Source: Apium graveolens
Lineage: Eukaryota > Streptophyta > Magnoliopsida > Apiales > Apiaceae
Length of the DNA: 64,000 nt
Assembly: GCF_009905375.1 (NCBI RefSeq)
Contig: NC_133655.1
Coordinates: forward strand, 163,745,627-163,809,626
Direction of reading: 5' to 3'
This document shows positions 1 through 64,000 of this stretch, piece after piece. Every line of letters begins with the position of its first letter. The first letter of the stretch is position 1. The position numbers and the translations under genes are program-made. The notes beneath the pieces were generated by a model. That model was given only the letters and a program-made list of their open reading frames with translations. It did not search any database and had not been told where the DNA came from.

Positions 1-497
1 CAAAGATAGCCACACCATTGACGAAGTTGACACGAAAGAATGAAAAGTTCGAATGGAACGAGAAATATGAAGCAAGTTTCCAAGAATTGAAGAATCGACT
101 CGTAACCGCACCTGTGCTTGTTTTACCTGATGATCAAGGAGACTTTGTCATATACAGTGACGCTTCCTATCGAGGACTTGGATGTGTTTTAATGCAACAT
201 GGCAACGTGATTGCATATGCTTCTAGACAACTAAAGCCACATGAACAAAAATATTCGACGCATGATCTTGAACTAGCAGCAATTGTGTTCGTACTGAAGC
301 TTTGGAGACATTATCTATACGGTGAAAGATGTGAGATTTATACAGATCACAAAAGTTTGAAGTACATTTTTACCCAGAAGGAACTTAACATGTGACAGCG
401 ACGTTGGCTAGAGTTAATCAAGGATTACGAAGTTTCAATCAATTATCATCCAGGCAAGGCCAATGTAGTAGCAGATGCGTTAAGTCGAAAGGAATGA
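1..497 (+). pseudogene. Chromovirus 1 pol, RNase H domain (5' part outside window)
   Basis: This is the end of the reverse transcriptase and the RNase H of a Ty3/gypsy polyprotein; it enters from the left edge. RNase H removes the RNA strand of the RNA-DNA hybrid during element replication. The frame shows the usual gypsy RNase H landmarks: FVIYSDAS with the first catalytic Asp, LELAAIVF with the Glu, and IYTDHKSL with a further Asp, followed by [18 protein letters not shown]. Two in-frame TGA codons (393-395 and 495-497) sit where relatives in this window have Arg, so CGA to TGA transitions are likely. The frame is otherwise continuous into the integrase. Domain assignment is firm; the gene is dead. 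Confidence 0.9.
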
Positions 498-1471
498 TTG
501 AACCTGTTAACATCTTCAGAGGATTTAATCAAGGAATTCGATAAATTGGAGATTGAAGTTCGTGTGCCAGAAAGTTCTACCGAAAGGATTTACGCTATGA
601 CTTTTCAGCCAGAACTATTGGAGAAAATAAGAAGGTGTCAGGAAGAGATAATGGACCAGGATATCGACAATTTGACAGGAGAAGAGATTACCAGTCAGAA
701 AGATGCTAAAGGAATTTTTCGTGTTGCTTCAAGGATCTGGATACCTAACGTACCGGAATTAAAAGCGGAAATTTTACAAGATGCTCATAGTTCAAGATAT
801 TCGATTCATCCCAGAAGCCCAAAGATCTACAGAGACTTGAAGGAAAACTTTTGGTGGCCGAATATGAAGAAAGAAATAGCGGAATGGGTCAGCAAGTGTT
901 ATACGTGCCAAAGAGTGAAAGCTCAACATCAACGCCCGAGCGGACTACTACAACCACTAGATATTCCAGAATGCAAATGGGAACACATAGCTATGGATTT
1001 CGTAGTGGGACTTCCAAGAAAGAAAGCAAATCATGATGCAATTTGGGTTATTGTTGATCGATTTACGAAATTAGCACATTTTCTCCCGATCAACGAAAGA
1101 TTTTCACTGGACAAGTTAGTGCCCTTATATCTCAAGGAAATCGTAATGCGTCATGGAGTACCCGTATTGATTGTATCGGATCGAGATCCCCGTTTCAATT
1201 CAAGATTTTGGAGACAATTCCAAGAATGTCTAGAAACGAAGTTGAACATGAGTACTGCTTATCATCCACAAACGGACGGGCAAAGCGAAAGGACAATTCA
1301 AACAATCGAAGATATGCTACGTGTATGCGCAATAGACTTTGAATGCAATTGTGACGAGCACTTACCGCTAGTGGAATTTTCTTATAATAACAGTTATCAT
1401 GCGAGTATTGGGATGCCACCTTATGAAGCTCTATATGGAAAAAATGCAGATCACCTACCTGTTGGGATGAA
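498..1471 (+). pseudogene. Chromovirus 1 integrase (zinc-binding and DDE core)
   Basis: Integrase joins the element cDNA to host DNA. The N-terminal HHCC zinc-binding module is visible (IHPRSPKIY, then CYTCQRVK). The DDE core follows: MDFVVGLP with the first Asp, [13 protein letters not shown] with the second, and [15 protein letters not shown] with the catalytic Glu, all present. It continues in frame from the RNase H after the nonsense codon at 495. A one-base deletion near 1440, just before the usual motif that follows LYG, shifts the frame, so the C-terminal part continues in another frame from 1472. The reading frame ends at 1493 as a result. Family assignment is strong from motif order; the copy is inactive. 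Confidence 0.92.
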
Positions 1472-2032
1472 GTGGAAGAACGTAAAATTCTAGGTCCAGA
1501 ACTGATTCAGCAAACCAAGGAAAAAGTAGAACTGATCCACAAGCGACTTGAAGCAGCTCAGAATCGACAACGTAAATATGCAGATCTATCTAGAAAGGAT
1601 ATGGACTACCAGGAAGGAGAGCATGTATTGCTAAAGGTATCACCATGGAAATGATTAGCTAGGTTTGGCAACAAAGGTAAATTGAAACCTCGCTACGTCA
1701 GACCATTTGAAATTTTGAAGAAAATTGGGAAGGTTGCGTACGAATTAGCTTTACCACCCCATATGCATCATATTCTCAACGTATTTCATGTATCTATGCT
1801 TAAGAAGTACAATCCTGATACAAGGCATGTAATAGAGTATGAACCAATAGAACTTCAGGCAGATTTGTCGTATGTAGAACAGCCGATAAGAATTCTAGAT
1901 CGACAAGAGAGGGTATTAAGAAATAAGTCTGTGTCATTAGTGAGAGTTTTGTGGAGAAACCCAGTGCTTAAAAAATCAACCTGGGAGCTCGAGAGTGAAA
2001 TGTTAGAAAAGTATCCTCAGTTGTTTGCATAG
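1472..2032 (+). pseudogene. Chromovirus 1 integrase C-terminus with GPY module and chromodomain
   Basis: This is the C-terminal arm of the integrase. It contains the GPY-like module ([37 protein letters not shown]) and ends with a chromodomain-like segment, VRVLWRNPVLKKSTWELESEM. In chromoviruses this segment directs integration to heterochromatin by recognising modified histone H3. An in-frame TGA at 1652-1654 interrupts it where relatives have Gly. It lies just upstream of the polypurine tract and 3' LTR, the expected place for the end of pol. The conserved VLWRN...WELE core supports a Tekay/Del-type chromovirus; the clade name is inference. Confidence 0.85.
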
Positions 2033-2035
2033 TGT

Positions 2036-2053
2036 GATTCTGAGGACAGAATC
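2036..2053 (+). other. Perfect hairpin upstream of the PPT (chromovirus 1)
   Basis: GATTCTG-AGGA-CAGAATC forms a perfect 7-bp stem with a four-base loop between the pol stop codon and the polypurine tract. The identical 18-mer is at the same place in chromoviruses 2 (40341-40358) and 3 (48956-48973, minus strand). Confidence 0.75.
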
Positions 2054-2058
2054 CTATT

Positions 2059-2074
2059 AAGGGGGGGAGGGGAA
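2059..2074 (+). other. Polypurine tract, chromovirus 1
   Basis: An A/G-only run rich in G directly precedes the TG of the 3' LTR. This is the plus-strand primer of LTR retrotransposons. Confidence 0.9.
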
Positions 2075-2657
2075 TGTAACGACCGAGAAATTACGCTTGT
2101 ATTATATCATAATAAAGATAAATTATGTGTGTTATTATGTGATTAAATGTGTTGAGTCATTAAACCCAAACTGCTATGTGTTACGTGTTGTCTGTTTTGA
2201 TCCAAACGTGTTTTGGATATTTATTGAGTGTTTTATCATAAGTTAGATATTTTATATAAAAACCCGTACAACTCAAAACCATGTTTTAAAAGCCCGTATT
2301 TCAAACAAAATCATTGGCCCTATTTTGCCAAAAATGCCCTATACCATATCGCTATTCTAAACCCCTGGACGTTTTACAAATTTACCTTTTTCGCGAAAAA
2401 CTATTTTTTTCTGGACCCCTTCGGGTACCAAAAGTCACATTTTTATTTTTATATGATCATTAAATTATCATACATCATTTTTCTTTGCATTTTTGTAATA
2501 TTCACAATTTTTGGGAATTTTTGACATTAATTTTGTATTTATTGGATATTTAAAAATTCATTATTAATACCCAAAAATTATAAAAATTGGGGCCAAATAT
2601 TTTTATTAGGAGTGTAATTAGCCCCTTAATTTTATTTAGGGGTATTATTTTCCCTAG

Positions 2658-2665
2658 TATAAATA
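2658..2665 (+). promoter_or_regulatory. TATA box in LTR of chromovirus 1
   Basis: TATAAATA lies about 580 bp into the LTR and about 140 bp upstream of the strong GTGAGT donor at 2801. That spacing suits an LTR promoter followed by a short leader exon. Confidence 0.5.
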
Positions 2666-5432
2666 GTGGATTAATTAGTAATTAATTATTGATTAATTAT
2701 AAAAAAATTCAGAAAGTTCAAGAACAAGTAGTGTTGGTGAAATTCAAGCAGAGAATTAAACCTTTGATTTGAAAGTGATTTTGTTATCCGATTTGCTCAT
2801 GTGAGTAACCAAAACGATCCTCTCGATCTCTACTTTCTATTGATATAATCAATTTCATGTTTCAGTCATGAGATTTATAATTGGTTTTTCTAGGGTTTAT
2901 GCTAGAATTAGGGGTTTATGATTCTGGAATTGTTTGTTGATTTTGATGATTTGTATAGTTTATTCATAATTTTAAGAATGATTTTGCATAGTTAATTAGT
3001 TCGTATAACCCCGGGAAAGTAGTTCCCGAGTTCTTGAGTTTTTAGGAATTTTGAATTCATTTTTCTGTGATTTTGAAGATGTTTTGATTGTTGTTGAGTA
3101 TTGAGATTGACTGTAGAACTCAGAAGCTTCGATTTTACGTATTAATCGTTGAGGTTGATTATGTTTTGGAGGAGGTGTCATTTTTCGGTGATGTCGCTGG
3201 AAAGCTTCGGGTTTTTGGCCGGTGGAATCGGAGGAGGGCTGGGGAAGTGTTGTTGATGGTGTAGGTGAATTGCCAGGAACGTTACGAATCGATCCCCGTC
3301 GAAATCGATCGAGATGGCCTCGAAATGGCACGACGGCGAAGCTACCGGAGCTGGGCGACGGGCGGCGGCCGATTCCGGTCATCCCCTCCAGTTTCCGGCC
3401 ACCTGTAGACCCGACCCGCTCCGTTGCTTGAAGACCCGTTTTCTGTAAATGTTCGACCCGGTTTCGATCCATAGTTCCCCTAATTGTGTACCTGAAATGT
3501 GTTTCTGTGTTTTAATTAATTAACTTATTTATTTTATTTTGATAAATCAGAATTTAGTTTTGAAAATTCTAAAAAGTAAATAAAAATCAGTTTTAATTTC
3601 TGAAAATTATTATAATTTACTTCTAAATTATTTTATTAATTGAGAAATTCGAATTTAATTATTTAATTAATTATTTAATTATTTATCTAATTATTTATTA
3701 GTTATCTAATTAATTAATAATTAGGTAATTAATTAATAATTAGGTAATTAATTAATAAATAAGGATTAAAAATAATTAAATAATACGATTAATAATCCGA
3801 TAATTAGTTATATTACGAGTAACTCGTATTTATACGAGTAGTGATTCGATAATTAGAATTATTATTCGAGCGATAATTTATTCGAAGAATATCGTAATAA
3901 TTATTCGTATCGAATAATTAAATACAGTTAATTAACTGATTAATTAATCGTATATGTATAGTAATAATAGCGATTCGATAGTTATTCGAGAATTGCGAGT
4001 AACTCGTATTTACATGAGTAGTTAATCGTTGAGTTAGATTATAATTCGAGTAATTAGTGTTTATTCGATAAATAGCATATCAGTTAATTGTATCGATTGA
4101 TTATTTGTAAATAATTGATCTGATCGAGTAAATATTATTAATTTGTAAATAATTATAATAAATAGTAATTAATCCTAATAATTAGGGATTAATTATTTTA
4201 AAATACAATAATTATTAGTTAAATATTTAAAAATGTAATTAAGAATTATTTAATTATAATTAATTATTAATTAATTAAATCTTGTTTAATTCATAATAAT
4301 TAAACCGTTAGTCCGATTTGAGAGAAACGAGGACCCCTAGACTCAGAAAAATGGAACGAATCCAATAAAAATAATTGTAAGTTATAATTTCTTCCAGAAG
4401 AGAGTGGTCTTGTGTTAGTTAATGGTTTATAGACCCTAATAGGGGTATAATCGAGTCAAATAAATCCCGAAAAATTGCAATAAAATGAGATAGGGCTAGT
4501 TAATATAGATATGAGTCTAGTATCGATTCCAAAAATATTTTTAAGTCCAAAAATTAATTATGTGCTTTATGTGCTATGTGCTTTACGTGGTTATGTGAAC
4601 CTTACGTGCTATATAATTATATGTGTATATATGCGAGTCAGATGGAAACGCATGGGTAGACTGATAAGGTTACGTAGTATCAATTCGAGATACACGTATA
4701 TAGTAAGTTATCTAAACGACTATCTTTCTATGATTGGTTCAGTGTCAGCAAGGCAGAGCAAGCTAGAAACCGAAGGTGGTGAGTTGAACCAGGTTAAGTA
4801 CGTGCAAGGCAAGTTTTCCCCTATTCTAAATTCAGAATAGTGAATTATATCTCATTTTCCCATATCAGTTATCTTTGATAATTTTGTTCATATACACTAT
4901 TACGAAATTATTGAATCTTGTTTCTATTTCATTTCGATTCTTAATATCTCCCAATTTATTGAATCCTCTATTCATATTCCAATATTCTTACCCTTGTTAC
5001 ATATATTATGATTTATCCTGATGTTGGGATACATCAAAAGCATTCCGATTATTCTGGATGCTAAGCTTTGGACTGGATGGTTACGATACGGACTAGGTTT
5101 TACGCAGACCTTTAATTAATAGGCCATAGTTGCCTGAGTACTCCTTATGTTGGTTGGGTCTATGCAGTTGGGTATAGATCTGCACTGTATCCTGACTGAT
5201 CAGCGGGTTATAGTGCATATGTTGGTTCTTGTTTCCAGTCTTGTTCATTTGGTACTCGCCAGTGTTGGCAAATTATTATCCTATACAGATACAGATGGTT
5301 GTTCAAACCAGCAGCTTATTGGTTCACTTATTTCTCTCTCTTTATACTATATATATTGTTGCAGGCTTGTTGAGCAATTTTGGCTCATCTCTTTTTATTG
5401 TTATTCCTATTGTTTTACAGTTAAGGTAGAGA

Positions 5433-5543
5433 ATGAAACCCATCAGGACCCGCATAGTCAAGAAGCGAGTCAAACAGCGGGACCCTCTTATACCAAGAGT
5501 GTTCCTTCCTATACCCGAAGAGAGCTTTGAGTTACCAGATCAG
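5433..5543 (+). CDS. Small basic LTR exon (37 codons, phase 0), chromovirus 1
   Basis: An ATG lies 12 bases after a good 3' splice-like site (TGTTTTACAG, ending 5420). It opens a frame of exactly 37 codons that ends at a CAG/GTGTAA donor. The peptide starts MKPIRTRIVKKRVKQR and is strongly basic. Equivalent exons in the other LTR families here occupy the same place near the LTR 3' end and also end in phase 0 at a donor. This family's version resembles the histone H3 tail less than the others. Function unknown; the exon is inferred from architecture only. Confidence 0.45.
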
Positions 5544-5849
5544 GTGTAACAGGATAAGTAGTAATGTTGGGTTGAATAAAAGTTTTGTGTGGTTTGAATA
5601 AAAGTTGTGTGGTGAGAATGTAGATAGAATAAAGTTTTGTAACAAAGAGAGTTCTTGAGACGGATTGTTTTATTTGGGTTTGTAATAAAGTTAGTGTGTT
5701 GTTCTTGTTTTCAACTCTTAACCTTAAAAGATCCTGAGTAGCAGTAGTTCGGGGTAATTATCATATTTATATTCCACTTGTGCAGGTTTAGTTTGTAGTT
5801 GTTATTAATAATACCCCAAATCTATACCCCGGATTTGGAGGGTGTTACA

Positions 5850-7439
5850 GTTATTCTTATAAATACTTTTAAGTGATATTCATAATCAAGGGTAGTGTTA
5901 AATAATGTAATATGAAGATCTGAAGATTATAATATTTGAAGATAAAAGACTTGAAAATATAGAGGACAATAGTTCAGCGCTTACAAGAATGGCTTAAATG
6001 CTTGAAATACGCTAAGTACAAGCCCATAGACTTGCATTGTAAATTTTTAGGAATAAATGGAAGCCCTTGGTCGTTTTTTAGGATTCCAAGGCTTGTATTA
6101 TCAATTTGTAGCTTTTCATGAAGTACATTGGCAACTTGTAGCATCCTGGGACATGTCAAGTCACCATCAAGCTTCTCTCTCTTCTCTTTGGTCGATTTCT
6201 AAGGGATTAAAGTTTCTATTATCGATTTTTAGCTATCCAAGCAACACATGGTCAATTTATAGCTTGTTTAAAAGATGCATTGTCAATTTCCATGTCAATC
6301 CAAGCATCCTATGTCGATTTGTAACTCCAAGTGGTTCTATGTATCGATTTGTAGAAGAATGAAATTGCATTATCGATTTTCAGCATGCCAAAGTAATCTA
6401 TTGGCAACTTGTAGCTTCAAGAGATAGAAAATGTCAATTTGTAGCACCCATTTGGTTCTTAGGTCGATTTCTAGAAAGGTACAAGCTTATCGATCAATTT
6501 CTAGCAAAATTGAACAATGCACTGTCGACTTCTAAAGCCTTGAAGATCCTATTATTGATTTGTAAACCTTGGACAATTACATGGTTGATCTGTAGCGTCT
6601 CTTGGTCGATTTGTAGCATTCTAGCGGCAATTAGTAGCATTCCAAGTTTAAATAAATGGACTATAATGAGACACATGTCCTTACTTTCTCAATCAAGTCA
6701 CATCACTATATATCCATCAAATCTTTAAAGGAATAAGCAGTCTTCTCCAGCAAACAATAACAAAACTCTATATAATTATTTTTGTGAGAGCTAGTTTGAT
6801 TCTTTTAAGGTTTTTACAAGGAGAAGTGCTGCCAAAATTTTATCACACCATAAAGACTTACAGAGCTACATTCACAAGTTTTAGATCTATGTTTTGATAA
6901 GTTATTTGATAAGATCTCTAGCGTTTTTGAGTAATAAGAAGAACCCTAGATTGATAGCTTATTTTACAGAGCTACATTCACAAGTTCTTTTTATATTTTT
7001 TGCTTTGAATATTTTGTTTTGGAGTTGTAACAAAACCCTCCTCGTATTTATACTTTGAATAAAAGAATATTTACCCAGAAACTTGTGTGTGTTCGTTTGA
7101 TTAATATTTCGCTGCATTTAATCGATGAAAAATGAAAAATACATGCATCCCCCTTTGTATGTATCTTTTGGACCTAACAAAATGAATGAGATATTAAAGT
7201 TTTAATTTCGATTAAAATGTATTAGTGGTAAGAATGGGCCGGGGAAGAAGAAATATGGAAGTGAAGGGAAACAAATGTTTTACCCCTGCTTTTAGCTTTA
7301 TTTACTAACGGTATTAAAGTATTTTAAAGAAAATACATGTATCATAACTAAATAAGAGTTTTAGTATAACACATGGTAGTTTTGAACTGAAGTATCCTAA
7401 GTGGTCTAAAACACTAACAACAAGTTCATATAATGCACT
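5850..7439 (+). repeat. Probable SIRE-type LTR remnant with minisatellite
   Basis: No gene is recognised. From about 6050 to 6650 a degenerate tandem array has the core TCGATTTGTAGC or GTCAATTTGTAGC at irregular spacing of roughly 30-40 bases. Downstream come a TATA-like CACTATATATCC (about 6704) and A/T-rich leader-like sequence. The layout, a TCGAT-containing minisatellite followed by a promoter-like block, resembles the LTRs of copia A (15602-17027) and copia B (62737 on) in the opposite orientation, so a decayed LTR is the best guess. Ends and target duplication are not identifiable. Confidence 0.35.
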
Positions 7440-9371
7440 TGTAATAACCCCAAAATTTTGGACTTTTTGTAACCCTTATGAATAGTGATTTTGCTGATTA
7501 TGCTGAATAAGAATAAATTTTCATGCCACACTATGTAGGGGTTCTTTTATTGTTATTCTGAGATCTTATTAGTATTCTATATGGTATATAAGTGTATGTT
7601 AAGATCGTCAGAATCCAAATTCGAACACTTTGATTTTTCCCGAAAATCCACCAGATACAGAAAGAATTGAGTATAAGGTAACAGGATAAAAAGGATTTAA
7701 ATTCAAGGATTATAAGAAAGGATCACAAAAGGAATATAATGTATTGAGAAAGGTTAAGGGAACCCAAGTAATAAGATCCCGGGTATGATCCCTCAAATAA
7801 TAAACGAGAACGAAAGTTAAGCGAACCGTATAACAGATCAGCGATCATTAGCCAAGTAATTAGGAGTTAATCAAAGAGGTTAGTGGATGATGATGTCATC
7901 ACACCAACAAGAGGAAGACAAGTGTAACAAGATGACATAAGAAGATGACATAAGCATGATAAAGTGGGAAGGATTGGTTGGTTGATTATGAGCCACACAA
8001 TTTTTACCATGGTAACAATCTAATTAAGAACAAAAGGAAGCAACCAAGCCAAAACAAATCATAACACAAAAACACAAGTTGTCTTTTCATTATTCATGCA
8101 AGAAGCTCTCGGCTTCTCCATTTCTTCAAAGAAAAGAAAATCCAAATTCAAGTTCCAAGCATTGTTAAATTGTGAGGTAATTATTCAAGGTTCCTTGTAC
8201 ATAGATATAGCTATCCTATGAATCTAAGCTTCCATTTCCTTCACAATCTCTTCCAATGATTCTTGTATACTTAGAGTGTGGTTGGATTTGTAATGAGTTT
8301 GAAGTTGTAAATCTTGATTATTGGTTAAGGAACTTAAGTATAGCTTTTAGTTCATGTTTGAGGGTAGTATAAATTGGAAATCTTGAGATGTTGGGGCTGT
8401 TGTAGTAAAGTATGGATGGAGTTTGGTTGTATTAATGATTGTGGGTTGATTTGTGGATTGATTGGAGTGGTATAAATTTGGTAATCGCGTAAACATAGCC
8501 GTCGTAATGCCCGATTTACCTTAGACTGTTTTTGTTCTTAACTTCAGGACCCGTGAACTCACTGTTAGGTTTTGACCATTGCCATGATTAGATAGTTCAT
8601 GTTACGAGCTTCGTTTTGATATGTGGTTCGCTTGAATCTGATGTACGTTTTAGGAGAAACGACCGTTTTAAGTAACGGCATTTCGCAAACGAACCATTAC
8701 CCCTCGCCTTACTTTGAAACCTTGGTTAAGGCCCTTAAATGACTAATTGGAGTATGAAACAATTATGTAAAGTGGATTAGGCAGTTGGTAGGGTACTCGC
8801 GAAAGAATTGCTTTAAAATTCTTAATGGTTAATTTATTAAAAATGGTGGAGCCGAGGGTACTCGAGCGACTTAAGTGAATCGTTAAGCGCAAAAGCGAAC
8901 GTTAGGGTCTAATTGATTAAAGTATAGATTCTTAAGCGAGTTTGATTTAATTCCAACTTATATGTTGTTTATAGGTTACTAGACTCGTCCCAAGCCTTTT
9001 ACCACCCCCAGTCACTCAGGCAAGTTTTCTATCCGTTATACTGTTGTTGTGATGTATATATGTATATGCATTATCTTGTGATAGATGCATGTTTGTTATT
9101 AGCAAATCTTGCGATATATTGGAGCATGCTGATATGGTTTATATGCATGCCTGTTTCGTAATCTTGATATCTAATTGTTGATTCAATGCTTATAAATTGT
9201 ATAATACCTATGCTAGAGATAAGCAGTAGCTGCGTATACCCTTAGTATAGGGGACCCAAAGGTGAACATTTTCTAAACCGGGAGTCGATGTTCCCGAGTA
9301 TCTTATATATATTTATATATATATAGATATAGTTTTCAAACCTATTAATCGAATAAGGTTTATTCGATAAC

Positions 9372-9495
9372 TTTATTTTATTTAATGAATATTATTTTGA
9401 ATATTCATTCGAGGACTTATGACTCCGCTTATTTTTATTTAATGAATATTATTTTGAATATTCATTCAAGGGCTTATGACTCTGCTCCTTTTATT
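9372..9495 (+). repeat. Two tandem copies of a ~61-bp unit inside the solo LTR
   Basis: Two near-identical blocks contain TTTATTTAATGAATATTATT followed by ...CATTC(G/A)AGG(A/G)CTTATGACTC. The other solo LTR (24355-24470) also carries two copies, so the duplication predates both insertions. Confidence 0.75.
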
Positions 9496-10245
9496 AAATA
9501 ATATTCTTTATTTTATTAAAGAATAATGTTTCGATAATCAAACTTATTTTCGATTATTCAAATAAAGATCGTACTTTCGTATAAGTATATCTTTGGTTAA
9601 TTATTATTCATTTCAAGTATGAGTCTTATGGGAATATTATTTAAATAATAATATTCAGATATTTTCTAATATATTGGGACTGATTTATTTTATTAAATCA
9701 GCATTACTCCAAACATTCTTAAAAATATTTTCGAGTCTTCAAAATGATTTTTAAAAGTTAGGGCGGATCCCAAAACTCATTTTTTTTATATTTAAGATCC
9801 TCCTTTCGAAGGGGATTTAAATACTCGCTCAAAACCTGAGGGATCCGGCTCTGTGGTGTATTTTACATTCGCAACGAGGTTGATGTTTTGAGAAAACAGT
9901 TTGATTACTTGCCCAATGTTCGGGAAGTAAGTCCATCTAATTGATTCGGCATAAGCGACAGGCCGGTGTACGGTCTACCAAAGTGTAAGTGGCTGGCTGG
10001 CAGTCCATCAACGCGTAAGAGGCCGGGTGGCGGTCCAGCACAAGGTCCTAATGCAGCCAGGGTGATGACCGGTGGGGGATTCATCCATATACTAGTAGAA
10101 AATGTTACTTATTGGTATCTTCGCCTGATCAACAAGATATCGGGTTTATGCCAAAATTCTTTTCTTTCCAAATTCATTGGATATTGCAAATCTGTTCATA
10201 CTTTACATGACAGAGGTTTTCAGGAAATGTATGAGAGATATATAT

Positions 10246-10247
<2 letters not shown>

Positions 10248-10279
<32 letters not shown>
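10248..10279 (+). repeat. (AT)16 microsatellite
   Basis: An uninterrupted AT dinucleotide run within the solo LTR. The family member at 22881-26590 has an interrupted TA run at the equivalent place (24505-24542). Confidence 0.95.
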
Positions 10280-10631
10280 GGACTTAGTGAAGTATCTCGT
10301 AACTTCATTTCATTCAATAATATTTCAAAGGTCGAATCTATTCAAGTCTTATGTTGTAGTCCCACCTATGTGATGAACTTCGAAAACTTAGTATACTTGA
10401 ACAGTGGTAGTTCAAGTAGATTTCTAAAATGGTATAAGTATAGTGAAGTAATTGGTAACTTCATCTTCCTTTAAGCTTATATCCAGTAAGTAATTACCTT
10501 ACACTTGATAAAGGTTTCTAGTAAGTTATCCATTTAGATACTTGCGTTATTGTTTACACTATATATTATCTTGCGAGCTGTAATGCTCACTCTTGCTTCA
10601 TTTCTTCATCACATAACAACAGTTAGGAAAG

Positions 10632-10718
10632 ATGACCAGACTCAAGCAGACCCAGCGTAAGCGCGTGGGAAGCGTCCCACGTCTTCCCGTTGATATCGTA
10701 GCTGCTATAGCTGCAGAG
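10632..10718 (+). CDS. Small basic LTR exon with histone H3 tail-like start (29 codons)
   Basis: The ATG is at 10632, 9 bases after a pyrimidine-rich acceptor-like site (AG at 10621-10622). The frame runs exactly 29 codons to a GAG/GTAGAT donor and is in phase 0. It starts M-TRLKQTQRKR, which matches histone H3 ARTKQTARKS at R2, K4, Q5, T6, R8 and K9. An Ala-rich end (VAAIAAE) precedes the donor. Without splicing the frame would continue to 10820. The family copy at 23193-23276 has a 28-codon counterpart ending at the same donor. Being in a solo LTR, it has no downstream exon and is a relic. Confidence 0.5.
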
Positions 10719-11026
10719 GTAGATCTATTTGTAGATCAGGCATTCTACTTTTGGGAATCAATTATGTATAATTATAACTTGTGGCATATAATGGCAATTA
10801 ACTGTAAACTTATCAAGTAATCATTTTGGGTTGTAATAACTTTTAAATTGTGGATTCAAGGACTTGTACTTATTTCAATTTCATCTCTGAGAGTATAAAG
10901 TGTTGTGGTGTGTGTTAGTGTGGGGTCACATCATGAGGTTATTTATTATTAATTAAGTTAAGTGATATTGTGGAAAGAAAGACCATGACGACTCGGATCC
11001 CCGACCCCAGATCTGAGGGTGTTACA

Positions 11027-11769
11027 ACACTTACTCCCTCAAATCAAATGGAAGCTCAAATATTTTTATCCAACTAGTTTGTTTCCAAGCTCTCCAAAGT
11101 CACTAATCTATTTTTAACGGTCAAATTGAATCAATTTTGACTAAAATTTTAAAATATATATTTATAATTTTAAAAATATTATATTTATATTATTAGGTAA
11201 ATAAAATAAACTTTTCAATGCCATATATTTTGTAATTTTCTCAATTATATGATACTATTGATTTTAAATTTTATTTCCTTACATTTATCTCCAATAACCT
11301 CATTTATTACTTTATAAATATATTATTCTTAAGTTTATATTTATGTTTTAAATCCTAATAGTTGAATTTTACTTAAAAATAATAAATACTTCATATCATA
11401 ATTATTTCAACTATCTTAAGTTATGTAATTAAGATTGCAACGATATTACAGACCACACAAAACTTAGGAAATAATCTTTAATTCAGTAATTGTTTAAAAG
11501 TATTATTCAGCTAAAGTTATCCACAAGCTGAAGAGATAGGACAGTTACACATTTTGTATTATTTTCTATTCAAATAAGGATGCCTATTTATTTGCGGTTT
11601 GAATCATAAAATATATAATATTCACTTATTTAGATCCAACAACTATCATCTACATATTTTAAGATCTAATGATCCTTATTACATTGGTCGTCAAGATACT
11701 AAAAATTAAAATAATACCATGTTAAGAATCATGAATACTTTTGATGATATGTAAAACATATTCGCTTGT
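11027..11769. other. AT-rich stretch without recognised features
   Basis: I see no coding region, terminal repeat or tandem repeat here beyond general A/T richness. Confidence 0.5.
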
Positions 11770-12310
11770 ACAATCCGCCGAAATAATCCTTTAGCTACTT
11801 GAAGTTCTCTCAGAAGTTTTGAGAGACTATACAACTTTTTTTCATGTTATAATTAAAGCAAAGTTGCTTAAAACTTTTGTACTAGTTCATAAGAATGATG
11901 TCAACCTATGAATCTCCGTCAAGTTAGGCACCAAGGATCTCTATCTCTTTCAGATGCGACATCATCTTGAAAACATGATCCCTTTACATATATTCATTTA
12001 GTCATCTGATTTTTCATTAAAGCCTTCATGGCTACTTGTCTAGCAGCCCTATTTTAACCTCCCAAAACTTTCATGAGATTTAAGAGCATATCTGAGCAGT
12101 GTCCATAAACTCATGTTGATGCTGCAAAATACCTGACATTGCTTCCAGAATGTAATATTGCGACATTTCATCAGCCTTAATCCCCCGCTTATAATACTAT
12201 TTCTCACTTTCAGGAGCATCTTCTGCAGGCTAATCAGGTCTGGGTTCATAAGTGCAAAACTTATACTCCTCAACAGTCAACATAATGTCCAAATATCGTT
12301 TCCATTTTTA
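11770..12310 (-). pseudogene. Decayed Ty1/copia gag (UBN2-type) fragment
   Basis: Minus-strand translation across several frames and stops gives a recognisable copia Gag (Retrotran_gag_2/UBN2) order: a segment like LTVEEY, then KADEMSQYYILEAMSGILQH, then VRDHVFKMMSHLKEIEILGA followed by LDGDSQV. Gag forms the particle shell of the element. The relatives I know have the same order with few changes, so the match is to the family rather than to short words. At least three stops and frame changes are present, and no pol follows on the left. It is a different lineage from copia A and B, whose Gag reads differently. Confidence 0.7.
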
Positions 12311-14500
12311 TAGTTAGGTACGGTAAGTTTTTTTATCCTAAAGTATGGTGAATATTATATTAAAGCCCCTTGTATCATGAGAATAATGTATAAAAATATC
12401 ATATAACATATAAATAAAGGGTGAATAATATTTTAAGACCTATTGGTTCCTCTAATAATTATTAAAGTTAACTCACTTAAATTTAAACAAAATAAGTTTC
12501 TGAACCTATTACTAAACAATATGCCACGTTAGGATGGTCATATTATTTTTCATAGATCAGTGTATACCATCATTAAATATTGAATTATTCATAATTATAC
12601 TAGATGCCACCATTTGATATATTAGATATAGTTAATTCTCAGGTCTAGGAGAAGTCACAACCACATCACTTAAAACCCGATTTCTAGTCAGAGTTTGCCA
12701 TATTTAATATCTAAAAAGGTATCCTATTATTCAAATTCTTTGAAACTTGGTACGTCATGTTGGGTGACATGTATACCTTTCGATATTGGTTATTAATATA
12801 AGAATTTCATTTTAGTAATAATCATAACACTCTAGACATCATAAATTACATGCCACGATGGGTGACATATACATAATTTATATTCACCTTAGTATTAAAT
12901 TACATACAAACAATAATAGAGACCATAAAATTTAATATAAAATTAATTTCCTCTCCACTTCGTATTTTTCAGTGAGGATTTTATTCTAGATGCACCGTCC
13001 TATGTTATTTTTTCGAAGTCCATATGTATCATAATTACTATCATAATACATGTTAAACATAACATAGAAACATACTATCATGATTAAAGCATAATTTAAA
13101 ACATTCCTATATATGATCATGTCGTTCTAGCATGTTAATGGTTATTATCACATGACATAACAACACAGACAAAAAACACATAGTTGCAGAAATTTTGTAA
13201 ACCATAATAAAATACATCCCCCTATTATGGCCCTTAAAAATTATGTTACGGCGCAAGCGATTCAAGTTCACATCTTCTATTGTATTCCCTGATCCTCCTT
13301 GAATGAAGTGTGGGCTTCGATCTTCCAAGGTTTTCCTCCCCTTAAACCTTCAAAAATCCAAACTTAGCTGGCTCCTCTTACAAACCATAGAATATGATTT
13401 CAATTTTTGTGTGTTAACCCTAGCGTTAGGAGAATGAGAATATTTAAAGGTTACACTAAAGATCTTGGACCATTAGGTTGGGTCATTAAGTACATCCTGG
13501 GCGATACCCAATATCATTAAATATTAATTTAATTTACTAAGAAATTAATATTTTCACTACCTTTCCTTATACCGTAATTTAATTCTTTAGTTCGGCTCAT
13601 ATATTATCTGCTTATTAAAATCCTCATGTTTAAGATATTACAGTTGCATTTATTAAATTAATTTCTGAAAAATAATTTAATCAATACTTTTATCTTTGAT
13701 CTTCAACTCAACCTTATACTTATGCAAGAATTAAAATTTCTATAAGACTAAAGCATAATTATCTTTTAGAGATTTTAAGAGGACATAATTACCCGAATAT
13801 TTATTGGACACGTTTCCTTTTATGGTTAATATCCCAATCTGTATATAATGTCATTGCGCAATACATAAATTTATAAATTTAAAATAATTTATGTCATGTA
13901 CGAAAAAAATGTACATTAAATATAAGTGTCAATTACTATATCTATATCGCAGAACTAAGTAGTGATAATATCATAGAATCTTAGTTCTTCTTTATGGTCA
14001 GAATAAATGAACAATTCTAATATTTTGATCCTGTTCAATAGCCAAGATAAAAAATAATACTTCAGTCATTCTGGTGATTTGTCTAACACTGGTTAGACTG
14101 TGAACTTTTATTATATTATACTAGTTTAAAACTCGTGCGATGCATGGACTTACTTTAATATTGTATGATTATTTATTTTATTATGATTTGAATGTTTCTA
14201 ATAGTATATTATTAAATTCAATTCAATTCCTAGTGTATTTAGTTGAAAAAATAATCTGTTGGTTATTGTTAATTATATTATTATTTTATTTTATTAAATA
14301 AAATTATGAATGTTATTTTTAGAAAAAAGGGGGTTTGTTAGAAAAATTAGAAAAAGTAACGTGTTTTAGCTGAATAAGGTAATTGGCTGGTTATTAATAT
14401 CATAATTTAATTATTCTATTTTATAAAATAAACTTGTCCCTTGTATAATAAGATTTAGTTGGAATATATTAAATAACTGATGTGTTTTAGTTAAAAAAGA
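12311..14500. other. Intergenic or LTR-like sequence right of the gag relic
   Basis: No gene is recognised. A minus-strand LTR for the gag relic could start near 13642 (TGTAATATCTTAAAC on the minus strand) and would put leader-like sequence around 13100-13450, but no matching 3' end or primer site was found. From about 14140 the sequence is AT-rich without further features. Confidence 0.25.
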
Positions 14501-15601
14501 CACTACGCCATAAGTAGACTATTGTAATGCCTATTTACTATTACAACATGCCCAAAAAATGTTAAATTAGACCTATTATAACACTAGGGGGCGTTACATT
14601 TACAAGTATTACAATATATACTCTAATATAACTATTTTTTGATCTATCGTGACAGTGAGAAAAACGTTACATTAGCCATCTAATGTAACACAATAATGCC
14701 TAAACGTAACAGAAACTGAGTGATACATTAGGTTTAATCAAGATTGCAGAAGTGGGCCCATATAGGGCCCGCACATTGGCTCATATGGCCTACTGCAACA
14801 GTATGTTTTATCTATTATAACACCATTTTTTGTAATAAGCAACACTAGCATTTGTAATAACACTATAATTAAATATATATTACACTATAATAGGCAGGCG
14901 TAAATACATTACATTTTTTTTAAAATTTTAACATTATATACCTTGATTATTTAATACTATAGATACACATGTTACATTACAATTTATAATAGGATTATGA
15001 AATACATAAATATAAATTTATTGAACCTATGCATACGATAATCTCAGTTATACCAACTTAACCAAAATATTCAACTACATGTAACATTTGCATCTCCTTT
15101 AACATTTGCGTCTCTTTTCTGCAGCGACAGTGTTGAAAGACATGATTGTTGATTCATAATAATACACCAGAAAATGATGTATACCCGTGGAAGAAAAATG
15201 ATAAATTATTCCAGGAAATAATCTAGCAAACCCATCCGCCTTCTCAATTAATTCATCTACATGAAGAGAAGCAATTGACAGGTCCTTATTTTGACCAAGT
15301 AAAGCAGCGGACATATACATATTTGTCCCAATCCCAAGCCTTCGTACAGGTACTTTACAAGTGCAAGTTGATCAACTAGGTATTAGAAACAAATTTAAGA
15401 AATAAGCGATGGGATGTAACTTTTTTTAATGAAAGAAAAACAAATACATTACCAATAATCATCTTGGCATTTATAAAGTGGAAACATATACTCTATTTTT
15501 ATTTTTATTTTGCATACCTAAAATCATAATAAGAGTATAATAAACATATAGTATAAACACAGATAATAAATACAAGACCACTCTTGTTTTTATTTATTTA
15601 C
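14501..15601 (+). mobile_element. CACTA (En/Spm-type) transposon, one end
   Basis: The sequence CACTACGCCATAAG at 14501 is a typical plant CACTA terminal inverted repeat start. It is followed for about 450 bp by many copies of short words such as TTACATTA, TAATAACACTA and TAATGTAACA in both orientations. Such subterminal arrays are where the CACTA DNA-binding protein docks. The opposite TAGTG end was not found; the LTR of copia A starts at 15602 and may have truncated the element. A host-gene fragment lies inside (15210-15376). No transposase was recognised. Confidence 0.6.
15210..15376 (-). pseudogene. Plasma-membrane H+-ATPase fragment (captured exon)
   Basis: On the minus strand the stretch reads DQLALVK, then after a small frame break [21 protein letters not shown] and [16 protein letters not shown]. 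This is the nucleotide/phosphorylation-domain region of P3A-type proton ATPases (plants: GDQLAI...RRLGMGTNMYPS...LLGQ...[21 protein letters not shown]). The full enzyme pumps protons at the plasma membrane and is about 950 residues; only about 55 are here. Similarity stops after FPG. The fragment sits some 700 bp inside the CACTA end, so capture by the transposon is the simplest explanation. No promoter or further exons were seen. Confidence 0.82.
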
Positions 15602-16199
15602 TGTTAGATAATATGATTGTTAATTATTGAATGCATAAAAAAAGTAACACAAAGAGGGGGGTGAATGTATTTCTTGGATTTTTCTTTATTTTTAAGCTCT
15701 TTGGATTATGGTCGAACAAAGCAGATAAGATATGTAAAGATGTTATATTTCACAGAATCACACAAAGCACACAATATAAAAACTCACTTATTTGTATTAA
15801 TTAAGTTTGTCTTGCTACAAATCTGTGTTCTTGAATAATAAGAAATCAACTTCTATCTTGAGAGAATATAAGAAAATCTAGATCAGTTTATTACTTGTAA
15901 CTAAGGACCCGTGCATGCTTTATAGACTAGCAACATGGGTTTACAAAACTTGAACTAAAATGTACTAAACCAGTTTCTAAAGCAACCTTGTCTATTTCCT
16001 TTTCTGGTGTTATCAAATCTGTGCAGAATCTTGCTTTGTCCAGTGAATCTTGGCCCTTGATCTTGTATTGTTTAATCTGCTTTTGTAGATTTTCCAGTTC
16101 AGTAAATGAATTATTTGTTGACTGATAATCTTGAATTTTGAACTTGTCTGTATTCTGAATTTGAGATAGTATGTCGAGATCCCCAATTGCTCTATAGAG

Positions 16200-16550
16200 A
16201 AGTGACATATTGATAAGTATAATGACTTATCGATATCTTGAGTTCTCTAGAGGTATATTTAAACTTTTCGAGGTCTCCAGTTCTCCAAATGTGAAATGAC
16301 TTATCGAGGTTTCCAGTTCTCAACATGTAGAATGACTTTTCGACATCTTCTAGTTCTCGATATAAGCTTTTTACTTGTCGACATCTCGAGTTCTCTACAA
16401 GAAGAATTGAACTTGTCGATATTTCTGAGATCTTTACATGCAGAATTGACCTATCGATATCTCCAGCTCTCTACATCTTCATTTGACTTATCGATATCTT
16501 CAATTCTCTATATCTTCATTTGACTTGTCGATGTTGCCCAGTAAAGATAC
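16200..16550 (-). repeat. Minisatellite with TTGTCGATAT core in LTR A
   Basis: About nine degenerate units of some 35-40 bp carry (C/A)TTRTCGAYATCT...AGTTCTCTACAT. A longer array of the same unit occupies 63330-63800 in LTR B. Confidence 0.85.
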
Positions 16551-16734
16551 AATTGTTTAAGGGGGATTGGATATAATTGTATAAATGTTTCGAACCAGTA
16601 ATAAAAATATAACAGCTTTTTATATATCTGATAAAAACTGTTACAAAATCCTCTCAAGAAATACTGATGTTCTTGAGAGCAGCTAGGTCAAATGATCCTC
16701 GAGTGTTATTCATTAAGTGATGACCTAAACTGTG

Positions 16735-16742
16735 TTTATATA
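16735..16742 (-). promoter_or_regulatory. TATA box of copia A LTR
   Basis: TATATAAA on the minus strand, downstream of the LTR start and upstream of the minisatellite, in a good promoter position. Confidence 0.45.
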
Positions 16743-17027
16743 CTACACAGTTACAACAGATTAATCTAAGATATGCATTATCAAAAACTAACTGAAACTG
16801 ATACATATCTTAAACTAAATAGATAAAGTCCTATAACTCAGAAATAACAGATATCTGCTCCACATTATAAGGAACAGAACAAATCCTCTAATGCTGACTG
16901 TCTTCAAATACTGATGTCATACAAATACTGATGACATACCAAATCCTGACGATACATCAGATCCTGATGACATTCGAACAACCAGATCCTGAGCTTCTTC
17001 TGATCATTGAGAATTCAGTATGTAACA

Positions 17028-17040
17028 ATCTCCCCCAATT
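17028..17040 (-). other. Polypurine tract of copia A
   Basis: The minus strand reads AATTGGGGGAGAT immediately before the TG of the 3' LTR. Confidence 0.88.
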
Positions 17041-17118
17041 TATGCTTAATGCAATGAAGCATAAATTCCATTCTTAATGATGCCAAAACCAATCTACAAA
17101 ATGTACAAGGAGTAAAGC

Positions 17119-19592
17119 TTACTTCAGTATCTTCAGATAACTAACAGTTGTTCCAAGAAAGTTCTTTAATCTTTCTTCCTCCTTATCTCGTAGGACTTTA
17201 ACAAGCTTTTTCTTCAACTCTCTCTTCTCTTCAGTGTCTTCTCCAAGATGATAGATAGCTGATCTTAACTTAGAAATTGAGCTTTTTCTTATCTCAAGAT
17301 CACCAATCAACATGAAGCTTAAACTGACATCTTCATGATCAGGACTGAAGGATAACTGAGGACTGTTGAGAAAAACTTGTAGCACTGCAGCTCCCCTTTG
17401 CATCTACATTTCTTGCCCAGTATAAGTTCTATACTCAGGAACATAATCACCATTGTATTTATCATCTTTCGTCATGACTCTTCTTCTGATCATTTTAAGT
17501 ATCATAGAAGACAAGTTTCTGGTGACTTTGTTCTCAACTCTAAGAAGATAGTGAATGTATTTCAATTCTGTCACAGTCTTCATTAAGAGTTGCTGCAAGG
17601 TAAATCTTCTTACTTTACCATCTCTGAAAAAGTACAGAATCTCTTCTCTGACATCATTATCATTTATCTTTCTATGAACAATCTTCACAACTTCAACTTT
17701 CTCAAGATATAAAGGAGAAACTCTTTCACCAATATTTTCTGTCAGAGTATCTGTATCCAGCAGATCAAATTCTAAGATCTCCATACTGGAATGACCAATG
17801 CCTTCTCTGGTTCGAGATTTGATAAGTTTTAGTTTTTCACTGTATACCACCCAAGAAGGCTTCTTGATGGACTTATCAACATCTTCCCATTCTGAGATAA
17901 AATCTCTTAACCCAGCTGACATAAATTCAACATGCTTAAATCCTTTAGAATAATTGAATACATGGATGTCTTTCCATCTTCTATTCTTCTTGCCGAGAGG
18001 AACATAGTTTGAAGACAAATCATCAGTCTTCCCTTCTGCTTTATGCCATAGCTCCCTCTTTGATTTTAAAACTCTCTGCAAATATTCTTTGCATGCTTGA
18101 TCAACTTTCCTTCTATCAATCTTTTATTTTTCATCAGCCTCTGAAATATAAGGAGTGATTACTAGAGAAGGAGCTGACTCATCTAATGCTTTGATCACTT
18201 TTTCATCAGAGTTAAAATCAGTTACCAGGTTCATATCATCATGATCTGCTTTTACCTCAGGACTTGTGTCTGCATCAGGAGTTACATTCTGATTTGCTGT
18301 ATCAGCTTGATCAATATCAGTGGCTGATCTTTTCTTCCTTGGTAGAATCAACTCTTCTGGCTTCTGAACTTCTTTATCTTCTTTATTTCCTTGTACAGTT
18401 ACATAACCTTCTTTGGATAGAAAATTCAGAAAAGTAGAGTTGAATACAGTCACTTGCCTTGATCCAGAAGTTCTTCCACCTCTTCCTCTTCCTCTTCCTC
18501 TTGCTCTTGCAGATCTACCACCTCTTTTTCCTCTTCCTTTAGAAGTGTTAGCTTCAGCTTTAATTTGAGCCAAAAGCTCCTTTTGTTGCATAACTATTTC
18601 TTCATGTGTTAGATCAGGAAATTCTTCAGTTATATATCCAAGAGCACTCCTAGCATTCTTTTGCTCAAACTTCTTGTCTTTGTAGTACAAGACAATCTCT
18701 TCACCTGTTTCCTTATGTATGTAAGGAAAGAACATTCCTTTAGCTTCTGCTAAATTTGAGATTGTAATATCATCATCCTCGGGAGTACCAGTAGACTTCC
18801 TTTGTCCTGAAGAATCATTCTTCTTGGAATGTTGAAGTTGTTGAGCAGTATAAGCAATTTGAACATCTGTAACTGGATTATTCTTATCACCATCATCATC
18901 AATATCTTTATCCTTTGTCTGAATAGAATTTGGTGTACATTTTGTAGCAACTATCTTCTTCCCCTTTTTGGCATCAGTATTTGAAAGAAGAGAAAACAGA
19001 GCATCTAGTTTGTCACCTATAGAAGAAACCTTGTCTTCCAAGGAGGAAAGTCTAGAGGCCATGCTGTCTTGAGATTTAACAATATCTTTGATGGTATTTT
19101 TCACACTTTTGATTTCAGCTGAGTTAGGTGTGTGAAGCAAAAATCCATCAATTTTCTCTTTGACACCAGCATGAGACTTCTTCATTTCATCAAGTTCAGA
19201 GTGAATTCCTTTAACAGAAATGGTTGAGGCCTTAAGATGCAACTTCAGATCAGGAGTTTGAATTTCATCATAGGCCCGATGAATGTGTTGCAGGCCAACA
19301 GAAGATGAGATAGAAGTATTTGCAAGTCTCCATTTATAATCCCATTCTGTCTTTCTGAAATACTTAGTATCAGGGTTGTAATAAGAAGGATGTTCAGTGA
19401 AGTGCGAAGAAGAACCAACATTGTACTTCTTAGATGCATCAATTGCAGACTTAAGCTGAGCAGTATCAGGATCATCGTCATCACTATCATTATCAGAGTC
19501 AGACAAGCCATCAGAAGAATGTGTAGAATCAGGCAGAATTGCCTTGCCTTTATCCAGATTCTTTGCAAGAGATGCCTGTGGCTGATGTGATC
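17119..19592 (-). pseudogene. Extra ORF of copia A, 3' exon (RGG box, coiled coil)
   Basis: This is a long minus-strand frame between pol and the 3' LTR, ending 79 bp before the PPT. It starts after an AG acceptor at 19593-19594 (CTATTTCAG) and reads about 820 codons with only two nonsense codons (18124-18126 and 17404-17406). It has an acidic Ser/Asp-rich N-terminal part, a coiled-coil-like segment (KSQDSMASRLSSLEDKVSSI), then ALGYITEEFPDLTHEEI and an Arg-Gly box (RGRGRGRGGR, an RNA-binding type sequence). The C-terminal part is charged. SIRE elements are known for an extra, sometimes env-like, ORF here. No clear transmembrane segment or signal peptide is visible, so env is not supported. 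Function unknown. Confidence 0.65.
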
Positions 19593-19977
19593 CTGAAATA
19601 GAAACATAGTAACACCTAAATCTCTCTGTTCTTTTCAAGTGATCTCATCACTTCTCACACAATATATTACTTTTAAGAGTAATATTATTCTCAAAGAAGA
19701 AACTTTATAAGTAAAGAAAAACTTATAAGATTCTTGTCTCAAAACTACCTCTCCTTTTTCCAGTACAGGAGACTGCCACTCAAAATATTTTTTGCTTTTT
19801 TTTTAAAAAAATAAGATATTTTCACACAGTCTCACGAAAGGCTCAATCACACATTTAGCAAAGAAATAAGAGATGGCTGAGAAGAGTTGTATGCTTGTCA
19901 TATAAATAGAGGTAACCTCAAATAAGAGACTATTTATAATCATACAAACATGAGAATATATGAGAATTTAGAAATAC
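19593..19977 (-). other. Probable 385-bp intron in the copia A extra ORF
   Basis: The minus strand shows CAG/GTATTTCTAAATT at the 5' side and TTTCTATTTCAG/GATC at the 3' side. The interior is AT-rich with stops in all frames, as plant introns usually are. Removing it joins upstream codons (...EESPS) in frame with downstream SHQPQASLA at a phase-1 junction. Both flanks stay open around the junction. Confidence 0.65.
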
Positions 19978-21825
19978 CTGAAGGTGATTCCTCAAGTGGA
20001 AGTGATGAAAGTGGAGGAACAAATAGCACATCAGGATGTTTTTTCAAACTAGCAACTAGTAATGGATCATCAATTGTAGCTAGTGCAGTTGAAGGATGAT
20101 TCTCAGTAGGAGCTGATATATCATCAGGATTTGATCTGTCAGGAGAAGTTGAAAGACCAGCATCAGTACTTTGAACTGATGGTTCTTATGGAGTCTGAGA
20201 CATCTGAGCTGCTTCAGCAATGCTTGGTGAAGGTTCATGTGTGCTCTTCTCAAAGTAGGATCATCAATGATTGCATCCACCCGTGACAGTATCTCCTGAT
20301 GAGTTTGCTTTTCCTGGAGTAGTTGAACTTATTCTGCAAGAAGATCACTATGAGCAATATTAACAATGATTTATGCAGCCTCAGTGTCTGCATCTTCCCT
20401 TTGAGAGGATGGTTCTTGTGTGACTGGATGTGTTGCAGTTGCTAAATCCCTTTGAGACCTAGGTTCTTGTGTACTAACATCCTTGTCAAGATGCTGAGTC
20501 TTCTTCTTCTTTCTGATATATCCAACTACTTCTTCACTTCTTCTTTTCAACTGGCTTTTTGCAGTTTTCTTATTTTCAGCAGTTATTTTAATTACTGGAA
20601 GCTTGTCAAGCAGAGAACTAGCATCAGTAGTTGGCTCCTTGATTCCAGTAGTGTCAATCAAGTCATGAGGATTTTGATCAATGGACTTCTTGATTTTTGA
20701 CAGGCACACTATTGGCATATGATCATCTGATTCAGAATCTTCTTGAATGATCAGTCTTCTTTTCCTGATTGGAAAGCAATCTTCTTTCTTCTCACTCTCA
20801 CTCAGTGAGACTTGTTTAGCTTTCTATCCAGATGTGACAGATTTCTTAAACAGCCTTTTCTTTGTTACAACTGATGTCTTTTGAGAGAAAATAGATGAGG
20901 CTAATTTAGAGGCTTGTTGTGTTTGCTGTTTGGAAGAAGAAATGCTTGGGTTAGAAACAAGATGGGTGACTTCTTGATTCTCAGCATTATGAATTGTGAC
21001 AGAGGTGCCAGCATCAGGATTTGCAGGCACTTGTGTAGGAGTAGGTCTATTTCTCAACAGAAATTTCCTGACCTCTCTAGGAAGAAAGGGTGGTCCTAAA
21101 AATTTATTCTTTTCATCCCTTTTGATATGATCAGTGATTGCTTTTTCAAAAATTTAAAAAATAGGGAGTAATTCATCATTATCAAAAATATCATTAGGGC
21201 ATAGATACGTGAAAATCAGTTGTAAAAATCTAGTATACCCTATTACTCTTGAAGCATCTGCTATCCTAGCAATTATGAACTGTAATATAGTATTACCATA
21301 ATCAAAATTACCAGAGTTAAGAAGAGAGTACCCAATTCTCAGGAAAGTGGATGGAAGAGCATCAAAATATTTGTTGTCTTATTCAAGAAACATCTACTGA
21401 TGCAGTCAAAGAAAAAGTTCCACTCTCTTTTCAGTTTGGTCCTGACCAGTTTTCCAATGGTTGTGATTTCTCCTTGATAGCCTAAAGTCCTTAGCATAGC
21501 TGCTCATTGGTATGAGTATAAGGAGCACCATCAAGAGCAGGAAATCTCAAAGCTTGAAGCAGAATGTCAACATCAACTTCATATCTTTGGTCCTTACACT
21601 CAAAAGAAAATCCAGTATGTGTTGAATTTACCACTGCTGTGTTCTAGACCTGCATGACAGCCCTGTATGACACCTTAACAGGATTTGTGAGAGCATACCC
21701 AATTGGACATAGAAGGAGAAAATCCTGAATATCATGAAAAGATGATGGTAATTGTTAGTACCAAATGTGTTTCCATGAATGATTGTGGTTTGACTGAAGA
21801 GTGGTGAAACTTCAGAAGTTTTCAT
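19978..21825 (-). pseudogene. Extra ORF of copia A, 5' exon (decayed)
   Basis: The likely start is the ATG at 21825 (MKTSEVSPLFSQTTIIHG). After about 30 codons a one-base frame change leads into DFLLLCPIGYALTNPVKVSYRAVMQVW, GFSFECKDQRYEVDVDILLQALRFPALDGAPYTH, then further blocks through several stops to DDPLLVASLKKHPDVLFV and the splice donor at 19978. Lys/Ser/Thr-rich segments (20371-20718, with KRRSEEVVGYIRKKKK) look nuclear-localisation-like. At least four nonsense or frameshift lesions are present. I recognise it only as the kind of non-enzymatic ORF carried after pol in SIRE-like copia elements. Start choice is tentative. Confidence 0.5.
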
Positions 21826-22880
21826 GATGTGAATAGCTTGTGAGAGAGAGTAAGTGTGAGATGTGCGCAGTAAAACTATGTGTATGATGAATTGTGTCAC
21901 ATAATTTTTTCTGGTTTTATAGCTTCACTATTCATAAATATGTATAACACACTTGTATGAAGAAGGTAACCTAGCAAATTTGACTTCGAACAAGAAACAA
22001 TTACTGAGTAATTGATTTTGACGGTGGAGGAAATTGCGGAAATAAATACCAAATACATACAGTTATATCAAGACACAACCGTAGAAATTTGTTTATCTGA
22101 TAATCCACCATTAATCATTAATTAAGTGAGACACTTAATTGCAACAATAAAGCTTACTCAGAGATTGATTAACACTAATAATCTGAATTAGAACGTGCTG
22201 ACCTGTCGTCAGGATTTGAGACCTTTCTTCTGTCAGGATTTGACTAACTCATGACATCGATTCAAATTCAACATTTTTTTATCAAAGCATCACAAATTAT
22301 TAGCAACCACAATTTTAATCAAAACATTCATCAAGAAATACAGTTCAAGTAGATGAAGTAAAGATTAACAGCCTTCAATGAAAACATTCACATGCATATA
22401 ATACGAGATAAACAAAGACTAAATCTTGCAATCAAAAGAAATTTCATTAATATATCAAAAGAGTACATTTCATGAAATTTGTAAATTACATGCAAAAGAT
22501 TACAAGATAATCCTAGTCTAAGATGGTGAACATCAACAGCCTTGGTCTAAGAAGCCTGACAAAGCTAATGGTGAAGAGATACAGATGGATGATGTTTAAT
22601 TCTTCTTCCTACTTTCAACAAAGAGAACATCACGATAAATGATTTTCTCCTGCTGTTTAAGATTGTGGAGATGAAATTCTCTTTGGAAAAACAAAAGATC
22701 ATTTTTGATGTTGTCTGGAAGTTGAATCCAGATGTCGTATGGAATGTTGTTGATGGGATATAAAGTCTGAATTCCATTTCAAAAAATGGTCACAGTATCT
22801 GTGCCACAACAGTAAAACCAACTGGAGTTTGCCATTGTTTGAGAGAAATGAAAAGATGTGTTTGGTAGGAAAAGATGTGA
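21826..22880 (-). other. Copia A spacer between pol and extra ORF
   Basis: No coding region is supported. Short frames here (e.g. 22565-22777) lack recognisable motifs. By position it is untranslated internal sequence of copia A, continued on the other side of the solo LTR at 26591-26823. Confidence 0.4.
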
Positions 22881-24507
22881 TGTAACACCCCCAAATCAGG
22901 GGTCGGGGATCCGGGTTGTCACGAGTTCCATTTCCCATAATAACACACAATCTTAATAAACAATCAACTACTCTGTACTGTGACCCCACAATAAACACAC
23001 ACACCACAAGTTATAGTCTTAGAGATGAATATCCAAAAATAACACGAGTCATTTTATTCCACAATTATATGCCATTACACCTTAAAAGGGTTTCTAAATA
23101 AATTTACATTTCTTTGCCATTATTATAATTCATAAAGATACATAAGTCTGGTACATCAAAAGTTGAAAGCCTAGCCTATTGGTAGTTGCTACCTCAGCTA
23201 CAGCGACATCAATGCCTATAGGAAACTGCGGAATGTTTCCTATCCGCTCACGAATTGGGAGCTTGGTCCTGTTCATCTTTGCCATAGATGAAGCTACACG
23301 ACAAAACTTGTATAGAATCAATCTTTGAAATATCTTCAAAATGAAATGAAGTTATGAGATACTTCATTTGATGAAAACATCATTTTGAAAACTCGACCCT
23401 GCCAACACTCAACAATCGCCCAGCCATAGCCTTTCTATTGAAGTGCTCTGGATAGTGTTGCAGAAATATCCAATTGGATGATGAACTCATTACGGGAGTT
23501 TGCCGCGCCAGGAAGACCACTTACGATGATCAGTCGCAGTAGTGCAACCCCACCATTTTCTACATGTAGAGGAGAACAGTCGGATTTACTTATCAACCAA
23601 ACCCTGGACTCCTAAGGAATGGACCATCTTAGCGGAACTTCCGGGCCATTTGGGCCAATAAATAAGGCTGGGTCAGCGCCACTCGACCACTTACGCCACT
23701 CCTAGTTCAGATGAAATCCATGACTCTGAAACGTAAAGCTCGTCTCCCCTTTCCCCAAGTAGGAACTTGTTGATACGACTCCACCAAGAAGTCGCATCTA
23801 GTTGGAAAGAAAAACTCACCGATATTTCCCAGGCGATGCCTGTTAATGGATTAACTTATTCCAAGAATTTTACTTCCCGAGTGTTGGGTAAGTAATCAAA
23901 AACTCTTTTATCAAAATAGCAACCTTGTTGCGAATATAAGAATACATCACGGAGCCGGATCCCTCAGATTTTTGAGCGAGTATTTAAATCCCCTTCGAAA
24001 GGAAGATCTTAAATTTGAAAACGAGTTTTGGGATCCGCTCTAACTTTTAAAATCATTTTGAAGACTCGAAAACATTTTTAAGAATGTTTGGAGTAATACT
24101 GATTTAATAAAATAAATCAGTCCCGATATATTAGAAAATATCTGAATATTATTATTTAAATAATATTCCCACAAGGATAATCCTTATAAAAATAATTGAA
24201 GTAGAAGTTTTAAAACTTATACTTGAAATGAATAATAAATAACCAAAGATATACTTATACGAAAGTACGATCTTTATTTGAATAATCGAAAATAAGTTTG
24301 ATTATCGAAACATTATTCTTTAATAAAATAAAGAATATTATTTAATAAAAGAAGCGGAGTCATAAGTCCTCGAATGAATATTCAAAATAATATTCATTTA
24401 ATAAAATAAGCGGAGTCATAAGTCCTCGAATGAATATTCAAAATAATATTCATTCAATAAAATAAAGTTATCGAATAAACCTTATTCGATTAATAGTTTT
24501 GAAAACT

Positions 24508-24541
<34 letters not shown>

Positions 24542-26590
24542 TATACTCGGGAACATCGACTCCCGGTTTAGAAAATGTTCACCTTTAAGTCCCCTATACT
24601 AAGGGTATACGCAACTACTGCTTATCTCTAGAATAGGTATTATGCAACTTATAAGCATTTGAATCAACAATTAAATATCAAGATTACGAAACAGACATGC
24701 ATATATACCATATCGGCATGCTCCAATATATCGCAAAATTTGCTAATAACAATCATGCACTTATCACAAGATAATGCATATACATATATTTACATCACAA
24801 CAACAGTATAACGGGTAGAAAACTTGCCTGAGTGCTCCGGGGTAGACTTAAGCTTAGAGTGGGTCCGGTAACCTATGAACAATAACATAAGCCGGAATTA
24901 AACCACGGTCGCTTAAGAAACTAGACTTTAACCAATTAAACCCTAACGTTTGCTTATGGTCATTTCCACGCTTAACAAATCACATAAGTCGTTCGAGGAC
25001 CCTCGGCTCCACCATTTTTAATAAATTAACCGTTATGAATTTTAAGGCGAAGCTTTCGCAAATACCCTACCAACGGCCTAGTCCACTTTACATAATTGTT
25101 TCATACTCCAATTAGTCATTTAAGGGCCTTAACCAAAGTTTCAAAGTAAGGCGAGGGGTAATGGTTCGTTCACGAAACACCGTTACTTAAAACGGTCGTT
25201 TCTCCTAAACCGTACATCGGATTCAAGCGAACCACATATCAAAACGAAGCTCGTAACATGAACTATCTAAACATGGCAAATGTTAGAATCTTTCAGTGAG
25301 TTCACAGGTCTTAAATTTAAGAATAGAACAGTTAAGGAAAATCGGGCATTATGACGTTTATGTTTACGCGATTTCCAATTTAATTAACACTCTAAATTAT
25401 CATCAATTCACTCACAACCACCAATACAACAATATTCAACCATCATACTACAAACTCAGTCCCCAAATCCAAGTTTTACTAATTTATCCAACCAATCAAA
25501 CACCCAATATTCAAAACCAATACAAATCCACCAAAACTACTTATAATCAAAGATCAAGCCTTAATACTAACAATGCTTCAATAAAACTTAATAAAATTAT
25601 AAAATCAAAGCTAGGGTTTGAAGTTGATACCTTTCTTGGTAGGTGTTAAGTTGCTAGGAAGCCTTAGGGAGCCTTAATCTAACCTCCTACATGCTTGATC
25701 TTTCCAAAGAAATCAAGAACACAAAGTTATGTTTTGAAGTTTCTAAAAGTCAGATTGAAAGAACTGTCAAAACGAGGGTCTAACCATGCTTATTTGGACG
25801 ATACCTGTAAACAAGAGTTGTAGGACATCTCAATACCTTTCCAAAGAGCTATAGAACATACTATTTGAGTGAGTATTGAAGGAGATATGGTAGTTTGAAG
25901 TTGCTGCTCTGGTTTTGGCCGAGAGCTTTTGTTCTTGGAAAGCAAAAGTCAACTTCTAATTTGTGTTTTGTGTTTTTGATTTGTTTTGCTTGGTTGTTTC
26001 CTTTTGTTTTGCTTAATTACCTTTTAACCATGGTAAAATTTGTGTGGCTTGTAATCAACCAAAAATCCCTCCATTTGTCATGCTTATGTCACCATGTCTA
26101 TGTCATCCATTTGCCACATGTCTCTTCCTTGTGGTTTGATGATGTCACAATCCTTGGCTTCTTGTACAAGCTTGTCTCTTGGTCGCTTATTTGTTTTACA
26201 GTTCGCTTAACTTTCGTTCTCGTTTATCGTTTGAGAGATCATACACGGGATCTTATTACTTGGGTTCCCCTAAACCCTTCTTAATAATTTATATTTCTTT
26301 TATGATCCTCTCTTATAATCCTTGAATTTAAATCCTTTTAATCATGTTACCTTATACCCGATTCTTTCGGTATCTGGTGGATTTTTGGGAAAAATCAAAG
26401 TGTTCGAATTTGGATTCTGACGATCTTTACATACACTTATTTACTTTATGGAGTACTAATACGATCTTAGAATTTCCATAACAGTACTCCTATATAGCGT
26501 GTTCTGATAATTTTCCTTAATCAGCATCATCAACAAAAGTTACTATTCATCCGTGTTCAAATTTTTTTTCCAAAAATTGGGGTTATTACA
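22881..26590 (-). mobile_element. Solo LTR inserted in copia A, perfect TSD
   Basis: In minus orientation it runs TGTAATAACCCC to GGGGGTGTTACA (3710 bp). It is flanked by TGTGA at 22876-22880 and again at 26591-26595, a perfect 5-bp target duplication. It is the same family as 7440-11026 in reverse orientation. No internal domain remains, so it is a solo LTR. It sits between pol and the extra ORF of copia A and therefore inserted after that element. The perfect duplication suggests it is younger than the other solo LTR. Internally it has the duplicated ~61-bp unit, a TA run and the small basic exon. Confidence 0.93.
23193..23276 (-). CDS. Small basic LTR exon (28 codons, phase 0)
   Basis: Minus strand. 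The ATG at 23276 (an upstream in-frame ATG at 23285 would add three codons) opens 28 codons ending at GAG/GTAGCA. It starts M-NRTKLPIRERIG and ends VAVAE. It aligns without gaps after the start to MTRLKQTQRKRVG of the other solo LTR (10632-10718), and ends at the same donor in the same phase. The R-T-K following Met matches histone H3 R2-T3-K4; the later K9 region is lost. A relic, as the solo LTR has no downstream exon. Confidence 0.42.
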
Positions 26591-26823
26591 TGTGATTTTA
26601 CTGAAGGGTAAGTAGTCATTTAAATAAACAAGAGAATATCAAGAGACTAAGAGACTGAAGAGTTAATTTAATGAATTAACCAAAAAAATTCTTTTTAAGG
26701 CGCGTCTCCCTAGGCTGATGTGTAATGATGATAGTGATATATTTATTCGGATATGCACAATTAGCAAATAAATTCACTGAATTTATCATGCATATAAAAT
26801 AGAATACATCAAATATTTCTGAC

Positions 26824-28995
26824 TTAATATCTAAAAACACAGCATTTAGGACATATCAGGATTTGATCAATATACATCAGGATTTGACCAAATATAAATT
26901 GAAATAAAAATTTACTTGTCCCAATAACCATACCAAGTTCATTCACAAGCTTTGTAAATGTTGCTTCAGGTAATGGCTTTATGAAGATATTAACCAGCTG
27001 CTGATCAGTAGGAATAAAATGAAGCTCTATGGTTCCTTCCTTGACATGCTCTCTTATGAAGTGATATCTGATACTGATGTACTTTGTAACAGAGTGTTGC
27101 ACCGGATTTCCTGTCATAGCAATAGCACTTTGATTATCACAATAAATAGGAATTTTTGAGAATGATAATCCATAGGCCATGAGCTGATTTCTCATCCATA
27201 AGAACTGGGCACATCAACTCCCAGCTGCAATATATTCAGCCTCAGCAGTTGAAGTAGAAATAGATTTCTGCTTCTTGCTGAAGCATGAGACTAATCTGCC
27301 TCCTAAGAACTGACAGCTTCCTGATGTACTTTTCCTATCTATTTTGCATCTAGCAAAATCAGCATCTGAATAACCACATAATGCAAAATCAGCTTCTCTT
27401 GCATACCAAAGTGCAAGAGAAACTGTAACCTTGAGGTATATGAAAATTCTCTTTACTGCAATAAGATGTGGCTCCCTTGGATTTTCCTGAAATCTTGTAC
27501 ACAAATAAGTGGCAAATATAATGTCTGGCCTGCTAGTAGTTAGATATAACAGAGATCCAATCATACCTCTGTAGGTTATCACATCAACTGCTGTACCTTC
27601 ATTTGGATCAAGTTTTATAGCAGTTGCCATAAGAGTACTTGCAGTTGCACTTTTTTGCATATTAAATCTCTTCAGTAGATTTCTTGTGTACTTGGACTGA
27701 TTGATATAGATGCCAGTATCAGTCTGCTTAATCTGCAAGCCTATGAAGTAGCTCATTTCTCGCATCATACTCATTTGATATCTTGATTGCATCAACTTTG
27801 AAAACTTATCACACAGTGTTTGATTAGTTGATCCAAAAATGATATCATCAACATAAATTTGAACTAAAAGCAAATCTTTACCTTTATTCAGATAAAACAG
27901 GATTTTATCTATTGTACCTCTTTTGAATCCACTTTCAAGTAGAAACTAAGCAAGAGTTTCATACCATGCTCTAGGTCCATAGAGTGCTTTATCAAGTCTG
28001 TAAACATAATCAGGATGTTTATCATCCACAAATCCCGGTGGTTGTTCAACATAGACTTCTTCTTCAAGTTCTCCATTGAGAAATGCACTCTTGACATCCA
28101 TCTGAAAGACTTTGAACTTCTTGTGAGCAGCATATGCCAAGAAGATTTCGATTGCTTCCAACCTAGCAACAGGAGCAAATGTCTCATCATAGTCAATACC
28201 TTCCTGTTGGGAATATCCTTTTACCACCAATCTTGCCTTGTTTCTGATGATTGTTCCATCAGAATCAGTCTTATTTTTAAAGACCCACTTTGTGCCCACA
28301 ATTGACCTGTTCTTAGGTCTAGGCACCAGCTTCCACACTTCATTTCTTTCAAACTCATTCAATTCTTCTTGCATAGACATGACCCAATCTGCATCCTTGA
28401 GTGCATCTTCTACTTTCTTTGGCTCTTCTTTTGAAAGTAGATTATGATATAAACATTCATTCTGAGTTGTACTTCTTGTTTTTACACCATCATCAGGATT
28501 TCCAATGATCTGATCAGGAGTATGATCCTTAGTCCATTTTCTGGCACTGGGAAGTGTCCTTCTAGAACTTGATGCTCCCCTTGAATTATATGCCTCTTCA
28601 AATGCATTTGAGGCTCCCCCTGAATCTGTTGGGTCATTTTTTGATGAATTATTGGGACTTGACTCATGTTCTTCTGATGTTGAATCAACATTGGATTGAG
28701 AAGAACTTTGAGATGATTCTTCAGTGTTAGCATCATCAGCTGACCTTTGCTGTTGCTCCCCCTCAACTTGTGCAGGCTCATTAGCACAATGATTATCTTC
28801 AGAATCTGAAGGATTGTCAGGATTTGGATCATCAGGATTTGACAGTTCATTAGAGTTTGATCTGGATTCCAAAAATGCCTTTTCATTTACAAAGATTAAA
28901 CTTTCATGAGTGTCTTCTTCAAAACCAGGAATCTTCTTATCATCACAAGATACATTGATGGAGACTACAACAGTGTGTGTTCTTAGATTGAACAC
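26824..28995 (-). pseudogene. Copia A reverse transcriptase and RNase H
   Basis: Ty1/copia order is read on the minus strand: acidic Ser/Asn/Asp-rich linker (28995 to about 28560), then RT with [64 protein letters not shown] and the catalytic VQIYVDDIIFGS (intact Asp pair), then ISYFIGLQ-type palm, GMIGSLLYLTTSRPD, and RNase H (YSDADFA, STAEAEYIAA, CDNQSAI). A deletion removes about four codons after ALYG, and stops or frame changes occur near 27946 and 27214. The C-terminus reads KPLPEATFTKLVNELGM. The element replicates through its RNA in cytoplasmic particles; this copy cannot. Confidence 0.9.
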
Positions 28996-30003
28996 TCTGT
29001 AAGCTTTTGATGGTGAGTATCCAACAAAGATTCCTTCATCAGCCTTTGATTCGAACTTTCCAAGGTGATCAGTATGAGTTCTTAAAACAAAGCACTTACA
29101 TCCAAATACATGAAGATGTTTGAGACTGGGCTTCTTTTATTTTAGCATTTGATAAGGAGTAACACCATGTCTATTTATCAGAGTGACATTCTGAGTATAA
29201 TATGTTGTGTTTACTGCTTCAGCCCAGAAGTAAGTGGGTAGTTTTGCTTCTTCTAGCAGAGTTCTGCCAGCTTCAATTAAGGTTCTGTTCTTCCTCTCAA
29301 CAACACCATTTTGCTGAGGTGTACAAGAAGCTGAGAATTGTTGTTCTATGCCTTTGTACTTGCAGAATTCCTCCATTTTTGAGTTCTTGAATTTAGTGCC
29401 ATTATCACTCCTTAGAATTTTCACTTTATGATTGGATCCATTTTCAATTTGCCTTATTTGATTCAGAAGAATTTCTGGAGTTTCATCCTTCCTGTGTAGA
29501 AAATAAACCCATGTATATCTAGTGAAATCATCAACAATTACAAGTGTGTACCTTTTCTTGTTGATGGACATTATGTTCACTGGTCCAAAAAGGTCCAAGT
29601 GCAGCATGTGATATGGCTCAGAGATGGAGAATTCTGTTTTGCTTTTGAAAGACACTCTTCTTTGTTTAGACTTTTGGCAAGCATCATAAAGACTATCACT
29701 TGAGTATAGCATGTTTGGTAATCCTCTTACAAGCTCCTTCTTGGCAAGTTCATTGATTGAGTTGAAGTTGAGATGTGAGAGCTTCTTATACCAGTTCCAT
29801 CTCTCATCTACTGATGCCTTAGAGATAAGGCAAGTAACTTCATTTATAAGACTTTCATATAGACTTGCTTCATAAATGTTACCATGTCTGTATCCTATCA
29901 AGACCATTTTCTTTGACTTGTCATGAACAACTTCACAGTGTGAATCATAGAATATAACATGATAACCGCTGTCAGTGATTTGACTGATGCTCAGAAGATT
30001 ATG
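28996..30003 (-). pseudogene. Copia A integrase, truncated upstream
   Basis: Minus strand. The region starts at LLSISQITDSGYHVIF, the segment before the integrase zinc module (LSHLNF...C). The catalytic core has HLDLFGP with Asp, KILRSDNGTKF with Asp, and TPQQNGVVERKNRTL with Glu, so all three DDE residues are present. A nonsense codon near 29137-29139 separates it from the [20 protein letters not shown] linker. Everything upstream (protease, gag, 5' LTR) is gone: at 30004 the sequence switches to a gypsy LTR start on the opposite strand. Confidence 0.9.
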
Positions 30004-30180
30004 TGTAATATCCCGTATATCGCGTGTAATTATTTTATCTATAAATGATTTTTTTGTGTAATTATTATGTGAATTTTGGAGAATTATTTGCTGATTGATA
30101 ATAATATTTAGATGTATATATGTGATAAAATGTGAGTGTGTTAATTTTATTATGTCCAGATTAAAATATAGATAATTAAT
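30004..30180 (+). repeat. LTR start fragment of a gypsy element
   Basis: TGTAATATCCCGTATATCGC interrupts copia A codons and looks like the first 175 bp or so of a chromovirus LTR (compare TGTAACGACCG... at 2075 and TGTTACGACCGG at 40376). It then jumps straight to RT coding sequence, so the rest of the LTR and gag are deleted. Confidence 0.6.
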
Positions 30181-31259
30181 GAATGGCGCCAGTTGAAATG
30201 AAGGAGCTAGCAAAGCAATTGCAAGAATTATTAGAAAAAGGAGTGATTCGACTCAGCGTATCCCCATGGGGTGCACCGATATTATTTGTTAAGAAGAAAG
30301 ACGGAAGCATGAGGTTGTGCATCGACTATCAAGAACTTAATAAGCTTACGATCAATAACAAGTATCCATTTCCTCGAATCGACGATTTGTTTGACCAGCT
30401 GCAAGGAGTCAAGTATTTTTCTAAGATTGATTTGAGATCCGGATATCACCAACTGAAGATTAAGCCGGAAGATATACCAAAGACAGCTTTTAGAACAAGA
30501 TATGGTCGTTATGAATTCTTAATGATGTCTTTTGGATTGACCAATGCCCCAACAATATTTATGGACTTGATGAACCGAATTTTCAAGGAATATTAGGACA
30601 AGTTTGTAATTCTGTTTATCGATGATATTTTGATCTACTCCAAGTCAACGAAAGATCATGCGGAACATCTAAGGCAACTTTGGAGATTTTGAGGAAGAAG
30701 AAGTTGTATGCAAAGTTTTCAAAGTGTGAATTCTGGTTACAAGAAGTTCAATTCTTAGGACACGTAGTGAGTTATGAAGGAATCAAACTAGACCCAGCGA
30801 AGATTGAAGCTATTAGGAAGTGGGAAAGGCCTAAAACACCAACGAAAGTGAGAAGTTTCTTGGATTTAGCAGGATATTATCGACGATTTGTTCAAGATTT
30901 CTCGAAGATTGCGATGCCTTTGACAAAGCTTACCAGGAAAAGTGAGAAGTTTATATGGAACGAGAAATGCGAAGAAAGTTTTCAAGAATTAAAGAAGAGA
31001 TTGATCATGACACCTGTTTTGTCACTTCCAGATGATCAAGGGAATTTTGTTATCTATAGTGATGCTTCTCATAAGGGATTAGGTTGTGTTTTGATGCAGC
31101 ATGATAAAGTTATTGCATATGCCTCAAGACAACTAAAACCTCATGAGCAGAAGTATCCTACTTATGACTTGGAACTAGCGGCAATAATATTCGCCTTGAA
31201 GATTTGGAGACATTACCTATATGGAGAAAAATGTGAGATCTATACGGATCACAAAAGTA
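30181..31259 (+). pseudogene. Gypsy RT-RNase H fragment
   Basis: The fragment begins at [22 protein letters not shown] and contains RT motifs [47 protein letters not shown] and FIDDILIYS with both catalytic Asp. RNase H follows with FVIYSDAS and IYTDHKS. Lesions: TAG at 30594-30596 and a frameshift near 30670. It breaks off abruptly at 31259 in mid RNase H (after DHKS), where LTR sequence of chromovirus 2 begins. Unlike chromovirus 2, it keeps the 36-residue [11 protein letters not shown]...[10 protein letters not shown] segment. Confidence 0.88.
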
Positions 31260-31352
31260 CAGTTTTGTTACAACTTAGAAATGGGAAGTTTTGACCATGT
31301 CAGAGGTAGGCCCTCATTAGGCCCTGTTGGGCCTTAGTTAGAGGGAGTGTCA

Positions 31353-32909
31353 TAGAGGGCTATCTACTACAATGGGACATTGCTTCTCTTATCTCCTTGA
31401 AACCGCAGGAACAAAAAATAGCTCCTTAACTTCTTAGCTACAAGAAACTACAACAGCTACAAACAACAGGTTACGAGGTAACTTGAGCTTCTTAGCTCCT
31501 TAACTATAATAGCAAGTAATCTTCCTCCTCTGTTTAGAAAGCCCACAGGGTCTTTAGCTCCTTAACTTCAAGAGCTCCGAGCTGCAATAGCGACTTTCGA
31601 GATCTCGGTTCAGATCTGTTTGAAAAGTAGCAAGATGAAAACTGCTACCTTTTCCTCTCTGTTCAGGAAGGGATTCACTAGTAACCGAGAAAATACAAGA
31701 TCTTTTAAACACGGGGACATAAGATTGATATTTCCATATCTCTTTTCAGACATATCAACGAGAGAAAGCACTAGTGGAAATGGCATCTTCCTTGCTAAGG
31801 AGGTTGGATTCAACTTTATGTAATGTACGCGATTGTCATCGCCCAAAGAAGTCAATAACAAGCCATTGTTTGACCAATCGCGTATTCTCAACCAAGAAGA
31901 ATAAGACAGGAATATGCTGTAGAACGGGTTCTCTCTCTAAACTCCTTTCCACAATAGTAGCTGAAAACGAGGTCTACTCTGTTAAGGAGGCTACTTGAGC
32001 AACTTTAGCTACAGGACTACACAAGCTACAAGCTCATTAGCTCCCTTGACTACATTTGCTATTTTCGCTTCTTATTTACCAGGAAGGCCATAAACTACAA
32101 TCGGCAAGGATGAGCTTTCTCTTCCTGTCTTGTCCGTAAAGCTTGTTACTAAAATGGGATGCCGTTACCTTTTTCCGGCTGCAGGAACACCAACACATTA
32201 GCTACAAATAGGAACAACTATAGATGAATGCCCAGAATCTGCCGCTTGAGAACCGAAAGTGACATAAAAGAAGAGTCTCAGTTTGTGGGAAAGAGCTGGT
32301 GCCTTTAATATGCCTTGCTAGGTACTATCCTTAAAGTAAAGGAGGAACCGTCCAAAGAGGGTCATGCCATCACATCTCGTGACAGGATCTTTTTTCTTTC
32401 CTCTTTCGGATAGGTCTAAGGGGGGAGGAAAGGACAATTGCTATTTCATTTGGTGCTTTCTTTATCTTTGCAAGAAGGTTTGATGGAGGAATGCCGGGAA
32501 TGAGAGATGGGGTACTGGGACTGGAGCTAGTGGTTAACTATTCATATTCATCTTCCTCTCCCTTGACGGGAGTGAGTGCAAAAAGAAGGAGGCGGAGTAG
32601 GAATAGGAATTCGGAATATACTTTTTGAAAGAATGACGTAACCGACAGCTATTGAATAAGCCTTCCCTTCTTCCTTGACTGGTGATGTGGAATAACCGGT
32701 GTGCAGATGAATTAATTATCGAAAAACTTTCAATCTCATAAGAGAATAAAGAAAGTAGCCTAGCAGCCCCGATACGCCGAAACCTCTTATTCCGGCTAAC
32801 TTACTGCCGGAGTCATAAATTGCATAAGAGAAGAGACGCCGTATTTTTTATTAAAAAAGAGCTCTTCCGAATGATAAAGAAAAAGGGTGCTTAGGTTCGT
32901 TGGAATAGG
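31353..32909. other. Foreign insert in the LTR, probably mitochondrial-type DNA
   Basis: About 1.55 kb is absent from the matching 3' LTR. It is visibly richer in G+C than its surroundings and lacks the long A/T runs. Its texture (short AG/CT-rich words, e.g. GCCGAAACCTCTTATTCCGG, GATAGGTCTAAGGGGGGAGG, GAATGCCGGGAATGAGAG) looks like plant mitochondrial intergenic DNA. No mitochondrial gene was recognised, and the open frames within are short. A nuclear insert of mitochondrial DNA is the best guess, but an unrelated repeat cannot be ruled out. Confidence 0.45.
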
Positions 32910-33013
32910 ATTTGAGTTAGAATCATGTGTCATAGGTTAGTTCACATCAGGTTCGTTGGAATAGGATTTGAGTTAGAAAAAGGGTGCTTAGGTTCGTTGG
33001 AATAGGATTTGAG
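32894..33013 (+). repeat. Three copies of a 23-bp word at the insert junction
   Basis: GGTTCGTTGGAATAGGATTT plus GAG occurs at 32894, 32950 and 32991. Two of the three are preceded by AAAAAGGGTGCTTA. The 3' LTR has none of them, so they arose at or after the insertion event. Confidence 0.85.
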
Positions 33014-34764
33014 GCCCAAGCTATGCCCTTGAGCCACATCAGGTTTGGGAGTTGGCTTATGATCAGGAGAGTCTAGTGTAAAAGTTTTGGAGGTAAATTT
33101 GAACTGTAAGAGTGTTAAATGCACCCAAGAAACCTTAGATATCATTCTGAAATTTACCATAATGAGCACATTTACTTACCACATAGTTTTAGAGCACTTA
33201 GGAGTGAATTTTTGTTTGACCACTTAGTTGCAAGATAGTATAAAGTCAGTAGAGTGAAAGGCCCAAGTTAGGGTCAATATGAATTGGATGGTTTAGTAAA
33301 GGCACATCGAATTAGGAGGCCAAAATTTGGAGATTTTGTCTAGTTTAGCGACAAAGTGACTTAAGTAAGTGGAGCGAGATCATCCAATCCTAGTGTTGCA
33401 ATATGGCGTGTGTGATATTATTTGGTACTTAAATATGGTATGTGAGCATATGTGGCTATGTGTACTATTATGATTATAAGGTGATTGTAAATTGTGTGTA
33501 TATAGGCCTAAGTGCCATTGTGTTTAAATTTTGGTTTACAAATAGGTTGAGTTGGTAAGAATATATTATAATAAGGTTATTATTATTATTTGTGTAGGAT
33601 CTGGAGACGAGGCTAAACTTGCCATTAAGGTCGAGTAAAGCTTCCAGTTGCTCCTACCTGCCAGTCAAGTCCAGCCTTCTCAAGGAAAGTGATTCAACCT
33701 GCCTTTTTCATTTACACTGCAAGTCTGTGATAACTAGTTCATATATATGATGCGAGTATTTTAATTCACCTTGATATACATGAACCAAGTGGTTTCGAAT
33801 CTATATCTGTATTTATTTCAAGTAGTTTAACTCTACTTGAAGATTGTTATGCAAGTAAATCAAAATTCGTATCATGCTAGTATACCCAAGTAATTGTGAT
33901 CTTGAACCATGCACAAGTTATACTCAGTAACCTTATCTTAATACCTAAAAGTCAGTCATTCCTTAACGATTATCCATGATTGTTTGATAACCCTATCTTT
34001 ACCCTAAAGCATGACACTCTGTTATACCTTGAGTTAATGCTCACATTCTCTATATTTTAATACCTATACCTCATTTGGAACCTTTAATGCTTAATTTCTC
34101 TATATTTTTAAATACCTATGTCTTACCTAAAAACATTACCTAGAACCTCGTTTGACCTTGTTCCTTCATACTATCTGATAACCTTGCTAAATCTCACTGT
34201 CAAAATCCTTGTATATAGAAACCTTGTAATTCCCTTGATGAAGTATAGTCTAGTTGATCATGGCCTTAAAATTTAGTGGACCTTTTTCCTGTGCTTCAAA
34301 GTTGATCTAGAACCCTTGATAAAGATACTCACTATTTAAGAAATTAACCGTCACCTGGCATCAGTTTTTAATAAAATAAAAAGTTAAAATTTGGATTTCC
34401 AGTCCCTTTAAATAGTGGATCTGGACTGAGACGCAAGTCCTTTATGCTCTTAATTTGTAGGCTTAAAAGTTGCCTAGGGATCCCATTAATGTTCTATAAC
34501 CCAGCGAGGTTCGGGATTACTTCGCGGCTGATCACCGGCTGTAATCCATAGCGTCATAAAATGGTTTTTGATAAAGAAATGGTTTGAATGGTTTTGTTAT
34601 AAATAAAAGATGCCATCACTCAAAAGTTTATCTCTTGCTATTATTAGCTCTACCTTCACATTATTATTCTTATATCTCGATTTATGTTTTGTATTGTATT
34701 GTATAGCACTTGTTGAGCATTTGACTCACTACTTGCTTTCACCCTGATATTTGAGCTAGCAGAT

Positions 34765-34827
34765 ATGGTTAGATACAAGCAGAAAGCGCGTAAGACTTGT
34801 GATGCCGATGCATATGTTCGAGCTCAG
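34765..34827 (+). CDS. Exon 2 of putative spliced LTR gene: H3-tail-like N-terminus
   Basis: An ATG near the 3' end of the 5' LTR opens 21 codons starting M-VRYKQKARKT and ending at a CAG/GTAGAT donor (34828). Residues 2-11 match the histone H3 tail ARTKQTARKS at R2, K4, Q5, A7, R8 and K9; the 3' LTR copy (44157-44219) adds T6. The initiator Met precedes Val, so Met would be expected to be removed, leaving a free H3-like end. Joining to the acceptor at 35164 gives an uninterrupted frame with 35165-35455. The exon could be fortuitous, but the same position and phase recur in other LTR families here. Confidence 0.55.
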
Positions 34828-35008
34828 GTAGATTAGTGATCGTTTTGTGTGAGGACTCGATATTAGAAATCAGGTTGAAATAGTTAATAGTGTTGGGCTG
34901 TTCCAAACCCTAAACTGTAAGATCTTGGATTCAGTTGTATTTACATTCTTTTGTTATCTGTTGTAATAATTTGTATAATATATTGTTAAGCCAGGGTGTG
35001 ACAGGTTT

Positions 35009-35020
35009 TGGTATCAGAGC
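35009..35020 (+). other. Primer binding site, tRNA-iMet, chromovirus 2
   Basis: TGGTATCAGAGC lies five bases after the LTR end, the standard complement of plant initiator-Met tRNA 3' end used by many plant LTR retrotransposons. Confidence 0.95.
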
Positions 35021-35164
35021 TACTGTTTAGAGTCCCTGGACAACCTAGATAGGTTATAGGATATATGTATAAGTTAAAGGATATTATGCGAGAGAGTAGG
35101 TTAAGCGAATCTATCATTAATACTCCTCTTATATATATATATATATCTATGTATTGTTTGTCAG

Positions 35165-35455
35165 CAAAGGGTGTATTCCTCGTCATCCTCTGGGTCGGCT
35201 AACACTATTTCTTTCTCTGTGTATGCTGAGTTGAGGCGCGAGTTCGACATGCTTCAGGGAAACTACAACCAACTGTTAGACCGATTGAAGAAAGTGTATC
35301 CGGACAGCCGAAACTATGAAGGGAAGCCTAAGAAGCAGATGACTGCGAGACTTGAGACTTTGGTTCAATACGTCAATACTAAGCTTGAGGAGATGCCATC
35401 GCACCGAGACCGTACCAGCCAGTATACCCTCCAGATGATTGCGGATGAGCTCTAG
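35165..35455 (+). CDS. Exon 3 of putative spliced LTR gene: coiled-coil-like protein
   Basis: The frame starts right after a pyrimidine-rich acceptor (TTGTTTGTCAG, ending 35164) and runs 96 codons to TAG at 35453-35455. It has no ATG of its own near its start, which fits an internal or terminal exon. It begins with QRV then a Ser/Gly run and continues with SVYAELRREFDMLQGNYNQL, LDRLKKVYPD, KKQMTARLETLVQYVNTKLEEM; the heptad-like Leu spacing suggests a coiled coil. Joined to the 21 codons at 34765-34827 it would make a 117-residue basic protein. It is distinct from Gag, which starts at 35836. Function unknown. Confidence 0.5.
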   Translation, partial: QRVYSSSSSGSANTISFSVYAELRREFDMLQGNYNQLLDRLKKVYPDSRNYEGKPKKQMTARLETLVQYVNTKLEEMPSHRDRTSQYTLQMIADEL

Positions 35456-35835
35456 AGTATTGTGAAGATGCTTCGATAGGAGAAGACTACCAAACCCCGT
35501 TCTGACGGAGTGGAGCCTTAGTTTTTTCCATTATCTACCTTTCATATTGTTATATTATCGGACTTTGTAGAATTCCCTGTTGTTTCCTTTAAATAAGCAT
35601 GTTATTCCTAGATTCAGACTTTATTCTAATCTTGATGTACCTTGACCTTAAAATTTCAATTATTATGCACTATCATTCTATTTGCTTTCAATTGTTTTTA
35701 CACCTTTATATGCATCACCCTTTTTGTTTAATTTAAAAACTCGACCTCATATGTGAACAGAATGTAATGTGACACCCTATCCTCGAATTATCTTATTGTT
35801 CATACCTGTTTTGATAAAACTTTTATTTCAGGATC
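35456..35835 (+). other. Leader between the small ORF and gag
   Basis: No coding potential is seen. It ends in a strong 3' splice-like site, CTTTTATTTCAG at 35831, four bases before the gag ATG at 35836. Confidence 0.5.
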
Positions 35836-36990
35836 ATGCCACCCAAAAAGAAGAACCCAACAACCACATCTACCACAAATCCTAATATTCTTCGATTACT
35901 GGAAACCTTACAACAACAAACAAATGATATATTTCAACAACAAAGAACTCTTTAACAACAATTTGAAAACCAAGATAACCGTGAACCACACCAACCACCT
36001 GATCCACCAGTACCACCTCGACAAATTGTCACTTTCAAAGCTTTTCAGAATGTGAATCCACCTGCATTTCATGATACCACTGACCCAGTAATATCTAACA
36101 CATGGATTAAGGAAATGGAAAGAGCTTTTGAATTGGTACAGTTAGGGGACGACCAGAAGACACCATATGCTACTTACTTCCTGAAGGGCGAAGTCATTTA
36201 TTGGTGGGATTCAGTAAAAGGTATGGAGGCAAATCAGCAAGTTTCTTGGGAAAGGTTTAAGAAGTTATTTCTGGACAAGTATTACCCTAAGTACATGCAG
36301 AATCAGATGGAGCTTAAATTTCTTGAACTAAAGCAAGGGAGTATGACTATATTGGAGTATGAGAAGAAGTTTACGGAGCTATCAAGGTTTGTGACAAAGT
36401 ATACCAACAGTGAGGAGGAAAAAGCAAAGAGATTCCAACAAGGATTAGAGTCTTGGATCAGAGATAGAGTGGCTATGTTTGAGCTTGATACTTATGTAGG
36501 AGTAGTACAGAAAGCTGCTCTGATTGAGGGTAATAGGATGCAGTCAAGGAAGGAAAGAGATAACAAGAAGAGGAAGGTTCCATTTTACGGAGAGAAGTCT
36601 GAAGCTGGAAGCTCACAAGATAGGAGTTTGAAAAGGATTGGATTCCACAAAGGCGGGAATTTTCAGAAGAAGGGAAATTTGAATAAAAGACAAGAATCAA
36701 AAGGGAACAACCAGGCAAGCCAAGGGCAAGTTGGAGAAAATAGATTTCAGAGGCTAGGGTGCAAGCATTGTGGAAAAAGACACCAATGAGTGTGTAATAA
36801 GCTGAACATGACATGCTATAGATGCAACCAGAAGGGACATTTGGCTAACGAGTATAAGATGCCGAAGCCGGGAGTCACATGCTACAAGTGTGGAAAGACT
36901 GGACACATAGCTAGGGAGTGCAAGTCAACCGGACTAGTAAAAGCTCTGATGAACGTGGCAAGCACCAGTGCAAGCATACCAGCTGAGGTA
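35836..36990 (+). pseudogene. Chromovirus 2 Gag with zinc knuckles
   Basis: The ATG at 35836 (MPPKKKNPTTT) is the first of the gag-pol frame, which stays in one frame to 40341. Gag features: a Gln-rich N-terminal part, then the retrotransposon Gag core (WIKEMERAFELVQLGDD, YWWDSVKG, WERFKKLFLDKYYPKYMQNQ, FTELSRF), then a basic stretch and CCHC zinc knuckles. Knuckle CYKCGKTGHIAREC is intact, CYRCNQKGHLANEY has lost its last Cys, and CKHCGKRHQ is broken by a stop. Gag coats the RNA genome in particles. Nonsense codons at 35953-35955 (from CAA) and 36787-36789 (from CGA) make it inactive. Confidence 0.92.
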
Positions 36991-38820
36991 TTGGCATTAC
37001 CTCCACCACCTACAATAACTCCGCAAGCAACGACAAGGACATTTGATTTGAAAATGAAGGATGCTGTTCAGAATTCTGAGGTGATAGCAGGTACTCTTTT
37101 ATTGAATAATGTTGAAGCTAAAATATTGATTGATTCTAGAGCAACGAGATCTTTTATATCAGAAACTTTTGTTGATAAACTTCAATGTGATAAAATGACC
37201 ATGAACGAGGTAGTAAATGTGGTAATTCCGAATCAAGAGAAGATTTCGGTGAGTCAACTCTGTCCTAAGTGTGAGATTGATATCTCGGGATATAAATTTT
37301 CAGCCAACTTGATACTTTTTAAGTCAGGGGAGTTCGATATAATCTTAGGCATGGATTGGTTAGGGAAGAACAACGCTCAGATAAATTGAAAGTCTAAGAA
37401 GGTGTACTTAAAGACGGAGAGTAGAGAGAAAATAGTATTTAAGGGACAGAGGCAAGATCAACTGTTTCTTACAATTGTTCAGGCTAAGAATTTGTTTAGG
37501 AAAGGTTGTGAGTCATTCCTAACTTATGTAATAGATTCAGAAAGAGACAGCCTCGGCACACAAGATATTCCCGTAGTCAACAAATATCCAGATGTGTTTC
37601 CAGACGAACTACCAGGTTTACCGCCAGATCGACAAATTGAGTTTGAGATCAACTTAGCTCCAGGCACAGAACCAGTTTCGAAGGCCCCATATAAGATGGC
37701 ACCAGCAGAAATGAAAGAGTTGGCAAGCCAGCTACAAGAATTGTTGGACAAAGGAGTGATAAGGCCAAGTATGTCGCCATGAGGAGCACCTGTTCTGTTC
37801 ATAAAGAAGAAAGATGGAAGCATGAAGCTATGTATAGATTATCAGGAGTTGAATAAAGTGACGATTAAGAACCGATACCCGCTACCAAGAATAGATGACC
37901 TATTTGATCAGCTGAAAGGAGTAAAGTGCTTTTCCAAGATTGACTTAAGATCAGGATACCATCAATTAAAGATCAAAGAAGAAGACATCCCAAAGATAGC
38001 ATTCAGGACAAGATACGGACATTATGAATTCTTAGTAATGCCTTTTGGGTTGACTAATGCTCCGGCAACATTTATGGATCTGATGAACCGGGTATTTAAG
38101 AAGTATTTGGAAGAGTTTGTAGTGGTATTTATTGATGACATTCTTATCTATTCAAAGTCGGAAGAAGAACATAAGCAGCATCTGTGGATAGCGTTGGATA
38201 TACTCCGACAAGAGAAGTTTTATGCCAAGTTTTCTAAGTGTGAGTTTTGGTTAAAGGAGGTTCAATTTTTGGGTCATGTTATTGGAAGTGAAGGAGTTAA
38301 AGATTTCTTGAAAATCACCACGCCAGTGACTAAGTTAACTAGGAAGAATCAAAAGTTCGAATGGAATGCAGAATGTGAGAATAGCTTTCAAGAGTTAAAG
38401 CAGAGGTTGGTTACAGCTCCGGTGTTGGTACTACCAGATGATAAAGGAAACTTTGTGATTTTCAGTGATGCTTCACATAAGGGTCTGAGTTGCGTGCTAA
38501 TGCAACACAATAAGGTGATTGCGTATACATCAAGACAGTTAAAACCACATGAATTAAAGTACCCTACACATGACTTGGAACTAGCAGCCATAGTATTTGC
38601 ACTTAAGATTTAGAGACATTATCTTTACGTAGAAAAGTGTGAGATCTACACGTATCACAAGAGTTTAAAGTATATTTTCACTCAGAAGGAGCTCAATATG
38701 AGGCAAAGGAGATGGTTGGAACTAATTAAGGACAATGATTGTTCGATAAATTATCATCCTGGAAAGGCGAACGTGGTAGCCGGTGCTTTGAGTAGGAAGG
38801 AAAGGTTGAATATGATGGCA
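36991..38820 (+). pseudogene. Chromovirus 2 protease, reverse transcriptase and RNase H
   Basis: The protease segment reads AKILIDSRATRSFI: the usual catalytic DSG has become DSR by a single GGA to AGA change, so the aspartic protease is dead. RT follows: [61 protein letters not shown] and [11 protein letters not shown] with both Asp. After HVIGSEGVK a 36-codon in-frame deletion (108 bp) removes the segment before [12 protein letters not shown]. RNase H has FVIFSDAS and [18 protein letters not shown] has lost the TDH Asp (TDH to TYH). Stops: 37387-37389, 37780-37782 (TGG to TGA) and 38611-38613 (TGG to TAG). Confidence 0.92.
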
Positions 38821-40341
38821 ATACCAAAAGAATTGTCTGAAGAGATTAAGAGATTTGAATTGGAACTTTTTGATTGTGGAATAGTTGAAGAGGTTTGTCG
38901 TACTATGACTTTTTAGCAAACATTATTGGAAAAGATAAAGAAATGTCAGGAAAAAGTAATGCAGCAGGAAAGAAATCAGCTGACCCGGGAAGAGATTGGG
39001 ACTCAAAGAGATGGGCAAGGTATACAAAGGTTTTCCTCAAGAATTTGGATTCCTCATATGACTGAATTGAAGAATGAGATATTGCAAGAAGCCCACAATT
39101 CAAGATTTTCAATCCATCCAGGAAGCACCAAAATGTACCAAGACTTAAAGTAGAACTTTTGGTGGCCAAATGTGAAGCGAGAAGTGGCAGAATGGGTTGC
39201 GAAGTGTTATACTTGTCAGAAAATGAAGGTAGAACATTAAAGACCAAGCAGATTAATTTAGCCCCTAAAGATTCCAGAATGGAAATGGGAAAACATTGCA
39301 ATGGACTTTATAGTGGGATTACCCCGAATGAAATTCGGACATGACGCTATATGGGTTATAGTTGATCGCCTTATGAAGTCGGCGCATTTTCTTCCAATCA
39401 ACGAGAGGTCTTCTTTAGACCGATTGGTCCATCTGTATGTGCGTGAAATCGTATTAAGACACGGCATGCCCGTATCGATAGTTTCAGACAGAGATCCCCG
39501 ATTTAACCTGAGATTTTGGAAATAATTTCAAGAAAGTCTTGGCACGAAGTTAAACATGAGTACGGCGTATCATCCGCAGACTGACGGTCAAAGCCAAAGG
39601 ACAATTCAAACAATCGAAGACATGATGCGTAGTTGTGCAATTGACTTTGCGGGAAGTTGGGACGACCACCTGCCATTGGTAGAATTCTCCTATAACAATA
39701 GTTATCACTCCAGTATTGGCATGCCACCATACGAAGCTTTATACGGACGGAAATGCAGATCACCAACTTGTTGGGATGAAGTGGGAAAAGGAAAGATTCT
39801 AGGCCCAGAATTGGTACAATAATTGCATGAGACAATCAAATTAATTCAGAAGAGGTTACTTGCTGCTCAAGATAGGCAAAGAAAGTATGCGGATCCAGCG
39901 CGCAAGGATGTCAGATTCCAAGTGGGTGAAGCCGTTTTGCTGAAAGTATCACCGAAGAAGGGATTGTCTAGATTTGGCAAGAAAGGGAAGTTAGCACCTA
40001 GATATATTGGTCCTTTTGAAATTTTGAGTCAAGTGGGGAAGGTGGCTTATGAGTTAGCCTTACCGCCTCAATATCAGCATGTGCATAATGTGTTCCATGT
40101 GTCATTACTTAAGAAGTACAATCCTGATGTCAACCATGTGATAGAATATGAACCTATAGAAATTCAGGCAGACCTATTATTTGTGGAGAAACCTGTCAAA
40201 ATACTCGACTGGCAAGCAAAGAGTCTTAGAAATAAGTTGGTGAAGTTAGTAAAAGTACTTTGGAGGAACCCCAAGGTCGAAGAGTCAACCCAGGAGTTAG
40301 AGTCTGATATGCATTCCCGGTATCCTCATCTGTTCTCTTAG
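38821..40341 (+). pseudogene. Chromovirus 2 integrase with chromodomain
   Basis: HHCC module (IHPGSTKMY, CYTCQKMK), then DDE core [36 protein letters not shown]. In the last, Glu of SER has become Gln (SQR), a loss of the catalytic Glu. GPY module: [35 protein letters not shown]. Chromodomain: [21 protein letters not shown], where the Trp of the STWELE core is Gln. Stops at 38914-38916, 39151-39153, 39238-39240, 39259-39261, 39523-39525 and 39820-39822, mostly explicable by CAG/CAA to TAG/TAA. No frameshift. The integrase places cDNA in host chromatin. Confidence 0.92.
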
Positions 40342-40358
40342 ATTCTGAGGACAGAATC
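40341..40358 (+). other. Hairpin upstream of the PPT (chromovirus 2)
   Basis: GATTCTGAGGACAGAATC, the same 18-mer as in chromoviruses 1 and 3. Its first base is the last base of the pol stop codon. Confidence 0.75.
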
Positions 40359-40361
40359 GTT

Positions 40362-40375
40362 TAAGGGGGAGAGGA
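40362..40375 (+). other. Polypurine tract, chromovirus 2
   Basis: TAAGGGGGAGAGGA directly before the LTR start at 40376. Confidence 0.9.
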
Positions 40376-43300
40376 TGTTACGACCGGCATTTTGTGTAAT
40401 ATTATTTGCGAACTTTGTATAATATTTGAATCGATTATAAATATACCTATTTAATTATACACTTGTGTGAATGGAGTTGCTGCATTGTAAATTGCTTTAC
40501 TCAGAATATGAATTTTTTAAAGCGATAGTTTTATTAATTGCTCCTATTTTTGATTTATAAAGAATATTCTTTATCATGGAAAATTTTCTTTTAAAAATTA
40601 TTTCTTTTACAAATTTCAAAAGTGATCTCATAAAATTTCTAAAAGTCCAAGTTATTTTATGGTATAAATTTTATAATTTTTGAACTTTTATTTTATTTTA
40701 TAAAAATAGATCTTTGAAAATTAGTTGTTAAGTAATTAGCAAATTACATGAATATCCTTGCACTCAAATACCCTCCCATTCAACTAAAGGGCTAAAAAGA
40801 CAATTCCAACCCCCACTCACTCTCATTCTACTAGCCAATTTACCACTTTTTCCTTGCATGTAAATTTACCTAACTTTAGCTAGAAGGTTACTTTTGTCAT
40901 TTACTAAATCCACTCACTTTTAGTAAAAAAAAGGCATAAAAACAAACACAGGTATCATAGCACTTCATTTTTATTTTTTTCACTCCACAATTCCACCCAC
41001 TCCTTCCTCCTCCCCTCCCTCTCGGCTCAACCCTCCCTCTCGACCATCCCATAGCTGAGGCCCCACATCCCCTTCTTTTCTTCATTCTTTCACAAAAACA
41101 TTCATCTTCTATTCAAGTAATCTTACTCCCTACATGTTGTTCTTATATATTTCAAAAAGTTAGAGTGAGAAGTTTATATTTTGATCTTGCATGTCATAGT
41201 TTAACTAGAACTCAAAATACAATCTTGATTCTCATGGATTTAAGGTTGTATTGTTGAGGGAACTACAAGGAATGGTGAAATGCCAATTCAAGAAAGTGAA
41301 GCTCTTGTTTTTAATGGTCATTTCCCTCCCATTTCATTCGGCCATGACCATAAGGGAGCCGAATGAATGATTCTTAGTGATGTCTTGTTGCCCTGTTCAA
41401 TTCTTATATGTTTTTGTGATAATGGCATGAATTTTGTAGTGAAAACTTGATAAAACCCTTTGCATGCTAAGTGATCATTTAGTTATAGCTTATGCTAGGC
41501 TTGCATGTTTATTTTATGATAAAATTATTGTGGAAATCATATGGTTTTGACTTGTAAGATTTGAAGGCATGAATGTATGTAAACAACTCATGATTTTCGG
41601 AAGTTTTGATCATTCGGATTGATAATTGTTAGTAGACTTTAATTTCAGTTGAGTTAAGATAATGATCTTGATTTGTGATCCTTGATATGTGATGTTGATT
41701 CGTATATATTTATAAAGAAGATATAATTTGTTGTTTTAAAAAACTTGATGACTTGTAATTACTGTAGTATGTTAACTTTTGTTTTGCTATATTGCACCTT
41801 AGGTAAGGATGATCTCCACTAAGTAAATATTGATTGTAGGAGAGTTAGTTCATTAGATCACCTTGGTTGAGGTTTGGTGTGGATTTTTGGTTGTTGTTGG
41901 TTGGGTTTGTCAAGTAAGAATCTTGGTGAAAGGAGAGTATTAGTTTCTGCAGAAAATCTGTTTTGTACCCTGAGGTTTAGAGTGAGATTTGACCTTGTCA
42001 TTATTGTTCACTTTGAGGCCCAAGACACCAGAAACTAGCACTAGGAGTATACAATAGGTTTTAGGTGTTTGTTGGAGGTTTGTAAGACGTTTGGTTACGT
42101 GCACGAGTGGAAACACCAAATCTGTCCAGCAGGGGACAGTTTTGTTGCAACTTAAAAATGGGAAGTTTTGACCATGTCATAGGTAGGCCCTCATTAGGCC
42201 CTGTTGGGCCTTAGTTAGACGGAGTGTCAGAGGAGTTTTTCCAGCCATATTTAATAGTATTTGAGTTAGAATCATGTGTCACAGGTTAGTTCAAATCAGG
42301 ACCCTTTTCTGCCTAGAAAAACAGGGGAAGCGTAGACTTTAAGCTTAGGCCTATGGAGGCCCAAGCTAGGCCCTTGAGCCACATCAGGTTTTGGAGTTGT
42401 CTTATGATCATGAGAGTCTAGTGTAAAAGTTTTGGAGGTAAATTGGAAGTGTAAGAATGTCAAATGCACCCAAGAAACCTTAGATGTCATTCTGAAATTT
42501 ACCATAATGAGCACATTCACTTACCACATAGTTTTAGAGCACTTAGGAGTGAAGTTTTGGTTGACCACCATAGTTTCAAGATAGTATAAAGTCAGTAGAG
42601 TGAAAGGCCCAAGTTAGGGTCAATAGTAATTGAATGGTTTAGTAAAGGCACATCGAGTTAGGAGGCCAAAATTTGGAGATTTTGTCTAGTTTAGCGACCA
42701 AGTGACTTAAGTAAGTGGAGCGAGATCATCCAAGCCTAGTGTTGCAATATGGCGTGTGTGATATTATTTGGTACTTACATATGGTATGTGATCATATTTG
42801 GCTATGTGTACTATTATGATTATAGGTGATTGTAAATTGTGTGTATATAGGCCTAAGTGCCATTGTGTTTAAATTTTGGTTTACAAATAGGTTGAGTTGG
42901 TAAGAATATATTATAATGAGGTTATTATTATTTGTGTAGGATCTCGAGACGAGGGTAAACTTGCCATTAAGGTCCAGTAAAACTTCCAGTTGCTCCTACC
43001 TACCAGTCAAGTCCAGCCTTTTTCAAGGCAAGTGATTCAACCTGCCTTTTTCGTTTACACTGCAATTGTGTGATAACTAGTTCATATATATGATGCGAGT
43101 ATTTTAATTCACCTTGATATACATGAACCAAGTGGTTTCGAATCTATATCCTTAGTATATGAAAATGACATGAACCCTCAAGTATTTATTTCAAGTAGTT
43201 TAACTCTACTTGAAGATTGCTATGCAAGTAAATCAAAAGTCCTATCATGCTAGTATACCCAAGTAATTATGATGTTGAACCATGTGCAAGTTATACTCAG

Positions 43301-44395
43301 TAACCTTATCTTAATACCTAAAAGTCAGTCATTCTTTAACGATTATCCATGATTGTTTGATAACCCTATCTTTACCCTAAAGCAGACACTCTGTTATACC
43401 TTGAGTGAATGATCACCTTCTCTATATTTTAATACCTATACCTCATTTGGAATCATTAATGCTTATTTTCTCTATATTTTTAAATACCTATGTCTTACCT
43501 GGAAACATTACCTAGAACCTCGTTTGACCTTGTTCCTTCATACTATCCGATAACCTTGCTAAATCTCACTGTCAAAATCCTTGTATATAGAAACCTTGCA
43601 ATTCCCTTGATGAAGTATAGTCTAGTTGATCATGGCCTTGAAATTTAGTGGACCTTTTCCCTGTTCTTCAAAGTTGATCTAGAACCCTTGATAAAGATGC
43701 TCACTATTTAAGAAATTAACCATCACCTGGCATCAGTTTTTAATAAAATAAAAAGTTAAAATTTGGATTTCCAGTCCCAAAGGGGGACAAATATTTTCTT
43801 TAAATAGGGGATCTGGACTGAGACGCAAGTCCTTTCTGCTCTTAATTTGTTGGCTTAAAAGTTGCCTAGGGATCCCATTAATGTTCTAGAACCCAGCGAG
43901 GTTCGGGATTACTTCGCGGCTGATCACCGGCTGTAATCCATAGCGTCATAAAATGGTTTTTGATAAAGAAATGGTTTGAATGGTTTTGTTGCAAATAAAA
44001 GATGCCATCACTCAATAGTTTATCTCTTGCTATTATTAGCTCTACCTTCATATTGTTATTCTTATATCTCGATTTATGTTTTGTATTTTATTGTATAGCA
44101 CTTGTTGAGCATTTGGCTCACTACTTGCTTTCACCTTGATATTTCAGCTAGCAGATATGGTTAGATTCAAGCAGACAGCGCGTAAGACTTGTGATGCTGA
44201 TGTATATGTTCGATCTCAGGTAGATTAGTGATCGTTTTGTGTGAGGACTCGATATTAGAAATTAGGTTGAAATAGTTAATAGTGTTGGGCTGTTCCAAAC
44301 CCTAAACTGTAAGATCTTGGATTCAGTTGTATTTAATTTATTTTGTTATCTATTGTAATAATTTGTATAATATATTGTTAAGTCGGGGTGTGACA
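40376..44395 (+). repeat. 3' LTR of chromovirus 2 (4.0 kb)
   Basis: Starts TGTTACGACCGG after the PPT and ends GGGGTGTGACA; TG...CA ends. It is the complete LTR of this element. A TATA-like CATAAAAAC (about 40934) precedes a pyrimidine-rich leader (40970-41110) and a possible donor at 41117. An acceptor TTGATATTTCAG at 44147 closes an intron-like block of about 3.0 kb. The small H3-like exon follows. Right flank AAAAATAAA belongs to copia B; the left counterpart is missing, so no target duplication can be assigned. Confidence 0.9.
44157..44219 (+). CDS. H3-tail-like exon in the 3' LTR of chromovirus 2
   Basis: This is the best copy of the motif. Twenty-one codons start M-VRFKQTARKT and end at CAG/GTAGAT, preceded by a good acceptor (GATATTTCAG, ending 44147). 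Residues 2-11 match histone H3 ARTKQTARKS at seven of ten positions, including K4, Q5, T6, A7, R8 and K9, with Thr in place of Ser10. The 3' LTR copy cannot splice to the element's own exon 3 because it lies downstream, but it preserves what a new insertion's 5' LTR would carry. Confidence 0.55.
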
Positions 44396-45251
44396 AAAAA
44401 TAAATATACAGAGAATTCTGAAATATGTATAAATCATATTCAAGTTAATTCCTAATTAAATCAAATTAATTTTGATTTATTAAAAATTAATATGCTGCAA
44501 CATATTAGCTGAGTTCTTCCCTTTAGGATGAAGAATTTAACATTCCAATTTCTCTAACAAGTCTAGTGAAAGTTGCTTCATCCAAAGGTTTAGTGACAAT
44601 GTCAGCTAATAGATATGACACTAATATTGTCACACATGATTGGAATTTTATGTAACACTAGGCCATAGTCCATTAGCTGATTTCTAATACAAAGCACTTA
44701 AGCTCAAAAACTTCCTGCAGCTATATATTCAGCTTCATCTATTGAAGTTGACACAGATTGTTGTTTCTTACTGTACCAAGATACAAGTCTTTGACCTAGA
44801 AATTGACAGCTTCCACTAATACTCTTCCTGTCATCCCTGCATCCAGCAAAATCTGTATCTGTGTATCCAACAGCTTCAAAACCAGTTCCTTTAGGATACC
44901 ACAATCCCAAGTTTGTTGTTCCCTTCAAATATCTGAGAATTCTCTTTACTACCATCAAATGTGATTCTTTGGGATTTTCTTGAAATCTAGCACACAGACA
45001 TGTTGCAAATATGATGTCTGGTCTACTAGAAGTTAAGTATAGCAAAGATCCAATCATTCCTTTATAGCCAGATATGTCTACACTTTTTCCTTTCTTATCT
45101 TCATCCAACTTGGTAGTTGTAGACATTGGTGTAGATGCAGGTGAGCAGTCAACCATTCCAAACTTCTTCAATAAATCTTTAACATATTTGGTTTGTCTGA
45201 TGAAGATGCCATCACTTCTTTGACTAACTTGAAGACCAAGGAAGTAACTAA
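44396..45251 (-). pseudogene. Copia B RT C-terminus and RNase H (left part of split gene)
   Basis: Minus strand. From 45251 it reads YFLGLQVSQRSDGIFI, GMIGSLLYLTSSRPD, then RNase H with VGYTDTDFAGCRDDRKS, SIDEAEYIAAG and CDNIS. An internal deletion then joins CDNIS to LADIVTKPLDEATF, losing the PVQHSRTKHI...IREHV part. The first residues continue the copia RT whose other half is at 57999 on, beyond chromovirus 3. The left end of copia B (3' LTR) is missing at the chromovirus 2 LTR boundary. Catalytic capacity is gone. Confidence 0.9.
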
Positions 45252-48200
45252 TGTAACAACCCAAATCCGGGGTCAAGATTTGGTGTCACTAAACAATCTT
45301 TACATAAAATAAAAGAATATTCAATTAACCCCTTGAATCCGGATCGTTTACAGGTTATGGTATGAAACAAGAATCTAACCTTCTACAACTTACAATAACT
45401 AAAATACAAGTGTAAATACCTTTGAACTAATGCTCTTGTCATATTCTTCTAACTTCTTCAATCTTTCGCAGCGAAGATTTCTCTAACTTCTGCTGTCTAT
45501 CAAAGCTATTCACTTTTATCCTTATCCGTTTCTGGAAGAAATAAGAATTTACGAAGCAAGACTGAGCAAAAAATGCCCAGCAAGTATATAATTTGAGTTT
45601 CAAGCATTAATACCCAAGGTAAAACTTCCGGGCAAAATCTTAAAACAGTTTTAAATAATTCTATTTATTTGAGTGAGTTGAGCGAATAAACGTTGGCTGT
45701 CACCAGCCTTTAACTATAAATCTAAAAGTGACAAGCGATTCCCCGTTTCATCTCCTAAATCAGGGTTTTGTCCGGTTTTGGAATCATAAAACTTTCGAGA
45801 GAGAATGCCGTTAATGGCGATCAACAATAAATTAGACTGGACACTAGAAACCAACATATGCACTATACCCTGCTGATCAGTCAGGATACAGTGCGGATCT
45901 ATACCCAACTGTATAGGTCCATTCAGGTACCTAGGCATTATAACCCAAGGGTCCGGTCCATCCCCGGACCATGGGGTACAGCTCATCGGTGGCCCTCACA
46001 ATAACCATCCAGCCCATAGAGTATTTTGATATCAAATCATTTTGAATTTAAAACATCCTAACTCAGGGTTCGCAAATAACCCGAAAGAATGGGTATTTGC
46101 TCAAGAGAGCAATCAAATTATAGGAACAATAATGAAAAGAACTGGCATAAAAAGAGTAATTGCAGCGAAATATAAAACAGTTAACTATTTTGAACTTAGA
46201 ATAGGAGCGTATAAATATTTGCAGTATTTAAGGAGAAAGGTTAGGAATACTTGCCTCAATAAGCTTTAACCGCTATTACTTTGGTTTGATTTGAACGTTC
46301 GGCTTTACCGTCAAACTACTATCCCAATTTGGATACGATCCCAACACCCAGGCCCTTTAATTGGAACTTCATTGTTCTCGACGTCTAATCATTAGATCAT
46401 TCTTAGTCTGATGTCGATACTCGGGTTTTTCGTCCAGGACCTACAGGGTTGAAATACCCTAATTCAGATAATCACTTAAACTCAACTTAATACCACTATC
46501 ACTTCTACCCATGCGATTTCATAACCCAACTTATATTTATATGTATTATTAAAATACACATAACAATTAGGGTTTACATCTAAAAAATTCGGTTCGGTAT
46601 TTATTTTCGGAAAATACGTATCCTCATCGTTTTGAAAAACAGGTAATCGATTATATATAAATTGTTTTGTCTCAATCACACTTAAGTTCATATAATATAA
46701 TTATATATGATTATTTGACATATTCGATAATTATAGGTTACGTTTCCATATTTTCAGAATTTATTTCCCGAAAATCGGGCAGCGTTTCCTCTGTTTATCG
46801 GCCTACCCATTGAATCAGTTCGACGTCAATCACAATCAACAATCACAATCATTCAATCCATAACCAAATTCACCAATCCCAATCACCGATACGAACTCAA
46901 TTACTAATTATTGTTATTTGTATTTTATCTATAATTTACTATTTGTTTTCATTTCATAATTAATATTACGAACTAATTTATTTAATTTATAAACGTAGGA
47001 CTCAGAATTAATCATCATTGTCCACCGTCGGCTCGCCGAGGCTCATCTTCGACGGCGGTAAAATTCACAGGTTCCCGTAATATCGGGCCTCCTACGTAAA
47101 TTTCACCGATATATCAATATAATCCCCGCATAAAAATATATTTTATTTTCATAACCAAATTAATTAATTTTCTGCAGAAATTAAGTGTAATAAAATAATT
47201 AAAAGAATCCAGATTAAACACGCGCATACAACAGGTAGCAACAGTGAAACACCCCGCCACCAACACGTGCGAACACACGTGGAGGCCGGAAGAACACATC
47301 TGGCACAGGACAACAACAAGTGACACAGGGGCACATACACACACCTATTTCACACATATACGCACGCACAACATTATAACACACGCACGCAGAACACAAT
47401 CGGAGACGGCCTTCCATGCGCCACCGCCTCGCCGGAGAAGGCGAAGGGCGGCGACCAGAAAAACAAAAGGAAACACGACGATAAACTCACCAGAAACAGA
47501 GGAAAAGAGGGAATGATGAAACGAAGAAAGAGAGAAGAGAGGTTTGAGAGAGAGATTTCGAGAAAGAGAAAGAGTGAGGAGAGATTGAGATTTAGAAGAG
47601 AGAGAACAGAGAGATTGAGCCCCTCCCCCATTTCTGTATTTTTTTTATCAATCATATCACAACACACTTTATTTCCCACTCTGACAGTCCCGTTTCATAT
47701 CGTATTTTACGTTTTTAACGAGAAATCTTATGTGTAAATAAAACTCTATGAATTACCCAACTAACTTTAAAACTCTCGAAAGGATAATAATAAAAAAATT
47801 AATAAAACAAATATTTTTATTATTTTAAGTCATTTTTGACACGTAACTTACATCCGCATTTAATGATTTAATGAACAAACGGGCGGTTTAAATATATGCC
47901 AGAAAATTACCGGAATAATTTTAAAATCTCAGAAATAATCAAAAAGTAATAAAATAAAATTTTCATAATTTTTGAAGAATTCTGAAATTAAATACTCATT
48001 TTATAATTAAATACAATCAGAAAATCATTTAAAGATAAATGATTGATAAAATATTAATTTATAAAATTTATAAACTATTAAAAATAAATATTGAAATTAT
48101 AAAAGCATAAAAATAATTTTAAAACAATTTTAACATTTATGAGAATAAATATTCAATAAAATCACTTTAAAATGAATTAAATTTATACAGCTCGATAATT

Positions 48201-48937
48201 AATTCTGAAATTAATCTTCGCGTCCAACAAATCACAACCTATTAATAATACCGCAACACATAGCCGATAGACACATCACATATTTTATTTACTTAATAAT
48301 TCCATAATTACATTTACATATTAGATCCAAAAATAGGTTATTTAGCCGCTAAATAACTAAAAAGACGATATGATTTTAATACCAGAATTGGATAATTATC
48401 AAAACGGAACTTACTATAAAACACTTTACATGAAAACAAGGTAATAATAATTCACCTTCCGAGAATATGAATTTTTATCAATCTATACAATGATTAGCTT
48501 ATCAAAAATTTCATGTCGGGACTCGTACAGGTCAAACCGTACCCCGATCGAGAAAGTCAAAACATAAAAAGTGTTCAGAATTATCAGATTAGGTTAGGAA
48601 GGAGTTTTCGGAAGAGTTTCAGGTTGTAAAAACGTAAAAACGATTGAAGTGGGACGATTTCTGATTCTAAAAATTAATTTTATAATTATGTAAGAATAAT
48701 CATTATTAATTCTATAAATTCTTATAAATTCACATAACAATTCAAAAATTCCCAGAAAATACCAAGATTATTTATATTTTATTCTGGATAATTAAAAATT
48801 AAAATATCTAAATTTTTATCAGAAATAACATCCAAATATTAATATCAATTATCAAATAATTCACCAAAATTCACCTTAAATCACATAATGATTATTTATT
48901 GATAAAAATAATTACATAATATTTCTCAGACGTTACA
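45252..48937 (-). repeat. 3' LTR of chromovirus 3 (3.7 kb)
   Basis: On the minus strand it starts TGTAACGTCTGAG and ends CCGGATTTGGGTTGTTACA. It pairs with 54303-57998 with near-identical sequence throughout by eye. A pyrimidine-rich leader (47510-47640, CT-rich on the minus strand) ends in a strong donor CTG/GTGAGT at 47490. An acceptor TTCTTCCAG is at 45532, giving a 1959-bp intron-like block. Antisense open frames over the GA-rich part are low-complexity shadows. Confidence 0.95.
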
Positions 48938-48950
48938 TCCTTCCCCCCTG
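48938..48950 (-). other. Polypurine tract, chromovirus 3
   Basis: CAGGGGGGAAGGA on the minus strand abuts the 3' LTR. Confidence 0.85.
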
Positions 48951-48955
48951 AAAAG

Positions 48956-48973
48956 GATTCTGTCCTCAGAATC
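48956..48973 (-). other. Hairpin upstream of the PPT (chromovirus 3)
   Basis: Identical 18-mer GATTCTGAGGACAGAATC; kept although the adjacent pol is almost unrecognisable. Confidence 0.75.
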
Positions 48974-51900
48974 ATGCTAAGGAACATACCAGGAAAATTT
49001 CCAAGTATCTCTCTTATAATTTCTCATGTTTCATCACTTTAATCACAACTCAACGGTCTCTTACCGGCATAAAATTTATGAGTTACTTACGTAACCTGAA
49101 TCACTTCTCTATTTCATACATATGGAGCTAAATCGCTCAACCTAGTCATACACCTATGAACGTCTTATGAACTCGTTATATTTGTGACAACAAGACCAAC
49201 TCATTCACAATCATTCTATCTATCTCACTGTTTCAAAGGACTACTTAATTTACACTAACCTTCTTTTATTTTTAATTTTAATAGCTCATGTTCATAAAAT
49301 TTCTATTTTTACTGACTGTTTTACTTTACTTTTAATGTCTCTTTCTGTTCGAATAGTCTGGCCTATGATCAATTCCTAATCATATTCAAGAATCTTTAAT
49401 CGGTTTCTTACACCTTCCATCCGTCTGCGCCCGATATTCTGAGCTCATGGCGTCTGATGCTTCAGAACTTTCTAAATCTATTCAAAAACTAAAAACGAAA
49501 ATCTCGGCAATTGCATCTAACTCACCACTTTGTAGCATACTTCTATTTCTTTTCAATCTCTATCAAGTAAATTCATTGAGCGAGAATCTCTTACTATCTG
49601 AAAGGAAATATATTAATTTAGGGAACGGAATGAATCATAACTTCATTCAAAACCCGGTCTCTTGGTACTAATACTCATTTTGTTGTCATATTAAATTAGA
49701 TATCAATACGAACTTTGATGCTCACAACGTCCCATACTGAAGTCAACATCAATCATCTGCATTAATACCACCTTTGATAACTAACAACAAAGTAAGTATC
49801 AGCATAACCCAGAAGACGGATCAAAGCCTATTCTTCAATTTATAACTTTTCCAATGCCTTTATCCACTTTCCAGCAATCTTAGTAACATTTACTCTTTCT
49901 TTTCTACTCTAGACATCTGTCTCTAAATGGAACTTTTTTGGTTGGTAATTAACCATACTTCCGTAGCTCATCATCTATTGTGACCATAGTTCACACCTTT
50001 GAAGCTTAGAATGCAGTTGTTACTTTTCAACCCTCCGCAAGCATATTTTTCAACGCTTAACTTGCTCTTCCTTAGTCCTCGAATTAGCGAGGATGTGATC
50101 AATAAATACAGTTACACTATCCAAATACTCTTGGTACATTAATTTCATTTAATCTTCAGATTTGCAATTTCTGATAATCGACGCGTAACTTCATACCTCC
50201 ATTCTCTTTTTCCATGATCACTTTTATGTACAGCGCAAAACACTCTTTATTTCATTATTCTTTCATTCCACATTTATGAAGTTTTCCTTTACTCATTATT
50301 TCATCCATATTGAGTTATACGGATTTTGACACCAGCTTGACTCTATACAGTAACCGACGAGAAATTCTTACCTCATTCTCCGAGGTAACCTTGGTATATC
50401 ATTCATTCGAACCTCCTGGACTTCACTTTAATTTTAAAGAATTCCGACATGAGATTCATTGTAACGTTCTTCTCTCACAGTTCACCATTAATACCTTTGT
50501 TTAGTCTTTCCTGGTTACACGCATCTTTGGAACGAATTCCTATTTCCAATTATCGGCATTTCACTTCAGTTTTGGCACAACTGATGTTCATAACTTGCTT
50601 ATATCCTGGATCTTTTTTATCAAATTTCTTTACCATTCTTTTGATTCCACTTCTTTTCTTATTTATTTCTCCATTCTCATTATTCATTATCTCTTTTTAG
50701 CATAAGAAATTTTCTTACAAATGTTCTCTCCACTAATTTACAGTAGCTTCCATTAACTCGTCATTCATATGGGTATACATCAAAGTCCTTCTTGGAACGC
50801 TATTACAGATAATATAATCTCTTTGCTTTATCTCGTACCTTCAGTTCTTGAAAATATTCTTCTTACTAGCATGTACCAATCATATTCTGTTTCTCCTGTT
50901 TATCGAAAAGAGCGTACCCATCTAGATAAAATCTCGCACATGTCTGCAGCAACATCACACTACTTTCACTAAATTTCCACTTCTGCTGATGCCATTACTT
51001 CCTCCAAATTGCTAATTGCTTTGATTTCGGATCTGAAAATCATGTTAGAGCTTGACTCAATCTAATTGGAATCGATTTAACTAACCATTAGTTGGTAAAG
51101 TTGATCAATTAACTCCTTTAACTGATCACTTAAACCAAGTGCTGACTAGCTAACTGGAATCAAAGACCAATTATATAAAGTCGGTTTGTTCATAACAACT
51201 TTCTCAAGAACCGAGATCGCAATCATTTGGAGTACTGACGAGAACGACAATATACTTCTTTTTCCTTAAATGTAGGGTAATTTCTAAAAATTTGGGCAGC
51301 ACTTCCCATATATCATTGACTACCAGTCGGACTCAAGCCGACACCATCAATCAATCAAAGCATCCATAATCATACCCATCCACTTTTATCAACCAAATTC
51401 ATCCATTCACCATAACCCAAACTGTAACATTTTGATCAGCACCTGTACTATTAACTGGCATAACATCTATCTTTTGAATTGAACTAAGGTCTTGAACCAA
51501 CAAGGATTAATATACTTTTCTCAGTTCTTTCAGAATATTACAAAATGTCATTAATGAATTTATCCCATTATTTTTCAAGGATTTTATTTCGCGATTCTTT
51601 TAACTTATTTCTTGTCATTACCAATTGTGTACCGTTACTTTTAAGATTTATGCCGCATCCTTCAACCAATCACAACAATCATCTATCTTGGACGATACAC
51701 ATTCAATTTCATTAACTACTCTGTTTGTCTTTTAATAACCACGCACGGTTTTTATTATTATCGTCGTAATCTGATGGAAACTTAATCGTTATATCATTAT
51801 TTCTTAAAAGATTTCACAATCGAGTCACCATTGCTTCATCTTACCTATGTTTCCGTATCAAACTTTCATCACTGGCTCGGCTATGGTGCTAAATTTATCA

Positions 51901-54287
51901 TCACTTATTTACTCAGATTAGAGAACCTCATAATTTCCTGAAGGACACATTCAAAATTTGGTTGCCATTAAGATTTCTTCTATATGGGATCTTCACGACA
52001 AATATCTTTCCGCGATGAAGGGATGCTTCACGTATTAACCGCCTGTCTAAGTCATTGTTCAAAATTTCCTTAATCTTTGATGGTTGCTCCGACACTCGTT
52101 CGCTTTTTCTGACGTATCCCACCTTACTTCCTTATTTTATAACTAATTTATTTGTTACGATTCACTAACGATTTATTTCTTGTCGAAATCTTCTAATTTG
52201 AAGTGCATCGCGTTAACATTATCTACCATTCTGATGAGATCCTCATAACACGAACAACTGTCAGATTTGATGTCTTTGCCACGACCGCATTGTCGGTGTG
52301 TCCATTCTTCCTTGCTCGCGAATGTCCATCATTATCGGCTTGCAATCATATCCTCCTTCGACACGTAATTCTATCTGTCGCACGGGACTATTCTATTTCT
52401 TTTGTAATCTTCAGAGAACATACTCGATGCAAGAGGAAAGTTTGTGAATAGAATTTTGATTGAAAAACTGAATAAGGAATAACGATGCAACAACTGCTTG
52501 GGAGGAGCTGTAAGTTAATAAATTGAAAGAAGAAGAATGAGTGAGGATTTGGATATGAATGAGACAACCATATTCGTACTCAAGATGGCCAGTCTTTCAT
52601 ACTATATGGCATACAGTACATGATTAGGTGGCGTCCCACCCAACTCCTCGTCATTTCGACAAAGCGTCACATCACCACACTGTTTGTCTCAATCAAGAAG
52701 CAATATTTTGAGAAGAGAAACAATTCAGAAGGATACAATAATTTTCTTTCGTTTTCACCTCATATGATTTATCCACAGAAGAAGCTCATACGTATTCAAG
52801 AATCAAGAAGAAAATATGCTATCATTTTAAAAGAAAGAATGTCAGTGTTGATCACCTTCCTCGTTTCACCTACGTATGCCTTCAAAATCGTTCGAGTACG
52901 GGTTCACAGTTCAAGTCACGTCATTGATTCAGAATGTTGTCTGGTAATGCCTTCACATCAAATATTTTAATGATTCGACCATAAGTGCGTCCTTACGAAA
53001 TTTATAACTATTACCTTCGATTTTCTCTATGTCGCGTAGAATAACAGTCGATTCCGCAACGTCTCAACTCCGTCGATAGGAATACTATTTTTCTCCAATC
53101 ATCAGGAAGATTCTTCCATTTCCTTTAATCATCGTTGTCCGCTCAAATTATGAATCTCGTTAAATTTTAACAGTTTCATGAATTAGGTAAATAATGTTTT
53201 AACATGTTGATTTAATCATTAATATTATTAAACAAAATTTATGTTCATCTTTCACGTAAAACTTTAAACTTTCTTCTTACTAGTGGGTCTACTTGGTCCT
53301 CCAAGTCTAATTCCATTCTTCTTTTTACGTCATTTTCTGTTTATAATAACAAGAACATAAATAGTAATTCGACAACCAAATTATAAAATACATTTCATGC
53401 AAAAATCCTCTGAAAGTTGATTAAAAAAATCTTTTCCGGAATCTCATTTTAAAGTTTTGGAAATCAAATATTAGGTCGTCATTACTATATAAGTGACTTG
53501 CTTATTTTTATGATTTACCAATGAAATGTCTACTTAAAAGAATGCCCATATAAGGGTCTCTCCACTTTGGTACCTCTTCCACTTTTCCTTGGATTATGCT
53601 CGCACTTATTAGTCGACGAAACTTCATTTACCGTCGTATACCATTTTATTTGCGATTCTACCACAATGCTGACATCTGGTAATGTCTTTGACATTTTGTC
53701 ATCGTCCTTGACGTTATGCTTATAACCACGCATGCGATTCGACGTTCCGTTTGTAAATAAGGTTGCACCTTCTTGCTAGTCTTACCTACACCTAGTAAGG
53801 TAGACATCATTCCTCGCGCAGCGCCCGGTATGTGATAAGAATCCTCTTGCAACGGTGGTGCCTTCAAAATGTGCAACGTTGGTTCTTCATCAGCTTCCAC
53901 CAACTCATTGCCTCCGGCGTGAAACTCGTCCTAATACCTAAGTTAAATCGTACTAATACTCACCTAGCTTCCCTTACACAAGTGCTCACAACATCAATCA
54001 CATTTTCTTCAAACCACATGCAAATAGGGTAGCATACCCAATCTCCGTTGACCTGTCGATTCCTCATTACTGTAGGATCTGAGAACTCAAAATACCTATA
54101 ATGTTGTGATATTCGCCTTACACTTTCTCAACGATCCTATCTTAGCAACTCTATCTCGGATCTACTAACCCTAATTCGCACTCAACTCAATTTATCCTGA
54201 GTATGCCTAGGGTCTTTCCTATCTTGTACGACCTATCATTCCTATCTTACTCTCACCTATTCTTATTTCAGTGACCAATACCCTGCA
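48974..54287 (-). pseudogene. Internal region of chromovirus 3, coding-dead gag-pol
   Basis: No long frame survives. Pol order is still traceable on the minus strand. A reverse-transcriptase trace near 50020-50115 reads VFIDHILANSRTKEEQ, where FIDD has become FIDH. An integrase trace at about 49413-49640 reads RFSLNEF then EYRAQTDGR, matching HFLPI..RFSL and YHPQTDGQ. A chromodomain-end trace near 49000-49080 precedes the hairpin. Frames are broken every few dozen codons. Gag was not recognised; short frames at 53530-53903 have no known motif. The element could only have moved with proteins supplied by another element. Confidence 0.75.
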
Positions 54288-54299
54288 GCTCTAATGCCA
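54288..54299 (-). other. Primer binding site, degenerate tRNA-iMet, chromovirus 3
   Basis: The minus strand reads TGGCATTAGAGC, two transitions from TGGTATCAGAGC, just downstream of the 5' LTR end. Confidence 0.75.
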
Positions 54300-54302
54300 A
54301 CT

Positions 54303-57300
54303 TGTAACAACCCAAATCCGGGGTCAAGATTTGGTGTCACTAAACAATCTTTACATAAAATAAAAGAATATTCAATTAACCCCTTGAATCTGGATCATTT
54401 ACAGGTTATGGTATGAAACAAGAATCTAACCTTCTACAACTTATAATAACTAGAATACAAGTGTAAATACCTTTGAACTAATGCTCTTGTCATATTCTTC
54501 TAACTTCTTCAATTTTTCACAGCGAAGATTTCTCTAACTTCTGCTGTCTATCAAAGCTATTCACTTTTATCCTTATCCGTTTCTGGCAGAAATAAGAATT
54601 TACGAAGAAAGAGTGAGCCAAAAATGTCCAGCAAGTATATAATTTGAGTTTCAAGCATTAATACCCAAGGTAAAACTTCCGGACAAAATTTTAAAACAAT
54701 TTTAAACAATTCTATTTATTTGGGTGAGTTGAGCGAATAAACGTTGGCTGTCACCAGCCTTTAACTATAAATCTAAAAGTGACAAGCAATTCCCCGTTTT
54801 ATCTCCTGAATCAGGGTTTTGTCCGGTTTTGGAATCATAAAACTTTCGAGAGAGAATGCCGTTAATGGCGATCAACGACAAATTAGACTGGACACTAGAA
54901 ACCAACATATGCACTATACCCTGCTGATCAGTGAGGATACAGTGCAGATCTATACCCAACTATATAGGTCCATTCAGGTACCTAGGCATTATAGCCCAAG
55001 GGTCCGGTCCATCCCCGGCCCATAGGGTACAGCTCATCGCTGGCCCTCACAATAACCATCCATCCCATAGAGTATTTTGATATCAAATCATTTTGAATTC
55101 AAAACATCCCAACTCAGGGTTCGCAAATAACCCGAAAGAATTGGTATTTGCTCAAGATAGCAATCGAATTATAGGAACAATAATGAAAAGAACTGGCATA
55201 ATAAGAGTAATTGCAGCGAAATATAAAACAGTTAACTATTCTGAACTTAGAATAGGAGCGAATAAATATTTGCAGTATTTAATGAGAAAGGTTAGGAATA
55301 CTTGCCTCAATAAGCTTTAACCGCTATTACTGGTTGACGTTGGTTTGATTTGAACGTTCGGCTTTATCGTCAAACTACTATCCCAATTTGGATACGATCC
55401 CAACACTCAGACCTTTCAATTGGAGCTTCATTTTTCTCGATGTCTAATCAGTAGATCATTCTTAGTCCGATGTCGATACTCGGGTTTTCCGTCCAGGACC
55501 TACAAGGTTGAAATACCCTAATTCAGATAATCGCTTAAACTCAAACTTAATACCACTATCACTTCTACCCATGCGATTTCATAACCCAACTTATATTTAT
55601 ATGTATTATTAAAATACACATAAACATTAGGGTTTACATCTTACAAATTCGGTTCGGTATTTATTTTCGGAAAATAAGTATCCTCATCGTTTTGAAAAAT
55701 AGGTAATCGATTATATAAAAATTATTTTGTCTCAAAAACACTTAAGTTCATATAATATAATTATATATGATTATTCGACGTCTCCAATAATTATAGGTTA
55801 CGTTTCCATATTTTCAGAATTTATTTCTCGAAAATCGGGTAGCGTTTCCTCTGTTTATCGGCCTACCTATTGAATCGGTTCGACGTCAATCACAATCAAC
55901 AATCACAATCATTCAATCCATAACCAAATTCACCAATCCCAATCACCGATACGAACTCAATTACTAATTATTGTTATTCGTATTTTATCTATAATTTACT
56001 ATTTGTTTTCGTTTCATAATTAATATTACGAACTAATTTATTTAATTTATAAATGTAGGACTCGGAATTAATCATCATTGTCCACCGTCGGCTCGCCGAG
56101 GCTCATCTCCGATGGCGGTAAAATTCACGGGTTCCCGTAATATCGGGCCTCCTACGTAAATTTCACCGATATATTAATATAATCCCCGCATAAAAATTTA
56201 TTTTATTTTCATAACCAAATTAATTAATTTTCTACAGAAATTAAGTGTAATAAAATAATTAAAAGAATCCAGATTGAACACGCGCATACAACAGGTAGCA
56301 ACAGTGAAACACCCCGCCACCAACACGCGCGAACACGCGTGGCGGCCGGAAGAACACATCTGGCACAGGACAACAACAAGTGACACAGGGGCACATACAC
56401 ACACCTATTTCACACATATACGCACACACAACACTGTAACACACACACGCAAAACACAATCGGAGACGGCCTTCCACGCGCCACCGCCTCGTCGGAGAAG
56501 GCGAAGGGCGGCGACCAGAAGAACAAAAAGAAACACGGCGATAAACTCACCAGAAACAGAGGAAAAGAGGGAAGTGATGAAACGAAGAAAGAGAGAAGAG
56601 AGGTTTGAGAGAGAGATTTCGAGAAAGAGAAAGAGTGAGGAGAGATTGAGATTTAGAACAGAGAGAACAGAGAGATTGAGCCCCTCCCCCATTTGTGTTT
56701 TTTTTTATTAATCATAGCACAATCACACTTTATTTCCCACTCTGACAGTCCCGTTTCATATCGTATTTTACATTTTTAACGAGAAATCTTATGTGTAAAT
56801 AAAACTCTATGAATTACCTAACTAACTTTAAAACTCTCGAAAGGATAATAATAAAAAAATTAATAAAATAAATATTTTTATAATTTTTAACTCATTTTTG
56901 ACACATAACTTACATCCGCATTTAATGATTTAACGAACAAACGGGCGGTTAAATAAATTCCAGAAAATTACCGGAATAATTTTAAATCTCAGAAATAATC
57001 AAAAAGTAATAAAATAAAATTTTCATAATTTTTAAAGAATTCTGAAATTAAATATTCATTTTATAATTAAATGCAATCAGAAAATCATTTAAAGATAAAT
57101 AATTGATAAAATATTAATTTATGAATTTTATAAACTATTAAAAATAAACATTGAAATTATAAAAGCATAAAAATAATTTTAAAACAATTTTAACATTTAT
57201 GAGAATAAATATTCAATAAAATCACTTTAAAAAGAATTAAATTCATACAGCTCGATAATTAATTCTGAAATTAATCTTCTCGTCCAATAAATCACAACCC

Positions 57301-57998
57301 ATTAATAATACAACATCACATAGCCGACAGACCCATCACATATTTTATTTACTTAATAATTCCATAATTACATTTACATATTGGATCCAAAAATAGGTTA
57401 CTTAGCCGCTAAGTAACTAAAAAGACGATACGATTTTAATACCAGAATTGGATAATTATCAAAACGGAACTTACTATAAAACACTTTACACGAAAACAAG
57501 GTAATAATAATTCGCCTTCCGAGAATATGAATTTTTATCGATCTATACAATGATTAGTGTATCAAAAATTTCATGCCGGGACTCGTACATGTCAAACCGT
57601 ACCCCGAATCGAGAAAGTCAAAACATAAAAAGTGTTCAGGATTATCAGATTAGGTTTGGAAGGAGTCTTTGGAAGAGTTTCGGGTTGTAAAAATGTAAAA
57701 ACAATTGAAGTGGGACGATTTCTGATTCTAAAAATTAATTTTATAATTATGTAAGAATAATCATTATTAATTTTATAAATTCTTATAAATTCACATAACA
57801 ATTCAAAAATTCCCAGAAAATACCAAGATTATCTATATTTTATTCTGGATAATTAAAAATTAAAATATCTAATTTTTTATCAGAAATAACATCCAAATAT
57901 TAATATCAATTATCAAATAATTCACCAAAATTCACCTGAAATCACATAATGATTATTTATTGATAAAAATAATTACATAATATTTATCAGACGTTACA
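54303..57998 (-). repeat. 5' LTR of chromovirus 3 (3.7 kb)
   Basis: Pairs with 45252-48937. Flanks of the whole element are ACTAA (45247-45251) and ACTGA (57999-58003), a 5-bp target duplication with one substitution, inside copia B RT codons. The leader donor is at 56550 and the acceptor at 54583 (1968-bp block). Slight differences from the 3' LTR are scattered single bases and small indels. Confidence 0.95.
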
Positions 57999-58690
57999 AC
58001 TGAGCTCTCTCATCATGCTCATCTCATATTCACTCTGCATGAGTCTTGAAAATCTTTGACATAATTTCTTATTAGTAGAACCAAAAATGATATCATCCAC
58101 ATGGATTTGAACTAGGATAATATCATCACCATGTTGCTTGTAGAGTAAAGTCTTATCAATAGTTCCTCTGATAAAATCCATATTTAACCAAGACTTTAGA
58201 TAATGTGTCATACCATACTCTAGGTGCTTGCTTTAGTCCATAGAGAGCCTTTAACAATTTATAAACAAAGTCTGGAAATTCTGAATCTTCAAAGCCAGGT
58301 GGCTGCTGCACATAGACTTCCTCTTCCAATTCACCATTTAGCAATGCACTTTTTACATCCATTTGATACACCTTAAAATTTAGGTGTGCAGCAAATGCAA
58401 GGAAGATTCTTATTGCTTCAAGTCTTGCAAATGGAGCAAAAGTTTCATCATAGTCAATTCCTTTCTTCTTGTGAGTAGCCTTTAGCAACCAGTCTTGCTT
58501 TGTTCCTTGTCACAATTCCATTTTCATCTATCTTGTTCCTATACATCCATTTTGTTCCAATAATGCTTCTATTTTTTGGTGCAAGAACTAATTCCCAAAA
58601 TTTACTTCTCTCAAACTGATTTAATTTTTCTTGCATGGCAGTTATCTAGTCAGGATCAAGCAAGGACCTCTTCAGTTTTCTTTGGCTCAA
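57999..58690 (-). pseudogene. Copia B reverse transcriptase N-terminal part (right part of split gene)
   Basis: Minus strand order: MQEKLNQFERSKFWELV, APKNRSIIGTKWMY, then after a frame change near 58470 [53 protein letters not shown], a second frame change near 58200, and VQIHVDDIIFGST, with both catalytic Asp present but Tyr of YVDD replaced by His. It ends at MMRELS, exactly where the RT half at 45251 resumes. The gene was interrupted by the insertion of chromovirus 3. Confidence 0.92.
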
Positions 58691-59270
58691 TTTGAGACAG
58701 AAAACATGCATGCAAGCATTCATTTGCAGTAGCACTTCTAGTTTTCACTCCAACATTGGGATCACCAATTATTGCATCTCTGGTGTGACTTATATCCTAT
58801 TTTTTGGTGTGATCTTGTTGACTAGAATTGTTCTCATCATTGGCATGATTTACAGAACCACCATATTCTTCTCCCCCTGAGTTTGTGCCATCAAACTCAG
58901 GTGAAATTCTTTCTTGATTAGAGTTTACATTTGCATGGATCACATGATCAGTTGTTTCTTGCTCCATTCTATTTTCTGTGTTGATCTCAGCATGATCCTC
59001 AGAATCACGGTCAATATTACGATTTTCAAACTTCAAAGCTTCAGCTTCATTTTAATCAAGGCATTCCAAGCCTGGACACTTATCATCAAAAGTCACATCT
59101 GTGATTTCCATAATTTTCTTTAGTTCAAGCACATAAACTCTATAGGCAGTTCTCTCCAATGAATATCCTAGAAAAAATGCTTCAAAAACCTTAGAGTCAA
59201 ATTTTCCCACATATTCAGAGTTGTCCTTGAGTACAAAGCATTTGCTTCCAAACACATGCTTATGCTTCAC
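58691..59270 (-). pseudogene. Copia B linker between integrase and RT
   Basis: Minus-strand frames give KHKHVFGSKCFVLKDNSEYVGKFDSK, FFLGYSLERTAYRVYV (the post-integrase conserved segment), then an Asn/Glu/Asp-rich low-complexity linker (58797-59036). Stops separate the parts. Same layout as copia A 28560-29130, but the sequences differ clearly, so A and B are separate families. Confidence 0.85.
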
Positions 59271-59285
59271 AGTAGGCTTTCTTTT

Positions 59286-59837
59286 TTATAGAATTGAGTA
59301 AGGTGATTTGCCAAGGTTTTTCTTAATCAAATATCTATTTTGAGTATAGCATGCAGTGTTCATAGCTTCTTCCCAAAAACTTGTTGGCAGATTGGCATCT
59401 TGTAGCATTGTTCTGGCAGATTCAACTAGAGCTCTATTTTTCCTATCAACAATACCATTTTGTTGAGGTGTTCTTGTAGCTGAAAAATCTTGAATAATGT
59501 CTTTGTCTTTGCAGAATTCACTCAATTCTGCATTTCTGAATTCTGTGCCATTATCACTTCTCAATCTTTTTACACAATTTTGATCTTCAACTTTCTTTAT
59601 GTGTTCAATAATGATGTGTAGAGTTTCATCCTTTGGATGCTTAAATTCTACCCATGTATACCTTGAGTAGTCATCTACCATTACCAGTGCATATTTCTTT
59701 CTAGAAATAGATAAGACATTAACTAGTCCAAACAAGTCCATGTGAATAAGTTGCAATGGTGCACTTATGGAATTCACAGTTTTGCTCTTATGACTGGACC
59801 AATTCACTTTGCCTTTCTGACAAGCCTCACACTTCAT
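59286..59837 (-). pseudogene. Copia B integrase core
   Basis: Contains the Cys pair of the zinc module (KCEACQKGK), HMDLFGLVN with Asp, VKRLRSDNGTEF with Asp, and TPQQNGIVDRKNR, where the catalytic Glu (copia A: VVERKNR) is Asp. Downstream ACYTQNRYLI and GKSPYSIL. The frame is otherwise intact for 183 codons, bounded upstream by a stop or frameshift before the zinc module. The Glu to Asp change would be expected to cripple strand transfer. Confidence 0.92.
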
Positions 59838-60300
59838 CTTGAGGAGATTCCAAATTTGGCATGTCTCTCATTAATTCATTTTTCACCAAGTTTCTTGTGC
59901 CATAGCTTGCTTTGCTCAATGGATGCCTTGGTATATAAGCAGCAAATTTCATCCTTATTTGCTGAACTTAGATATGCAACAAACAAGCTTCCTTTTCTTA
60001 CTCCTTTTAGAGCAGTTTCACCAGTCTTCTTGCTGATAATTGAGTAGTATTCTTTTTCAAAATTCAGCTCTAATCCCTTGTCAGTAAATAATCTGACACT
60101 TAGAAGATTTACTTCAAGTCTAACAACTAGTGCTACATCATATAAGTCAACAATTTATGAAAAGAGCTTGCCATATCCCATTGTTGTCTCCAAAATCATC
60201 AATGGGCCAACCATCTCCTCAAATTATGATAGCAGGGCCTTATCACCCGACATATGTCTAGAGCATCCATTGTTAATGATCCATATGACTCTCTTCATCT
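59838..60300 (-). pseudogene. Copia B protease and pre-integrase segment
   Basis: Minus strand. Around 60261-60283 the frame reads WIINNGCSRHMSGD; related elements have WI-D-S-G-C-S-R-H-M-(T/S)-G. The catalytic Asp-Ser pair is replaced by Asn-Asn through two G to A changes on the coding strand. Downstream the usual copia order follows with several stops (FSKIVDLYDVALVV, VNLLSVRLFTDKGLELNF, KASIEQSKLWHKKLG). Inactive. Confidence 0.8.
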
Positions 60301-61320
60301 TTCCCTACACACAGTGAGGATTAAGTGTGTTTAGCTACTCAAGCAGTGTTGGGTATTTTCTTTTTTTTCACAAAAGTTGTAGAAGTAGAATTTGATGATT
60401 AAAAAAGAACAGTGTTTATTGATTGATTTGCATTTTCCTTTTTAGATGTAGATCCAAGATTAACTTCTTTGAGATCTAGTCTTAATTTATGACAGCTTGT
60501 CATCACTTTCATATTGCAAGGAATGCAATCAAATTTTTCACAGAATGAATATGGATCTTCAGTCAATGCCTCATTGTATTTGCAAGCTCCCAACTTTGGC
60601 TCACTAACATCCTTTTTACAAAAGTGAGTTAGGTGATTCGTTGAGCCACATTTTTGACACTACTTCTTAGGAACATCTGCAACAAAATCATAGTTATTGC
60701 TCTTGTTCACACCTTTTTTCCATTCCTGTTCTTTTTTCTTTTTCCCAGCATTCTCAGTCTTGACCTCCTCGGTTGGTGTCTTGATAACTTGAGTGACTAT
60801 TGGTTTCTTTTCAATTTTATTTATGGGAATGGTTTCTGCATTCTTCTTTTCACTGTCTTCATCGGCATGTTCTTGCTTGATGACCAACTAAACATCACTG
60901 AAATTAACCTCACATGCCTTGAACAGGGTGCATTTACTTTTCTCAGCATAATTGGGACATCTTGATCAGGAATTTCTTTTCCTTTATCACCTTCATTTTT
61001 CTTATTTCTGTTCAGGGCATCATAGTCCAAACCAATAGCTATATTAGCACATGATTTTTTTTTTCTCATGATATTGTCCAACCGACTAAGATGCATTTTT
61101 AAAGGACTTCAATTTTACTTCATTCTTTTCTAATTTTTCCCTCAGCACTGCTTCAATTTCACTTGCACAATTGAGCTTGTTTTTCAGATATTCATTATCT
61201 TTCTTGACTGTTTCAAGCTCAACAAGCTGCAACTCCTACTCTTGCTTTTCGATCTCAAGCTTCTCATTGATTTTTTACAGTCTACTAACTTCCTCAGTAG
61301 CTGCCGCCATGCTTGTGTGG
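60301..61320 (-). pseudogene. Copia B Gag C-terminal part (coiled coil, second zinc knuckle)
   Basis: Long Gag tail typical of SIRE-like elements. From the right: a Leu/Glu/Lys-rich coiled-coil segment (LQLVELETVKKDNEYLKNKL), then CANIAIGLDYDALN, a Lys/Glu-rich linker, NNYDFVADVPKK, a CCHC-like CQKCGSTNHLTHFC, and DPYSFCEKFDCIPCNMKVM with closely spaced Cys. At least five stops or frame changes. No catalytic function is expected; Gag packages the element RNA. Confidence 0.75.
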
Positions 61321-61340
61321 ATGTGAATATTTTCAATAGT

Positions 61341-61865
61341 TTATTTATATTGGCTTGTATTTAAATTAGTTGGGGTTAGAGTTGGTACCTCTAATTTTAA
61401 TATGAATGATTCTCCTTGCTCTAAAGCCATGATTGCCCAATTTTTGAATTCTTCATTATCATCATCTTCATTAGTGTCATCCCAACTCTTGCCTTCAGCT
61501 ATGTAAGCCTTTCCCTGTTGTTTTCTCAAGAGAGCTTTATACTTTGCTTCCAATTCTAAGTAGGCATTGTCCTTCTTCACTTTCTTTGGCTTTCTACACT
61601 CAGTTACAAAGTGGCCCAACTCATCACAGTTGTAGCACCTAATTTTTGATCTATCAACAGATCCAGTTTTATAGCCACCTTTGCCCCCTGAGTTGTACTG
61701 AGTTTTTTGTTTCCAGTTGTTGTTGTTTGAGGTTTGTCCCTTGCTCTTAAAGTAATTTGGATTTTTTACCCTAATGTTAGAAAATTTTCTAGCAAGGTAA
61801 GCTATTGATTGATCCATCTCATCTAGTTCATTAAGGGTGTAATATTCATCCTCTTCTAGCTCCAA
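61341..61865 (-). pseudogene. Copia B Gag zinc knuckle region
   Basis: The frame opens at MELEEDEYYTLNELDEMDQSI and contains a basic GGKGGYK stretch and a complete CCHC zinc knuckle, CYNCDELGHFVTEC, then KPKKVKKD and an acidic DDTNEDDDNEEF run. 174 codons without a stop. It continues Gag from 62009-62611 after a break at about 61866-62008. Confidence 0.85.
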
Positions 61866-62008
61866 TATGACTTGTTTCTAGGGATCATTGTTCTTTTACT
61901 CAACTGCACGAGTGACTGGAGTTTGAGATTCTTGTTCATCTTCAAGCACTGTATTGTCATTGGTCATCAAGGAACTAGATTCAATAACCACATGCCCTTG
62001 GTTTGCCA

Positions 62009-62611
62009 TCAATGAATTTCTCTACAACATATCAAGCTAATATATTTCAAAATGCCATATAATACCTCCAATGTCATTCTGCTTAAGTCTTTTCCTTTTC
62101 TAATAGCAGATATCTTCGGTTCAAGATGGTGAGGAAGGGTTAGCAAAAATTTGAAGTTAACCTCCTCAGCTTCATAATATTTATTATGAAGTTGCAAGTC
62201 ATTAATCAATTTGTTAAATCTTTCAAAAACTTTAGTAATTCCTTCTTTAGGTCTAGCCATGAAACCCTCATACTGAGACACTGGTATTCTCCTTTGATTT
62301 GATCTGACTTCCTCTGCACCCTCACACATAATTTCAATTTTCTCCCAAATTAGTTTGTCTTTGTCACATTTGACAATGTTGTTGTATATTACATTGTCAA
62401 GTGACTCAATCAATATTAGTTGCAAGCTATTATCCAGTAAAACCTTTTCCTTTTCAGGCTCTGTGTATGTTACAGGGTCTTTAGGGGCAAAATGAGCTGG
62501 TATGACCATATCTCCATTAGTCGACTCAAGAACCCTTTCGATAGGAATGAAAGGTCCATTCTTGAGAATCTCAATGTACATAGGTTTGGCCATTCTTATG
62601 AACAACATCAT
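62009..62611 (-). pseudogene. Copia B Gag N-terminal domain (UBN2 type)
   Basis: The Met at 62611 (or 62593, MAKPMYIEIL) begins about 200 codons with the Ty1/copia UBN2 Gag pattern: IESLDNVIYNNIVKC, KLIWEKIEIMCEG, RIPVSQYEGFMARPKEGIT, FERFNKLINDLQLHNKYY, LLTLPHHLEPKISAIR, LSRMTLEVLYGIL. A frame change before ICCREIH closes it early. It lies about 110 bp downstream of the primer site, the normal place for gag. Confidence 0.9.
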
Positions 62612-62722
62612 CTTCTTCGTCCATAGTGTGTAGTTAGTTTTGTCAAAGGCTGGTATCTTGATACTTCTTATCTTTTAAACACTCATTCTTCCAAGATCTT
62701 TATCTGTTTACTTTCAGATTTT

Positions 62723-62734
62723 GCTCTGACACCA
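62723..62734 (-). other. Primer binding site of copia B
   Basis: The minus strand reads TGGTGTCAGAGC, one base from the tRNA-iMet complement, two bases after the LTR end. Confidence 0.9.
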
Positions 62735-62736
62735 CT

Positions 62737-64000
62737 TGTTAGATATTGAATGCACATAAAAGTAACATAAGGGGGGGTTAAATGTTTCTCTTGGATTTTT
62801 CTTTATTTTTAAGCTCTTTGGATTATGGTTAAACAAAGCAGATAAGATATGTAAAGATATTATATTTCACAGAATCACACAAAGAACACAGTATCAAAAA
62901 CTCACTTAATTGTATTAATTAAATTTCTCTTGCTACAAATATGTGTTCTTGAATAATAAGAACTCAGCTTCTATCTTGAGAGAATACAAGAAAATATAGA
63001 TCTGTTTGTTACTTGTAAACTAAGGACACGTGCATGCTTTATAGACTAGCAACATGGGTTTACAAAACTTGCACTAAAATGTACTAAACCAATTTTTAAA
63101 GCAACCTTTTCTATTTTCTTTTCTGGTGTTAGAAAATCTGTGCAGAAACTTGCAGGTCTGTGACCATCCTTTGTCCAGTGAATCTTGGCCCTTGATCTTG
63201 TATTCTTCAAGCTGCTTTTGTAGACTTTCCAACTTAGTGAATGAATTGTTTATTGACTGATAATCTTGAATCTTGAACTTGTCTATATTCTGAATTTGAG
63301 ATAGTATGTCGAGATCTCCAATTGTTATATAGAGAAGTGACATGTCGATAAGTATAATGACTTATCGATATCTTGAGTTCTCTATAGGTATATTTGAACT
63401 TGTCGGGGTCCTCAATTCTCCATATGTGAAATGACTTATCTAGTTCTCGACATGTAGAATGACTTGTCGACATCCTCTAGTTCTCGATAAAAGCTTTTGA
63501 CTTGTCGGCATCTTGAGTTCTCTACATGAAGAATTTAACTTGACGATATCCCTGATATCTCTACATGCTGAATAGACTTGTCGATATATGTATTTCTCTA
63601 CATCTTTATTTGACTTGTCGATATTTCTAAGATCTCTACATGAAAAATTGACTTGTCGATATCACCAGTTCACTACATCTTCATTTGACTTATCAATATC
63701 TCTGAGACTTCTCTATAAGTCATTTGGACTTCTCTAAAAGTCATTTTGGACTTCTCGAATGACTTCTCGATATACCTTAATCTGTGACTTGTCGATATCT
63801 TGACTTTGACATTTTTCATAAAACAACATTATTCAACTCCAAGCTTCTACATCTTTTCTTTGAGGCATGATCAGGACTTGATCTTTTTTCAGAGTTTATT
63901 CCTTAGCTTGAAGCTGCTCATATAAAAATCCCCTAGTCTAATCTACTAAACATTTTTACAGACTCAAGGAATACAATTACATAATACAAATATTGATTAT
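62737..64000 (-). repeat. 5' LTR of copia B, cut by the window edge
   Basis: Ends (minus strand) at TATCTAACA and matches LTR A (15602-17027) over its first several hundred bases. At least 1264 bp is present; the LTR start is beyond position 64000. It contains the longest copy of the TTGTCGATAT minisatellite. Confidence 0.9.
63330..63800 (-). repeat. Minisatellite with TTGTCGATAT core in LTR B
   Basis: About twelve degenerate units of some 35-40 bp with the core ACTTGTCGATAT and spacer (A/G)GTTCTCTACATG. Longer than in LTR A (16200-16550), so copy number varies between elements. Confidence 0.88.

Follow-up and report, generated by a model that had tools for sequence, protein, structure and literature searches.

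Chromovirus 2 and its accessory gene

The window, by which we mean the whole 64,000-nucleotide stretch of the celery (Apium graveolens) genome analysed here, contains an LTR retrotransposon, chromovirus 2, with gag, protease, reverse transcriptase/RNase H and integrase in that order between its LTRs and a primer-binding site after the 5′ LTR; features lie on the forward strand unless noted. The 3′ LTR (40376-44395, ~4.0 kb) was delimited by its end motifs, TGTTACGACC and GGGTGTGACA, and by BLASTN. The continuous part of the 5′ LTR (32904-35003), also ending GGGTGTGACA, corresponds to the last ~2.1 kb of this ~4.0 kb; BLASTN aligns it with 42253-44395 at 91.7% identity including gaps (106 mismatches in 2158 columns). 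A search of the window placed a separate 97-base LTR piece at 31259-31355, while the first ~1.76 kb of the LTR has no second occurrence within the window. Rearrangement has affected the beginning of the 5′ LTR (31259-33012): the 97-base piece is followed by non-LTR sequence and then by short direct repeats, TTCGTTGGAATAGGATTTGAG, around 32900-33012.

The primer-binding site TGGTATCAGAGC (35009-35020) is presumably that for initiator tRNA-Met. The gag gene (35836-36789, ATG at 35836) has its capsid domain in 35956-36789 and carries in-frame stops at 35953-35955 (TAA) and 36787-36789 (TGA). It is followed by CCHC zinc knuckles and aspartic protease (36790-37389; Pfam PF00098, PF08284), reverse transcriptase and RNase H (37783-38613; PF00078, PF17919), an integrase core broken by a stop (39436-39741; TBLASTN with protein P0016), and an integrase C-terminal SH3-like domain with a tail at the chromodomain position (39823-40341; PF24626), which we take to resemble a type II chromodomain. 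Chromovirus 2 appears to be of the long-LTR Ty3/gypsy chromovirus type, and its architecture suggests the Tekay/Del clade.

Divided between the LTR and the interior of the element is a small putative spliced accessory gene whose predicted protein begins like the tail of histone H3. Exon 1 (34765-34827), within the LTR, has 21 codons, translates as MVRYKQKARKTCDADAYVRAQ and is followed by GTAGAT. The predicted intron (34828-35164, 337 bases, GTAGAT...TTGTTTGTCAG), with GT and AG conserved across copies, takes out the end of the LTR and the primer-binding site. Exon 2 (35165-35455), with TTGTTTGTCAG directly 5′ of it, encodes a Ser-rich linker and a helical domain; in the window copy it is open for 96 codons, to a premature TAG at 35453-35455. 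In 63 of 89 celery copies coding continues through the segment corresponding to 35456-35521, with the family stop at 35519-35521, giving a full exon 2 of 118 codons and a would-be protein of 139 residues. Exon 1 recurs in the 3′ LTR (44157-44219), where it reads MVRFKQTARKTCDADVYVRSQ and again precedes GTAGAT. Re-reading of the sequence placed the exons, their phase, the splice words and the motif where a preliminary description of this DNA had put them, and its statement that the intron removes the LTR end and primer site also stands. The 117-residue product given there is that of the window copy, and for the family it gives way to the 139-residue form. As a sense ORF reaching from the 5′ LTR toward gag, present in many copies and outside gag-pol, the gene has the properties of a 5′ additional ORF (aORF).

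A TATA-box-like TATAAATA at 34598-34605, 160 bases before the exon 1 ATG, could mark a promoter. A short upstream ORF, MFCIVLYSTC (34684-34716), precedes that ATG in the presumed leader.

The window copy of chromovirus 2 is dead, given the in-frame stops in gag and pol, the premature TAG in exon 2 and the changes in exon 1, where Tyr replaces Phe at H3 position 3 and Lys replaces Thr at position 6, the latter costing one H3-matching residue. The interest lies in the chromovirus 2 family rather than in this copy.

Copies, splicing and selection

Copies were collected from the celery genome by DNA likeness to a window segment and by protein likeness to exon 2, exon 1 being left out of the latter search. 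From the first-look candidates, 40 of 4886 (DNA search) and 150 of 6968 (protein search) were scored, and the family has at least 150 scored matches. Ninety-nine loci were fetched and reduced to 89 sequence-distinct copies, a non-random sample; of the ten dropped, six were the same place found twice and four (L015, L073, L074, L076) were different places identical over a 400-base key. The donor word defines two subfamilies: group A (GTAGAT, 36 copies, including the window copy) and group B (GTAGAA and two variants, 51 copies). L081 and L092 belong to neither, the latter, with an A-type donor and a B-type body, having been excluded by hand; exon 1 could not be placed in L020, nor the acceptor in L036.

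Among the 89 copies the ATG is present in 84, the GT in 89 and the AG in 84, the splice sites being conserved; exon 1 is open in 75 and exon 2 full in 63. Everything is intact in 49 of 89. Many copies of group A are decayed, and 11 of 36 are fully intact. In group B 38 of 51 are, a share that is biased upward for exon 2 and unbiased for exon 1 because these copies were found mostly through the exon 2 protein match.

In 30 of the 36 group A copies and 48 of the 51 in group B (78 of 87), no in-frame ATG lies 5′ of exon 2 without an intervening stop. Since most copies lack such an ATG, joining of the exons would be a simple way to provide exon 2 with a start codon. Intron lengths range from 299 to 341 bases, one copy with an unplaceable acceptor excepted, and are spread over all three frames; a frame open without splicing from exon 1 through exon 2 occurs in 0 of 89 copies. 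Annotated gene models favour the junction, short of proof: in celery, P0003 and P0008 are chimeric models with an identically placed junction of exons 1 and 2, and P0012, also chimeric, continues from exon 1 into unrelated sequence. All three set MVRFKQTARK or a variant within a longer protein, and these chimeras therefore make the celery annotation no independent proof of a free N-terminus.

Selection was analysed for chromovirus 2 among the LTR families here, with divergences taken from random samples of 400/300/300 pairs, pN/pS of the exons from 300/200/200 pairs and pN/pS of gag from up to 250/200/200 pairs. Net divergence per site between groups A and B is highest in the LTR part of the intron (0.180), followed by the region after the gene (0.105), the leader (0.101) and the upstream LTR (0.097). 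Lower values were obtained for the intron part with the primer-binding site (0.047), exon 1 (0.045) and exon 2 (0.043). Within exon 1 the divergence amounts to 0.002, 0.001 and 0.132 at codon positions 1, 2 and 3. All five majority differences between the groups in exon 1 are at third positions and all five are synonymous; read in the two shifted frames, 5/5 and 4/5 of the same differences would be nonsynonymous. In exon 2, 14 of 22 majority differences are at third positions. None of three control stretches has a codon-type periodicity.

Net pN/pS is 0.02 for exon 1, a rough value given that only five differences underlie it, and 0.17 for the exon 2 domain; the two gag segments tested gave 0.21 and 0.03. 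The constraint on exon 1 covers all 21 codons and so goes beyond the H3-like part, with a ratio of 0.02 in both halves. Exon 1 behaves as a protein-coding exon in the frame noted above, constrained like the better of the gag parts tested, and purifying selection on both exons in celery is well supported. Random substitution in the exons, an outcome that the preliminary description held to count against the gene, was looked for, and the substitutions are not random. That the gene is real is thus well supported; its transcription and splicing, and any binding by its product, are more conjectural.

Likeness to the histone H3 tail

The commonest celery N-terminus is MVRFKQTARKT, that of the window copy MVRYKQKARKT and that of histone H3 MARTKQTARKS. 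Celery departs from H3 with Phe at position 3 and Thr at position 10, a point against mimicry. In the 88 copies with 21 aligned codons, the matches to H3 are kept at R2 in 84, K4 in 84, Q5 in 79, T6 in 80, A7 in 69, R8 in 83 and K9 in 84, so that the H3-like residues are not lost from most copies (69-84 of 88 keep each one), a loss that had also been named as counting against the idea. KQTARK is exact in only 58 of 89 copies, which also tells against mimicry.

The H3 likeness in register exceeds chance. The two strands of the window together have 2427 ATGs; of these, compared in fixed register with H3 residues 2-11, only three (44157, 34765 and 10632) reached 6-7 matches of 10, none had five and two had four. 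MERTKAPLRQN, which recurred with four matches in a background scan, is antisense of the exon 2 tail. Shuffling of exon 1 residues reached the 6/10 of the window copy in 112 of 400,000 trials and the 7/10 of the celery family in 4 of 400,000, in keeping with the H3-like N-terminus first described. A phmmer search of PDB with the 21-residue exon of the window's 3′ LTR gave no match at E up to 10.

Alignment searches with the exon 2 region found proteins of hogweed, Heracleum sosnowskyi. The start MVRTKQTARKSSNG, continued by QYVIAQ-Q(R/C)AHSSSS much as at the celery exon junction, is shared by P0021, P0024 and P0015, the last a cluster of 13 sequences; the fourth protein, P0020, starts differently. 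The hogweed N-terminus, MVRTKQTARKS, equals the first eleven residues of H3 save for Val in place of Ala after the Met, and its 9/10 score was reached in 0 of 400,000 shuffles. When P0015 was compared with PDB, the 60 matches shown of 86 were all H3 or H3-type chains, aligned at the N-terminus, with E-values of 0.06-0.8, weak as expected for so short a match. By these alignments the accessory gene has a close relative in hogweed that is closer to H3 than the celery form. The hogweed gene, read here from its proteins, presumably has an intron as well. The accessory gene idea gains from this annotated relative in a second genus, still nearer to H3. The exon 2 domain also has a more remote branch, at ~30% identity, made up of P0023, P0025, P0026, P0028 and P0029. 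No relatives were found in viral contigs.

Exon-1-like ORFs also occur in other LTRs, as three single ORFs outside chromovirus 2 that were picked by eye or scan. (i) An ORF at 10632-10718, MTRLKQTQRKRVGSVPRLPVDIVAAIAAE, is followed by GTAGAT, and its position, donor and sequence suggest homology with exon 1. It begins MTRLKQTQRKR (6/10 H3 matches in register); its LTR ends GGGTGTTACA at 11017-11026, and 394 bases separate its ATG from the LTR end, against 238 in chromovirus 2. Placing it in the LTR of chromovirus 1 proved wrong, as that LTR ends at 5849. (ii) A weaker ORF on the minus strand (23193-23276), MNRTKLPIRERIGNIPQFPIGIDVAVAE, in a related LTR, is followed by GTAGCA; it begins MNRTKLPIRER (4/10) and lies 395 bases before the LTR end at 22881. 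(iii) Chromovirus 1, whose 5′ part was taken from L100, has a basic LTR ORF, MKPIRTRVKKRVKQR (MKPIRTRVKKRVKQRDPL...; L100:5484-5591), followed by a GTGTAA donor; the 3′ LTR copy, at window position 5433, lies 416 bases before the LTR end. Together these suggest that an LTR-borne first exon may be common to several families, with H3 likeness graded among them. Behind its primer site chromovirus 1 also has a Pro-rich 5′ ORF (L100:6078-6893, one internal stop), and an hhalign comparison of the chromovirus 2 aORF with one part of this one detected no sequence relation. A third long-LTR element in the window, element 3 (45252-57998, minus strand, LTRs of ~3.7 kb and 95.6% identical), has no clear exon-1-like ORF.

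An AlphaFold2 model built with 19 sequences (mean pLDDT 69, pTM 0.45) leaves residues 1-35 at low confidence without secondary structure, followed by four helices; it thus predicts a disordered tail and a helical domain, where the preliminary description had a Ser run and a coiled-coil-like domain. Foldseek of the helical-domain model against PDB gave nothing significant, and comparison of the domain with Pfam and with PDB sequences gave nothing credible and no Pfam family above cut-off. The helices in the model suggest that the domain is probably oligomeric.

Proposed function, rival readings and known systems

Our best reading, to which we assign a probability of about 0.6, is a spliced accessory gene whose product carries an H3-tail mimic on a helical domain and probably engages writers or readers of the H3 tail, weakening silencing. 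Transcription would start in the 5′ LTR shortly upstream of exon 1, and the LTR donor would be spliced to the acceptor past the primer-binding site. Because sequences needed for reverse transcription are removed, the spliced product would be a subgenomic mRNA and no genome. The predicted protein, of ~139 (celery) to 155 (hogweed) residues, would carry, behind a disordered N-terminus, a Ser-rich linker leading to a helical domain that is probably oligomeric. Val at position 2 permits Met removal, after which the N-terminus would read V-R-F/T-K-Q-T-A-R-K-T/S, with R2, K4, Q5, T6, A7, R8 and K9 at the exact H3 distance from a free N-terminus. Several such tails could then be shown to the host enzymes and readers of the H3 N-terminus as a multivalent look-alike. 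The H3K9 pathway silences such elements in plants, and for that reason our first guess for the target is the machinery of H3K9 methylation, e.g. the SUVH family; H3K4 writers or PHD readers come second. The tail might act as a decoy or a recruiter, either way weakening silencing of the element. The promoter, the splicing and Met removal steps, oligomerisation of the product, its binding partner and its anti-silencing effect all belong to the conjectural part of this proposal. Its fullest form is more tentative, and we hold it a little under even odds: a transposon-encoded mimic of the full N-terminal H3 tail on a helical scaffold, decoying or recruiting H3K9/H3K4 machinery and so shielding the element, under selection in celery and near-identical to H3 in hogweed, its H3 match having arisen in an LTR exon that is less H3-like elsewhere.

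The chief rival is a plain basic tail. The gene would be real and spliced, with exon 1 merely a conserved basic N-terminus for nuclear localization (NLS) or nucleic-acid binding and the H3 likeness a by-product. The nearby exon-1-like ORFs are basic and less H3-like (MKPIRTRVKKRVKQR and MNRTKLPIRER lack a close likeness), which makes a generic basic tail possible, and the sunflower Tekay 5′ aORF protein is described with a predicted NLS (PMC11728184, in part). Yet the exact residues are conserved, beyond charge, at a net pN/pS of 0.02, and the hogweed protein matches H3 at 9/10 in register from the Met, a score that no shuffle reached. An NLS, moreover, need not keep Q5-T6-A7, and we regard the plain basic tail as unlikely, though the most serious of the rivals. 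That the tail mimics H3 so as to bind the element's own integrase chromodomain, tuning integration, is a good deal less probable. In its favour, the element has the gag-pol domain order and an integrase whose C-terminal tail sits where a chromodomain would be; against it, Pfam gives no chromodomain in that tail (40081-40341), its filters dropping most weak matches, and type II chromodomains are reported to lack the cage residues, with their partner unknown, in the portion of PMC6317226 available. The preliminary description's reliance on the integrase chromodomain as a reader of methylated H3K9 finds no support, on the same two points.

Three further readings concern the exons themselves. Exon 2 might be translated from unspliced RNA through an upstream ATG, leaving the LTR ORF unrelated: an in-frame intron ATG exists in 9 of 87 copies (6/36 and 3/51), and there is a metagenomic protein, P0004, of this kind. 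However, the other 78 copies have no such ATG, intron length falls in all three frames and exon 1 evolves as coding sequence, so we consider this very improbable. Still less credit goes to the view that conservation of exon 1 concerns not a protein but a signal of the LTR at the DNA or RNA level (a promoter, packaging or splicing element). Exon 1 does adjoin the splice donor, in LTR sequence presumed to be transcribed, and the slow intron part flanking the primer-binding site (net 0.047) means that cis constraint exists nearby; but 5/5 of the subfamily differences are third-position and synonymous, and the flanking LTR on both sides diverges two- to four-fold more. Least believable of all is a chance ORF with a chance resemblance. 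The window copy alone, with its 6/10 matches and premature stop, might encourage that notion, but conservation across 89 copies, between the two subfamilies and into another genus, and the codon-position pattern, speak against it. The last two readings were set aside on the codon-position test and the window ATG scan. What remains, on our verdict, is a real and selected accessory gene, spliced as far as its sequence lets us infer, with an H3-tail-like N-terminus.

Histone mimicry by viral and host proteins, anti-silencing proteins of plant transposons, and Tekay sense ORFs between LTR and gag are already known. The 5′ aORFs of Tekay/Del elements, e.g. sunflower Tekay 13-2, likewise lie in sense orientation between the 5′ LTR and gag; most copies conserve them, and their products are partly disordered, have some helices and are of unknown function, as far as described in parts of PMC11728184 and PMC7264820. 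The sunflower aORF differs in encoding a 402-residue Pro-rich protein (PMC11728184, in part), and the main text of that paper contains the strings ‘histone’, ‘splic’ and ‘intron’ 0 times. Viral H3-tail mimics, i.e. influenza H3N2 NS1 (ARSK), SARS-CoV-2 ORF8 (ARKS) and adenovirus protein VII (AKKRS), are comparable in that a parasite protein with a short H3-like motif engages chromatin factors; their motifs have 4-5 residues, C-terminal in NS1, whereas the celery match, from a plant retrotransposon, spans ~10 in register at an N-terminus presumed to be free (PMC10208167, in part). VANC of the Arabidopsis VANDAL elements resembles the celery protein as a transposon accessory protein against host silencing, a role proposed in celery; VANC is sequence-specific, VANDAL is a DNA transposon, and histone mimicry is not reported for VANC in the portions available of PMC5735166 and PMC10398659. 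We found no report of a transposon-encoded H3-tail mimic among the best-matching papers of the open-licence PubMed Central literature. If the tail binds H3 machinery or is modified by it, a silenced multi-copy retrotransposon family would have a direct mechanism of escape, and the natural peptide series VRTKQTARKS, VRFKQTARKT, TRLKQTQRKR and NRTKLPIRER could map which H3 residues matter.

The arrangement of the exons also has partial counterparts. CRM chromoviruses of plants have coding sequence within the LTR, but there the coding region extends into the 3′ LTR, whereas celery has a separate first exon in the 5′ LTR (PMC3059260, in part). Barley Bagy2 makes a spliced mRNA for an accessory ORF, which differs in being env-like and 3′ of pol (PMC7264820, in part). 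No LTR-encoded first exon of a 5′ aORF was found reported among the best-matching papers of the open-licence PubMed Central literature. The celery arrangement suggests a route by which LTR elements may produce a subgenomic mRNA, with the first coding exon in the LTR and the primer-binding site in the intron.

Splicing of exon 1 to gag was also considered and rejected on reading the sequence, as exon 1 would enter gag out of frame. An acceptor-like TTTATTTCAG (35822-35838) lies directly 5′ of the gag ATG; such a site occurs in the majority of 87 copies, a hint that the leader may undergo additional alternative splicing.
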